This document shows positions 1-49,259 of a DNA stretch of 49,259 bases, one piece after another; position 1 is the stretch's first letter, and every line of letters begins with the position of its first letter. The stretch is from a virus. Both the position numbers and the translations under genes were made by a program. Below the pieces are notes generated by a model. It had not been told where the DNA came from. It saw nothing but the letters and a program-made list of their open reading frames with translations, and did no database searches. Location: positions 1 to 49,259 of IMG/VR virus record IMGVR_UViG_3300013286_000830, one strand, 5' to 3'.

Positions 1-143
1 TGTAAATATCTTCCGTATACAGGTATAAATTTAGCAAACCACCCAGCAAACATGCCTGTGGTGCCCACAGCTATAATGGCCCAATACACCCAGTTGAGAA
101 CAGCATCTGGAATCAAACTAAACACCCACTGAATCTGAACCAT
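1..143 (-). CDS. small membrane protein, 3' part missing (putative lysis accessory)
   Basis: Only the first 47 codons lie in the window; the rest runs off the left edge. The reading starts MVQIQWVFSLIPDAV and is dominated by a long hydrophobic stretch (roughly residues 12-40, rich in W, I, A, G and F) that would cross the membrane once, followed by the start of a soluble part. Its ATG lies two bases after the stop of the endolysin gene, so the two are almost certainly co-transcribed and probably translationally coupled. A small single-pass protein directly behind an endolysin is typical of a holin or inner-membrane spanin; that role is inferred from position and topology only, since no family motif is visible. 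Confidence 0.6.
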   Translation of the reverse strand, partial: MVQIQWVFSLIPDAVLNWVYWAIIAVGTTGMFAGWFAKFIPVYGRYL

Positions 144-145
144 GA

Positions 146-772
146 TTATGCCTGTAGTATTTGCATGAAATGTTGGTAATGCTGTTGACGCTCAGTTAGA
201 CCCAATATGCCACCGTTGATTTTTTTGGTCATGGTGAGTATGTCGCCTGAATCTGCATACTGATTTAGGTTGTTGGTTTCCCAGAACCAGCAAGCTGATT
301 GTATGGCACCTTCAAAGGTAGCTAGGAAATCTGGAATTTCTTCCACCGGAGTATCAATGCTTTCTGCAAACTTGGTGTAGTTTTGTTTGCCAGTCAACTG
401 AATTAGTCCGCGTCCGCAGTAGCGATATCCATCACCTGAGGCTTCGTCACCGTTGCCCATGCGATTGGCATACGCACGATTGGCAATGGCTTCTTGATTA
501 TGAGCGTATTGTTGAGCCACGTCCGGTGTAAAATAGCGTGGCCATACCTTGCACAATGTTTCTGCACGATAGTTCAAGTTTTCTTTGAGAGCTTTGTATC
601 CACCCGACTCATGTGCCGTTTGTGCCACAAACGCACCCACACGTTGTGGAGTGTTGATATCATAGTCGGGCAAAATCTTGGCCAACGCTTCGTGCCAGTG
701 ATCGATATAAGGGTTACCGGGCAACATTGCTGCCAGCTTGCTCACTGTGAAATCAAATGTAAAATCTGCCAT
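146..772 (-). CDS. GH19-family endolysin (chitinase-like lysozyme)
   Basis: 208 residues forming one glycoside hydrolase family 19 domain. Members used by phages cut the glycan strands of peptidoglycan at the end of infection. Visible hallmarks are AHESGGYK with the catalytic-acid candidate Glu55, a second Glu at 64 in ALKENLNY, the segment IANRAYANRMGNGD, and the signature GYRYCGRGLIQLTGKQNY near residues 114-132. There is no signal peptide, so export would need a holin. The start overlaps the upstream stop by one base (TAATG), and a short membrane protein follows two bases downstream, which makes a lysis cassette. It is transcribed as part of the late operon starting near 2100. Family assignment is firm; the exact bond cut is inferred. 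Confidence 0.92.
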   Translation of the reverse strand: MADFTFDFTVSKLAAMLPGNPYIDHWHEALAKILPDYDINTPQRVGAFVAQTAHESGGYKALKENLNYRAETLCKVWPRYFTPDVAQQYAHNQEAIANRAYANRMGNGDEASGDGYRYCGRGLIQLTGKQNYTKFAESIDTPVEEIPDFLATFEGAIQSACWFWETNNLNQYADSGDILTMTKKINGGILGLTERQQHYQHFMQILQA

Positions 773-1503
773 TATGCTATCCTTTTAAGTGCCACAGCCC
801 ATGAGCCGTTTTCAAATACGAATGTATTGCCAATCTTATTGATGTTGTAGTTGCCTATGGTCTTGGTCAAGAACATAACTTCCGCCATGTCTTTGCCTTC
901 CAATACAATAGGTCCCTTGATGCTGTTGTATACTTCTTGTTTTGTGCCACTATTTATAATGTCAAATGTAGTGGTGCCACTGTACTGGCGTTTAAAGGAA
1001 ATTGATTCGTCCAATAGTTTGATATCGTTAGCGTAGCTACGGCTAAAAAATTCTTTAAAATTGTCCATTTTGTTTCGTTCCGCTGCTGCTTGATAGTCTA
1101 CTTTGTTGCTGGGCACCAAGTCTTGTAAATTTTTCAGTGTTGCCTCATGACTTTTGAAATTTTTAAAATATCTAAATCTAAGACTGTCCATGCCAGTCAA
1201 CTTGATTACTCCTTCTACTATTTCATAAATATTTTCCGCAATGTGCCTATTGCGTTCCATTTCTACAAATACCTTGTAGTCTCCGTTGTCAGTCTCTCCG
1301 GGAGTACAATCGGCATCCAGTATAAAACTGTAACCCATCTCAAAGAAATTTTCTAAATCCTTGGCAGCATCATCCTGTTCCACAGTGAAACTCAAGGTGA
1401 CCACATCTTCGTCTCGACCAATTTTGCTTTTGTAATTGTCAATTTCAAAAACCTTCTTGACCAAGTTTCTTAGGTCATCCACCCTTAGGCTTTCGTTAAT
1501 CAT
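772..1503 (-). CDS. conserved phage protein of unknown function
   Basis: 243 residues, soluble, mixed charge, with no signal peptide, membrane segment or recognisable catalytic motif. The N-terminal half (about 1-125) is acidic and looks like an alpha/beta fold; residues 130-170 are probably helical (DYQAAAERNKMDNFKEFF). The gene lies between a protein with a proline/alanine-rich tail and the endolysin. It overlaps the upstream gene by four bases (ATGA) and the endolysin by one (TAATG), so all three are read from one late message. Its place in a late operon suggests a virion, assembly or lysis-associated role, but nothing in the sequence decides between these. Confidence 0.75.
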   Translation of the reverse strand: MINESLRVDDLRNLVKKVFEIDNYKSKIGRDEDVVTLSFTVEQDDAAKDLENFFEMGYSFILDADCTPGETDNGDYKVFVEMERNRHIAENIYEIVEGVIKLTGMDSLRFRYFKNFKSHEATLKNLQDLVPSNKVDYQAAAERNKMDNFKEFFSRSYANDIKLLDESISFKRQYSGTTTFDIINSGTKQEVYNSIKGPIVLEGKDMAEVMFLTKTIGNYNINKIGNTFVFENGSWAVALKRIA

Positions 1504-2066
1504 ACAGGAGCTCCTGCTGCACCACCTGGCGCCGGCGGCGCTCCTCCACCAGTGGGAGCAGCTGGAGGTGGTGCTAAAGGTGCGGCTGGTGCTGGTCCAG
1601 TTGATTGGTCGGGACCACCTGGTGCTTGATTTTCATTTTTCATCTTGCTCATGTAGCCTTTGTATATGTCAAATGCTATTTTTTTTGGCATAGTAACCTC
1701 TACTATCCATATGGCCTTGCGATCTAGATGACCTTTCTTGGTACCAGGCCGCATGTCTTCTGGAACACGGATTTTTCTTGGTTGTAACAAATGGCTTTTT
1801 TGATAAGTTACCTTGCAGCCCATCTCAGTCAGCCGCTTGGCAGCTACAGGATTAGGCATCTTGTTGTGTTCCCACATGAAGCCAGCTGTGATCCAGTGAC
1901 GATCTACCTTGGGCCCATATGCCAACTCGCCGTCTTGCCAGTTCTCGTACACATACATGTCTAGTTCCTCAAACACACGCTCCATGTCTTTCAACACAGC
2001 TAGGCTGCTATTGTTCTCGTAGAGTTGTTGTATGTTGCGTATTACATCTAAAATATCGTGGTGCAT
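1500..2066 (-). CDS. conserved phage protein with Pro/Ala/Gly-rich tail
   Basis: 188 residues in two parts. Residues 1-145 form a globular domain that resembles proteins I recall from marine T4-like phages (VFEELDMYVYENWQDGE, then WITAGFMWEHNKMPNP and CKVTYQKSHLLQPRKI). Residues 150-188 are a low-complexity tail of P, A and G, probably a flexible linker or an unstructured end. Function is unknown; a structural or assembly role is inferred from late transcription. The start is supported by AGGA seven bases upstream and by a late promoter-like GCTAAATA about 30 bases upstream. It is the first gene of the lysis-region operon. Confidence 0.75.
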   Translation of the reverse strand: MHHDILDVIRNIQQLYENNSSLAVLKDMERVFEELDMYVYENWQDGELAYGPKVDRHWITAGFMWEHNKMPNPVAAKRLTEMGCKVTYQKSHLLQPRKIRVPEDMRPGTKKGHLDRKAIWIVEVTMPKKIAFDIYKGYMSKMKNENQAPGGPDQSTGPAPAAPLAPPPAAPTGGGAPPAPGGAAGAPV

Positions 2067-2090
2067 AATGCGTCCTGGGAAACTTGTATA

Positions 2091-2100
2091 CTTATTTAGC
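2091..2100 (-). promoter_or_regulatory. putative late promoter, GCTAAATAAG
   Basis: On the minus strand GCTAAATAAG lies 25-34 bases upstream of the gene starting at 2066, matching the T4 late consensus TATAAATA at seven of eight positions. No -35 element is needed by this promoter class. The element and its upstream flank (TAAAACCAGCTAAATA) recur exactly at 9129-9144, upstream of another structural gene. Confidence 0.55.
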
Positions 2101-2227
2101 TGGTTTTAAATCATAACATGCCAGTTTAAATTTTGTGCTATGTGTTAAATAATGTTGTAGGACCTCTGTAGTTATCATGGGCGGTCACTGCAAGTCCTAT
2201 TTTAACCTTAAAGTAGGAGCAACTTTA

Positions 2228-2947
2228 ATGAGTAAACAACGAGTGAAAAAGCGTTTTACATCAGAAGTTAATATCATTGATTTCCAGCCATATCTTCCGG
2301 CAAAAAAGCAACGAGTTCTCATCGAGGCTCGTAATGCAAATCAAAAACTTTATCTCAAAAAACTTTACGAAGAAACCACTAGCATTATCCTTGCTATTGG
2401 ACCTGCTGGCACAGGCAAAACCATGCTGGCTGTACAGTTCGGGATCAAGCTGTTTCAGGAAGGTAAAGTTGATAGAATCGTGGTAACAAGACCCGCCGTG
2501 TCCGTAGATGAAGATTTGGGATTTTTGCCAGGTGACCTGAATGAAAAGATGGCACCTTGGACCAGACCCATATTTGATGTCTTGGGCGAATATTACCAGA
2601 AAAAAGAAATAGCAGGAATGCTAGAGGAAGGAGTGATTGAAATAAGTCCACTGGCCTACATGCGAGGCCGCACATTCAAAAATGCATATATAGTTGCAGA
2701 CGAAATGCAAAATGCCACAGTGAATCAAATGAAAATGCTACTGACCCGACTGGGAGAAGGGTCCAAGATGGTAGTGACAGGAGATTTGGCACAAGCAGAC
2801 CGTGTGAACGATAACGGATTGATTGACTTTTGTAATCTTTTAGAAGCTAAAGATTATTTAGAACACATTGATGTCGTTAGATTTGATACTAGAGACATAG
2901 AACGCCATAACGCTGTGAAGGAGGTGTTAGCAGTGTATGGAGATTAA
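2228..2947 (+). CDS. phoH: PhoH-like P-loop ATPase
   Basis: 239 residues from the ATG at 2228, chosen because AGGAG lies eight bases upstream; an open frame extends to 2177 but that upstream ATG has no ribosome site. The protein is a PhoH-family ATPase: Walker A GPAGTGKT at 58-65, VVTRPAVSVDEDLGFLPGD at 85-103, Walker B with IVADEMQN (Asp158-Glu159), and VVTGDLAQ further on. PhoH is common in marine myophages; the cellular family is linked to phosphate starvation and RNA metabolism, but its phage role is unproven. It is one of only three plus-strand genes here and diverges from the lysis operon. No sigma70 or late promoter is clear in the 160 bases upstream. Confidence 0.9.
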   Translation: MSKQRVKKRFTSEVNIIDFQPYLPAKKQRVLIEARNANQKLYLKKLYEETTSIILAIGPAGTGKTMLAVQFGIKLFQEGKVDRIVVTRPAVSVDEDLGFLPGDLNEKMAPWTRPIFDVLGEYYQKKEIAGMLEEGVIEISPLAYMRGRTFKNAYIVADEMQNATVNQMKMLLTRLGEGSKMVVTGDLAQADRVNDNGLIDFCNLLEAKDYLEHIDVVRFDTRDIERHNAVKEVLAVYGD

Positions 2948-2974
2948 TACAAGGGCATGGTGCCCTGTGTATTA
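2942..2974. terminator. hairpin between convergent genes
   Basis: AGGGCA-TGG-TGCCCT forms a six-pair stem, extended by AATACA/TGTATT with one bulged G. It fills the 24-base gap between the phoH stop and the clamp-loader stop. Being symmetrical it could act in both directions. There is no U-tract on the plus side, so it may be a weak terminator or an mRNA 3'-end stabiliser. Confidence 0.6.
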
Positions 2975-3877
2975 CAAATGACTCAATCGTATCAAGGTAG
3001 CGGCAAGGTTGATTTCCGGGTCGCTTACCAGAGCATGATCAGCAAGGCCCTGCTTGATAATAAGTATGGCCTTGTCTGGATCTGCAAATAATTCACTATT
3101 ATCGTACAACCAACGGAAAATTCCGTCCATTTCTTCAGGAAGAGCCTGACTACACAGCAGTTTTCTTGCCTTGGTTATTTCACCATTCTTGAATAAGTCC
3201 ACCATTTGAAGTCTGTAGTCCGAACTGGAATCCACACTGTCTGCCCTGAGCAACGAGCCTGACATGCTGTGCATTTCCAAGTTGTTAATGGTCTTTCGCA
3301 GGTCTGGATATGTGGCTTTGACATAGGTATCTAGGGTATCAAGATCAAACTCAACATTTTCCTCCACAAGTATTGTGGCAACTCTAGCTGTAAACTCAGT
3401 CAAGTCAGTCTTTTCAATGGCCATCTTTTGACAACGGCTATGGATTGCGGGCAGGATCTTGTTGGGATAGTTGCAAGTTAAAATAAATCGCACACTGTTA
3501 GTATAGTCTTCCATCAAGTTACGCAGGGCGGGTTGTACACTGTTGGGATTCATGAAGTCAGCTTCGTCAATCAACACAATCTTGAAATCGCCGAATGGCA
3601 TGGTCTGGCAAAATCCAATCAGCTTGTCAACCCATTCTACTTTTCTAGCTTCTTTTGATCCATTGCTGTACAGCACATCGGTATCTTGCACCCCTAATGC
3701 ATTGATTAGGATTTTGGCAAGGGTTGTTTTACCAACACCCGCATTGCCGCTGAATAATAAATGCGGAATACTGCCTTCTTTGATCCAACTTTCGATAAGA
3801 TTTTTTTGATTATTATCCTTGAACACATATCCTTCCAGTGTGTCAGGACGATATTTTTCGACCCATAATGGTTTCAT
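2972..3877 (-). CDS. 44: clamp-loader AAA+ ATPase subunit (T4 gp44-like)
   Basis: 301 residues, close to T4 gp44 (319). It loads the sliding clamp onto primed DNA for the phage replisome. Domain order is the usual one: start KPLWVEKYRPDTLEGYVF, Walker A SGNAGVGKTT at 43-52, Walker B VLIDEADF with D104-E105-A106-D107, sensor-1 region FILTCNYPNK (131-140), the SRC arginine-finger motif at 147-149, then a helical collar domain. I start at the ATG at 3877 rather than an in-frame TTG at 3889, since GGGGA sits in front of the ATG and family members begin at this point. An early-type promoter at 3902-3930 fits a replication gene. Its partner gp62 is not in the window. Confidence 0.93.
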   Translation of the reverse strand: MKPLWVEKYRPDTLEGYVFKDNNQKNLIESWIKEGSIPHLLFSGNAGVGKTTLAKILINALGVQDTDVLYSNGSKEARKVEWVDKLIGFCQTMPFGDFKIVLIDEADFMNPNSVQPALRNLMEDYTNSVRFILTCNYPNKILPAIHSRCQKMAIEKTDLTEFTARVATILVEENVEFDLDTLDTYVKATYPDLRKTINNLEMHSMSGSLLRADSVDSSSDYRLQMVDLFKNGEITKARKLLCSQALPEEMDGIFRWLYDNSELFADPDKAILIIKQGLADHALVSDPEINLAATLIRLSHL

Positions 3878-3901
3878 TCTATTCCCCAAGTGTAAAAGTT
3901 A

Positions 3902-3930
3902 ATTGTACAGGTGAAAACGGGCCTTGTCTA
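3902..3930 (-). promoter_or_regulatory. sigma70-type early promoter for clamp loader
   Basis: Minus strand: -35 TAGACA (3925-3930), a 17-base spacer, -10 TACAAT (3902-3907). The start codon is 25 bases downstream of the -10. The -35 box falls within the loop of the terminator hairpin of the preceding operon. Confidence 0.72.
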
Positions 3931-3938
3931 TAGGCCCG
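3914..3938 (-). terminator. Rho-independent terminator after GroES-like gene
   Basis: Read on the minus strand, CGGGCC-TATAGACAA-GGCCCG is a perfect six-pair GC-rich stem with a nine-base loop, followed by TTTT. It lies 12 bases beyond the stop of the GroES-like gene and would end the 9110-3951 transcript. It overlaps the clamp-loader promoter. Confidence 0.75.
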
Positions 3939-3950
3939 ATGTTCAATTGA

Positions 3951-4352
3951 TTACTGTTGAAAACTTTGCGAGGCAAAAGAGGCCGGATCCACTGTGGCAT
4001 GGGTCACTGTGCTGTGATTACCGTATATGATTTGATTTGGTTTTTCTTCAGCAACCATAAGGATGGCTTTGAGATCAGCGCGACGAATTGTGATCTCTGT
4101 ACCATCGTCTTGTACCACAGTGACACCTCGTGTCCAACGACCGTGTTCCAGCAGGATCCATTCACCCACCTTCACATCTTGCTGTTGGGGGCCAACAGCC
4201 CAAACACGACTCCAACGACTTTTGACACCTTCACTTTTGCCGTCATCGCTCAAGATAACAAGGCCGCCAGCTGTGGTTTGTTCGCCAAAATCCATGTCAG
4301 TGACTAACACATTGTCACGGATTGGTATCAGTTTGCCAGTAACTTTGTTCAT
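3951..4352 (-). CDS. GroES-like co-chaperonin (T4 gp31-type)
   Basis: 133 residues. The start LIPIRDNVLVTDMDFGEQT, followed by AGGLVIL at about residues 28-34, matches the Cpn10 fold opening and its mobile loop. KVGEWILLEHGR (60-72) and a C-terminal ADLKAILMV (91-99) correspond to the VKVGD and ESDILAIVE segments of GroES. Phage co-chaperonins replace GroES on host GroEL so that the major capsid protein can fold. Residues beyond 105 form a tail not present in GroES. The start overlaps the 60-residue gene before it by four bases (ATGA), and a strong terminator follows the stop. Being last in an operon with structural genes fits a late folding role. Confidence 0.85.
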   Translation of the reverse strand: MNKVTGKLIPIRDNVLVTDMDFGEQTTAGGLVILSDDGKSEGVKSRWSRVWAVGPQQQDVKVGEWILLEHGRWTRGVTVVQDDGTEITIRRADLKAILMVAEEKPNQIIYGNHSTVTHATVDPASFASQSFQQ

Positions 4353-4531
4353 TTCTGTCCTTCTGATTTGGCTGGTTGGATGATTTTGCCGCCTGGTCCT
4401 AATTTGTCACCACGAGCATTTACATTGGCATTGCCCACTGCAATAGCCAATTCATTTTGCTGTACCAATCTGCCCATGTCAACTTCTTTGCCACGAGCTG
4501 TTCTATAAATCTGACGAGGTTGTTCTTTCAT
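4349..4531 (-). CDS. small conserved phage protein, unknown function
   Basis: 60 residues, basic to neutral, no membrane segment. The core RTARGKEVDMGRLVQQNE, then NANVNARGDKLGPGG, resembles short proteins I recall next to replication or chaperone genes of marine T4-like phages. Glycine and asparagine content suggests an extended or disordered chain. AAGGAG lies seven bases before the ATG, one of the best ribosome sites in the window, so high expression is likely. It overlaps the GroES-like gene by four bases, which couples their translation. No function can be assigned. Confidence 0.7.
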   Translation of the reverse strand: MKEQPRQIYRTARGKEVDMGRLVQQNELAIAVGNANVNARGDKLGPGGKIIQPAKSEGQK

Positions 4532-4556
4532 TGCGATCTCCTTTATATGATACTAC

Positions 4557-5066
4557 TTATCTCAGGAATTCCTGCCAGTCTAAATTATATTTCACACTAT
4601 CAATTTGATGCACACCCAGCAAGAACAACACAAAACTGGCCACGCTGGATCCTCTGCCCACACCCCATACTATGTCGTTGGAATTGCAAGTGTCTACAAA
4701 ATGCTTGCACCACTGTAGTAGAGTCATCATTCCTCTTGCTTCAAATGCATCCATTTCGTCCATGACTCGATTGCGCTGTTCTTCGGTGGTGCAACGATCC
4801 AAGCACCATGACTCTACATCAAAATCTCTGTAGGATTCGGGCATGAACCAGTCGCTTTGCATGGCTGCATCAAAATCTTCAATAGTGATAGCATTTAATT
4901 GTTCGTTGAATCGTTGAAATGTGTATCCAGCCGCCTGCTCCAACTGAGCAATATCCTCGCTGTAGTCTACTGTGATGTCTTTGAGATTGGTTAGCTTGCC
5001 TTGATAAAGGACTTTGAATATGTCTAGAGAATTAAAGATGGGATTACCAAATTGATCAAGGCGCAT
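4557..5066 (-). CDS. stand-alone fragment related to DNA polymerase III alpha (DnaE)
   Basis: 169 residues. The C-terminal part (about 90-169) follows the C-family polymerase pattern: a helix EMDAFEARGMMTLLQW, then WGVGRGSSVASFVLFLLG at about 133-150, then DSVKYNLDWQEFL. This corresponds to GPGRGSAAGSLVAYALGI...DPxKYxLxFERFL in DnaE. The protein ends exactly where DnaE continues into its catalytic aspartates, so it cannot polymerise DNA; no PHP domain precedes it. No palm-domain gene follows. It may be a domesticated primer-template or clamp-binding piece, or an inhibitor or decoy. The ribosome site is weak (AGG, three bases from ATG). The match is by motif reading only. Confidence 0.7.
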   Translation of the reverse strand: MRLDQFGNPIFNSLDIFKVLYQGKLTNLKDITVDYSEDIAQLEQAAGYTFQRFNEQLNAITIEDFDAAMQSDWFMPESYRDFDVESWCLDRCTTEEQRNRVMDEMDAFEARGMMTLLQWCKHFVDTCNSNDIVWGVGRGSSVASFVLFLLGVHQIDSVKYNLDWQEFLR

Positions 5067-5076
5067 AGCCTATAGT

Positions 5077-5307
5077 TTAGTTGACCTTAACAAGATTGTC
5101 AAGTGTTTTGTCTTTGGTATCCATCATTTTGGTCAACTGATTTCTACGGCGGTGGTCCAATTCCGTTTTCAAACTGTCCAACACCATGATCATTTGATGA
5201 CGCACTTCGACATTGTGTGTCATGAAATACTTTCTGCTGAGATTCTGGATCTTTTGTTCAAGGTCAGCGTCTTTGAGTTCGCTGAGATCGGATAATAGAG
5301 GATGCAT
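5077..5307 (-). CDS. small helical conserved phage protein
   Basis: 76 residues, strongly helical and charged: LSDLSELKDADLEQKIQNLS followed by RKYFMTHNVEVRHQMIMVLD and a basic segment DHRRRNQLTKM. The pattern suggests a helical hairpin or coiled-coil dimer. I recall similar short proteins in other T4-like phages, without a known function. It overlaps the upstream structural gene by one base (TGATG), so it belongs to the same late message; the DnaE-like gene starts ten bases after its stop. Confidence 0.7.
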   Translation of the reverse strand: MHPLLSDLSELKDADLEQKIQNLSRKYFMTHNVEVRHQMIMVLDSLKTELDHRRRNQLTKMMDTKDKTLDNLVKVN

Positions 5308-5927
5308 CAGAATTCGCCCACATTGCGTATCAAGATGCTGGCACCCGAATCGAAACTGAACACTTCTATTATCTGAAATTTGCCGTTGGCGGCTATGGTT
5401 ATGGGTGTGAAGCCAGTGGCTGTTTTTACTGTGCCTGCGCTGTTGTTGTAACCCACAGTGTATGCTGCACCTGCATTGGATATGGCATTACGCTGATCTC
5501 CAACCAGTACCAAACGCATTGTGCTGTATAATCCAGTATAACCCAAACTGCTGGCTGCTACGGGCCAATTAACAAAACTAAAAATGGTATTTGCACTTAC
5601 TGTGAATTTTTGCACCGGTCCGTTATTAAGGTTTACCTGTGCATTGCCTGCTGTAGGAGTGGTTATGCTGTTGTAGATTCCACTGAATTGTAAATAACTG
5701 CCATTTGTAATCACACTCTGCAAAAGGTTGTTCACGATGGGAGTAGGAGTTGCCGCTGTTAAACTGGATGAAAATATGCCATTGGTCTGCAAAGCAGTAA
5801 TTTCAGTTTTAGCTGTTTGCAGGCCATTGGCAGTGGCAGTGAAGTTGTCTCTAAATCCCTGACTGTCGTTGTCCACGCCTACCACTGGATAAGTGGTTAT
5901 GATTGCGGTGTAATTAATATTGCTCAT
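5307..5927 (-). CDS. virion structural protein (tail/fibre family)
   Basis: 206 residues. The N-terminus YPVVGVDNDSQGFRDNFTAT (about 14-33) is a module found at the start of many T4-like phage fibre and baseplate-associated proteins: a short acidic motif, then a helix (GLQTAKTEITALQTNG). The rest is beta-rich, low in charge and full of N, T and S, as expected of a trimeric fibre. It overlaps the 885-residue structural gene by four bases (ATGA). A late-promoter-like GATAAATAC lies 30 bases upstream, inside that gene. Role in the tail is inferred from composition and neighbours. Confidence 0.75.
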   Translation of the reverse strand: MSNINYTAIITTYPVVGVDNDSQGFRDNFTATANGLQTAKTEITALQTNGIFSSSLTAATPTPIVNNLLQSVITNGSYLQFSGIYNSITTPTAGNAQVNLNNGPVQKFTVSANTIFSFVNWPVAASSLGYTGLYSTMRLVLVGDQRNAISNAGAAYTVGYNNSAGTVKTATGFTPITIAANGKFQIIEVFSFDSGASILIRNVGEF

Positions 5928-8581
5928 AGTGTTATCCTGTTGTCCTTGAATACAAGGTATTTATCAGCGTAATAACCAGTCACTTGATTAATTATGTAGC
6001 GATCTATTTCATAATTGATTTGTGCAAATTCAAATCCGCTGTTGTTTATGTTTCTTATTATGTCATTGCCCTGACCCGCTTTGGCAAAACAAAGGGGAAT
6101 GGCCAAAACATAATCCAGTTGATTCTTAGACCCTGTGGGTATGCTGCGCATCCACAATGGCAAATAGTTGCGCTCACTAGCTAGCCCTTGACCTGCACCA
6201 TCAGTCCAAGTTTCAATGCTAGTGCGCCAATTAGAGATGCTGTTGGGGAAATATGTGTCTATATGGGAATTGCCAGCTTGATAACCCGAACTGTCCACGG
6301 TCAAACTGCTGAGAGGCTGATCCGTTAGATATGTTTCATCCGCTGTGATTAGGTTGGGATCCAAGCTGGGCAACAGCACCTTGCGTGGCAAGTGTTTGCC
6401 GTTAGGTTCCATGGCATCCAGCATCTGTATGTATATGGCCTCGTACACACTATTGCCGCTCACGGGATCAACGGCCACTGCTTTTTTCAAACTGCCAAAT
6501 AGAAATCTCTTTCGCTTGTTGTTGAGTCCTATAGCACTAATATACACAGCTGCTTCCCTAGTTTCTATACCAGCATATATCAGCATCTGCAACTGGGTCT
6601 GAATGCCAAATTGAGGATCGTTGCTTCTGTATATGCTTGCGGGCGTGAATATGTTGGGATTATTAATGAAACTGTTGAATTTGCTTCTTTGACTGGCAAT
6701 AAGAAATGGTTTTGCCACAATGTTGCTGTAGTTCACGATGTTCGGAGTAGAGATAGATATGACGAATTTTCTATCCACTTGATTGTAGTAGTATTGATCA
6801 CTAGCGGTTACTGAGAACACAAATGATCTATCAAATGTAGTTGTGCTTTTATCAAATAAGGTTTGCGTCCCACTGGCTGTACTAGCAGGATCGTTTATGA
6901 CTGTGCTAGCGCCCAAATGCGAGGTAAATGCATCGTAGGTAATCAATCCCAATTTACCAGTGGTGGGATTGTGAAATTGATTGATCTTGCCAATAATTTC
7001 ACCGTCAGCATTTAGACTCAATCCCAATTTGGCCATTCTGGTTGTTTCACCGTCTGACATGGTGTATATGACCACACTGTCGGGGATATTGCTAGTGGCC
7101 AGCAAAGTCAAGGTGGTGTTGTAGTTGGCATCCACTGTGCCTAGATTGGCGGGTGTTTGCCATGTGATTATGCTGTTGATATCGCCTATTATGGTAATGG
7201 CAAAAGTTCTACTGCTGGCTACAACATCGCCTTTGTTGCCAGTCCTACTGGCCGTGATAGTGAACTGATAATTTTTAGTCAATGTTGGCGCGTAGGGAAT
7301 AACGCCGTATATGTCACCTGTAGCTGGATCAAACTGGGTGCCGGTTGGAGTTAGGGACTTTGTGCCGATATAAAATGCTGTGGCATTGGGTAGGCTTTGT
7401 GTTAAGGCTGTGGCCAATGTCAATCTATATGTGCCCGACCCTAGATCGCTCACAGCGGCAATTAGATAAGTTGTGCCGTCTGCACCATCCAAGTAGTATT
7501 CAAAATTAATATAAAGCCCAGCTGCCAGCACAGTGCCCTGTGTCTTGATCTTTAGATTTGTGATAGTGAGATAGTTGCTATTGCCAACATTGTCTTGATT
7601 AGTTACTGCCAGTGTTTGTGCATAAATTTCTTGATTGGTGGTTTCCAGTCTAAATAGCACATCTAACGGATCATACAAAGCAATGGGCACTGTGAGATAA
7701 TTATTGGCTCTAAATGTGCCCAAGTTGGAATCAGTTATCCATACTGGTTGTCTAATGTAACTGGCATCAGCACTAAACTGATCAGCCAAGCCGTTGAATG
7801 TGGTACTGTCAGCCCTAAACTCGTCATTGCCCACAACAAATATTCTGAATACTCGCTGAGCGATATTGAATCCGTCAGTCACAGTTACTCTGAATTGATA
7901 GTTCACATTTAGGGTGATTTGCTGTTGGGTGGGCACACTGTAATCAAATGTAATGCTGTCATAACTATAGTCGCTGTAGCCGTTAGTGGGCACACTGGCA
8001 TAGTCGTAGCCTTTGTTGTCAAATATACTCTTGTCATAAGCACCACTGCCATCTGTGGGCACAATGCTGGGAGTGGGCAACACATAGCCTGATATGATGC
8101 CGCTGTCACTGAGAACAAGTCCGGGTGGTAGGTTGCCGCCGCGATTGTCAATACTGAATTTCAGTGTGCGACCTTCAGCGTTGAGTTCAGTGACCTGTAT
8201 TTGATAGTTCACATAAGTGCCATCCAGCACATACATTTGATGTGCAGGTCCGATGTCCAATAAACCAGCTGGCTGATTAAACACGGGAAAATTTGGATTA
8301 ATCACGCTGAGTTTAAATGTTCTATCACTGATCTGCGAGTCTCGAGTGGCCCTGATACAGAATTCATATGCATTGTTATTGGCCACAGTAAATGGACTGC
8401 CCACTATGTTGACACCTTTTAAAAACAGGCCCTTGGGCAAACTGCCTGAAATAATTGCGAGTGTGGCTGTGCCTAAAAGGGGCAAAGGTATAACTACTGA
8501 CACTTCGCCAGCTAGCGTGCCAAGATTTGTTCCGGAAGGTTGAGTCCAGATATTCACAGCCATATTACACCAATTTGCCAA
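5924..8581 (-). CDS. large virion structural protein with Ig-like repeats
   Basis: 885 residues, beta-rich. About four copies of a putative Ig (He_PIG-like) pattern can be seen, in which a short segment of the type LPxGLxLxxxGxIxG precedes a strand pair ending in F.I.V: SGSLPKGLFLKGVNIVG (about 45-61), NLPPGLVLSDSGIISGYV (about 150-167), TQFDPATGDIYGVIP (about 410-424) and KLGLSLNADGEIIGKI (about 510-525). The C-terminal 200 residues are a separate, more conserved domain (LPRKVLLPSLDP...FEFAQINYEIDRY). This resembles large tail structural proteins of marine T4-like phages. Overlaps of 16 bases upstream and 4 downstream make it part of one late operon. Confidence 0.8.
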   Translation of the reverse strand: MANWCNMAVNIWTQPSGTNLGTLAGEVSVVIPLPLLGTATLAIISGSLPKGLFLKGVNIVGSPFTVANNNAYEFCIRATRDSQISDRTFKLSVINPNFPVFNQPAGLLDIGPAHQMYVLDGTYVNYQIQVTELNAEGRTLKFSIDNRGGNLPPGLVLSDSGIISGYVLPTPSIVPTDGSGAYDKSIFDNKGYDYASVPTNGYSDYSYDSITFDYSVPTQQQITLNVNYQFRVTVTDGFNIAQRVFRIFVVGNDEFRADSTTFNGLADQFSADASYIRQPVWITDSNLGTFRANNYLTVPIALYDPLDVLFRLETTNQEIYAQTLAVTNQDNVGNSNYLTITNLKIKTQGTVLAAGLYINFEYYLDGADGTTYLIAAVSDLGSGTYRLTLATALTQSLPNATAFYIGTKSLTPTGTQFDPATGDIYGVIPYAPTLTKNYQFTITASRTGNKGDVVASSRTFAITIIGDINSIITWQTPANLGTVDANYNTTLTLLATSNIPDSVVIYTMSDGETTRMAKLGLSLNADGEIIGKINQFHNPTTGKLGLITYDAFTSHLGASTVINDPASTASGTQTLFDKSTTTFDRSFVFSVTASDQYYYNQVDRKFVISISTPNIVNYSNIVAKPFLIASQRSKFNSFINNPNIFTPASIYRSNDPQFGIQTQLQMLIYAGIETREAAVYISAIGLNNKRKRFLFGSLKKAVAVDPVSGNSVYEAIYIQMLDAMEPNGKHLPRKVLLPSLDPNLITADETYLTDQPLSSLTVDSSGYQAGNSHIDTYFPNSISNWRTSIETWTDGAGQGLASERNYLPLWMRSIPTGSKNQLDYVLAIPLCFAKAGQGNDIIRNINNSGFEFAQINYEIDRYIINQVTGYYADKYLVFKDNRITL
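5958..5966 (-). promoter_or_regulatory. possible internal late promoter, TGATAAATA
   Basis: Minus strand TGATAAATA lies 31 bases before the start of the 206-residue structural gene. It is identical to the octamer seen at 28071 and 32319. It also encodes Asp-Lys-Tyr in the overlapping gene, so chance cannot be excluded. Confidence 0.35.
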
Positions 8582-9110
8582 AATCCAGTTTGTTGTCTGG
8601 GGGGGCTATGAATGAATAGGCGGAACCAAAATCTGTAGGCCAAGATGTTGGTGTGGGACTAACAAAAGAGCCAAAATCCACATTGACTGTTTTGGTCAAC
8701 AGTTCCAGCTGGCTGGCCAACAGTTGTATGTCATAGTTCCATATGCGTGTTTGAACTTGCGACCCTACTACTCCGTTGTACTCGCCAATGATATGGCCAT
8801 TGAGATTGAGATTGTGCGTGAGAGTGGGCATGGGATCATTGGCCAAATTGGTATTGGCTACCAAATTAACAGCACTGTCACCCGTGGTTATAGTGATACT
8901 GGCATCACTGGTCAAGGTCCTGAATTCAAGATTTACACCATTTTTGTCCTTGAATAGGCCAGCACCCGGGCCTAGATTGACTCCGTTAACAATGCCACTG
9001 CTGCCATACAATTCCACAAAGTTTTTGTTTACTTTGTCAAAGGCAGTGCGCAAGTCGTCACCCGTGCCGTCGTTGGCATAGGTGCCTAGATTTACCTGTT
9101 GTATGGTCAT
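8565..9110 (-). CDS. short fibre-family structural protein
   Basis: 181 residues. The first 35 carry the family module VNLGTYANDGTGDDLRTAFD followed by KVNKNFVELY, shared with the two fibre genes to its right. The remainder is beta-rich (LTSDASITITTGDSAVNLVA; LTHNLNLNGHIIGEYNG), with a short C-terminal stretch of P, T and S. The N-terminal module probably sets trimer formation or attachment to the baseplate; that is inference. It is first in the 9110-3951 operon: GGAG is nine bases before the ATG and a late-promoter-like element is 16-26 bases upstream. The gene end overlaps the next start by 16 bases. Confidence 0.78.
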   Translation of the reverse strand: MTIQQVNLGTYANDGTGDDLRTAFDKVNKNFVELYGSSGIVNGVNLGPGAGLFKDKNGVNLEFRTLTSDASITITTGDSAVNLVANTNLANDPMPTLTHNLNLNGHIIGEYNGVVGSQVQTRIWNYDIQLLASQLELLTKTVNVDFGSFVSPTPTSWPTDFGSAYSFIAPPDNKLDFGKLV

Positions 9111-9125
9111 GAAATGCTCCGTTTA

Positions 9126-9136
9126 GTATATTTAGC
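9126..9136 (-). promoter_or_regulatory. putative late promoter, GCTAAATATAC
   Basis: Minus-strand GCTAAATATAC, overlapping the stop codon of the desaturase gene and 16-26 bases upstream of the 181-residue structural gene. With its flank TAAAACCAGCTAAATA it repeats the element at 2091-2100 exactly over 16 bases. Confidence 0.55.
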
Positions 9137-9857
9137 TGGTTTTAGATTTAGCTAGTCCCAGCGCATTCAATATGCATATATAGAACCATCCAATGTCAAA
9201 TTCGAACCATTTACTACTAAATTTAGGACTTGCCGGATTCAAATGATGATTGTTGTGTAGTTCTTCACCGCCTATAAGTATACCAATCGGTGTTACATTA
9301 CGACTGTGATCTCTAGTATCCCCGTTGCGATAGCCCCACCAGTGACCAATGCCGTTAATGAAGCCAGCAGCCCAAAACGGGATCCATATCATTTGTACGC
9401 CCCATACTAAAAAACCCCACAGCCCAAATAACAATAGGTCTATGACCAGCATTACAAGAATGCCGTGGCGGTGATATTTAGTATAGAACTTTTCTACACG
9501 GTCTTTGGGGGTACCCATGCCGTATTTGATAACCATGTTGGGATCTTTGGTGGCTTTGTGGTATAAACTCCACCCACCCAGTAGTAAACGTTTTATACCA
9601 AACATGTGAGGACTATGTGGATCACCTTCAACATCTGTATTTTGATGATGCTTGCGATGAACTGCCACCCACGCTTTTGTAGTCATTCCGGTTGTTAACC
9701 ATAACCATAATCTGAAAAAATGGGAGATTACAGGATGGAATTCTACACCTCGATGTGCTTGACAGCGATGTAGGTATAGTGTAACACTGACAATGGTCAG
9801 GTGTGTGAATAATAAAGTAGTTAAAATAATTTTCATATGATCGCTTATCTCTAACAT
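9132..9857 (-). CDS. membrane fatty acid (acyl-CoA type) desaturase
   Basis: 241 residues from the ATG that overlaps the protease stop (TAATG); a start at 9836 is also possible. It belongs to the delta-9 type membrane desaturases, di-iron enzymes that put a double bond into fatty acyl chains. All histidine boxes are present: HRCQAH (His30/His35), HRKHH (67-71), HNNHH (201-205), plus His172 in GHWWGYRN. Hydrophobic segments at about 10-28, 45-60, 135-157 and 160-172 give the usual two-hairpin topology. The protein is shorter than typical bacterial members but complete at every metal site, so it should be active. Sitting at the end of the giant-fibre operon suggests late membrane remodelling in the host; this is inference. 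Confidence 0.9.
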   Translation of the reverse strand: MLEISDHMKIILTTLLFTHLTIVSVTLYLHRCQAHRGVEFHPVISHFFRLWLWLTTGMTTKAWVAVHRKHHQNTDVEGDPHSPHMFGIKRLLLGGWSLYHKATKDPNMVIKYGMGTPKDRVEKFYTKYHRHGILVMLVIDLLLFGLWGFLVWGVQMIWIPFWAAGFINGIGHWWGYRNGDTRDHSRNVTPIGILIGGEELHNNHHLNPASPKFSSKWFEFDIGWFYICILNALGLAKSKTS

Positions 9858-10687
9858 TAAGGGTTGGTAACCGCACTGATAAGCCAAAAATCATTGCTCA
9901 TTTGTGTATTTTTGATCACATCGTAAGGCATGTAAAAGTAACCACGATCCCCCCAACCAGTGCCCCAACTGTTACGGCATATGAATCTACCGTTGGCTCG
10001 GCCTGCCACTGGCATGTTATCGTCATAGCCCACAATGGCCACAGCATGTCCACCCAACACTTGTTCAGTATTAACATCTGGATAAGGCATCATGCCAGTG
10101 GTGTTGTTGACGGTGCCTTCAAAACTTTCGTAAACTGTGAATCCCACTACAACTGGATTGCCAGCGGCCAAGGCATTTTTCACAGCAGCAAAATCAGCAC
10201 AGCGTTGGTAGCCAGTTACTTTACGCTTTAGTGCATCGTTGTAAGCGGCAGTCGTGGGTTTGGTGGCAAATTTGTTTGTGACATATGGCCATAGGCTTTC
10301 TACAGGGGCACCTTTGGTATAGCACACCTTGATGCCATCGCGTATGTATGCACCAGCATCAAATCGCACTGAACCTTCCAACACACGCTCTTCATAGTAG
10401 ATAAACAAGCGACTTACATCTAGGGCCTTGTTGCTTTTCTTACGGTCAATCAGTTCAATCAGCCCCGCAATGGCATTGCCAGTACATGATCCTATTTGTC
10501 CCTGTTCTTCAATGGCACTGGCATAGTTTCGCAGGTCAACTCTTGCAGCTAATGCAACTGGTTGCAGTTGATACATGTGATCTCTTGGATCAGGAGTATC
10601 TGGTAGCCAACGATACTTTCCTAGAAATTTAGGATTAAAGATCCCCGATACATCGATTGTTGATAAATTTACGCCTGCTGTTTTCAT
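9857..10687 (-). CDS. papain-like (C1A) cysteine protease
   Basis: 276 residues without a signal peptide. The catalytic set of the papain family is complete: oxyanion Gln62 and nucleophile Cys68 in EQGQIGSCTGNA, His214 in GGHAVAIVGYDD, and Asn239 in CRNSWGTGWGDRGYFYMPY. Residues 1-50 may be a short pro-segment (WLPDTPDPRDHMYQ is a common lead-in for bacterial members). GGAG lies ahead of the ATG. The gene sits between a fibre-like gene and the desaturase in a late operon, so it may be a virion-carried enzyme, cut a fibre or other virion protein, or act on host surface proteins; the sequence does not decide. C1A enzymes are uncommon in phages. Confidence 0.9.
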   Translation of the reverse strand: MKTAGVNLSTIDVSGIFNPKFLGKYRWLPDTPDPRDHMYQLQPVALAARVDLRNYASAIEEQGQIGSCTGNAIAGLIELIDRKKSNKALDVSRLFIYYEERVLEGSVRFDAGAYIRDGIKVCYTKGAPVESLWPYVTNKFATKPTTAAYNDALKRKVTGYQRCADFAAVKNALAAGNPVVVGFTVYESFEGTVNNTTGMMPYPDVNTEQVLGGHAVAIVGYDDNMPVAGRANGRFICRNSWGTGWGDRGYFYMPYDVIKNTQMSNDFWLISAVTNP

Positions 10688-10711
10688 ATTCGCTCCGTTA
10701 AGTTAGACACA

Positions 10712-11866
10712 TTATGCTCCGGTACCGCTGTTCAATATCTTAAATGCTGCTGCTAATCTGTCTATGGCTTCTTGTATTGTTGTAGGTGCTGTACCCGACC
10801 AATCCGTAGATGTTGCAGGAGTGTATGAAACTGTGCCACCTGCAGGTAATGTTAACACACCATCTGTGCCAAAGTACCAACTATTGCCATTAGAAGCAAG
10901 TTTGATAGCACCAGATGATGCTATGGTTGGAGGATACGCTGGTGGTGGACTAAAACTAAGATTAGCAGTGTACCCCGCTGGGTTGTGATCGACATCTCTC
11001 AATACTATAGTAAGTGTGTAGCCAGGAATGCCATGGTCTGCTTCTGTAAATTCAAATGTTTGACCGTTGGCGTAACCAGCAACTAGACTGGGCAATGGAT
11101 TGTCTGCCATCAGTACAACTTGACCATTTTGACTACATTGCCACTCTAGATGAAACGCCCAAGCAGGTCCTGTATACGATCCTGAACCCACTGTTCTGTG
11201 AGCCTCATCCAATACTGCGGTGAATGCTCTGGGCAACAGCAATGGTGTATTGATAGTTCCACTTCTATCAAATTCCCATTGTTGTACCGGAGATTGGTCA
11301 GTGTGTGTTGCTAGAAAAATACTACCGTCATATGCATTTAACGTCAACCCATCTGATCCAGGCTTTGAATCAATCTCACTGCCTTGTATTCCAAGTTGTG
11401 ATCCGTTAGCTACAGGAAATGTAACATAAGGAGTTCCGTTACCTGACGTAAATGTTGTAACACCGCCTAGTGTTTCAATAGTCACTTGATTAGCGGCCAT
11501 TTCAATGTCGCCAACTGTGCCCGCATATGGTCCACCGTCCTGTATCAATCCCGCCGCTAAGGGAGGAGCACCAGCTTCAATGATCACATTGCCGCCGACA
11601 CCATTTCGCATGGCGTTTGCACCTTTGATATACACCGGCATACTAGTATCAAATCCGCTTTGGATAGTAATACCGCCAGTTGGTACACCTTCGCCGTCCA
11701 GCTCAATGTTAACAAACTGTTCATCATCACCCAAGTGGTACTTTGTACTAGTGTCAGTTGCAAACAGTTCAGTAAAATTTTGATTTATTTTGCTAAATGC
11801 AACACGCAATGTGTCTCCTGTTTTGTCGTTTGCCGCCTTACCAACATTGATAGTCAATTTACTCAT
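10712..11866 (-). CDS. tail fibre-like structural protein
   Basis: 384 residues. The start TINVGKAANDKTGDTLRVAF followed by SKINQNFTELF is the same module as in the giant fibre and the 181-residue protein. Next comes a glycine-rich beta region (about 65-150) such as GGNVIIEAGAPP, then a globular part around 210-320 (FTEADHGIPGYTLTIVLRD), and a helix at the end (TTIQEAIDRLAAAFKIL) that could seed a trimer. The ATG overlaps the stop of the giant fibre gene by one base (TAATG) and has GGGGAG in front, so it is translated directly after it. Probably a distal fibre component or adhesin; inferred. Confidence 0.78.
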   Translation of the reverse strand: MSKLTINVGKAANDKTGDTLRVAFSKINQNFTELFATDTSTKYHLGDDEQFVNIELDGEGVPTGGITIQSGFDTSMPVYIKGANAMRNGVGGNVIIEAGAPPLAAGLIQDGGPYAGTVGDIEMAANQVTIETLGGVTTFTSGNGTPYVTFPVANGSQLGIQGSEIDSKPGSDGLTLNAYDGSIFLATHTDQSPVQQWEFDRSGTINTPLLLPRAFTAVLDEAHRTVGSGSYTGPAWAFHLEWQCSQNGQVVLMADNPLPSLVAGYANGQTFEFTEADHGIPGYTLTIVLRDVDHNPAGYTANLSFSPPPAYPPTIASSGAIKLASNGNSWYFGTDGVLTLPAGGTVSYTPATSTDWSGTAPTTIQEAIDRLAAAFKILNSGTGA

Positions 11867-14800
11867 TATGCTCTCCCCACAGCAATTTCAATTACTCCAG
11901 CTTCGCCCGAGTCCTTGTCTTCCAATGCCTTACCAATAACAGCACCCAGTGTTGGAGCACTTGCTCGCACAGCATATCCTGGTGTTGCACTTGTGGTCAG
12001 CATGTCGCCTTTTTTAACACGACCTACCACCTTGCATGGCACACGACCTACCAAGGCAATACAAACTTTTGTGCCCACCAAGTCATGATTCATGGTGTAC
12101 GCTGGGTCAGTTGTTACCACACCAGCACATCTAGTATCGTTAATTTGCGCAGTGGTAGTAGTTTCAGCAACACCTCCAAACACCAACACTGTACCAGGCT
12201 CGTATTCTTCATCACTGGTGTACCACTCAGCCAAGTCACTGTAAGTGGCTTGCAGTTGACTACCGCTACCAGTCAAGGTCCAAGTGCCCTGAATCTGTCC
12301 AGTTGTGGCACCACTGTTGCTGGCAATGGTGCCAGCTATCAGGCTCTTGGCATACAAGGCATTCAATTCAGTGTTGTTGCTAGAATTTCTTTGAACTATG
12401 GTGCTGGCTGTATTGGTGCTGCTGGCTGCAATTGTGGCACTGTTGGCTTGACTAGCAATAGTGCTGGCAGTTAACGCATTGCCATTCAGTGACGCAGTAA
12501 TACTATTGGCTGTGAAATTGCCACTGGAATCTCTTTGAACTATGGTGCTGGCTGTGTTGGCAGCTGTAGCTGCAATGGTGGCACTGTTGGCCTGCCCTTG
12601 TACTGACGTGGCCGTAAAGCTGCTGCTGGCATTCACAGTCCACGTGCCAGTCACTGTTCCAGCAGTGGCAGTGGCACCGGTGGTCAGCACCGATTGCTTG
12701 ATGCTTCCCGCACTCTGATCCAACACTGCACCTGTGTCCAAGTTCCAAGTGCCCTTGATACTACCAGTGCCTATCCCGCTGGTAAGACTCAAAGCATACA
12801 GGGTGCCAGCAGATGTGTCTAGAGTGCTGCTACTAGCCAAGGCCCAATAGCCAGTGATTTTGGCCGGAGCCACGCTGGTTGTGTTGACACCAGTCAAGCT
12901 GTTGCTCTTCAATGTGGCTGCTGACACGTCCCACACACTGTTGCCGGCAAAACTCCAAGCTCCCGCCACACTGCCAGTCACCAGTGGGTCAGTGGCATTG
13001 GTCTTGAGACTTCTGGTCAGAAGAGTGCCGTTGGTAGTAGCAATGTCAATGGTTCCTGTAAAAGTTGATATGGTGTTGCTGACCGTGGTTCCAGCGGCTG
13101 TCAAGAAATTTACAGGCGAGCTCAACCCAGTGGACGGGGTGTTGAATTGCAGTGTTACAAGGTCAGGATTGAGACTGATAACAGGAAGTCCTACTATCTT
13201 GATCCCTACCACATCAATCAAACCATTTGCGTCACTTTTGATAAGGCTGCTGTTGCCATGAGCGGTTGTAACTGAGGTAATGCTGTAATTAGTGCCTTGA
13301 GCAGTTTGTGTAAACACGCCTGCACCTGTAAAATTGGCACTGAACACACCTCCGCCACCAGTAACTATATCGCTGAATGCCAATTCAGTTGGCGCCGCAG
13401 CACTGATTGTTTTGTTGCCTATCACAGTGTTGGGGCTCATGAATTGTAGCTTGCCGTACAGTATGCCGGTGGTCGTGCTGACGCTGCTGACCAAATCCAC
13501 CCACCCATTGCTGGTACTAAACACCTTGTTGTTGTAAGCTGACAGCCCCAGACTGCTTTGAGTAAACACAGAAGGAGCTGACGCCAAACTGCCAGCGGCC
13601 TGCAGGTTCAATTTGCTTTGAGATATGGCCGCACTGGAATTAACCATGCTGTCCACAATCCTGTTGGCCTGTATGGTGGCTGTGAGTGTGCCGCCCGCAC
13701 TGGTTGTGGCGTTGTAGGTGATATTCACATCACCAGTGGGCAAATTCAAGTTTTTCCAAACGGACTGCACAGTGTCATAGGCCAATAGGTCGCCTGCAAC
13801 TAGATTATTGAATGTGATAGTAGGAGTGCCAGTTGGACTAGTGGCCGGAGCTGTGTTCAATGTCAACACAGTGTATATGTCGCTGACTGTGATGTTGGTA
13901 ATGTAGTTGTTATTTGTAAAATAACTGCTCAAATAGGGCACCATGCCCAACAGCAGTAGTCCCTGCACTCCTGTCACTGTGAGAGTTCTACTGCTGAGAC
14001 TGTAAAAAGTGGCTGATGCGCCAATGCCGATATCCAGCAGTTTGAACAAGCTGTTTCCACCAGCTGTCTTGACATCAACATAACCCTTGTTGGCTGCGAA
14101 TAAATCACCAGTTGTAAAACCAGGCATGGTCAAGTTTTGAATATAGTTGTTGCCCAAGTTCATTGGCCGCTTCATGGCCAATCCACCATTTAATGGCATG
14201 TAGCCCGGGCCAATCACCGAGCCAGCAGCCACAGGATTGCTACTGGCATCCAGGCCCAGTCTAAGGTCAATGTAGCCACGCACTGCACTTTCAACTGGCA
14301 CCTTTTCAGGAGCATTGGCCTGCATGGTTTGGTCAATGGAGAATTCGCTGACCACAACACCCTTCTTGAATCCCAATCCATCTAAATTTGAAATTGCTAT
14401 GTTGGCCGAGAATGTCACAGTGCCAGTGCCTTGATCCACATTGAAATATCTGCCCACACGGAACACGCCGTTTTGATCGGTGCTCACATGGAACACGCGA
14501 CCCACACCTTCTTCCACCACGGCATTTGCTGCTGTGGCTGGCAACAGGGGGCTTCCATAAATCTGGTTGGGATAATTGGTAGTGTCATATCCACCAGTGC
14601 CAATGTCCAAGAAATCATGACCAGTAGCGCGACATGTGCTGATACGCACAGTGATCTGAGCACCTGCTCCTGCAGCATAACCAGCCCTCACGGTGGTACT
14701 GGTGGCAGTTGAAAATGGTTTTGCCAAGCCCAGCAGGCTGCTGGTAGCGGTGATTGAATTAGAGGTTATGGTACTGCCAGTGGTATTGCCCCAAGTGTTG

Positions 14801-17800
14801 CTGTTGGCGTTGGGGCTGTACTGATAGGTTAGCGTTATTGTGCCGTTGGCTGCCACAGTGCCAGTAGCAGTTGTGGTGGGAAACCAACCATTGTACAAGT
14901 TGTTGGTATTGCCTGCAATCAAGTAGTAGGCACCGTTCACCACGCTCAGGCTAGAGGTTATGGTAAATGCCACACTGTAAGTTGTTATGCCTTGAGCAAT
15001 TACCGAAGTGACCACAGGGGTACTGGAGCCCAAAATACCCACAGTGGTTCCAGACACAAAACTGGCGCTGTTGAAAGTCATGCTCTGACCACTGGTAACT
15101 GAAGTTGAAGTTACTGTGGTGGGTGCGCCGGCTGGAGCGGCACCGATTGTAACAGTGCTGTTGGCCAGGCTAAGAATGTAATAAGTGGCTGTGCCAACAA
15201 GTCCGCCCAGTGTAACATTACCGCCAAATGTTACAGCATTGCCCACAATCAAATTAGTCGTGGTGCTTACTGTCAAAAGATTAGCTGTGGCTGTAATGGC
15301 AGTGGATGGCACAGCATAGTTAGAACCATTCACAGTGGCTGTTTGCCAAGTGGATCCATTGCCTCCTCCACCACTGATCAGGCTGCTGATATATGTATAG
15401 GTGTTACTGACCAAACTGCCGGCACCCGATACAAATCCCACAACACTGTTGGTTGTATTGGCATAATTCACTGTGGTCACACTGCCGTTTATGCCTGCGC
15501 TGGCGGCAGTTTGGCTTTGGTTAATTGTATAACTGGTGCCTGTAGTAGGAGTGCCTGTGGCAAATTGATTCAGGGTATAGGTGCCTGCTGAACCGCTGGC
15601 ACTATTGAATGCTGTGATATAGGTGCCACTGGTCACACCAGTGCCAGTGATAACCATGCCAATACTGAGCCGTGTGGAGCTACTGACTGAAGCTACAGAA
15701 AGGGTGTTGGTCAACTGAGTGAATGTGAGGCCGCTTAGAGTGCCCACGATTGTGCTTATACCCGAACTGGTCAGAGTTTGGAGCGTAAATGTCTGGGTGG
15801 TAGGCACCGTGGCTATGAGATAGGTTGTGGGTGTGGTATAGCCACTTATACTGGCTGGTTGCACAGTGAAAAGCAAACCAGTGGTGTGACCCACGGTGTT
15901 GGCAATGGCTGTGCCTCCAAAGGTACTGACCAAACTGAATGATGTGGTACCGCCAGTACCTATGTAATATGTGCTACCGGGACTGTACCCAGTAATGCTC
16001 ATGGCCGCAAAGCTGATGGTCAAACTGGTTTGATTGCCAGTTCCCGAGTTTCCCACCACAGCTGAGCCACCTCGAGTGGCGCTGATTTGGAACACAGTTT
16101 GGCTTGGGCTGCCTATAATAAAGTAGGTTTGTGGACTGACAAAACCTGTTATGGATGCGCCACCAAGGAACGAACCAGTAAGGGTTACAGGTTGTCCTGC
16201 CAGCAGTGTCACAGTGGCACCAACGCTCAATGTGAATGTGCCATTGGAACCCAAGCTGAATGTGTTGCCATATGCCACCGCTTGAGCCGTGCCGCTGATG
16301 ATAACACTTTGTCCCACGGTCAATGTGCTAGTGGCCACTGAGAAATCACCTGCAATTGATGTGGCAGACACTGTGCTGAGATTAGTTGTTGTGGCAAGGC
16401 TGCCTGTGGTGGATATGGTTATCTGCTGACCCACGGCCAGTGGCACACTGGGCACACTTGACAACGAGAAAGCTCCTGAGGCATTGGTGATACTGAAGGA
16501 ACCTGTCAAGGCCGTGGACCCCAGAGTGCCCACAAAAGTGGCTGTATTGATGGCAGTGATGTATGTGCCAGACAATATGTTGGCATTGGTTACTGTGGCA
16601 CCCACTGTGATATTTGCGGCATCAGTCAATGTGCCATTCAAGGTCATAGTGGTACCGCTGATCAATCCAGTGGAAGCACTGAATGTGGTGGCACTGCTAC
16701 CAGACAGTGCATAGTAACCATTTAGGCCAGCTGGGGTCAAACCTGTGACATTTATGATCTGTCCAAGATAAAAAGGATTTGTCGCCAGGGTGGGAATTGT
16801 CAATGTCACACTCGAACCCAAGTTATTTTTTATAGCCATGATGGGAGCTGTCAAACTCTGTGCCAGACCTGTGCCAGACAACATCATGCCAGCCAATATA
16901 GTGCCGCTACTGATGGTGCCCACTGTCAACACTCCAGAACTGTCAATACTTGAAGCAGACAGTGCCGCACTGGAATTGGTTGTGGTTGAAACTGTGCCGT
17001 TGGTGCCAGGATCTGTCAGATAAAGCAGTTGTGCCTGTGTGCTGATAATGCCTGTTATGGCGGTTGTTGATATGGCGCCTGCGGAGAGACTCACTATGGG
17101 AGCAGAGACTAAACTTCCGGTGCCTGCCAAAGCACCCGAGCCAGCTCTGAAAGTCACAGTAGGAGCCACGGTGTAACCAAGACCCACATCGGTAATGGTG
17201 ATATTAACAGTGCCATTGCTGTTTACAGTGGTTATTGCAGTGGCCTGTCTTATGGGTATAGACAAAGGATTGGGATCAGTGAATACAACCAAGGGATTGT
17301 TGTTCAGACCCAATGAGTATCCAGAGCCCACACTGAGATAAGGGTTGAGTGCCAGCACTGTAGCCGTGGTAGAAATGCAATTCAGTACTGTGCCTGTGGG
17401 TATCCAGCATGCTGGTGACACGGTAATGGAGTTGGCAGTTGTATTAACACTTTGTATAATTGTATTGCTGGCAATAACTGCGCCAGTTGTGCTGGTGGTA
17501 ACCACCATGCCAACTGCCAAATTGGTCACGCTGGTCACAGTGATGGTAGTTTGATTTGTAATGCCAGATACCTGCACACTGGAATTGTAGCCTGTGTTTG
17601 CATTGCCAACCAGATTCAATGTGCTGTCCACGGGTGGCAGAATTGAATTATTAAATGCTGTACTGTTGGCAGTGTAAGGTATATTAAAGGTCATTATCTT
17701 GCCAACCACGCCGCCAATGCTGTCTTTCACGGTGGATTGCCCTGCAAATTGGAAAGCATTCACTGTGGTGCCAATGGCACTGTTGTTGTACAAGGGATTG

Positions 17801-20800
17801 GGATCAATGGTCACATAGCTATTTGTAACTGAACCAAATACTATGGTGCCGCTGGGTTGTCCACTAGGCACACCGGATAGTGTTATAGACGCATTTATGC
17901 TGCCTCCCACTGAGGTAATTGTTGGAGTAAGCGCCACATATTGTGTGCCGTTGAACCCAGCACCTGTCACCAACTGTCCCTGCTTGATAGTGCCCACAAC
18001 GCCTATCACAGTCAATGTTGTGGTGCTGGTCGAACCAGTGCCAAAGAAGCCAGTGGCTATGAAAGTTGGTGGGGTGTAACTTATTACCCTGTGTGTTCTA
18101 CCATACCAAGCAAAAATCCATATGCCCTTGTTCAGTTGATTTATTTGGTTTACACTGCTGATTGCGGTTATGGCCACTCGATTGTCGCCTACAGTGGCAC
18201 CTTGCGATTTTACACTGAAACCCACTGGCCCTACAGGAGTAGAGCTGGGCCGATCGCTCAGAGTCAATACATATATGCCCGAGTCTGCTGTAAATGTGTA
18301 GTTGTGTCCAAGCATACTGCCCTGCACTGCGGGCACATAGGCAGTGCCACCAATACTACTACTTAGGGTCAGTGATGTGGAATTGTTTGTGCTTATGATA
18401 TAGTAACTGCCTGGAGTCAGTTGTGCCGTTGAACCAGCTTGTGTGCCAGTGATTACTATTCTTGAGCCCACTACCGCTGAGCCCACTCCCCCAGTTACAG
18501 TGAACAAACCAGCGCTGTTAACATTAGTCAGTTGAGATGCGGACAATGTGTAAAGGGTGGTGGGCGGCGTAACCAAAGTCACAGTTTGATTGCCGAATCC
18601 AATTCCACTCACGATCTGTCCAGCACTAATGATACCTGAAACATTGGTCACATAGAGGGAAGTACTAGCAGTGCTGTTGCCCTGACCTGTGTATAAAGAG
18701 CCCCCTGGCAATGCCAACACATTGCATACCAATGCCACAGCAGCGGTGTTCACTGGATCACCTGCAAAGACATTGACATTATCAACTGCCAACTTGTAAA
18801 AATTGAAACCTGCATCCACGGCCAGTACGGCAGTGCCACTGGTTAAACTAAACGGCTCCCCGGTGGATTCAGTCAAGTTGTAGTTAATGATGCGATAGAT
18901 GTCGCTAAGATCGTTTGTGAATTGCAGTGCTGTACTAGGTCTAACTGGTTTAACATTGGCAATGTTGAGCAGTTTAAAATTCTGCAACACTCGTATGATC
19001 ATGATCTGGCCATTATAAAGGGCCGAAGTCAATCCGCCTGTGGCAGTGGCGTCATTTCCGTTTGATGCCAACGTGATGTTTAATACATTCTGTCCGTTGT
19101 AGTACACATCGGTGTGGCTTACGATGGCAATCTGATATCTTGTTATGGTGCCACCCGCAGCTGTGTGATCAATTTCCAGTTCGCTGGTGTTTTGTGGTAT
19201 GTATTGGTAATTGGAAATGTACACATTTAAACCACCAACCAACATTTTGTTGATATACACACCCTGCTTGTACACATGTGCGGTAGCTACCATGTCATAG
19301 GCCATGCTCACTTGATTTGGTAATTCCGTCAAGTCATAACCACTGGCACGAAGTCCGTACTGGCCGTTGGCATTTGAACCAGCCACACTGCGTATCTGCC
19401 CTCCATTCAATGCCCAGTAGGCAGTATAACAGTAATAGGTAAACGTACTGACCTGTTCAGTCAATCCAGAATTGGTGGCAAATATGCCGTAACCCAAGTC
19501 GTTGACATTTGTGAAGTCATTTGCCAACATGCTTTTGTTGCCGCCCATCTCAATATTAATGGTCAAATTGGCGCCGCTGTTCAAAACACTGAGAGTGGAG
19601 GTTTGTATGGGTCCTATGGCATTGGTAATGGTGGTAAAGTCGCTATTGGAAATGGTGGGATTTAGTCTATTGGGCAAGCTATAGGTCTTGGGATTAGCCA
19701 CATAACCAATTAAAAAGTCCACTAAACCAGCTGTGCTACCTGTGGTACCGTTACTGATCTTGTAGCCCACTGTGGTTCCACTTATCACTGTGCCTGCACC
19801 CACTGTTTGACTGGATCCACTCACGGTCCAAGTGGTTCCGCTTCCACTCACAATATAGGTATTGGTTGCTATTCCACTGCCCACAATAACCTGATTAGTC
19901 GCTATGGTGCCTGAAGTCACACTGCTAACTGTAAGAGTAAGGCCTGAAATGCTACCAACAAATACAGCGTCCGCTGATGTGGGCAATGTGGTTACTTGGG
20001 TATAAGGATTGCCAGCACTGGCAGTGACTAAGTTATTGGTTATCAGTTGGTTTAACACAGTAGACAATCTGTTGTATGCAGATGAATACAAACTGTTGCT
20101 GGTCAGTTGATAGTTACTGGCGCCGGCATATACAATGGTACCCGCACTTACTGTTTGACTTATGTTAACTGTCCAAGTGTTGCCACTACCGCTCACAATC
20201 GTGGTACCAGTTGCGACTCCAATACCTGAAAGTATATAGCCCACGCTGATGCTGCTGCTACCAGTGCCATTGGAAAGAGTTATACTACCACTGATGGCCA
20301 GTGTGACTCCTGTAATACTGGCTGAGAATGCAGCGGCCGTTAAACTGGTATTTGTGGTATAGTAACTGATTGTGCGATCCCATGTGCTGCTGTTGCCTCC
20401 GTACAAGATATCATAAGTCATGGCATCCACTAAGTAGCCAGCATCCTGCTGTGTGGTCAAACTGTTGTAGCCTGGATAACTTTGGATAGGAAAGGTGCCG
20501 GTGATGTAACTGGCCATCTCAGCTTGAATAAAAGTTTTGTTGGCCTGAATGATATTGGCTGCCTTTCTAACAGTGGTGTTGCCTAAAGTTATGCCAGGGA
20601 ACACAGCCGCAGGTGCGCTAGTGACACCATTAGTAATTATGCTGGCCATGATGCCCAAACTGTTGTTTACTGCAAATGCATTACTTGCAGTGGCCAGTGA
20701 CAAATTAGATACCTGGGACTGCACTTGCAGTAGTGCCTGTTGTACCATTAACTGGCCCAAACTTGACAGACTGTTTTGGGGCTGCAGATACAACCCGCCG

Positions 20801-23800
20801 CCCACGACGGTTTTGTAATTACTGTATAAATTTCCCACCATGCTTTGACTGCCAGTGCTGACTGCGTAGCCATAACTGACTGACCACACTCCTGACGCAG
20901 TGGCACTGCCACTGATGTAAGCACTGATGTAGGTGCCTGATACAATATTGGGTCCAGTAATATACATGCCCACAAATAAAGTACCAGAGGCCACTGCTGA
21001 CACTGTAAGTGTGACGCCCACTATGGAACCGGTGAAGTTGGCAGTGACCTTGATGGCCATGTCTTGTGCTGCATATGTGATCAAGGTGGCCAAGTTAGTG
21101 GTCAAGCTACTGGAATATGTGTTGTAGATGCCTGTAAGATAAAATGGTGTGCTGTTGTCCAAAGTCAATACTGCTGTACCTTGTGTTACATTACCATTTA
21201 TGTCATATGTTTGTGTGTAGCTGACCACATCATTGATTTGATATCTATTGCCAGCCACATAGTATGCACATGGCACCTGGGGAGCACGAAGATCAAGACC
21301 GCTGTTGAATCCGCCCACCACAGTGATCTGTTTTCCATAATAAAGAATGCCGTTCACTGACAAGTTTGCAATTGCAGTTACCACACCACTCAATCTACCA
21401 GTAAAGCCATCGATAAACTGTCCACCGGCAAATCTTCTTCCAGTGCCTAGACTGCCACTGAAGCATCCACTCTCCTGGGCATATGGGGATTTGGTCTTGA
21501 TTTGTCCTGTTGGATCCAGCACCATCATGAATCCACCATGACCCTGTGCTGACACTAGTCGTACTCTTGTGGCATCATTGACCAAGAACACATCTATGTC
21601 TTTGTTGTTCAAGGGAACACTGTTAATGTCTAATGGATCAGTCAAGTAGTGGCGACCATAATTTATGGTGCTGAATAGATGCCAAGCTCCGATAGCATAT
21701 GTGGTTATACTGGCAAATGGATAAATCACTTGACAGTTCATAATATTTCCACTCACTGTCAAAACCACAGCTTTGCCGGCAGTGCCAGTTTCTCCTGTGG
21801 CATCCATGAACACATTGCCAACCCAACTTTGAAGTGCCTGTACATTGTTGGCCAATGCAATAGTTATCACGCCGTTGATAGCACTTAAAGTGGCTGTGGT
21901 GCCTGCTTGAGTTGCATAATCAAAACCAAAATTAATCAATCCAACTTGCAATGCATCTATTACACTGTCTCTATAAAAGAAAGTGTTGCGATAAGGGCTT
22001 TGACTTATTCGATCTCGGGGTCTAATGATCACTCTTCGGAAGTCGTCTCCCTGTATGGTCACATTGGGCGGAACCTTGATAGGATAGTCTTCGTAATACA
22101 CGCCAGTTTCAATACAGATTGTGATATTGAGATTACTGACTGTTTCACCAAAATCCATGGTTTCATTCTGCTGGAAGAATCCTGGCTGTATTAATCTTAC
22201 TGTGACAAGGTCATAATTTGTACCAATATCAAAACCGGATACATAGCTAACAATTTGTCCTACAGCACCGGAAGTATTTCCAATTAATATTTTGCCTGGT
22301 ATTATGTGTATGCCACTTTGAACGCCTGCTGTGACATTACCACCTTGATCCACAAAGCCTTTGCCCCCGTTGGGACTGGTGGCGCCGTTGTCAAATGTTA
22401 TGGTGTATATGCCAGTGCCGAAAGTTGCAGTAGGTGCATTGCCATAACCGCCACTTATGATGTTCAACACTATGTTGTAATTGCCAGTAAAAGTGGTTAC
22501 GGCTGTTGAAGCATTATAATTGCCCAATATGCTGATGGTGTTGTTAGACGCATAGCTAGCTGCCGTAAAGGTAATGGCCAAGCCTGCTATGGCATTGGCA
22601 TAACTGGCAGACAACTTTACCGTGGCCGAACTGCTTGTGAATTGTGTCACATAATAAACGGTGTTGGATGCTAATCCTCCAATAGTGCTAATATTGCCTG
22701 TCTTTATGGCAGTGCCTTGTTTGTAGCTGGCCGTTGAGCCCAGTGACACTGTGGTGCCCGCAGCTGTGGCAGTAATGGTGTTGGTGGATTGACTGCTGAT
22801 AGTGGCATTGCTTACCTGCTGGTAGGTTTGCTGAAAGCGGGTGGCAGTCACCTGATTTAGTACCTGCAGCGCAAGATCTCTAGCAAACTTTATGCTGTCA
22901 TAGGTTTGTATGTACTGACTACCAAGTGCCACTGCTTTGAGATTGGCATTCTGATAGTAGTATTTGCCAGCAGCCACACTTTGGTAATTGCCGCCTGTAA
23001 CAAGATCAATGGCCTGTCCATCAATGATCCGTCCAAGCTCCGTAATGCGATTGCTTTCATTGTAGTTGAATCCACCACGGTATGTGGTATCCAAGTACAA
23101 CAATGTAGCAGTTACTATTGCAGAGTTTTGATTGTCAATTGTGCGCTTGGTACCAGTTAGCGCCGAATCTACTCCAGTCAGCACGGGATATATCAATTTG
23201 CCATTTCCAGTGGTATAGTTGCCATAAGTGTTAAGTGATATGATATCTTTGATGTAGGTCCACAGCGTGGTTATGTCGGCTCTAGGAGCTTCGTTGGTCA
23301 CATTGGCCCAACTACTGCTGATCACCTGCACCACCGTGGTTTGAGCTGGAGTATTATTTGCGGCCCATGCAGTGGCATCAGTTGACTGTGTTACTGCGTT
23401 AACAACACTTTGGGCATACAACATGCCTTTGTAAAAGCTCTGTGTACTGAGATTTAAACCACTTATGGAGCTAAATCCATTGTTCCAAAAACTGTTGGCA
23501 ATATTAACACTGCCCGCGGTGCTGGCATAAGTGATGTCATATGCGATAGCTTCCAGTATGTATCTTAAACCAGTTGTCAAGGTACTATCAAGGGCTGGTG
23601 TACTAATGTAACCAAGGGTGTTGGCATTCAATTTCATATAGGCTATGGTTTCTGCACACACAAATGATATATTGGCTAAAATGGCCTGTTGTGCATGTAT
23701 GTAATCTAAATAGCCTGGTGTAATGTTGTTGGCTGCGTTGTAACTGGGTAGCAATCTTGTGTTGTAGCCATTGGTCAATAATCCAGTTATAATATTGAAT

Positions 23801-26800
23801 AACGAGCCAATGGTGTTTAATATATTGGTGGTGTTGATAGCACTGTTATTATTAATAACTGGATAGGCAGTGTTTACAAACTGTGTGGCTATGTACTGTA
23901 TGCCCAGAGGTGAAGAACTGGATGCCGTATTGAGTAGTTCGACTGTACTTCTTGCTACCCGGTTTACATCGCCTGTGGTCATGGCTCTTGACGACAAACT
24001 TTGGGCTATATTCACAGTGTAGCACACACCAGTTAATGTTATAGGTGTAACAGAACTGCCCGCTGTGGTACCAAATGTTCCATTCCATGTGTTGCCACCA
24101 CCTGACCCAATTATTGGATTGGAAAAAGTCACGCCGGGAGAAGTAATAACCATGCCTATAGTGATGGTGCCAATGGGCGTGCCTACAACTGTAAGAATGT
24201 TACCAGCCACATAGCCAGTGAATTGCACATTGTTAACAGCAGTGATACTGGTGTTATTCGCTAAACCTGTTCCTAGCAGTATCTGCCCAACCGCAATGAG
24301 TCCAGTTACTGTTGTAGCCGACAGCGTGTATTGACTTATTTGACCACTAAAGCTGGCCAAATAGGTTGTAGGATAAACAACGGAGATGTTTAAATTGCCA
24401 GTGGCTGTACCCACCGTCACGGCGGTAGGATTACTGGCCAGTGTGATAGGCGTAGGAATAGCATACACTGTGCCAGATCCGGTGCCCGCAGTGGAGTTGG
24501 CTATAAACGACACACCCACTGCGTTGCTGCCAGCGCCGTTAAGTGTGAAATTACTGTTGCCAACGGACAGAATGGTGTATGATGAACCGGATACAATGCC
24601 AGATGCTGGCAGGCTGCTGGTAGCAAGGATTTGTAAAAATGTATTGATATTGTTTTTAATAGTTACTGCAACACTAGATCCGTTGGCCAAAGTGAGATTG
24701 GTATACTGTCTCACTGTTTGTTGATATAACACTCCCGGCTTGCCAGTCACTGTGCCCGCCACAGTTTGGGCTCCAGTGGTGGAGTTAACATAACTCACAG
24801 TGTTTAGCGTACCATTGGTTACTACATATGTGCCATTGTATCCACTTGGTGTTATCCCAGCCACTGTTACAAACTGTCCTGGTATAAATGAATTTGCTGC
24901 ACTAGAGGCTAAGGTAATAGTAACAATACCATTGCTGGTGGTGATACTGCTGGTGGCGATAGGGTTGATTTTTACCCCTTGACCATTTATGGTGTTGGTA
25001 ATAATAGCTTGCACCAAGTTGTCTAAATAACCGTACACGCTGGTCCAAAATGTCACGGGATAAGACAGCAACACGGCGTTGGGCACCCAGTGTTTTAGCG
25101 CGGTACTTATGGTTTGGCTATTGCCTCCATACATCATATCATATATCAAACTGTACACCGCATACTTGAAATCAGTTTGAAAACTAGCATGATCATATGT
25201 GGTCGTGGGAAAATTGCTGGTTATGAATCCAATTAGTTCACTTTGTATAAAGTTCACATTGTTAAACAGCAGTGTTGCAGCACTGGTTTGCCCGTCGCTG
25301 GTTGTCAAATTGCTGGGCAAAACTACTGTGGGCACTACGCCTGTTTTGATAATGCTACTGATGCTGTTGGCCAAACTTATCAGTGTCTGTGTAATAGATG
25401 GACTGGAAATGCCAGTGTTGTCTATCATGTTGCTGATAATATTGTTTTTCTGAATAGAGCCCAACTGAATATATGGAAGCCCACTAGTGTTGCTGTAAGT
25501 GAGATTGGTATTGGTGCATCCTGTCACTTGATACACGCCGTTGTATACAGTGGGATACACATCGGACACAATGATGTAACTGCCCACCACATAAGGTGCG
25601 CTGACCTGTTGGGCAAATGACAAAGTAACCGTGGCTCCATCTGATGTCAATGCAGTCATGCTGATTGTGGTAGAATCCAAAAGTCCGGCGATTTCTGAGA
25701 TTGACACACCAGTACTGGCGTATGTGTATGCCAGTGCGGCTTGTACACTTTGATAATTGCTGCCAAATATGAGATCATACAGCATGGCATCTATCAATTG
25801 CCCTACATAGATTTCCAATGGTACTGTGTTGTAGGAATAATTAACAATCTGATTTTTGGTGTTGTTAATTGCATCCACAATTTGTGTCAGCTGATTAATA
25901 ATGATATTGCTGTTACTAGCACCGTACAACAAACTGGCTTGTGTAGTAACATTATAGGTGGTCAAACTGCTACCGTCTAAACTGCTGAGTGACAAATCTT
26001 GTGCCACAGCTGCCACAATGTTGGACAAAATATTTGTGTAGCTAATCTTGTTGTAGCTGAACGCATTAACATATTTCTTGTTGATGTAGGCTATGGTTTC
26101 ATATTGTATAAAGCTTCTATTCGCCCTAAGAAGGTCAAATGCATCTTGATAGTATTGATTGCTACTGTTGCCACCGCTCAAAGGTGCACTGTAGATTTGG
26201 CTTTTGGTTTGAGTGGAAGTGGTGGTATCAGTCCATGTAATGGTTTGTCTATAAGGGCCCGGCTCACTGCTGGATAAAGAAATCAAGTTGTCGGCTGCCA
26301 ACGCTGCCGCACCCAAGGTTCTGTAAGCGTACTGCCACGCACTGCCTTCGCGCCCTATTGGGGTTTTGGCCTGCAGGTCATCTCCCTGAGTGCTAACATA
26401 TAGATTTACTGCACTGTAGTAGGTGCTGTTGTCCACATAAAACTTGGTGGCACTCTGCAAATCGCCTGTGCCATTGGGTGTGCCAAAACCAGCCATGGGT
26501 GCGGGATGATCGCTGAGATTAAGCGCACCAGTCATGGTGTCTCCACCTCGGTATACCACATCTTTTCGTTGCATGGCTTCAACTGCTAGATAGTTACTGG
26601 TCAGAGTGGAGTCATATCCCACTGAGGCTATTTGCGCCGTGGAAGGTTGTTGTCTAGGTACTAAAGGATTTACGATCACGCCATTTTGCGTGGCTATGTA
26701 ATGACGGTCAGCATATCCTTTACTGATGGCCAAACCGTCTATAGTTGTTGGCGTAGCGGCATTGCCTGGCAAAGAGTTAAATGCCAGAACCAAATTTTCG

Positions 26801-27726
26801 CTAGGGTCAGGAAGATTTCCAATGCTGAATGCATTTCGTGCATTGATAGAGGCACTAAGTTTGGGATTACCATCGCCAATCAAGCCATTTACGGTGCTTC
26901 TAATTACCAAATCATAATTGCTTGAAGTGTCAACCTGTATTCCTCCTGCGCCTATGACATTTCTGGCTGTAAGGGTCTGACCCGCATTGTCAGCCATTAT
27001 TACTTGATTTGGATTGTATTGATTGATGTCAGACACAGTTCCAGTTGCAGTCACAGTGCTGAATTGAGATATGTTTGCACTGAATATCACTGTGGTCTTG
27101 GTTCCACCAGTTACCAACTGTACGCCGTTTAGTGCTGATACCAAGGACCCATTTGCGGTAAGATTGTTGACAGTTATGCTTTGACCCTTGGCAAACGGGC
27201 ATGCATTCACAGTTGAGTAGTCCACTTGGGTAGCGTTGGGTTCAAGATTAGCAAAAGTTATCACGGCACTGTTGGCAAATGCTGTGTTCATGACTGTGGC
27301 ACTCACATTCAATGATGTTGTTGCCACAGAGCCTGCAACCTGCACAGTCCATGTAAGTCCTGACCCGCTCACAATCACAGTTCTGTCGGGGCCGGAAGAC
27401 CAAATCAGCAGTTGTCCCGCAGCCACTGCACCGCTAAGTGTGCCTGGAGTAATTGTAAGGGTAGCTGATTGATATGTGCCAGTCAATGATCCTGTAAATG
27501 TGGCATTTACAGCACCGTTATTCACATTGTATTGTGTGCTGTAACCGGTTACATTGAATGTTTTTTTGTTAGGAGCATCTGACAGATTGGTAAATTTTAT
27601 TGTTCCACCGCCAAAAATCGCATAAAGTTCAGTAAAGTTTTGATTTACCTTGTTGAAACTGCTGCGTATGCTGTCGCCAGTTCCGTCATTACCTTGTATG
27701 CCGGTATCAATTATTTGTTGTGTCAT
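11866..27726 (-). CDS. giant tail fibre / adhesin, 5286 residues
   Basis: One uninterrupted frame of 15,861 bases. Order, N to C: fibre module GNDGTGDSIRSSFNKVNQNF (12-31); a region with about four helical repeats (pattern ANxxFIQxE, then VDAxxYDIxYGGN; near nt 26,100, 25,230, 23,660 and 20,530); a segment like the right-handed beta-helix of depolymerases (YYEDYPIKVPPNVTIQGD, nt 22,050-22,110); a long array of Thr/Ser/Gly-rich beta modules with SGSGNTWTV or GxGIxxGTxI motifs (nt 15,500-21,100); five repeats of the form GxVxGxW near nt 12,270-13,000; and a C-terminal domain (YSDLAEWYTSDEEYEPG...) that I recall from T4-like cyanophage fibres. It probably binds the host surface. Transcribed late, after the Fe-S carrier gene; GGAG precedes the ATG. 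Confidence 0.9.
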   Translation of the reverse strand: MTQQIIDTGIQGNDGTGDSIRSSFNKVNQNFTELYAIFGGGTIKFTNLSDAPNKKTFNVTGYSTQYNVNNGAVNATFTGSLTGTYQSATLTITPGTLSGAVAAGQLLIWSSGPDRTVIVSGSGLTWTVQVAGSVATTSLNVSATVMNTAFANSAVITFANLEPNATQVDYSTVNACPFAKGQSITVNNLTANGSLVSALNGVQLVTGGTKTTVIFSANISQFSTVTATGTVSDINQYNPNQVIMADNAGQTLTARNVIGAGGIQVDTSSNYDLVIRSTVNGLIGDGNPKLSASINARNAFSIGNLPDPSENLVLAFNSLPGNAATPTTIDGLAISKGYADRHYIATQNGVIVNPLVPRQQPSTAQIASVGYDSTLTSNYLAVEAMQRKDVVYRGGDTMTGALNLSDHPAPMAGFGTPNGTGDLQSATKFYVDNSTYYSAVNLYVSTQGDDLQAKTPIGREGSAWQYAYRTLGAAALAADNLISLSSSEPGPYRQTITWTDTTTSTQTKSQIYSAPLSGGNSSNQYYQDAFDLLRANRSFIQYETIAYINKKYVNAFSYNKISYTNILSNIVAAVAQDLSLSSLDGSSLTTYNVTTQASLLYGASNSNIIINQLTQIVDAINNTKNQIVNYSYNTVPLEIYVGQLIDAMLYDLIFGSNYQSVQAALAYTYASTGVSISEIAGLLDSTTISMTALTSDGATVTLSFAQQVSAPYVVGSYIIVSDVYPTVYNGVYQVTGCTNTNLTYSNTSGLPYIQLGSIQKNNIISNMIDNTGISSPSITQTLISLANSISSIIKTGVVPTVVLPSNLTTSDGQTSAATLLFNNVNFIQSELIGFITSNFPTTTYDHASFQTDFKYAVYSLIYDMMYGGNSQTISTALKHWVPNAVLLSYPVTFWTSVYGYLDNLVQAIITNTINGQGVKINPIATSSITTSNGIVTITLASSAANSFIPGQFVTVAGITPSGYNGTYVVTNGTLNTVSYVNSTTGAQTVAGTVTGKPGVLYQQTVRQYTNLTLANGSSVAVTIKNNINTFLQILATSSLPASGIVSGSSYTILSVGNSNFTLNGAGSNAVGVSFIANSTAGTGSGTVYAIPTPITLASNPTAVTVGTATGNLNISVVYPTTYLASFSGQISQYTLSATTVTGLIAVGQILLGTGLANNTSITAVNNVQFTGYVAGNILTVVGTPIGTITIGMVITSPGVTFSNPIIGSGGGNTWNGTFGTTAGSSVTPITLTGVCYTVNIAQSLSSRAMTTGDVNRVARSTVELLNTASSSSPLGIQYIATQFVNTAYPVINNNSAINTTNILNTIGSLFNIITGLLTNGYNTRLLPSYNAANNITPGYLDYIHAQQAILANISFVCAETIAYMKLNANTLGYISTPALDSTLTTGLRYILEAIAYDITYASTAGSVNIANSFWNNGFSSISGLNLSTQSFYKGMLYAQSVVNAVTQSTDATAWAANNTPAQTTVVQVISSSWANVTNEAPRADITTLWTYIKDIISLNTYGNYTTGNGKLIYPVLTGVDSALTGTKRTIDNQNSAIVTATLLYLDTTYRGGFNYNESNRITELGRIIDGQAIDLVTGGNYQSVAAGKYYYQNANLKAVALGSQYIQTYDSIKFARDLALQVLNQVTATRFQQTYQQVSNATISSQSTNTITATAAGTTVSLGSTASYKQGTAIKTGNISTIGGLASNTVYYVTQFTSSSATVKLSASYANAIAGLAITFTAASYASNNTISILGNYNASTAVTTFTGNYNIVLNIISGGYGNAPTATFGTGIYTITFDNGATSPNGGKGFVDQGGNVTAGVQSGIHIIPGKILIGNTSGAVGQIVSYVSGFDIGTNYDLVTVRLIQPGFFQQNETMDFGETVSNLNITICIETGVYYEDYPIKVPPNVTIQGDDFRRVIIRPRDRISQSPYRNTFFYRDSVIDALQVGLINFGFDYATQAGTTATLSAINGVITIALANNVQALQSWVGNVFMDATGETGTAGKAVVLTVSGNIMNCQVIYPFASITTYAIGAWHLFSTINYGRHYLTDPLDINSVPLNNKDIDVFLVNDATRVRLVSAQGHGGFMMVLDPTGQIKTKSPYAQESGCFSGSLGTGRRFAGGQFIDGFTGRLSGVVTAIANLSVNGILYYGKQITVVGGFNSGLDLRAPQVPCAYYVAGNRYQINDVVSYTQTYDINGNVTQGTAVLTLDNSTPFYLTGIYNTYSSSLTTNLATLITYAAQDMAIKVTANFTGSIVGVTLTVSAVASGTLFVGMYITGPNIVSGTYISAYISGSATASGVWSVSYGYAVSTGSQSMVGNLYSNYKTVVGGGLYLQPQNSLSSLGQLMVQQALLQVQSQVSNLSLATASNAFAVNNSLGIMASIITNGVTSAPAAVFPGITLGNTTVRKAANIIQANKTFIQAEMASYITGTFPIQSYPGYNSLTTQQDAGYLVDAMTYDILYGGNSSTWDRTISYYTTNTSLTAAAFSASITGVTLAISGSITLSNGTGSSSISVGYILSGIGVATGTTIVSGSGNTWTVNISQTVSAGTIVYAGASNYQLTSNSLYSSAYNRLSTVLNQLITNNLVTASAGNPYTQVTTLPTSADAVFVGSISGLTLTVSSVTSGTIATNQVIVGSGIATNTYIVSGSGTTWTVSGSSQTVGAGTVISGTTVGYKISNGTTGSTAGLVDFLIGYVANPKTYSLPNRLNPTISNSDFTTITNAIGPIQTSTLSVLNSGANLTINIEMGGNKSMLANDFTNVNDLGYGIFATNSGLTEQVSTFTYYCYTAYWALNGGQIRSVAGSNANGQYGLRASGYDLTELPNQVSMAYDMVATAHVYKQGVYINKMLVGGLNVYISNYQYIPQNTSELEIDHTAAGGTITRYQIAIVSHTDVYYNGQNVLNITLASNGNDATATGGLTSALYNGQIMIIRVLQNFKLLNIANVKPVRPSTALQFTNDLSDIYRIINYNLTESTGEPFSLTSGTAVLAVDAGFNFYKLAVDNVNVFAGDPVNTAAVALVCNVLALPGGSLYTGQGNSTASTSLYVTNVSGIISAGQIVSGIGFGNQTVTLVTPPTTLYTLSASQLTNVNSAGLFTVTGGVGSAVVGSRIVITGTQAGSTAQLTPGSYYIISTNNSTSLTLSSSIGGTAYVPAVQGSMLGHNYTFTADSGIYVLTLSDRPSSTPVGPVGFSVKSQGATVGDNRVAITAISSVNQINQLNKGIWIFAWYGRTHRVISYTPPTFIATGFFGTGSTSTTTLTVIGVVGTIKQGQLVTGAGFNGTQYVALTPTITSVGGSINASITLSGVPSGQPSGTIVFGSVTNSYVTIDPNPLYNNSAIGTTVNAFQFAGQSTVKDSIGGVVGKIMTFNIPYTANSTAFNNSILPPVDSTLNLVGNANTGYNSSVQVSGITNQTTITVTSVTNLAVGMVVTTSTTGAVIASNTIIQSVNTTANSITVSPACWIPTGTVLNCISTTATVLALNPYLSVGSGYSLGLNNNPLVVFTDPNPLSIPIRQATAITTVNSNGTVNITITDVGLGYTVAPTVTFRAGSGALAGTGSLVSAPIVSLSAGAISTTAITGIISTQAQLLYLTDPGTNGTVSTTTNSSAALSASSIDSSGVLTVGTISSGTILAGMMLSGTGLAQSLTAPIMAIKNNLGSSVTLTIPTLATNPFYLGQIINVTGLTPAGLNGYYALSGSSATTFSASTGLISGTTMTLNGTLTDAANITVGATVTNANILSGTYITAINTATFVGTLGSTALTGSFSITNASGAFSLSSVPSVPLAVGQQITISTTGSLATTTNLSTVSATSIAGDFSVATSTLTVGQSVIISGTAQAVAYGNTFSLGSNGTFTLSVGATVTLLAGQPVTLTGSFLGGASITGFVSPQTYFIIGSPSQTVFQISATRGGSAVVGNSGTGNQTSLTISFAAMSITGYSPGSTYYIGTGGTTSFSLVSTFGGTAIANTVGHTTGLLFTVQPASISGYTTPTTYLIATVPTTQTFTLQTLTSSGISTIVGTLSGLTFTQLTNTLSVASVSSSTRLSIGMVITGTGVTSGTYITAFNSASGSAGTYTLNQFATGTPTTGTSYTINQSQTAASAGINGSVTTVNYANTTNSVVGFVSGAGSLVSNTYTYISSLISGGGGNGSTWQTATVNGSNYAVPSTAITATANLLTVSTTTNLIVGNAVTFGGNVTLGGLVGTATYYILSLANSTVTIGAAPAGAPTTVTSTSVTSGQSMTFNSASFVSGTTVGILGSSTPVVTSVIAQGITTYSVAFTITSSLSVVNGAYYLIAGNTNNLYNGWFPTTTATGTVAANGTITLTYQYSPNANSNTWGNTTGSTITSNSITATSSLLGLAKPFSTATSTTVRAGYAAGAGAQITVRISTCRATGHDFLDIGTGGYDTTNYPNQIYGSPLLPATAANAVVEEGVGRVFHVSTDQNGVFRVGRYFNVDQGTGTVTFSANIAISNLDGLGFKKGVVVSEFSIDQTMQANAPEKVPVESAVRGYIDLRLGLDASSNPVAAGSVIGPGYMPLNGGLAMKRPMNLGNNYIQNLTMPGFTTGDLFAANKGYVDVKTAGGNSLFKLLDIGIGASATFYSLSSRTLTVTGVQGLLLLGMVPYLSSYFTNNNYITNITVSDIYTVLTLNTAPATSPTGTPTITFNNLVAGDLLAYDTVQSVWKNLNLPTGDVNITYNATTSAGGTLTATIQANRIVDSMVNSSAAISQSKLNLQAAGSLASAPSVFTQSSLGLSAYNNKVFSTSNGWVDLVSSVSTTTGILYGKLQFMSPNTVIGNKTISAAAPTELAFSDIVTGGGGVFSANFTGAGVFTQTAQGTNYSITSVTTAHGNSSLIKSDANGLIDVVGIKIVGLPVISLNPDLVTLQFNTPSTGLSSPVNFLTAAGTTVSNTISTFTGTIDIATTNGTLLTRSLKTNATDPLVTGSVAGAWSFAGNSVWDVSAATLKSNSLTGVNTTSVAPAKITGYWALASSSTLDTSAGTLYALSLTSGIGTGSIKGTWNLDTGAVLDQSAGSIKQSVLTTGATATAGTVTGTWTVNASSSFTATSVQGQANSATIAATAANTASTIVQRDSSGNFTANSITASLNGNALTASTIASQANSATIAASSTNTASTIVQRNSSNNTELNALYAKSLIAGTIASNSGATTGQIQGTWTLTGSGSQLQATYSDLAEWYTSDEEYEPGTVLVFGGVAETTTTAQINDTRCAGVVTTDPAYTMNHDLVGTKVCIALVGRVPCKVVGRVKKGDMLTTSATPGYAVRASAPTLGAVIGKALEDKDSGEAGVIEIAVGRA
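12388..12594 (-). repeat. two direct repeats of 63 bp, 144-bp period
   Basis: Copies at 12388-12450 and 12532-12594 share their first 24 bases exactly and most of the rest. They encode NSATIAA(S/T)xxNTASTIVQR twice, 48 residues apart, near the C-terminus of the giant fibre. The copies look like a recent tandem duplication. Confidence 0.8.
19750..21060 (-). repeat. array of degenerate beta modules in the giant fibre
   Basis: Three clear copies at about 19,750-19,980, 20,100-20,340 and 20,820-21,060, each 70-80 residues, following the plan G(S/T)IxGxTLxVS, then a hydrophobic GxxIxGxxI turn, then WxVSxSQTV or similar. The two left copies carry nearly the same core, SGSGNTWTV and SGSGTTWTV. Weaker copies continue to both sides (for example 18,520-18,690, 24,030-24,370 and 27,290-27,500). 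Boundaries are approximate. Confidence 0.65.
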
Positions 27727-27729
27727 GTG

Positions 27730-28053
27730 TTAAACTCCGAAGCTGGAACCACAGCCGCATGTTGTTGTTGCGTTGGGATTTTTTATGTTGAAAGAACTGC
27801 CTTGTAAATCTTCTTTGTAATCAATTTCTGCTCCTTGAAGATACTGCATGCTCATGGCATCTATCAGCACCTTGAATTCGTCCAACGGAATTTCAAAATC
27901 GTCTTCGTTGGTGATTTCGTCAAAGGTAAATCCATAACTGAATCCACTGCATCCTCCACCTTGTACAAATGTACGCAAGGCTAGGTTGGGATTGCCTTCT
28001 TCGTATATTAAATCTTTGATTTTTGCTTTTGCTGATGTGGAGATAGTGATCAT
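27730..28053 (-). CDS. A-type iron-sulfur carrier (IscA/ErpA/HesB-like)
   Basis: 107 residues from the ATG at 28053, chosen for GAGG seven bases upstream; the in-frame extension to 28080 runs through the late promoter. The three cysteines that bind the cluster in A-type carriers are present: Cys35 in [10 protein letters not shown], and Cys99 and Cys101 in [10 protein letters not shown]. The family passes Fe-S clusters to target enzymes. Length and order match cellular IscA. It is the first gene of the late operon with the giant fibre, whose start lies only three bases after this stop. Three radical SAM enzymes, each needing a 4Fe-4S cluster, are coded elsewhere in the window and are possible clients, as are virion proteins; both are inference. 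Confidence 0.93.
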
Positions 28054-28070
28054 ATTAGTCCTCGATATGG

Positions 28071-28080
28071 TATTTATCAA
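28071..28080 (-). promoter_or_regulatory. late promoter for Fe-S carrier and giant fibre operon
   Basis: Minus-strand TTGATAAATA, matching the T4 late octamer at seven of eight positions, 18 bases before the ATG at 28053. The leader includes a GAGG ribosome site. It would drive the transcript running to the desaturase near 9132. Confidence 0.7.
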
Positions 28081-28099
28081 AGACTTTTTGTAACCTTAA

Positions 28100-28107
28100 T
28101 GTAAATA
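28100..28107 (+). promoter_or_regulatory. possible late promoter with almost no leader
   Basis: TGTAAATA on the plus strand, only four bases (CTAC) before the ATG at 28112. If used like a T4 late promoter, transcription would begin at or next to the start codon. No Shine-Dalgarno sequence is visible. Confidence 0.4.
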
Positions 28108-28111
28108 CTAC

Positions 28112-28399
28112 ATGTACATAATAACTGAATACAAGCAAACACAATACGTACGCACCAGCAGGCATGGCAAACACCACACCTACATGAGGAAAAAGGCAGT
28201 GCTGGTTTTCAAATGTGACTGTTGCTACAGTGTGTTCAAACGTGACAAGGGCAACATGGATCCCAAACGCTTGAATAACAACGTTTATCATGTGTGTGGA
28301 TCATGTGATGCCAAAAAGTTTGCTCAAAGCAAGGGTGTGGAATCCAGGAAAGTTTGGGACATGCCGGTCAGCAGCCTCAAGACACTCGACCGATTCTAG
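28112..28399 (+). CDS. small zinc-ribbon-like protein
   Basis: 95 residues, basic. Two cysteine pairs spaced for one zinc ion: CDCC at 35-38 (FKCDCCYSVFKRDKG) and CGSC at 62-65 (VYHVCGSCDAKKF). Between them lies a short Arg/Lys/Asn-rich loop (GNMDPKRLNNN). The N-terminus (QYVRTSRHGKHHTYMRKK) is strongly basic, so nucleic acid binding is plausible. The start is uncertain because no ribosome site is present; ATG at 28184 is an alternative that keeps the cysteines. The gene is on the plus strand against its neighbours and overlaps the end of the SOD gene by 23 bases. No specific function recognised. Confidence 0.72.
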   Translation: MYIITEYKQTQYVRTSRHGKHHTYMRKKAVLVFKCDCCYSVFKRDKGNMDPKRLNNNVYHVCGSCDAKKFAQSKGVESRKVWDMPVSSLKTLDRF

Positions 28400-28937
28400 A
28401 ACTTATTAAATTCCAGTTGATTATCTTGTATATGTTGCGTAGATATGCTTTTTTGTCTGCTTGGTAATCCAATGCCCACGCATGCTCCCACCAATCGATC
28501 AGTAAGATTATGTCCATTCTTACTTGATGATTTTTGATGGTTTTAATGGCACCATCCCTGGCCAAATATACCCAACCTGAACCCTGTATGGTCATGGCTG
28601 TTTTTTCCACTTTTTCCTTGAATCTTTCAAAACTTTTAAAATGCTTGTTTATAAAGTTGAGAGCTATGTGTTCAGGATGATTTGTATTCAATGGCTTATG
28701 AAACTGCCTAAAATATATGTCATGTAAAAAGGCACCAGCTTCGTTGAAGTCAGGATCGCCCTCACCTTTGTTGTAACGGTCTACATAGCCCTTGTACAGC
28801 GTGCCATAGTGATAGTCAATGGTTTCTTCGCTTTTAACTGGCTCAAGTGCATCCTTGGCATAGGGCAAAGGCGTTTGCTCTAGAGTTTTGGGACTGTGTT
28901 CTTCTAGAAGCGTTACATACTTGATAAAGTTATACAT
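28377..28937 (-). CDS. Fe/Mn superoxide dismutase family protein
   Basis: 186 residues, typical length for the family, which converts superoxide to peroxide and oxygen. The start LEQTPLPYAKDALEPV resembles SodB closely. All four metal ligands are in place: His43 in DYHYGTLYKGYV, His72 in FLHDIYF, and Asp148/His152 in IDWWEHAWALDYQ. GSGWVYLA (119-126) and the C-terminal YIKAFWN-like YLRNIYKIINW are also present. No signal peptide, so cytoplasmic. The usual dimer motif is kept as WEHA. An ATAAATA element ends five bases before the ATG, with no proper ribosome site, so the message may be leaderless. Expressed late by promoter type; protects the cell or its Fe-S enzymes during infection, by inference. 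Confidence 0.88.
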   Translation of the reverse strand: MYNFIKYVTLLEEHSPKTLEQTPLPYAKDALEPVKSEETIDYHYGTLYKGYVDRYNKGEGDPDFNEAGAFLHDIYFRQFHKPLNTNHPEHIALNFINKHFKSFERFKEKVEKTAMTIQGSGWVYLARDGAIKTIKNHQVRMDIILLIDWWEHAWALDYQADKKAYLRNIYKIINWNLISSRIGRVS

Positions 28938-28942
28938 AACCT

Positions 28943-28960
28943 TATTTATTCCTATAAATA
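28943..28960. promoter_or_regulatory. palindromic bidirectional late promoter
   Basis: TATTTAT-TCCT-ATAAATA: two seven-base late-promoter cores back to back, four bases apart. The left core reads ATAAATA on the minus strand toward the SOD gene; the right one is the full TATAAATA on the plus strand (28953-28960) toward the basic protein. Perfect symmetry means both should bind the late sigma factor similarly, but not at once. Confidence 0.65.
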
Positions 28961-28979
28961 TTCTACAGGAGATATAATC

Positions 28980-29219
28980 ATGTTACATCATATTAAAAAA
29001 CTATTTGGTATCGGACCCAAAGTTAAAGCCTTGACCACGGTGCCTAATAAAATGGAAACACCTGTTGGTTCAACGCCAGCAGAATTGAAACTGGCAAGTG
29101 AAATTTGTAGAGACTTACCTAATCCAGGCAAACCTGTACCGGCTACTAAAAAAGCACCGGCTACCAAAAAGGTACCTGCGGCAAAGAAAGTACCTGTCAA
29201 AAAACCTAAATCAAGTTAA
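28980..29219 (+). CDS. small late protein with Lys/Pro/Ala-rich basic tail
   Basis: 79 residues. Residues 1-45 form a small domain (LHHIKKLFGIGPKV; TPAELKLASEICRDL). Residues 49-79 are a histone-H1-like tail built from four short repeats of the type (V/A)PA(T/A)KK, ending in KKPKSS. The late promoter TATAAATA at 28953 and the ribosome site AGGAGA ten bases before the ATG are both near consensus, so strong late expression is expected. Such tails bind DNA or acidic surfaces; a role in DNA packaging or condensation, or as an internal head protein, is possible but not shown. The last 14 bases overlap the end of the convergent UV endonuclease gene. Confidence 0.8.
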   Translation: MLHHIKKLFGIGPKVKALTTVPNKMETPVGSTPAELKLASEICRDLPNPGKPVPATKKAPATKKVPAAKKVPVKKPKSS

Positions 29220-30228
29220 GTTCCACTGCTCGGTTGTACACCTGGGCACTGCTCAAGTTCTTGCCTTTGCTTTCGCACATGATGTCAAAGTGTTCCCAGA
29301 AACTAAGAGCCCAGTCAGTGACAGGTTGATTCCAATACCAGTCACTGTGTGCCCGCATTTTTTGTTTCTTGTAACCAGCGGCCAGTAGTTGTGCATGATC
29401 TGGCATGACATCAATGGGATGATCTACCAACACATCTTCACGGCTTACCGAATAGTGCATGGTAGGGCGTACACCACGCCATGAATCAATTATGCGCTTG
29501 ACTCTGTCGTCCGTGGGCTTAATATACTCCCCAGTGCGAATCCAGTGATGGTGAATGTCCAGGACAAGAGCACAGTCATTCACTAGTTCAATACTGCTCT
29601 CAACACCCCAAGTCATCTCGTCATTCTCTATAGTAATACAGTTGCGAGCTTCTGGACTAAGTTTCTTTAGTGTTTCTCTAATGCCGTCAGGGCCGCGTTT
29701 GCCTGAAATATGTATGTTGATCTTCATGTCCTGGAATGTTCGACCAAAGCCCATCCAGCGAGCCATGTCAGCATGATATTCAAATTCTTCAATGCTTCGT
29801 TCCACGATGCCGGGATTCTCACTGCTCAGTACGCAGAACTGTCCAGGATGAAAACTTATGCGTACATCATGCTTACGAGCGGCCTCGCCCACCGGGGCAA
29901 AGATGCGTTCGCAATGACGCTGTTGATCTGGATGTTGCCACCATGTAATCCAATCTTTTTCAGTATAGCCACTCAGCATTTCTGAACCAATACGCATCAT
30001 TCTGCGCTCAGGCGGCAATTGGGCTACACGCTCAATCTGCTTAATGGCAGCAGCTGTGTTGTGATTCATGAGATCATATTGGCGTTGTTCGGCTTCCAAG
30101 GGATGTTCACGCAACCATCGCATGGTGGTACTGCGACCATTCAGCTCTCTATTAGCGGCATTGACTTTCATGCCTCTAACTTCTGAGGCGTCATCTAACC
30201 ATTTGCAGGCATAACCAATTCTTTTCAT
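29206..30228 (-). CDS. uvsE: UV damage endonuclease UvsE (UVDE family)
   Basis: 340 residues, slightly longer than usual. A TIM-barrel enzyme that nicks DNA 5' of UV photoproducts and other lesions. Family segments in order: MKRIGYACKWL at the start, MMRIGSEMLSGYT (about 76-88), RISFHPGQFCVLSSENP (about 123-139), DMKINIHISGKRG (about 167-179), NCITIENDEMTWGV (196-209), LVLDIHHHW (219-227) and PTMHYSVSRE near 253. The His, Glu and Asp metal ligands typical of the fold are all present. A sigma70-type early promoter at 30259-30287 and the stop-side overlap with a late convergent gene mean the two transcripts are antisense over 14 bases. Protects phage or host DNA in sunlit water. Confidence 0.93.
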   Translation of the reverse strand: MKRIGYACKWLDDASEVRGMKVNAANRELNGRSTTMRWLREHPLEAEQRQYDLMNHNTAAAIKQIERVAQLPPERRMMRIGSEMLSGYTEKDWITWWQHPDQQRHCERIFAPVGEAARKHDVRISFHPGQFCVLSSENPGIVERSIEEFEYHADMARWMGFGRTFQDMKINIHISGKRGPDGIRETLKKLSPEARNCITIENDEMTWGVESSIELVNDCALVLDIHHHWIRTGEYIKPTDDRVKRIIDSWRGVRPTMHYSVSREDVLVDHPIDVMPDHAQLLAAGYKKQKMRAHSDWYWNQPVTDWALSFWEHFDIMCESKGKNLSSAQVYNRAVELNLI

Positions 30229-30258
30229 AGGAGCAATAAATACTAGTGAATATGTTGT

Positions 30259-30287
30259 AGTTTAGCACAGATGTAGACATATGTCAA
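30259..30287 (-). promoter_or_regulatory. sigma70-type early promoter for uvsE
   Basis: Minus strand: -35 TTGACA (30282-30287), 17-base spacer, -10 TAAACT (30259-30264). The uvsE ATG is about 30 bases downstream. Confidence 0.72.
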
Positions 30288-30295
30288 TAAGCTAA

Positions 30296-30490
30296 TTACC
30301 AATGTCTAATCACGCCCGCAATAATAAAACAGCAGGTCACAACATGTATTATGACCCAAAATGTTTTAAAGAATAAAGCCCAACGGGCTTCCTTCATTGT
30401 TAGGATTGGAACATCTGGACGATCGTCATCAGTGTGGCCTATCAAGTGCCCAGTTGCCCGAGCCCAAATCTTTTCTACAGTATTCATCAA
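30296..30490 (-). CDS. small single-pass membrane protein
   Basis: 64 residues. Residues 1-36 are polar (MMNTVEKIWARATGHLIGHT, then DDDRPDVPILTMKEAR), and residues 37-62 are hydrophobic (ALFFKTFWVIIHVVTCCFII), giving a tail-anchored or C-terminal transmembrane protein. The ATG overlaps the stop of the QueD-like gene by four bases, so it is expressed early with that gene. No family recognised. Early small membrane proteins of phages often act on host envelope functions or superinfection; nothing specific supports that here. Confidence 0.7.
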   Translation of the reverse strand: MMNTVEKIWARATGHLIGHTDDDRPDVPILTMKEARWALFFKTFWVIIHVVTCCFIIAGVIRHW

Positions 30491-30936
30491 GCCTCATAAA
30501 TTGCACTGTTCGCTCCATGTTCTGCGCACTCAACTCGCACACAGTAACAGCGATTGCCTGTCTTTTCTCTAATTAAAGCATCAGCAAACGTGAAAGCATG
30601 TTCAGCAAACTTTTCCGCACCTACACCGTCAAAGATTCGAATCTCAGCCAAATTCAATGCTTCCAGTTCTTGGAATTTGATCAAATGTGGATCCTGCTTG
30701 TCCAAAGCCAGCTTGTGATCAAAGTGATCTTCCAGCCAGGCCTTGAGTGGTTTGAGTCCGCCAAAGTCCACTGCCCAGTTTTTGTCATCTAGTTGATCAC
30801 AGCCAAATGTGAATGTGAAAGCTAGACTGTATCCGTGTAGCAGGTGACAGTGTGAATGCTCTGCGTTGGGTTGACGGAATACCGCTGACAGACCAATGTT
30901 GTGTCCGTAATGTTTTGTTGAGTAAAATTTTGCCAT
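30487..30936 (-). CDS. queD: QueD-like 6-carboxy/6-pyruvoyl-tetrahydropterin synthase family protein
   Basis: 149 residues, one T-fold domain. Family marks are HSHCHLLHGYSLAFTF (27-42) with the catalytic-Cys candidate Cys30, NWAVDFGGLKPLKAWLEDHFDHK (with the HFDHK acid/base motif), and AEHGANSA near the end. The usual zinc set is altered: the HGH pair reads H34-G-Y36, and the N-terminal FxAxH His is absent, while His27, His29 and His31 are clustered nearby. I recall a subfamily with this pattern, so it may bind zinc differently. QueD makes the queuosine/7-deazaguanine precursor; phages use this for tRNA or DNA modification. No QueC, QueE or FolE is in the window. AAGGAG and an early promoter precede it. 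Confidence 0.82.
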   Translation of the reverse strand: MAKFYSTKHYGHNIGLSAVFRQPNAEHSHCHLLHGYSLAFTFTFGCDQLDDKNWAVDFGGLKPLKAWLEDHFDHKLALDKQDPHLIKFQELEALNLAEIRIFDGVGAEKFAEHAFTFADALIREKTGNRCYCVRVECAEHGANSAIYEA

Positions 30937-31009
30937 TGTAATCTCCTTGATTAAGCAATGACACGCAGAGTTTATATTGCGGGATGAGCGTCTAAGTCCG
31001 CATAATATA

Positions 31010-31037
31010 ATTATACACTTTTATAGTGCAAGGTCAA
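31010..31037 (-). promoter_or_regulatory. sigma70-type early promoter for queD-like gene
   Basis: Minus strand: -35 TTGACC (31032-31037), 16-base spacer, -10 TATAAT (31010-31015). It begins three bases after the stop of the upstream tail gene, and the -35 lies within the palindrome AAGGT-TG-ACCTT (31030-31041). Confidence 0.72.
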
Positions 31038-31039
31038 CC

Positions 31040-32299
31040 TTATTGACCCGCTATGAGACCAAATGGGGCCCAATGCCCAGGTGTGCCACTGGCTATACAA
31101 ATCCAGCCCACATAACTGGTCACAGTTGGTTCAGTGTTCCAGCAGATGTCGCCCTTGGCATACACTCCTGCTACAGGAGCTTGATTGCTGTGTGTTTGTA
31201 CCTGACCACCCAAGCTAACATCACCTGGTACAGTGAGATTCATGAGAGGATTGGGATTTTGAGTATTCACGCACACTGGACCAAAAATCTTCACGGGCTT
31301 TCTTGTGTTGGTACTGTCGCCTATCAAGATGCTGTTGTTGACATGTGCAACTATGTTGGTCATTTGTGAATAAAAAGATACATCGCCTGCACTGTTGATG
31401 TGATTGGATGTGATAGATAGTGCTGTACTGCCATGACCAACAAGCAAACTAGTGAGTGTGGCTTTGCCGTTCACAGCCATGTTGCCTGTCAACTCAGTAT
31501 TGCCGCTAACACTTAAATTTTGCAACACGCCCAGTGTGCTCAAGTTACTGAAAATAACTCCCGGACCCACACTGTTTGAACTCAGTACAGGAATACCGTT
31601 GATGTAGAATTCTTTGTTGTTGTCAATATCAATGCTTTCACTGCTGAACAATCTGTCAGGCCCTGGCATCAACATCAATTGTTTGGTATTGTTTGCAGAC
31701 TGTGTCCAAACTAGACCCAATCCATATGTGGTGCTATCGCCTGTGCTTACAAATTGCAAACTGCTGTTTCTTTCCACTCTTGTGTCAGAAACTATTCGTG
31801 TTACATTCAATTGACCGTGTATATTCACCACGGCAGATTGGCTTATGCTGTTGCCTATATCAATTACTCCACCTGCGCTGATACTGATTCTTGCGGTGTT
31901 ATCAGTCACTATAGACAAAGCATGATTGCTGGCAGTACCCATGGTTGCCAAGTTGATGTTAGGACTTCCAATCACAATGTTGACATTGTTTTCTACAATG
32001 TCTAAAGCCAAACTGGGTTCATTGGTACCAAGACCAAATCTATTGAATTCGCTATTGAAGTATGCAAAATTGCCAAACACCGCATCTCCAGATACATCCA
32101 AGCTTCTGAGAGTGCCAACTGATCGCAAGTTGCTGTTGGTAACCGTAACACCCAGTGTATTGGCAGTTAGTATAGGTGTATTATCAATGCTGTAGGCATT
32201 GCCGGCAGCTAGATCCAAACTGTAGTTGGACCAAATTCTACCGTTACGATTTACAAACAGTTGGGCAATGTTGGTTTGATTGGTGGGAATAGTGGGCAT
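31040..32299 (-). CDS. virion structural protein (tail/fibre-like)
   Basis: 419 residues, beta-rich, high in N, S, T and V and poor in charge. Repeated short patterns such as LRSLDVSGDAVFGN (about 65-78), LQNLSVSGNTELTGNMAVNG (about 266-285) and LMNLTVPGDVSLGG suggest a beta-helical or fibre body made of about 20-residue rungs. The last 50 residues (GVYAKGDICWNTEPTV; SYVGWICIASGTPGHWAPFG) form a compact C-terminal knob like those ending tail fibres. It lacks the NDGTGD N-terminal module of the other fibre genes. Transcribed alone from a late promoter at 32319 and translated only from that short message if the upstream hairpin works as it appears. Confidence 0.78.
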   Translation of the reverse strand: MPTIPTNQTNIAQLFVNRNGRIWSNYSLDLAAGNAYSIDNTPILTANTLGVTVTNSNLRSVGTLRSLDVSGDAVFGNFAYFNSEFNRFGLGTNEPSLALDIVENNVNIVIGSPNINLATMGTASNHALSIVTDNTARISISAGGVIDIGNSISQSAVVNIHGQLNVTRIVSDTRVERNSSLQFVSTGDSTTYGLGLVWTQSANNTKQLMLMPGPDRLFSSESIDIDNNKEFYINGIPVLSSNSVGPGVIFSNLSTLGVLQNLSVSGNTELTGNMAVNGKATLTSLLVGHGSTALSITSNHINSAGDVSFYSQMTNIVAHVNNSILIGDSTNTRKPVKIFGPVCVNTQNPNPLMNLTVPGDVSLGGQVQTHSNQAPVAGVYAKGDICWNTEPTVTSYVGWICIASGTPGHWAPFGLIAGQ

Positions 32300-32341
32300 A
32301 AGTTGAGTCTCTTTATAATATTTATCACATGACTCAACTTA
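32297..32341 (-). promoter_or_regulatory. RBS-masking hairpin containing a late promoter
   Basis: An 11-bp perfect inverted repeat (32299-32309 and 32331-32341, TAAGTTGAGTC) encloses a 21-base loop that holds the late octamer GATAAATA (32319-32326). In a read-through transcript from the upstream early gene, the stem would run up to the ATG and hide the ribosome site. RNA started at the late promoter (expected start about 32312-32313) lacks the 5' arm and stays open. T4 genes e and soc use this arrangement. Confidence 0.75.
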
Positions 32342-32351
32342 GCCTCTGACC

Positions 32352-33506
32352 TTACTGCACTTTTAGAAGCACCGTTTCCTCGTTGATACGACCGTTCATT
32401 CTAGTGTCTGTGGCATTTATTTCGTCTAGGAACTTGCGCAACTGCACCTTGCCAGCCGATTTGAACTCCTTGAGTTTTTCTTCCGGCTTGCGCAGCGTCT
32501 TACACACACTGAGATTTTCATTGAAGTTTACTATCGAAGTGCCCTTGATGGCCAATTCGTTGAACTCGGTGGCCACATACTTGCCCAACTTTCTAGTTTT
32601 GGTGTTGTAGATCCAAAGTTCTTTGGCACCAATCACATCAGTTGGGTTGATGCTCACCAACTTGGTAGGTTCATCTGATTTCTTGTATTTGAGCTTGGCC
32701 ACCAGCTTCTCTTTGGGCACACTTTTGCGAGCTTTGGGTTTGCGATTTGCCTTGGCTTCTTGGCTCAACATATCACAAGCCATCATGATTTCTTGATAGA
32801 ACGCAATTAGGTTCTTGATTTGCTTGCGGCTGCGATGACTGTATCCTTCGCGTAGCTGTTCATCTGCCTTGCCTGATGCCAACAGCTCCAGCTCAGATAA
32901 ATCCTTGCTGTAGAACCCTTTAATTACTCTTGCATGAGCCGCTTTTACCTGCTTGCCCTTGAGCAAGTTCAACATTTTAATGGCTTTGGGATTGAAATTT
33001 TCTGGATCAATTTGAAAACTTTCAATTGCATCCTCAATTTCTTCAACCATTTTTCCCGCAGTTTCTTTCATGCGATCCTGTATGCTGGGCTGTGCTAGCA
33101 CAGGTTTTGTTTCTTTGGTCTCCAGCTCTTCGATATCATTTTTTCCAGCTTCGATAACCTCTGCAATCGCTTTGCGCAACCAAGCGGCTGTGTCTTTGCC
33201 ATCATTAAAATCCTCCCTAACAGCGGGCATGCCTCTAAGCATGCAACTGGCAACAGATCCTATAGTAACACCACTACGGCTGTCTTTGGTTTTTTTGAAA
33301 GCAGCAATGTCAGATTTGGTACAACCAATATTGGTCATCCATTTTATCACTGCTGGTTTAAGATCTTTGCCATTGAATTCCAAACGATAGTATGCCATGG
33401 CATTGTGGAAGTTACGAAAAAATTGATTCGTATCCCATGACTCGTGACCTTCCCAAACTGGACTGTGATCCTTGGGTGCCCGTGTGCGGTTGGTTACCTT
33501 TACCAT
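32352..33506 (-). CDS. early phage protein of unknown function
   Basis: 384 residues from the ATG at 33506, chosen for AGGA eight bases upstream; the frame is open further to 33551 but runs into the promoter. The N-terminal part (about 10-75) is globular and aromatic-rich (VWEGHESWDTNQFFRNFHNA); the middle (about 100-250) is helical and charged, with EELETKETKP and KMVEEIEDAIESF; a basic linker (RKPKARKSVPKEK, about 245-258) leads to a C-terminal domain (IGAKELWIYNTKTRKLGKYV). The basic parts suggest nucleic acid contact. I recall similar proteins in T4-like phages without known function. Driven by a near-perfect early promoter. Confidence 0.78.
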   Translation of the reverse strand: MVKVTNRTRAPKDHSPVWEGHESWDTNQFFRNFHNAMAYYRLEFNGKDLKPAVIKWMTNIGCTKSDIAAFKKTKDSRSGVTIGSVASCMLRGMPAVREDFNDGKDTAAWLRKAIAEVIEAGKNDIEELETKETKPVLAQPSIQDRMKETAGKMVEEIEDAIESFQIDPENFNPKAIKMLNLLKGKQVKAAHARVIKGFYSKDLSELELLASGKADEQLREGYSHRSRKQIKNLIAFYQEIMMACDMLSQEAKANRKPKARKSVPKEKLVAKLKYKKSDEPTKLVSINPTDVIGAKELWIYNTKTRKLGKYVATEFNELAIKGTSIVNFNENLSVCKTLRKPEEKLKEFKSAGKVQLRKFLDEINATDTRMNGRINEETVLLKVQ

Positions 33507-33538
33507 TTTTCTGATCCTGCTTTGTTTAACATGTGTGT

Positions 33539-33567
33539 ATTGTAGCAACAATCGAACTAGATGTCAA
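33539..33567 (-). promoter_or_regulatory. sigma70-type early promoter (near consensus)
   Basis: Minus strand: TTGACA (33562-33567), 17-base spacer, TACAAT (33539-33544), 33 bases upstream of the ATG at 33506. The -35 lies within the last codons of the nucleotidyltransferase gene (stop at 33557). Confidence 0.8.
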
Positions 33568-34300
33568 CACGCTCTATATCAGATTCTAGGCATGCTTGGC
33601 CCTGTTGTATTTCCACAACATGCAACAGCGTGGTGCCAATATTTTCTAATTGATGCCATTCGTATGCATGTATTTTGAGTGTACCAAGGGTTTTTATATC
33701 AGAGTGTCCCAGATCCCAATGCACACGAGCGATACCCTGTATCACAAACCATGTTTCATCTCTATGTTTGTGTCGTTGCATACTGAGCTTTTGTCCCGGC
33801 TGTACTATTAATTCTTTTACTTTTACAGTGTTGTTTGGTTGCGACAACACACGCCATTCTCCCCAATCTCTCTTGACATGCTCTCCTGTCCAGTTGTGCA
33901 AAATAAAACTACTGGAATTTTTTTTGTTGTTACCACCAACGCCAAATTTAAAAGTGATATCTTTGATTTTCATCTCCGGTATGTTGTTGGCAGCACGATC
34001 TCCTCCATTGGCAAAAATAATTTCATCTTCAGGATAGTGAGCCCGCACCTGTTGTATAAGATGGCAGGCCGATCCATCTTCATCATCGAATGTGTAAACT
34101 TCATCCACCATGGCTAGATTATTGATAATGCATAAACGTTCATGCCAAGGCATGAATGCCCGACCCTTTTTGCGCTCTAACCACTCATCGCTGTTTAGTC
34201 CCACAATCAACATGTCGCCCAATGTTCTTGCGGCCTTGAAATATGCAATGTGACCGCTGTGCAGAGGATCAAATCCTCCGGACACTAATACTATAGTCAT
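33557..34300 (-). CDS. cytidylyltransferase-cupin fusion (nucleotide-sugar pathway)
   Basis: 247 residues in two domains. Residues 1-130: nucleotidyltransferase of the RfaE/HldE-like cytidylyltransferase superfamily, with SGGFDPLHSGHIAYFKAAR (HxGH at His14-His17), a middle motif FANGGDRA and the usual end segment as SSSFILHN. Residues 145-247: a cupin like the C-terminal domain of ManC (type II mannose-6-phosphate isomerase), with VQPGQKLSMQRHKHRDETWF and EWHQLENIG, which supply the metal-binding His and Glu. The pairing implies activation and isomerisation of one sugar or polyol phosphate. No similar fusion comes to mind. It overlaps the dehydrogenase gene by four bases and closes the glycan cluster. 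Confidence 0.85.
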   Translation of the reverse strand: MTIVLVSGGFDPLHSGHIAYFKAARTLGDMLIVGLNSDEWLERKKGRAFMPWHERLCIINNLAMVDEVYTFDDEDGSACHLIQQVRAHYPEDEIIFANGGDRAANNIPEMKIKDITFKFGVGGNNKKNSSSFILHNWTGEHVKRDWGEWRVLSQPNNTVKVKELIVQPGQKLSMQRHKHRDETWFVIQGIARVHWDLGHSDIKTLGTLKIHAYEWHQLENIGTTLLHVVEIQQGQACLESDIERVDI

Positions 34301-35526
34301 TTTTTAATCCTAGTATTTCCGTAGTGTATCACAGTGCATCCTTCAATGTCAGGTGTGGTGCGCCACGGATCCATTATAACACTACCCACAGCAGGAGTAA
34401 AATACCAGCCTTGCGAACTGCCATCGATTCCAGTGCCAGCATATGTAACACAAGCATTGTGAGCCATCAATATGATTGCCGGAGCATCTGCCACAGCAGT
34501 ATCACCCGTTAGAGGATCAGCATAGGTCAATGGCACACCAGCTTGTTCAACAAAGTGTCCTACCAGTTCGCTGTAACTGCCAATGGTGTATTCCACATAG
34601 GGTTTATAGGCTCTTCCATGTATAACTACAGGCAAGTTATGATCCTTAGCCAAACTGACCAGTTTGTTAGCCATGTTCTTGGCCTGCTGGTCTCTACTGA
34701 CCATTATGGTTTGAAACAGATCATAACCTAGATCCAAACGCTCTGCTAGAAACCGGAGTGCAATATTGTCGCGGGGATGACAAGCACCTGCATCGCCCAT
34801 GCCCGCTGTGAGATATCGTGGACCAGTGATGCGTTGTGTAGCGGCTTTCAGTGCATCTGTTACCACATCAACATCAATGTTGCCATTTTTTTCTGCTACA
34901 TCCTGTATCATGTTTACCAATCCAATTTTTGCACTGATAAATGTGTTGTAAAACACCTTGATGCATTCTGCTTCGTCCCAAGTGCCTATATTGATATTGG
35001 GATTGTTTTGCATTATGGGTTGGTAAAAGTCAACCAGCATTTGGGCATCGCCTGTATCACTGCCATCTTCTGTGCCCACAATCAAACACTCTGGATTAAC
35101 CATGTCCCATTTCACTGAGCCCATGGCAATCAAATAGGGATTGTAGATGAACCGAGCGTTGGTGATGCAAGGACGCAAATGCGCTCTCACTGTTCCCGGC
35201 AATACTGTGCTGATTAGCACCACCAACTGCGTGTGATCAGCATGCTGATTGATTTCTGTCAATACCTGTTGCACAATACTGTAATCAAAGTCCTTGGGTG
35301 GAAGGTTTGCTATGGGTCGTCCTCCACCATATTGGGGATCATGGGGCGTGGGCACAGCAACAAAAATTAAATGTCTGCCTGTTATGGCATCCTTAATGGA
35401 GTCAAGCAGTGTAATTTCAGCATCAGGGCATTTAACCGTATCATATCCGCAAACATCATAATGCTTGGCCATCACTTCGGCACAGGGCAGTCCCAATTTG
35501 CCACATCCTATCATTGCAACTTTCAT
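34297..35526 (-). CDS. UDP-glucose/GDP-mannose dehydrogenase family enzyme
   Basis: 409 residues, full length for the family, which oxidises a nucleotide sugar to the uronic acid in two NAD-dependent steps. The Rossmann start is VAMIGCGKLGLPCAE (3-17); FVAVPTPHDP (about 55-64) and the STVLPGTV segment follow. The catalytic cysteine is Cys249 in GMGDAGACHPRDN, where the usual sequence is GGxCFPKD; Phe to His and Lys to Arg are unusual and may shift substrate choice. The NAD-binding C-terminal domain is shorter in places but has HGRAYKPYVEYTIGS. Placed between a glycosyltransferase-like gene and the cytidylyltransferase fusion, it probably supplies an acidic sugar to the cluster. Confidence 0.9.
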   Translation of the reverse strand: MKVAMIGCGKLGLPCAEVMAKHYDVCGYDTVKCPDAEITLLDSIKDAITGRHLIFVAVPTPHDPQYGGGRPIANLPPKDFDYSIVQQVLTEINQHADHTQLVVLISTVLPGTVRAHLRPCITNARFIYNPYLIAMGSVKWDMVNPECLIVGTEDGSDTGDAQMLVDFYQPIMQNNPNINIGTWDEAECIKVFYNTFISAKIGLVNMIQDVAEKNGNIDVDVVTDALKAATQRITGPRYLTAGMGDAGACHPRDNIALRFLAERLDLGYDLFQTIMVSRDQQAKNMANKLVSLAKDHNLPVVIHGRAYKPYVEYTIGSYSELVGHFVEQAGVPLTYADPLTGDTAVADAPAIILMAHNACVTYAGTGIDGSSQGWYFTPAVGSVIMDPWRTTPDIEGCTVIHYGNTRIKK

Positions 35527-35545
35527 TTTTTAACCTCTTGTTAAG

Positions 35546-36703
35546 TTAATTATCACTAGATAAAATGTCTTGTAAATTTTTAGTAATGACTTTGCTATTT
35601 GCAAGCAAATTGTAGTTGTGTATGGCTATGTGAAATGTGGCTTCTTGGAACAAGATCCAATCATGGTCACTCAATCTGCAAAGTCTATCTATTTCATCAG
35701 TGATAAAATCCATTCGTGCATAGTCGTCATCTATAGAATCATAAGTTTCATTTATCCAAGGATGGAATGTTTTGTATCCCAATTGGTTCAATATGTGCAA
35801 CGAGTAAGGTCTAGTTACTATGACAAAAGGCCTTTTTGATGCAATGGCTTTGAATATTTTTTCCGTAAAGAAAAAAGAATCCAATGAACAATTTGTATTT
35901 GGCTTAATGTCTTTATAAAAATTGGTTTCTGTAACTACAGTAAAATAAACATCATTTATGAGTGGAATATCAAAACGCTGCAAACAACCCAACGATTCAG
36001 TGAGATTTGAAACCAGTTTCAGTGGCAACAATCCACTATCTAGTATAGTTGCCGCAATATCTTTGTGTCTTATAGGTTCAACTTCACTTAATAGATCACT
36101 GTTAACTTCATCGATTATATTTGCACCAAAGCCATAAAATGAGTAATAGGAATATTTTAACAAATCCTTTTGGAGTATTTGAGAGAACAATGCCAATCTA
36201 TGCGGCCTGGGATTTCGATTCCAGCAGAGAAATTTTTTATTTTTCAGAACAGCATTTGTGTGGATTTTTGCTTGAATATCGCCAATATGACTGTTACCGT
36301 TTTCATATGAGTTTGAAAATATGATATTAGCCAGCGGAGCAACATCAAATGCTTTACAGTGTTGCAAATACATTTTGGCATTTTCTTTAATAGGGTGCAG
36401 GCCTGTCAACAGATACACACTATCAAAGTTATATTTTTCTTTCAAAACTGGACATATAACTTGATGCACAGCTCTGAAAATATGATAGGGCAACCCTTCG
36501 CCGTGTATGTCAAAAAGTATGCAGTATCTTGCCTGGCGGGTCATTTCATGATAAAATTTATCGGCCAATAGTAGCAGTTGGACATCATCTATATCGAAAT
36601 AGCACTCTACTATGAGAGCATGCGGCACAACTTGTTTTGCCGCAGAGAAGGGATCATTGTTGATAAAACGCACAATGTCATTGTCTGGGTTTATTGAGGT
36701 CAT
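35546..36703 (-). CDS. glycosyltransferase-like protein, paralogue C
   Basis: 385 residues, no signal peptide. The key C-terminal motif FFTEKIFKAIASKRPFVIV (about 281-299), then LNQLGYKTFHPWINETYD, resembles the nucleotide-sugar-binding region of fucosyltransferase-like (GT10-type) enzymes. A middle motif, FLCWNRNPRPHRLALFS (about 158-174), is shared with the two paralogues at 39575-40747 and 41489-42778. The first 130 residues are poorly conserved and may bind the acceptor. Its ATG follows the SGNH-like gene stop immediately. A glycosyl transfer role is inferred from these motifs and from the dehydrogenase next door. Confidence 0.75.
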   Translation of the reverse strand: MTSINPDNDIVRFINNDPFSAAKQVVPHALIVECYFDIDDVQLLLLADKFYHEMTRQARYCILFDIHGEGLPYHIFRAVHQVICPVLKEKYNFDSVYLLTGLHPIKENAKMYLQHCKAFDVAPLANIIFSNSYENGNSHIGDIQAKIHTNAVLKNKKFLCWNRNPRPHRLALFSQILQKDLLKYSYYSFYGFGANIIDEVNSDLLSEVEPIRHKDIAATILDSGLLPLKLVSNLTESLGCLQRFDIPLINDVYFTVVTETNFYKDIKPNTNCSLDSFFFTEKIFKAIASKRPFVIVTRPYSLHILNQLGYKTFHPWINETYDSIDDDYARMDFITDEIDRLCRLSDHDWILFQEATFHIAIHNYNLLANSKVITKNLQDILSSDN

Positions 36704-37465
36704 CTACATACCAGCATGTTCAAAATTCCAGTGGGGCATGTAGGACCTTACTGTGTTGATAATAGAAGATTGCATGGCAAAATATTCCATGTTTTTGTTC
36801 ACATTGTTACTAATTTCCAGTTGCAATCTATGCAACATGGCTCTGCTGCTACCTAGGTCAAGATCAAATTTTGTATCTATGTGGTTGTCGAAAAAGTGCA
36901 AATGATTTGCAATATCAGGATGACCATCTGCACATTTGTCAAAGAAATGTGAATTTGATTCTATTGGCCATAAATCTAGCAAGGGCAGTTGAGGCAACCA
37001 GTAGTTGGCCACTGGATTTTTCATTTTTATTTCATCAGCACTGTTGTCAGTTTCTATATCGAGATAGTTTAACATGTTGAATTGATACGCAATAGGATAT
37101 GCTTTATTGGCTGTGAGTATAGCGGTGGAATTTTTTATAATGTCGTTCTCCCAACTCCAATATTTTTTCTTAAAATCTGCATCATAAAAAGGGTTATTGA
37201 ACACATTGCCATAACATCTCCATTGATCTAGCCAGCGGTCTTCTCTAGTCCAGCTGGACCACTGTACTATTATGGCATCATGTTCTGTGAATTTATAAAG
37301 TGCATCAAATTCAGCTAAACGGCATAGTATGCCCATGTTACCCATGCCTGGCTTGCCGAGATTGTATACTGGGCGGTCTGTGGCCAAGGCAATAATATCT
37401 GCCCAAGTGGGCCAATAATATTTGGTCCAGCTGCATCCAAAATTGAAATACCTATTGTAATTCAT
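36704..37465 (-). CDS. SGNH-hydrolase-like protein, paralogue C
   Basis: 253 residues from the ATG at 37465; a longer frame starts at 37576 but those codons lie inside the radical SAM gene. Blocks of the SGNH fold: FGCSWTKYYWPTWADIIA (about 8-25, nucleophile Ser in GCS), NLGKPGMGN (oxyanion Gly and Asn), VQWSSWTREDRW, and DGHPDIANHLHFF near 180 with Asp and His. The enzymes hydrolyse or transfer acyl esters, often acetyl groups on sugars. It begins 14 bases inside the radical SAM gene before it, exactly as paralogue A does with its own radical SAM partner. Probably edits the product of the cluster; the substrate is unknown. Confidence 0.78.
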   Translation of the reverse strand: MNYNRYFNFGCSWTKYYWPTWADIIALATDRPVYNLGKPGMGNMGILCRLAEFDALYKFTEHDAIIVQWSSWTREDRWLDQWRCYGNVFNNPFYDADFKKKYWSWENDIIKNSTAILTANKAYPIAYQFNMLNYLDIETDNSADEIKMKNPVANYWLPQLPLLDLWPIESNSHFFDKCADGHPDIANHLHFFDNHIDTKFDLDLGSSRAMLHRLQLEISNNVNKNMEYFAMQSSIINTVRSYMPHWNFEHAGM

Positions 37466-39575
37466 GCTTGTATTTAAATGTGATTGGAAATTCTTTTGGT
37501 GCCACGATATTGGACACACCAACGATATACTTATGCTGGTCGCACCAGTTGCCCTGGCCCTTCCAGTTTTTTTCAAACGACCAATCTATATCTTGATTCA
37601 ATTGGGTTTCTTCATCGAACAAATCTGCATAATCCTTGTCAGTTCTGCCGGCAATCCCCCACTTAGGTTTCGCTAACTGTCTTGCTCTGGTTGCTGCATT
37701 ACTGGTCATGTTGCTGAAGTCCTGAGCAAAAAAAGCACCCTGTCTGTGTTCTTCTTTGTAGGGCTCGTAGTTATATGTCTGCAAAAATTTCCAAGAGAAG
37801 TCAGCATGCCAGTGCCCTTGTGCGTTTATTGCAAATTTAAATTTAGCTGTGTATTTTCCACTGCCGTATTGGTTGCCAAATTCTTGTGTGTCTAGATCAG
37901 GATCAAATTTTATTTCAGTTTGATATCCGCCTCTTGTACGCCACAGCATGCGCAACAAGGGCCAAATTTCGTTAATCAAACTGTCAGCATAGGGATTGAT
38001 GTCACTTTCTATAATTTTGTAATCAAATTGCTCATATTCCACATCGTGGTTTACCTCGTCGTCATACTTAATCCAGTAGTGCATTTTTTTGAGATTGGGC
38101 CTATTGGGGTAAGAAATTTTCCTGTCCCCTATTATCTGATCCAAGTAGATACTCATCATCTTGACACGCATGAGTGTGTGTGAACCTCCCATGCTGAAAT
38201 CCTTTGTGATCCAGTGTCCTAGATATTTTTGATAGCTGAGATTGAACTTGTCAGGATTTTGTCCTGTAATGGTTTCTGGGCCTTGCCCGAATCCAATACC
38301 AGTGCTCATGTTGCTGATATTCATGTCTCTATTGCGCCAAAGAAATGTCATGGTATCTGCATAATCTTGCCCAGTTTCCGTTGGAAAGGCCACAATCCAA
38401 TTGGTTGCGGCTTGTATGCCCACGCTGTTACCATCTCTAAAGTTTTGCTCCATTTCACTTATGGTTACACCTTTGGCCATGTGGTCCAACACTTTTTGGC
38501 TACCGGATTCACAACCATAATTGAGATACACACATCCGCTGTTTGCTAGATCTTGCATGTACTCCAGATTCATTCTGCCATCACATCTAGCATAACCAGT
38601 CCATTTGATTTGTAATCCTTTGGCAATGATACCTTTGGCAAATGCCCTTAGTTCTTTGAGATTGCCATTAACCAAACTGTCAATGAACCAAAACACTCGT
38701 GTGCCCTTGTTGTTATAGAGATATTCTACTTCGGTCAACGCATCTACGGCCATGCGCTGTCTATACTTCCAAAAGTGCGTTTCCTCACAAAAAGTGCATT
38801 TGGCTATGCATCCTCTGCTGAGCTCAGTGGTAACTCCATTGGGAATCTTGTATTCATTAAAATCAATATGATCAAAGTCAGGCATGGGAAATTTGTTTAA
38901 GTTGAGTCTTTGATCTTCTGGTTGTGTAATATACTGTTGATTGAGATGTGCAATATTTTTCTCCACTTCTTCAAGTATCCTAAGGATAGCCTCTTCGCCT
39001 TCTCCACTTACCACATAGTCATAATAGGACTCCTTAATGAAATAGCCCTTTTGCACATTTGGCCCTCCCACGGCAATTTTAACATGCGGAAGTCTGGCTT
39101 TCAATTGCTGTACCATCCATTTGGTAGGTTCTTCATTCATTTGATAGATACTAAAACCAACCAAATCAGGAGCATACTCTATGATGTCTTCAAGTGTTTG
39201 TTCAAGGAAAGGCTTGAAATGTCCATGCAGTTCTTGATAGTTATTGTCGCACCAGCGCCAAATAGTGGTAGGATCCCACAGTTTGTAAGACAATTTATTT
39301 TTGAAATTTTTATCATAATATCTATAAGCCTTGATATTGGCATCCAACACACGACTGGTGTATCCTGCCTGTTTGGCCACAGCCGACAATCTACAAAGAT
39401 TAAAGGGCGGAAATTCAGCCGCCCATTGAGGCAACAGCACCAGCATGAGTCTGGTGTGTCTGTCAGCACACTCCATTTCAACCAAAGTGGTATTTCTTTG
39501 CTCTACTGGCTTGGCATACTGAGCTATGGCCTGCAGCGTGTTGAGATGTTTGTCATCGCCTGTTTGATAGGTCAT
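37452..39575 (-). CDS. B12-binding-domain radical SAM enzyme
   Basis: 707 residues. Residues 40-205 form a cobalamin-binding-type Rossmann domain (PPFNLCRLSAVAKQAGYTSR, DLVGFSIYQMN, VKIAVGGPN, YDYVVSGEGEEAI) but lack the DxHxxG histidine that binds cobalt in base-off form. The radical SAM core starts with RGCIAKCTFC (Cys256, Cys260, Cys263, the 4Fe-4S ligands), then IKWTGYARCDGRMN and YLNYGCESGSQ. After about residue 480 there is a long C-terminal region of unknown role. Class B members methylate or rearrange unactivated carbons; the reaction here cannot be read from sequence. It ends ...HELQ, with the next gene's ATG in the same letters. Part of the glycan-type cluster. Confidence 0.87.
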   Translation of the reverse strand: MTYQTGDDKHLNTLQAIAQYAKPVEQRNTTLVEMECADRHTRLMLVLLPQWAAEFPPFNLCRLSAVAKQAGYTSRVLDANIKAYRYYDKNFKNKLSYKLWDPTTIWRWCDNNYQELHGHFKPFLEQTLEDIIEYAPDLVGFSIYQMNEEPTKWMVQQLKARLPHVKIAVGGPNVQKGYFIKESYYDYVVSGEGEEAILRILEEVEKNIAHLNQQYITQPEDQRLNLNKFPMPDFDHIDFNEYKIPNGVTTELSRGCIAKCTFCEETHFWKYRQRMAVDALTEVEYLYNNKGTRVFWFIDSLVNGNLKELRAFAKGIIAKGLQIKWTGYARCDGRMNLEYMQDLANSGCVYLNYGCESGSQKVLDHMAKGVTISEMEQNFRDGNSVGIQAATNWIVAFPTETGQDYADTMTFLWRNRDMNISNMSTGIGFGQGPETITGQNPDKFNLSYQKYLGHWITKDFSMGGSHTLMRVKMMSIYLDQIIGDRKISYPNRPNLKKMHYWIKYDDEVNHDVEYEQFDYKIIESDINPYADSLINEIWPLLRMLWRTRGGYQTEIKFDPDLDTQEFGNQYGSGKYTAKFKFAINAQGHWHADFSWKFLQTYNYEPYKEEHRQGAFFAQDFSNMTSNAATRARQLAKPKWGIAGRTDKDYADLFDEETQLNQDIDWSFEKNWKGQGNWCDQHKYIVGVSNIVAPKEFPITFKYKHELQ

Positions 39576-40747
39576 TAGATTTCCGACACAAAGGTTTTTT
39601 TTCTCATGAGTGTTTGAAAATTGTGTTCGCAGATTTCTCTAGCATGTTGTATGAACTCAAACAATTCATTTTCCTGCAAATCACAAAGTCTCCTGATCTC
39701 TTTGACTATCATCAACATTCTTTTACCGTCATTTGTTTCCAAATCATAACTTTCATCTATTATGGGAGAAAAAGTTTTATAACCCATGGCCTTGTAAATT
39801 TCCAAACTACGCGGAACGCTCACAAGTAGAAAAGGATGGCGCATAGCAATTGGCTTAAACGCTTTCTCACTTAGAAATCTAGCAGAGTCATACCAATCTT
39901 TTGTAAAAAAAGTAGTTTCGGAAATCACACTAAAATAACTATTTTCATAGAATATATTTGTATCAGCAGTGGCTTCTGCGCGATTTATGTAAAGTTGATC
40001 AGTGTCCAAATACATGGGTGGTAAATTTGTTACACTGGAATATTGTGTAAGTAAATCAATAATATCGGGCTGATTTCTAAAACAATGCATTAGTTCAGGC
40101 CATCTAGTGTGCCATACATCATTAGTATCACATGGCCCAAAGCTAACATGACCTTTATCTAATAACTCGCGACCATGCAGTAGAGTGATTAGGAAAGGCC
40201 GATGCAATCTCCATCGTCTGTTTAGGCTTAGGTATTTTTTGGGATAATCTTTAATTGTAAGTGTTTTAGGTAGGTTTTTTTTATATACATAATTCACGGA
40301 GTTTTGAAGATCAGATTCAAACAGTCTGTACCAAAAAATAAGTATTGCCTGTTGCGATAACCGCTGTGCCAGTTGTCTACTGTATGTACCAGCATCATGC
40401 ATATTGGTCAGTAGTATAATTTGTGATGCTGGTATTCCTGCTTTAATGACAATGTGGAGATAGATAGAATCTATAGACTTGACAAATGGTTCCAATGCAT
40501 TGTCCAAAACTAGGAAAAGTTTCTTTTCAAGGATTAGTTGCAAACTATCTTCGTCTATGAGATCAAGTATGTCATACAGTTTAAAACTGTGCTGACATGA
40601 GAACATACAATACCAACCTCGTAATTCTATATAGGTAGCGTCTTGCAACATGCAAATCGCCGCAGTGGAAATGCTTGACCATTCTAATCTAGGGTTATTA
40701 GGATCATAGCTGTTGATAACAGGAAACAACTTGTTGACTATTTTCAT
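39575..40747 (-). CDS. glycosyltransferase-like protein, paralogue B
   Basis: 390 residues. Same plan as paralogue C: YLSLNRRWRLHRPFLITLL at about 172-190, and FLSEKAFKPIAMRHPFLLVS followed by LEIYKAMGYKTFSPIIDESYD at about 290-335. The LSEKAFKPI segment is the part shared by fucosyltransferase-like proteins. The N-terminal half diverges from the other two copies, in keeping with different acceptors. It starts with an ATGA overlap with the SGNH-like paralogue B and its stop overlaps the next ATG by one base (TAATG), so all three are coupled. Function inferred from motif and context. Confidence 0.75.
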   Translation of the reverse strand: MKIVNKLFPVINSYDPNNPRLEWSSISTAAICMLQDATYIELRGWYCMFSCQHSFKLYDILDLIDEDSLQLILEKKLFLVLDNALEPFVKSIDSIYLHIVIKAGIPASQIILLTNMHDAGTYSRQLAQRLSQQAILIFWYRLFESDLQNSVNYVYKKNLPKTLTIKDYPKKYLSLNRRWRLHRPFLITLLHGRELLDKGHVSFGPCDTNDVWHTRWPELMHCFRNQPDIIDLLTQYSSVTNLPPMYLDTDQLYINRAEATADTNIFYENSYFSVISETTFFTKDWYDSARFLSEKAFKPIAMRHPFLLVSVPRSLEIYKAMGYKTFSPIIDESYDLETNDGKRMLMIVKEIRRLCDLQENELFEFIQHAREICEHNFQTLMRKKTFVSEI

Positions 40748-41496
40748 ATGCGATTGTTATTGACTCTGAACAGCATGTCATCGAATTCTACTATAGCTTC
40801 CATGATCTCTTGTTCATGTTCCAAAAACTGCATGGTGTGATTGGACCAAACTGTTTTAGGAAATAGTTTTTGCAAATAACCAAAATGCTGTATTGGGCTT
40901 GGATGGTAGTCAGCTGACTGATGTCCTTTTTTTGTTATGGGATGTTGAGGCCACTTGCCATTCATGCCTAATGTCAAAAGATCTGGCAAGATACTGTCAA
41001 ATGTTGATTTATAAGTTGCACAAATCATGCGATATTTCATTTGACTTATGTTGTCTGTACTAGTGATCGTGAAAGGGCTCATGTTCAACATGTAATAATC
41101 ACATGACTTGGTTTGTAGATATTGCTTGATCAAGGTAATGAGATTGATGTCTCTCAAAAGATATCCTACCTCATCAGCAAAATCCGTTACAAATTTATCA
41201 TCATAGAATCCCTGTGTGTATATGTTGCCCGGAGTCAACCAATTGCCTTTCACATGCCGATCCTCTCTAGCTACAGAGCTCCACATGATCATGATCAAAT
41301 CGCCATCTGTGAAATTGTGTTTCAAGTCCGCTTCAGTAACTTGACAACTGATAAAAAGATTGCCGCCACCCGACTGTGCATAGTTATGATACTCAGGAAT
41401 TTCTTGTGCTATGATATCAGCCCAAGTGGGCCATCCATATGATGTCATACTGCAACCAAAGGCAAAGAATCTTTTGTACTTTGCAAAGTCAAGCAT
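40744..41496 (-). CDS. SGNH-hydrolase-like protein, paralogue B
   Basis: 250 residues, no signal peptide. Blocks: FAFGCSMTSYGWPTWADIIA (about 11-30, Ser in GCS), NYAQSGGGN (Gly-Asn oxyanion block), MIMWSSVAREDRH, and DYHPSPIQHFGYL near 200 (Asp-His pair). Close in sequence to paralogue C (GCSxTxYxWPTWADIIA is nearly identical), so the two come from one duplication. Its ATG overlaps the preceding glycosyltransferase-like gene by eight bases and its stop overlaps the next by four. Probably an ester hydrolase or acyltransferase acting on the cluster's product. Confidence 0.78.
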   Translation of the reverse strand: MLDFAKYKRFFAFGCSMTSYGWPTWADIIAQEIPEYHNYAQSGGGNLFISCQVTEADLKHNFTDGDLIMIMWSSVAREDRHVKGNWLTPGNIYTQGFYDDKFVTDFADEVGYLLRDINLITLIKQYLQTKSCDYYMLNMSPFTITSTDNISQMKYRMICATYKSTFDSILPDLLTLGMNGKWPQHPITKKGHQSADYHPSPIQHFGYLQKLFPKTVWSNHTMQFLEHEQEIMEAIVEFDDMLFRVNNNRI

Positions 41497-42778
41497 TTAA
41501 ATACTCCTCAGAGCAGGTCATGATGTCGCGTAAGCCTGTGTGATAGAAATTGATTTTTCTACACAAGTAAAAATTGTGCATGATAGTGGGCATGCTGTTC
41601 TTTATTCTTCTAATCTTTTCTTCTTTAGATAATTGTATCCAGCTTACCAATTCACTGTATGTGGCATAGAATCTTTCAATGTCGTTCTCGATGTCATTGT
41701 AATAGGGATTTATACTGCAATAATCGATCCTGAATCCCAGTTGTTCCAAGGCTCTTAGGGTATGAGCAGATGCCAGCAGTATCATGGGATGACCATAAGC
41801 TAGGCATTTGAATATTTTTTCTGTGATAAACACTACATTTTCTTTATTGCTTTGAAATTTGGTTTCGGACACAAAACTTAATAGAGAGTTTTTGAACACA
41901 CTTTCATGCACGGTGTTGGCAGCATTTATCTGTGCCCAATCGCCGTCCACATGTCTAGGAAAATGCTGTCTCATATAGTTGTCAAAATCTGATATCAAGT
42001 AATTAGCGCATGCTCTGGTAGTTTTATCATTTATCAAACTTAAAATTTCAAGTGGATCCGCTTGGCCGCAGTTTAGTTCGTTGCAACTCACCATTCCCGA
42101 ATCCAATAGTTGGTCTCTGGCCAGCATGTACAAGTGTGCCAATCTGTGCGGTCTTGACACCCTATTGAGACTGTTGAATGCGGTAACTTCTGGATTAGCA
42201 AGGGATTGATTAATGATTGGATCTGCTGGAAATACATCTTTATGAAAAAAGATACGATCAAAGTGTATCATGTGTTTAACTGAAAACAGTTTGGGACTGC
42301 CCGACTCTATAAGCCAGGCACCGTATTGCTCTTGTATTTTGTAGTTTCCTTGCACTATCAGAACTGAGTCCACCGGAAGGCCTAAGTCTTGCATGGCTCT
42401 AGTGGTTTCTGCAAATGCATTTTTATTATTGTATATAAAGCCACCACCCTCTCTATCTGCTGCTATCACCAGTCTAAGTTTTTTACATCTTGCTAAATCC
42501 AGTACATGGATTGGAATTTCTCTCAGTACATGATTGCGAGGCAAGCTGGAAGAAAAATCTATGCCAGTCCACCATATAGGATCACCATTTACTTCTATGA
42601 AATAGCATCCTGACTCTGTGAGATTATCCAAAGTATCTATCTTTATTCCAGCTAGTACCAATTGTTTTTTTAAATTTGTACCTTCTGGTATCAGCCAAAA
42701 AGATTCACCATTGGGTCCAGTTTTAAGGTGGGACATATTGGCTTCGTTTATATTGGCGTTGTCAAAATAGCATTTCAT
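41489..42778 (-). CDS. glycosyltransferase-like protein, paralogue A
   Basis: 429 residues, the longest of the three copies. Shared motifs: NSLNRVSRPHRLAHLYMLAR (about 201-220), and FITEKIFKCLAYGHPMILL, then LRALEQLGFRIDYCSINPYY at about 320-360. The end differs from paralogues B and C in lacking the YKTF...ESYD segment. The first 150 residues look like a separate alpha/beta domain (KLRLVIAADREGGGFIYNN). ATGA overlap with the radical SAM gene upstream. Glycosyl transfer is inferred; it could also be an inactive binding version. Confidence 0.7.
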   Translation of the reverse strand: MKCYFDNANINEANMSHLKTGPNGESFWLIPEGTNLKKQLVLAGIKIDTLDNLTESGCYFIEVNGDPIWWTGIDFSSSLPRNHVLREIPIHVLDLARCKKLRLVIAADREGGGFIYNNKNAFAETTRAMQDLGLPVDSVLIVQGNYKIQEQYGAWLIESGSPKLFSVKHMIHFDRIFFHKDVFPADPIINQSLANPEVTAFNSLNRVSRPHRLAHLYMLARDQLLDSGMVSCNELNCGQADPLEILSLINDKTTRACANYLISDFDNYMRQHFPRHVDGDWAQINAANTVHESVFKNSLLSFVSETKFQSNKENVVFITEKIFKCLAYGHPMILLASAHTLRALEQLGFRIDYCSINPYYNDIENDIERFYATYSELVSWIQLSKEEKIRRIKNSMPTIMHNFYLCRKINFYHTGLRDIMTCSEEYLNA

Positions 42779-43935
42779 GGTATCAATTGTTTTAGTTCGG
42801 GAAAAACTTCCGTAAATTTTCTATGGCGCAAGGTGTCATACTGATTTGTCTTGGCAACAAATTTTGCATGAAGATCAGCATCAAATTGTGAATTTTCTAG
42901 ATTGGTTATCATGCTGTTGATGCTGTCTTGATATCTAGCGGGCCATGTGGTTTGCCGTAAGTCATCCAGTATTTGTTTTTTCATGTGATTGGGTAACACC
43001 TGCATGCTATAGTAGTCGGGATTAATTATATTATAGCAACTGAATGTAAATTTAGCATCCAGTAATTCTATCAAAGTGTCTAAAAAAGATTTTACTGTGG
43101 CAATGTTGAACACCGAAATCACGCTGCTCACGCCCAGTATCACATTGGGCACCTGGGTCTTAATCGTTTTAATATTTTTTTCTATTACTGTCCAATCTGT
43201 GCCTTCACGAATGTACTCGGCTCTTCCACCCCAACTGTCCAAACTTGCAAACACGGTCACATTTTTGAACTGTGTCCAGTAGTCCAGCACTGATGTTTGC
43301 TTGTAGTTTAGCTTGCTGAGATTGGTATTGTATCGCAATTTAACATCAGTCTTGCCTATAGATATAAGATGATCGAGTATTTGGTAATGCTGTTCAGTCA
43401 GCAAGGGCTCGCCACCGGCAAAATATATCTCTTTCATGTTTTTGAAATGCGGCATGAATTCATTGTACAACTTGTCGTTGCTTTCACCACCAGCATATAT
43501 AAAGATTTCTTTCTTGCCATCTTCTTTTGCCCAGCTTGAGCTGTAGGTGCTAGAACAGGTACGACACTTAAAATTACAAATGTTGCTCCACCTTACATCA
43601 AAGTAGTGAAGATTCATGTAATCCAGAGATCCATCAGGATTGGTATCCTTGGCGTAAGGCAAAAATTCAGCAAACTGTTGATTAACAGAAGTTCTGTAAC
43701 TTGCACTGCCTTGATCCTCTGATCTATAACATGCGGAACACTGCGTGGCTCGTTGGCCTGACAGCATGTCAGTGCGGAGTTGTTTGTAAGTAGAGCTGTT
43801 CCATATTTCCTTGATGCTGTTTTTTTGCGTATTACCCATGTGCTGATGATGCTCGGCTATACAGCAGGGTAACACACTGCCATCAGCATTGGCATACATG
43901 TGTATCCAAGGCAGTATGCAAAAGGTTTCAGAGGT
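42775..43935 (-). CDS. radical SAM enzyme with N-terminal twitch-like domain (B)
   Basis: 386 residues from the ATG at 43935, eight bases inside the upstream gene; an in-frame start at 44037 lies in coding sequence of that gene and is less likely. Residues 1-80 carry a Cys pattern (FCILPWIHMYANADGSVLPC with Cys7, Cys25, Cys26; QCSACYRSE with Cys67, Cys70) like the auxiliary-cluster (twitch/SPASM-type) region, here ahead of the core. The core has SNICNFKCRTCSS (Cys121, Cys125, Cys128) and IYFAGGEPLL (SAM-binding GGE). Relatives modify peptides or small molecules. It is a paralogue of the enzyme at 44838-46208 (both have the GGEPLL and SxDxWGxxAEYIR motifs). Substrate unknown. Confidence 0.85.
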   Translation of the reverse strand, partial: TSETFCILPWIHMYANADGSVLPCCIAEHHQHMGNTQKNSIKEIWNSSTYKQLRTDMLSGQRATQCSACYRSEDQGSASYRTSVNQQFAEFLPYAKDTNPDGSLDYMNLHYFDVRWSNICNFKCRTCSSTYSSSWAKEDGKKEIFIYAGGESNDKLYNEFMPHFKNMKEIYFAGGEPLLTEQHYQILDHLISIGKTDVKLRYNTNLSKLNYKQTSVLDYWTQFKNVTVFASLDSWGGRAEYIREGTDWTVIEKNIKTIKTQVPNVILGVSSVISVFNIATVKSFLDTLIELLDAKFTFSCYNIINPDYYSMQVLPNHMKKQILDDLRQTTWPARYQDSINSMITNLENSQFDADLHAKFVAKTNQYDTLRHRKFTEVFPELKQLIP

Positions 43936-44851
43936 CATTGCGCCACCCTGCTGATCTACATAAGTATTGCGCCCACAACAGGTGACCATATTGATTGGGA
44001 TGGTTGTTGTGTAACGCATTGGTTTTGATAAAGTCATTGCACTCGTTGATTATATTCAATTGTGAGTTGGCATAACCAATATCAACTGCAACATTATATT
44101 CTTCTTGAAACCTCGCAAACCAGCCTATGGAATAGAAATCAGGCATTTCTACATTGCGGCTTAATACTTTTCCTGAATATTGAATCCAACTGGTTTCCTC
44201 GATTTTGAATGCATAATTTCTTTTTGGTGTAACTGTTCGACAAAAGTTTTTCCACAATGTGGCATCCATATTCAAATTAAATTTTTGTAATGTGTTATGA
44301 TAGATATCAAAAAATATCTCGTCGTAGGATCTCAGCCAGTCTTGTATTTCATACTGCTGGTTACGGTTATACAATGCACTAAGGGGATGGCCCGTATCTT
44401 CAATAATATTTGATATTGCCATCTCTCTACCAGGCTCAGTCATTTGAACACTTACATATATCTTGTCATAATCAAAGGTGCTGGCATGAGATAGCATTCT
44501 TTCTAATTCTGAAAACATATACATGTTGCAGTTTCCTGGTACTGCATACTGATAGAGATCTGCATCCAACATCAAGGCCATCCTTGATCCCAATCCTAGG
44601 CTCAGTTGGGTCAGCAAACTGTATTGGTTTAAGGCTGTGGCAATATTTGGAAGTGTTTCGCCGTAGGCCCAGCTTTCTCCTACAACAATCAACAGTGTTT
44701 TTTTGTTTCGTTTTACAAAGATTTCTGAAAACTTTACAGGTGTCTCGATCCAGTTGGGTTTTTTATTGATATCATTTAGCCATATAGTTGCATCCGTCCA
44801 CAGTTCAAGGCCTATGTTAGGCAAATATGTATCAAATTTATACCAATTCAT
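43928..44851 (-). CDS. SGNH-hydrolase-like protein, paralogue A
   Basis: 307 residues from the ATG at 44851, which lies 14 bases inside the radical SAM gene; a longer open frame to 44974 is not needed. Blocks: LLIVVGESWAYGETLP (Ser in GES), YAVPGNCN (Gly-Asn block), KIYVSVQMTEPGRE, and HPNQYGHLLWAQYL at the C-terminus (His). More divergent than B and C and with an extra N-terminal 55 residues, but the same fold plan. The shared 14-base overlap with a radical SAM gene, with CATGAATT at the junction as in paralogue C, points to an old duplicated pair. Likely an esterase or acyltransferase; substrate unknown. Confidence 0.72.
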   Translation of the reverse strand: MNWYKFDTYLPNIGLELWTDATIWLNDINKKPNWIETPVKFSEIFVKRNKKTLLIVVGESWAYGETLPNIATALNQYSLLTQLSLGLGSRMALMLDADLYQYAVPGNCNMYMFSELERMLSHASTFDYDKIYVSVQMTEPGREMAISNIIEDTGHPLSALYNRNQQYEIQDWLRSYDEIFFDIYHNTLQKFNLNMDATLWKNFCRTVTPKRNYAFKIEETSWIQYSGKVLSRNVEMPDFYSIGWFARFQEEYNVAVDIGYANSQLNIINECNDFIKTNALHNNHPNQYGHLLWAQYLCRSAGWRNDL

Positions 44852-46208
44852 GGCATTCCTTATAGAACTTTTCCAGCTCAGGAAATGTTGAGACGAAGTT
44901 GATATTTTTTCGTTTATCATATTCCTTGAACCATAGATAAAAATCTCTACGGCCTTCCTGTAATTTTTGATCACTGTAGTTTGTGGTTTCCATGTACCTA
45001 ACTATGCGGCTGAATTTATCATGTTCCATTTGACTAAATTTAGTGTTGTTTAAATCATCAACATTGTCCGATATGAATTGCATGTGAGAATGCATATATG
45101 GCATAAATTCTTCCTTGGGCAGTATGTTAATATCGTATTGTAAAGGTTCCTTTAAATGTGGCACATCAAATCTTACTCGTTGCCATTTTGTTTGATTGTG
45201 ACTGTTGTATTTTAGTCTCCATTCCAATATCTTGGCAAGTAGTAGATGGAAATTAGTCACAGTGAGTGCATTGAAGGTAACCATAAATGTAAGGGGTTGA
45301 TTTGTCTTGGTCAAATAGGTGTCAAAGTTGCGCTCCCATACCTCAAGATTCAAACCATATCTTATGTATTCAGCAGCGGAACCCCAAGTATCCATGCTGG
45401 TAAAAATTTTGAATGCCCTGATCTTTTTACTGGCCAACAAACTGTTTACCCTTTCTACCAATCTGTCTATCAATACGGGTTTGACTCCGAGATTGCTGTT
45501 GATATTCAATTCTAGGTTTGGCAACGGATTGATTTCAAGATCCTCCAACAGACGCCATGTGCTGGCCTGTAGCAAAGGCTCACCGCCTGTGACGCGCAAA
45601 ATGTTAAGTGTCTTGCTGACATCTGGCCACCACTGCCACCAGGCTTTAACATATGGATTATTTTCTTCTTCGTAGAGAACAAGATCATCCACTCCAAATC
45701 CATGGTTCTTTACGGGATAAGCCCCATGGGTTTTTATTTCTTTGTAGTAACTGCTGCTGGCTTTGGGATGGCAGTAGCCACATTTGAAATTGCATTCATT
45801 GCCAAAGCTGACTTCTATATACTCAGGATTAACATTGTAATCCGGTCCTTCCAGTTCTATTTGTTGCAAACGTTTAGGGTTATATATACTAGCATTTCGC
45901 TCTTGGCGATCGCTGATGTAGTCTGGACCCATGGCTTCTATGTTCCAACAATATGCACAACCTGTTGGTTGGCCACCATTCAACATTTCAAGCCTTTGTA
46001 ATTTTTTCTCCTTGGTGTTGTGTAGCGCACTGGGATTTATGCGTATTTCGTCTAGGGGTATCTTGTGTGGTGCTGGATGATAGCAACTGTGGGTTTCCCC
46101 TGACTGGAGATAAATGGTAGTATGATGCCATTTTGCCAGACAAAATGTGGAACTGATCCTATCAGTTATGTCTTGAATCTGTATTATCTTGTTTTTGTCT
46201 TGCATCAC
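44838..46208 (-). CDS. radical SAM enzyme with auxiliary cysteines (A)
   Basis: 456 residues. Core motif FGNECNFKCGYCHPKAS gives Cys139, Cys143 and Cys146 as 4Fe-4S ligands; VTGGEPLL follows as the SAM-binding GGE. Before the core, Cys23, Cys42 and the CxxC at 84-87 (PTGCAYCWNIE) mirror the auxiliary-cluster region of enzyme B. FTSMDTWGSAAEYIR matches FASLDSWGGRAEYIR in B, so the two are paralogues. The C-terminus ...CHELV carries the ATG of the next gene in a 14-base overlap. Starts three bases after the preceding gene. Likely carries out a radical modification of a peptide, sugar or lipid; the target is not shown. Confidence 0.85.
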   Translation of the reverse strand: MMQDKNKIIQIQDITDRISSTFCLAKWHHTTIYLQSGETHSCYHPAPHKIPLDEIRINPSALHNTKEKKLQRLEMLNGGQPTGCAYCWNIEAMGPDYISDRQERNASIYNPKRLQQIELEGPDYNVNPEYIEVSFGNECNFKCGYCHPKASSSYYKEIKTHGAYPVKNHGFGVDDLVLYEEENNPYVKAWWQWWPDVSKTLNILRVTGGEPLLQASTWRLLEDLEINPLPNLELNINSNLGVKPVLIDRLVERVNSLLASKKIRAFKIFTSMDTWGSAAEYIRYGLNLEVWERNFDTYLTKTNQPLTFMVTFNALTVTNFHLLLAKILEWRLKYNSHNQTKWQRVRFDVPHLKEPLQYDINILPKEEFMPYMHSHMQFISDNVDDLNNTKFSQMEHDKFSRIVRYMETTNYSDQKLQEGRRDFYLWFKEYDKRKNINFVSTFPELEKFYKECHELV

Positions 46209-46211
46209 AGA

Positions 46212-47048
46212 TCAGGTCCACAGACTCTGTCTTATTTTAATAAGACGAATCATCATAGCTTCATCTTCATCTTCGTAGGTTTTTTCAATCTTTTGAAGTA
46301 GCTTGTGTGCCTTGTCACTGGCCTTTTTGATATTAGGATCTTTTTCAGTGCCAAAATGCAGGCGGCCACCGTTGGCAACACGACTCGCTTCACATGCCGC
46401 AGTCCAGCCACTAGCTTCGTAAGGGTCGGGGCGATTGCGGTATGTTGTGGTCCACCAAGTGTAAAGTTCAATGATTTCTTTAGAACTTTTGGCTTGGTAT
46501 GTGGGTTCACCATAGCCTTTCTCGTCTGGCTCAGCACCCATGTCCTTATCAACAACTAGTCCGCTTGCCCAAGTCAAATACTCCATACCAGCTTCGGCAT
46601 TACGCCAAGTACGCCAGCGCAACCAGCCACTACGCCACCAAGGCACATTGAATTTTGTTTTGGCATCGTCGTCCCACATGCAGTGATGCCATGCCTGCTC
46701 GATCTCAACAAAATCCACCAACTCGTTGAACATGCAGAAAAGAAATCGATTCCCAACATCTTGCCATTGACCAGGCTTAATGTCACGGGGATGAGCTGTA
46801 AGAGCATGACTGCGACTAACCCAACGATTGTTGATGTAGTATCTAACATCATGCAATTTGTCCATGGGCCAGTTTACAAAATTTTGTACTGCATCCAAAG
46901 CTTCTTCAGCTAGCCAATAGCGAAAGCTGTGCCGCATCTGAGCCAAAGTATTCCACTCGTCCCATTCTTCGCTAGTGCCCGCGGGTAATTTTTTCGTGCC
47001 CCGTATCCAGTCTGCAAATGCTGTGCATGACCAATAACTACTTCTCAT
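46212..47048 (-). CDS. conserved Trp-rich phage protein, unknown function
   Basis: 278 residues, soluble, unusually rich in tryptophan (about 20): YWSCTAFADWIRGTKK at the start, WWRSGWLRWRTWRNAE in the middle (about 138-153) and TWWTTTYRNRPDP near 198. The C-terminus is helical and charged (KIEKTYEDEDEAMMIRLIKI). I recall similar proteins in other tailed phages but no function. It is the first gene of the block that runs through the radical SAM cluster (three bases from the next), with AAGGA eight bases before the ATG. Whether it belongs to the cluster functionally is unclear. Confidence 0.72.
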   Translation of the reverse strand: MRSSYWSCTAFADWIRGTKKLPAGTSEEWDEWNTLAQMRHSFRYWLAEEALDAVQNFVNWPMDKLHDVRYYINNRWVSRSHALTAHPRDIKPGQWQDVGNRFLFCMFNELVDFVEIEQAWHHCMWDDDAKTKFNVPWWRSGWLRWRTWRNAEAGMEYLTWASGLVVDKDMGAEPDEKGYGEPTYQAKSSKEIIELYTWWTTTYRNRPDPYEASGWTAACEASRVANGGRLHFGTEKDPNIKKASDKAHKLLQKIEKTYEDEDEAMMIRLIKIRQSLWT

Positions 47049-47110
47049 ATTATTTCCTTCAGTAATGATTACAATATATCATGTTTAAAAATCTCTTGCT
47101 GAGTTTATAC

Positions 47111-47118
47111 TACTTATA
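47111..47118 (-). promoter_or_regulatory. weak late-promoter-like element, TATAAGTA
   Basis: Minus-strand TATAAGTA, one mismatch to the T4 late octamer, about 65 bases upstream of the gene starting at 47048. No sigma70-type promoter is evident in the 131-base gap 47049-47179, so the cluster may also be read from the ligase transcript. Confidence 0.3.
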
Positions 47119-47179
47119 GCTATCATGCCCTCATGAGACTACATAATGAAAACTTACACCTCCGTCAGCTTTTACACAA

Positions 47180-48499
47180 CTAAATTTTCTCACCTGTAGC
47201 AAATCCTCTAAACGATTTAAATCTAGGAAATCTCAAGCTGTATGTGCCGTCTTGATTTTGGGTCACTGCATCAGCACGAACTTCTACCACATGCCCGTCT
47301 GCCCTACATGACCAGAATTCTTCACGCTGAAGATCACTAAAACCCGAACCCACATTCACGCGAATGAGCTTGCCATCGTCTATGCCTTCACATACCAAGG
47401 CACCCATTTTACCCACATTCTTGCCAGTGCCTTCTTCAGTGGCAACCACTGTTAGGCTTACTTCAATGAATGGTTTGAGTTTGAGCCATGCCACACTGCG
47501 CTTGCATTCATAACCAGCCGCGGGATCCTTCAGCATGATGCCTTCGTAACCACCTTCAATAGCTAGGGCATTGATTGTTTTGTAACGAGCTTGACCTTCC
47601 TGTGTATCCAAGTCTACCAGCTCATTGGCCACATAAGTTACATTGGGCAACAAGGCCTGATTGGTTTCGACCCAGAACTTGACCATGCTACTACGAGTGG
47701 TTTGATCTTTATCGTAAATACCTTTTTCAAAGTGTTCCAACGGCAACACATCGAACAGATTGAGAACAGCATCTCCAGCTTCCACATTGTCCTTGCGATG
47801 CACCTGCTTCATCAAGTCCTGAAAACTAGAGCTCATGATCTCACCGTCTAACACCACATCCATGCTGTTGCTGGAACCTTTTAGTTGCATAACGTTTGAA
47901 ATCTGTTGTGCTATGTGAGGAAAATTCGCCAGTTCTTTACCATTGCGACTGAACATATCCACCCTACCATCACTATGTACAATAGTAATAACTCTAACTC
48001 CATCGAGTTTAACTTCGATAAGTTTCTTGCCCGATATCTTGCTCTCATGATTAGCACTATCGTGAGCAAGCTGACAACCGAATACAGGAATAGCATAGTC
48101 AGCATACTTCTTCTCCACCACTTTGTTGATTGTTTTTTCACTAGTACCGCAACGCAAGTCTTTGATTAAAATTCTCCGATACCAACCATTCCACTCTGCC
48201 TTGGTTGCTGACTTCATCATGGCGGCAATCATATCGCGAGCTGTGTTGCCTGTAACATTGCGAGATACAAATCCAGTTAGAGCGAGAGTAAAACTGTCCC
48301 AAGGCAAGCCAGCACCATCCGCATCTGTTTTCTCAGGTATCTGTTTGAGTCCAAAAGTAATCATTGGATCTAGCGCAAGACGACAACCTTCAAAGAATTC
48401 TTTATTGCCTTCTTCAGCAATGGCTAGGATAATGGCTTCTTTGTCTAAACGACTGGAATGGCTTTCCAAACTCCAGATATGACTGGCGCAAATGCTCAT
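47180..48499 (-). CDS. 30: ATP-dependent DNA ligase (T4 gp30-like)
   Basis: 439 residues, close to T4 ligase (487). Seals nicks during replication and recombination. The N-terminal DNA-binding part is followed by the adenylation domain with motif I IEVKLDGVR (AMP-accepting Lys164), motif III near LNLFDVLPLE, motif IV GYEGIMLKDP and motif V AWLKLKP, then the OB domain (SLTVVATEEGTGK; ALVCEGIDDGKLIRVNVGSG). Start fixed by GGAG five bases upstream. Transcribed from a strong early promoter at 48532-48560. The 131-base gap downstream holds no clear terminator, so read-through into the cluster is possible. Confidence 0.93.
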   Translation of the reverse strand: MSICASHIWSLESHSSRLDKEAIILAIAEEGNKEFFEGCRLALDPMITFGLKQIPEKTDADGAGLPWDSFTLALTGFVSRNVTGNTARDMIAAMMKSATKAEWNGWYRRILIKDLRCGTSEKTINKVVEKKYADYAIPVFGCQLAHDSANHESKISGKKLIEVKLDGVRVITIVHSDGRVDMFSRNGKELANFPHIAQQISNVMQLKGSSNSMDVVLDGEIMSSSFQDLMKQVHRKDNVEAGDAVLNLFDVLPLEHFEKGIYDKDQTTRSSMVKFWVETNQALLPNVTYVANELVDLDTQEGQARYKTINALAIEGGYEGIMLKDPAAGYECKRSVAWLKLKPFIEVSLTVVATEEGTGKNVGKMGALVCEGIDDGKLIRVNVGSGFSDLQREEFWSCRADGHVVEVRADAVTQNQDGTYSLRFPRFKSFRGFATGEKI

Positions 48500-48531
48500 A
48501 TGTACTCCAACTAGTTACTGTGTAAGTGCTA

Positions 48532-48560
48532 ATTGTACAGAGATTCTACTAGTATGTCAA
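48532..48560 (-). promoter_or_regulatory. sigma70-type early promoter for DNA ligase
   Basis: Minus strand: TTGACA (48555-48560), 17-base spacer, TACAAT (48532-48537), about 32 bases upstream of the ATG. The -35 lies in the last codons of the metalloprotease gene. Confidence 0.8.
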
Positions 48561-49259
48561 GTGAGTATTGGTTCTAAATGGTTTGCCTATGTAGGCATTT
48601 TCAAGTTGACGCATTATGAGATTCCTCATTCTGCGCACTATGGCATGATTGTGATCCCAATCAAATGTTTTTAAATAGTAACACCAAGTGCCGTTTTTGT
48701 GCCTAGCACATAAATCACTGTCCAAGTAGTGTCCGATAGCTTGGGGATCATACCCAAATCGATCAATTAATTCGCAAGCGCAATTAAATGCATGCGCACC
48801 CATTTCGTCTGTGTCACCGTAGTATTCCTGCTGTTTGCGTTCCTTGCTCAAAAGTGCTGTGCTCTGATAGCCTGGCAGACTCTTGAATTCTCTTGCACGA
48901 AACTGTCGCATGTGTATGATTTCATGCAACACTACATCGGCAAATCGTGTGCTCATGCGGCGCCAACGATAGTGAGTGAGCTTCAATTTGGTATCTGCAG
49001 GATTATAGTTGAAATTGACTTCTATAGCAGGTTGATTAATTTTATCAAGATGACTGTAATAACAACCGCCCATGAACACATAGCCATTAGTGGTTGGCGC
49101 ATATATGCACTTTTTCACCTTTACTGGCAAGTACTGCTTCACATGCCTTACAATGCGTTTTTGAATCTGACTGGGGCTTAGCTCTCGTCCCACTATTTCA
49201 CCGTGAAGTGAATAGAACATGGAATATAGGCCACTGCGTGATAATTCCGACCAATCAAA
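48549..49259 (-). CDS. HExxH metalloprotease (SprT-like), 5' part missing
   Basis: 236 codons plus stop are visible; the frame stays open past the ATG at 49218-49220 to the right edge (FDWSELSRSGLYS...), and those codons look coding, so the true start probably lies outside the window. Zinc site: VVLHEIIHMRQF (His99, Glu100, His103 counted from that ATG), and a third-ligand candidate Glu139 in GDTDEMGAHAFNCA. The flanks resemble SprT-type or related phage metallopeptidases. C-terminal region is basic with paired aromatic residues. Cytoplasmic; may cut a virion or host protein. Its last codons contain the -35 of the ligase promoter. Confidence 0.75.
   Translation of the reverse strand, partial: FDWSELSRSGLYSMFYSLHGEIVGRELSPSQIQKRIVRHVKQYLPVKVKKCIYAPTTNGYVFMGGCYYSHLDKINQPAIEVNFNYNPADTKLKLTHYRWRRMSTRFADVVLHEIIHMRQFRAREFKSLPGYQSTALLSKERKQQEYYGDTDEMGAHAFNCACELIDRFGYDPQAIGHYLDSDLCARHKNGTWCYYLKTFDWDHNHAIVRRMRNLIMRQLENAYIGKPFRTNTHLTY

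Follow-up and report, generated by a model that had tools for sequence, protein, structure and literature searches.

A Conserved Radical SAM, SGNH and Glycosyltransferase-Type Gene Cluster in a T4-like Phage: A Probable Glycan-Modification Cassette

Introduction

What do radical SAM enzymes, SGNH-like proteins and glycosyltransferase (GT)-like proteins do side by side in a T4-like phage, and do their genes belong together? The question is raised by a cluster of eleven genes at positions 33557–46208, on the minus strand, of an uncultured bacterial-virus record of 49,259 bases, referred to below in its entirety as the window. The hypervariable islands of T4-like pelagimyophages hold glycosyltransferases, rfaE, UDP-glucose dehydrogenase and radical SAM cassettes, and have been interpreted as serving to remodel the host surface (PMC7029224). 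A host recognition cluster (HRC) has been described in both pelagimyophages and cyanomyophages (PMC7029224). A previous sequence-only reading of the window proposed that the eleven genes may constitute an undescribed system, built from repeated radical SAM/SGNH/GT units and operating as a single pathway.

Results

Organization of the Cluster

The genes are co-directional and follow the order R1, S1, R2, G1, S2, G2, B12 enzyme, S3, G3, UGD and CTC, and all eleven open reading frames (ORFs) were confirmed where the sequence-only reading had placed them. Alignment of homologues moved the starts of S1, R2 and S3 downstream, to 44851, 43938 and 37465, from listed ORFs that reach 44974, 44037 and 37576, respectively. 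With these starts, the junctions from R1 to CTC measure −14, −11, −4, −8, −4, −1, −14, 0, +19 and −4 nt. The ten internal junctions thus comprise eight overlaps of 1–14 nt, one exact abutment and a single gap of 19 nt, in agreement with the earlier description of nearly all junctions as overlapping or touching. R1 itself starts 3 nt past the upstream gene. Membrane segments were sought in all eleven proteins, and none was convincing; the cluster is therefore without a flippase or polymerase. T4-type late-promoter matches occurred at chance level, none of them upstream of the cluster. Sigma-70-like promoters were about as numerous as in shuffled sequences, and terminator-like elements slightly more so. 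A PTPS/QueD-like gene is located near the cluster (30487–30936).

Radical SAM Enzymes

The three genes previously assigned as radical SAM enzymes all encode the CxxxCxxC motif and all exceeded curated thresholds. R1 (44838–46208), the first gene of the cassette, is an N-terminal-twitch radical SAM enzyme, and R2 (42775–43938) is of the N-terminal-twitch/SPASM type. Both matched the NF033640 model over its full length, with 307.5 and 388.2 bits, respectively, against a curated cut-off of 170, and the motif is found at residue 139 of R1 and residue 154 of R2, numbered in the listed ORFs. R2 also matched the Pfam models SPASM (6.5e-15) and Radical_SAM (9.1e-7). We know of no established function for the NF033640 family.

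The third gene (37452–39575) encodes a B12-binding radical SAM enzyme of class B type, and is here called the B12 enzyme. It scored above the Pfam cut-offs for both B12-binding (47 versus 32.1 bits) and Radical_SAM (54.2 versus 29.5 bits). Many B12-radical SAM subfamily models in NCBIfam matched it, none above its own cut-off; the best, the RiPP C-methyltransferase model TIGR03975 (E = 1.1e-32), gave 113.3 bits against a cut-off of 281.85. Relatives of R1 were found in 248 instances in viral contigs, of which 80 were kept, and the B12 enzyme recurred in 45 viral loci at 52–78% identity.

Glycosyltransferase-Like and SGNH-Like Proteins

G1 (41489–42778), G2 (39575–40747) and G3 (35546–36703), which the sequence-only reading had singled out as GT-like, form one family. 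Their alignment with 33 homologues (A1) contains 13 invariant columns, including an invariant Glu and a Glu–Lys pair. None of the three matched a catalogued GT family in Pfam, NCBIfam or an informative PHROG. The AF2 model of G2, the one member modelled (pLDDT 93.7), matched the GT-B enzymes trehalose-6-phosphate synthase and SdgB (Foldseek probability 1.00, TM about 0.4), and G2 is thus predicted to have the two-Rossmann GT-B fold; G1 and G3 are GT-B-like by their alignment with it. The nearest structural relatives of G2 are uncharacterised proteins from uncultured phages. One of them, at rank 7, is a viral chain of 788 aa that is also annotated with a UDP-glucose dehydrogenase domain. This joining of a UGD-type domain and a G2-type GT in a single viral protein supports the interpretation of the cluster as a glycan-modification cassette.

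The three proteins proposed as SGNH-like are less uniform. The AF2 model of S2 (40744–41496; pLDDT 94.0), again the only member modelled, matched TesA and rhamnogalacturonan acetylesterase (RGAE) with a Foldseek probability of 1.00, and also PatB, and is predicted to have the SGNH fold. S3 (36704–37465) belongs to the same family as S2 (alignment A2), with invariant GCS and DxHP motifs; the block I Ser is kept, while block V reads DxHP, one residue short of DxxH. S1 (43928–44851) has GES (in a GESW block) and HxxHP, with no Asp, in place of DxxH (alignment A3), and it matched the S2-family profile weakly (hhalign E = 0.03, probability 1.7%). The assignment therefore holds by predicted fold for S2 and by alignment for S3, while S1 may be a divergent SGNH-like protein, as its profile match weakly suggests. 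Sequence searches of solved structures with the GT and SGNH profiles returned chance matches alone.

Each type is thus represented by three genes, with S1 the divergent SGNH-like member, but they do not form a tandem repeat of one unit. A literal triple duplication was rejected in view of the two radical SAM families, the divergence of S1 and the lack of a strict order.

Nucleotide-Sugar Enzymes and Distribution among Known Phages

The last two genes were confirmed by Pfam as the dehydrogenase and the cytidylyltransferase–cupin fusion proposed earlier. UGD (34297–35526), a UDP-glucose/GDP-mannose dehydrogenase family protein, matched UDPG_MGDP_dh with 58.6 bits (cut-off 25.4; E = 6.7e-16) and phrog_9148 at 2.2e-89, and fell below the TIGR03026 subfamily cut-off (138 versus 189.8 bits). 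CTC (33557–34300) joins a cytidylyltransferase-like domain (CTP_transf_like, 2.2e-12) to a mannose-6-phosphate-isomerase-type cupin (MannoseP_isomer, 1.2e-22).

Among 50,697 phage records, R1, S2, G2 and G3 had no match. The B12 enzyme had a single weak match among sequenced phages, and the cassette was not found in any sequenced isolate. For both the GT-like and the SGNH-like families, Pfam and NCBIfam offered no relative of annotated function.

Conserved Gene Order in Other Viral Loci

Fifteen non-redundant viral loci contained at least five of R1, S1, R2, G1, S2, G2, B12 enzyme and UGD, and in 14 of these the genes lay in the identical order on one strand; the genes have thus not come together by chance. 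Of the complete sets, the closest (L121) reads R1-S1-R2-G1-S2-G2-B12-S3-UGD. An independent contig (L222) confirmed the left junction w46u-R1-S1, and another (L157) the right junction UGD-CTC-w32, making an assembly artefact unlikely. The sequence-only reading had named two observations that would speak against it, namely a failure of the GT-like and SGNH-like proteins to match these folds, or genes scattered in related phages. Instead, one GT-like and one SGNH-like member matched their folds, and the order is conserved. The proposal of a single pathway survived this comparison, and the eleven genes may well act together.

A Variable Site between Two Core Genes

In the window, the cassette is inserted between the core genes w46u (46212–47048), upstream, and w32 (32352–33506; phrog_11903), downstream, both on the minus strand. 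These two genes are the conserved left and right edges of a variable site. Among 69 non-redundant loci spanning both, the interval was empty in five (56–64 bp in those listed), and occupied islands reached up to 12.8 kb. An N-twitch radical SAM gene was present in 37 of the 69, mostly starting within 25 bp of w46u. The cargo of related islands includes an NDP-sugar epimerase, a dTDP-rhamnose epimerase and a sulfotransferase, which lend further support to a glycan-modification cassette, together with DUF6492, an AMP-binding enzyme and BKACE.

Ten of the 15 one-gene islands consist of a lone radical SAM gene without any GT. Bacterial members of the NF033640 family, to which R1 and R2 belong by curated cut-off, mostly lie outside sugar loci: the bacterial neighbours of N-twitch radical SAM genes revealed no glycan neighbourhood, with one GT2 among 45 adjacent proteins. 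Both observations count against the glycan interpretation, and the case for a role of these radical SAM enzymes in sugar chemistry thus comes from the phage context.

A Second Context behind Glycosyltransferase-Like and Tail-Fibre Genes

The gene w46u preceded R1 in 10 of 66 non-redundant R1 loci. In 54 of the 66, R1 was instead preceded by one or two copies of another gene, c1, often with more GT-like genes ahead of it. The c1 protein (about 300 aa) matched no profile and nothing among sequenced phages; from its DxD-like motif, we read it as putatively GT-A-like. Tail-fibre-type genes were found 4.4–8.8 kb upstream of R1, on the same strand, in 33 loci. In PA5oct-like phages, a relative of this upstream fibre gene bears the annotation virion structural protein or tail pin. 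R1 thus heads a cassette of varying content in two phage contexts that are unrelated to each other.

Downstream content was counted in the 55 R1 loci whose sequence runs far enough beyond R1. A GT of the G1–G3 family followed in 52, an SGNH-type gene in 44 (counting the SGNH-like families c9 and c12, assigned by motif) and a further radical SAM gene in 32. Two loci recorded as bacterial (L282 and L346), which are T4-like phage contigs judging by their content, show fibre genes followed by a GT, a radical SAM gene, an SGNH gene or epimerase, a GT-B gene and UGD.

In the window, the fibre genes lie downstream of the cassette on the same strand. They comprise w31 (31040–32299), a fibre-like protein with PHROG matches to virion structural and tail-fibre proteins, and a run of fibre genes that includes a giant tail-fibre-like protein of 5286 aa (11866–27726), about 6 kb from the cluster. 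The gp9/10-like N-terminus of this protein resembles the ORFs at 10712–11866 and 8565–9110, which match the tail-fibre connector phrog_677. With 25% Ser and Thr, the giant fibre is a candidate glycan acceptor.

Comparison with Known Systems

The window resembles the HRC in that tail fibres and sugar genes accompany a variable island (PMC7029224). However, no ordered radical SAM/SGNH/GT-B module is named in the HRC report and SGNH is not mentioned there, whereas the window has an ordered set. GT8 is reported as the main GT family of the HRC, with VrlC and gp14 as its boundaries; the cassette in the window was placed relative to w46u and w32. Among cultured phages, Synechococcus phage Bellamy and Pelagibacter phage HTVC008M have UGD proteins 59% and 47% identical to that of the window, respectively, encoded in co-directional nucleotide-sugar operons with GTs, methyltransferases and a carbamoyltransferase. 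The regions examined in these two phages are without radical SAM genes and without the GT-B or SGNH families of the cluster. The KVP40-like isolate Vibrio phage K566 has four N-twitch-type radical SAM genes interleaved with GT8/GT4-type genes, adjoining PagP and an LpxC homologue. Its radical SAM proteins are ≈25% identical to those of the cluster, its GT families differ, and no relative of the SGNH proteins or the B12 enzyme was found.

Considering the published pelagimyophage islands and the operons of Bellamy and HTVC008M, the cassette is not a categorically new system, and the sequence-only reading went too far in calling it undescribed. What we did not find described is the ordered radical SAM/SGNH/GT-B set, its anchoring by R1 and the two insertion contexts.

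Discussion

We interpret the cluster as a cassette for glycan modification that can be exchanged between T4-like phages and that lies in their host-recognition region, most likely serving to decorate the tail fibres, a reading to which we give a probability of roughly 0.5. That it modifies glycans at all appears highly probable; that it does so on the tail fibre is about an even call. UGD and CTC would help to make an activated sugar, and the GT-B-type enzymes would add sugars. The radical SAM enzymes may alter the sugar, or the site to which it is attached, e.g., by dehydrogenation, epimerisation or C-methylation, and the SGNH enzymes may acylate or deacylate. The product would decorate the phage's own tail fibres, so that a swap of cassettes would change the surface. 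To our knowledge, no radical SAM or SGNH enzymes have been reported in virion-glycosylating mycobacteriophages. The acceptors in those phages are the capsid and tail tube, as summarized in PMC12619734 from Freeman 2023, whereas the fibre is the presumed acceptor here.

The main rival, possible though somewhat less probable, is that the cassette remodels the surface polysaccharide of the infected host, either the O-chain or the core of its LPS, for example as a block to superinfection or to release progeny from debris that carries receptors. The phage would then provide modified sugars and transferases, and borrow the lipid carrier and exporter of the host. This is the published interpretation of the analogous pelagimyophage islands (PMC7029224), and it agrees with the presence of UGD in the nucleotide-sugar operons of the cultured phages Bellamy and HTVC008M. 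The PagP and LpxC homologues beside the K566 radical SAM/GT cluster likewise point to the host envelope, and against the fibre. The late-promoter matches, at chance level and none ahead of the cluster, also count against the fibre. On the other hand, neither a membrane protein nor a flippase, polymerase or ligase is encoded in the cluster, and in many relatives the cassette ends a run of tail-fibre genes, for which late expression would be expected. The lack of membrane proteins and the position behind tail fibres together favour cytosolic modification of a virion protein. An unlikely variant is that the twitch radical SAM enzymes modify side chains of the fibre, or of another phage protein, generating a handle that the accompanying transferases glycosylate and the SGNH enzymes acylate; this would explain the lone radical SAM gene at sites without a transferase.

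The same lone genes, and the great differences in content among the islands that relatives have at this site, might suggest an assemblage of acquired genes with no common pathway. The order kept in 14 of 15 diverged loci and the overlapping genes in the window largely refute this, and we regard it as improbable. SPASM and twitch domains are common in peptide maturases, and the small molecule suggested as one output by the sequence-only reading could be a RiPP-like peptide, in keeping with the RiPP C-methyltransferase model being the best NCBIfam match of the B12 enzyme (E = 1.1e-32). However, the enzyme scores far below the cut-off of that model (113 versus 282 bits), and the overlapping or touching genes, with a largest internal gap of 19 nt, leave no room for a precursor gene. 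Furthermore, the cluster has enzymes of a sugar type in its three GT-like proteins, UGD and the cytidylyltransferase, and such a product seems very improbable. Phage GTs can also modify DNA, and the PTPS/QueD-like gene at 30487–30936 is close by. Nevertheless, the cluster matched neither a DNA-modifying GT nor a hydroxymethylase, nor a complete deazaguanine pathway, and the cassette is variable in content and wholly absent in close relatives. Glycosylation or hypermodification of phage DNA, the least credible of these alternatives, was dropped since the matching genes were not found in the cluster.

For the radical SAM cassettes previously mentioned in passing in aquatic phages, the cluster offers an ordered, conserved and testable gene set. 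If its product is on the virion, this would be the first case known to us of radical SAM chemistry building a virus surface; if it is on the host, the cassette would illustrate the way in which uncultured phages of aquatic habitats reshape the envelopes of their hosts. Either outcome would name new enzyme families, as the GT-like and SGNH-like proteins lack relatives of annotated function in both Pfam and NCBIfam. The GC content of the cluster, mostly ≈0.38–0.43 compared to 0.41–0.50 elsewhere in the window, would fit acquisition, as a faint indication of such an origin.

The window may be a piece of a jumbo phage, since the relatives that share the site at w32, the core gene at the right edge of the cassette, include contigs of 223–356 kb (L138, L151 and L049). 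Genes for a superoxide dismutase, a UvdE-type UV endonuclease and a PTPS/QueD-like protein are found at 28377–30936 of the window, and their order is kept in relatives next to w32 and the fibre-like virion protein gene w31.

The window also contains a tail-fibre-like ORF of 5286 aa (11866–27726), in which Ser and Thr make up 25% of the residues and for which no Pfam match was found. Its gp9/10-like N-terminus is similar to those of the ORFs at 10712–11866 and 8565–9110. A peptidase-like protein (9857–10687, phrog_16701) is encoded in the fibre region.

Eight radical SAM genes of the N-terminal-twitch type lie within ≈12 kb of a Bacteriovoracaceae genome (L316, 6037–18033), and similar clusters were seen in L289 and L290. 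The gene content of L282 and L346, two contigs labelled as MAGs of Rhodobacteraceae and Rickettsiales, is that of T4-like phages. In the cultured Vibrio phage K566, homologues of PagP and LpxC (L278, 24984–26250) adjoin the radical SAM/glycosyltransferase cluster.
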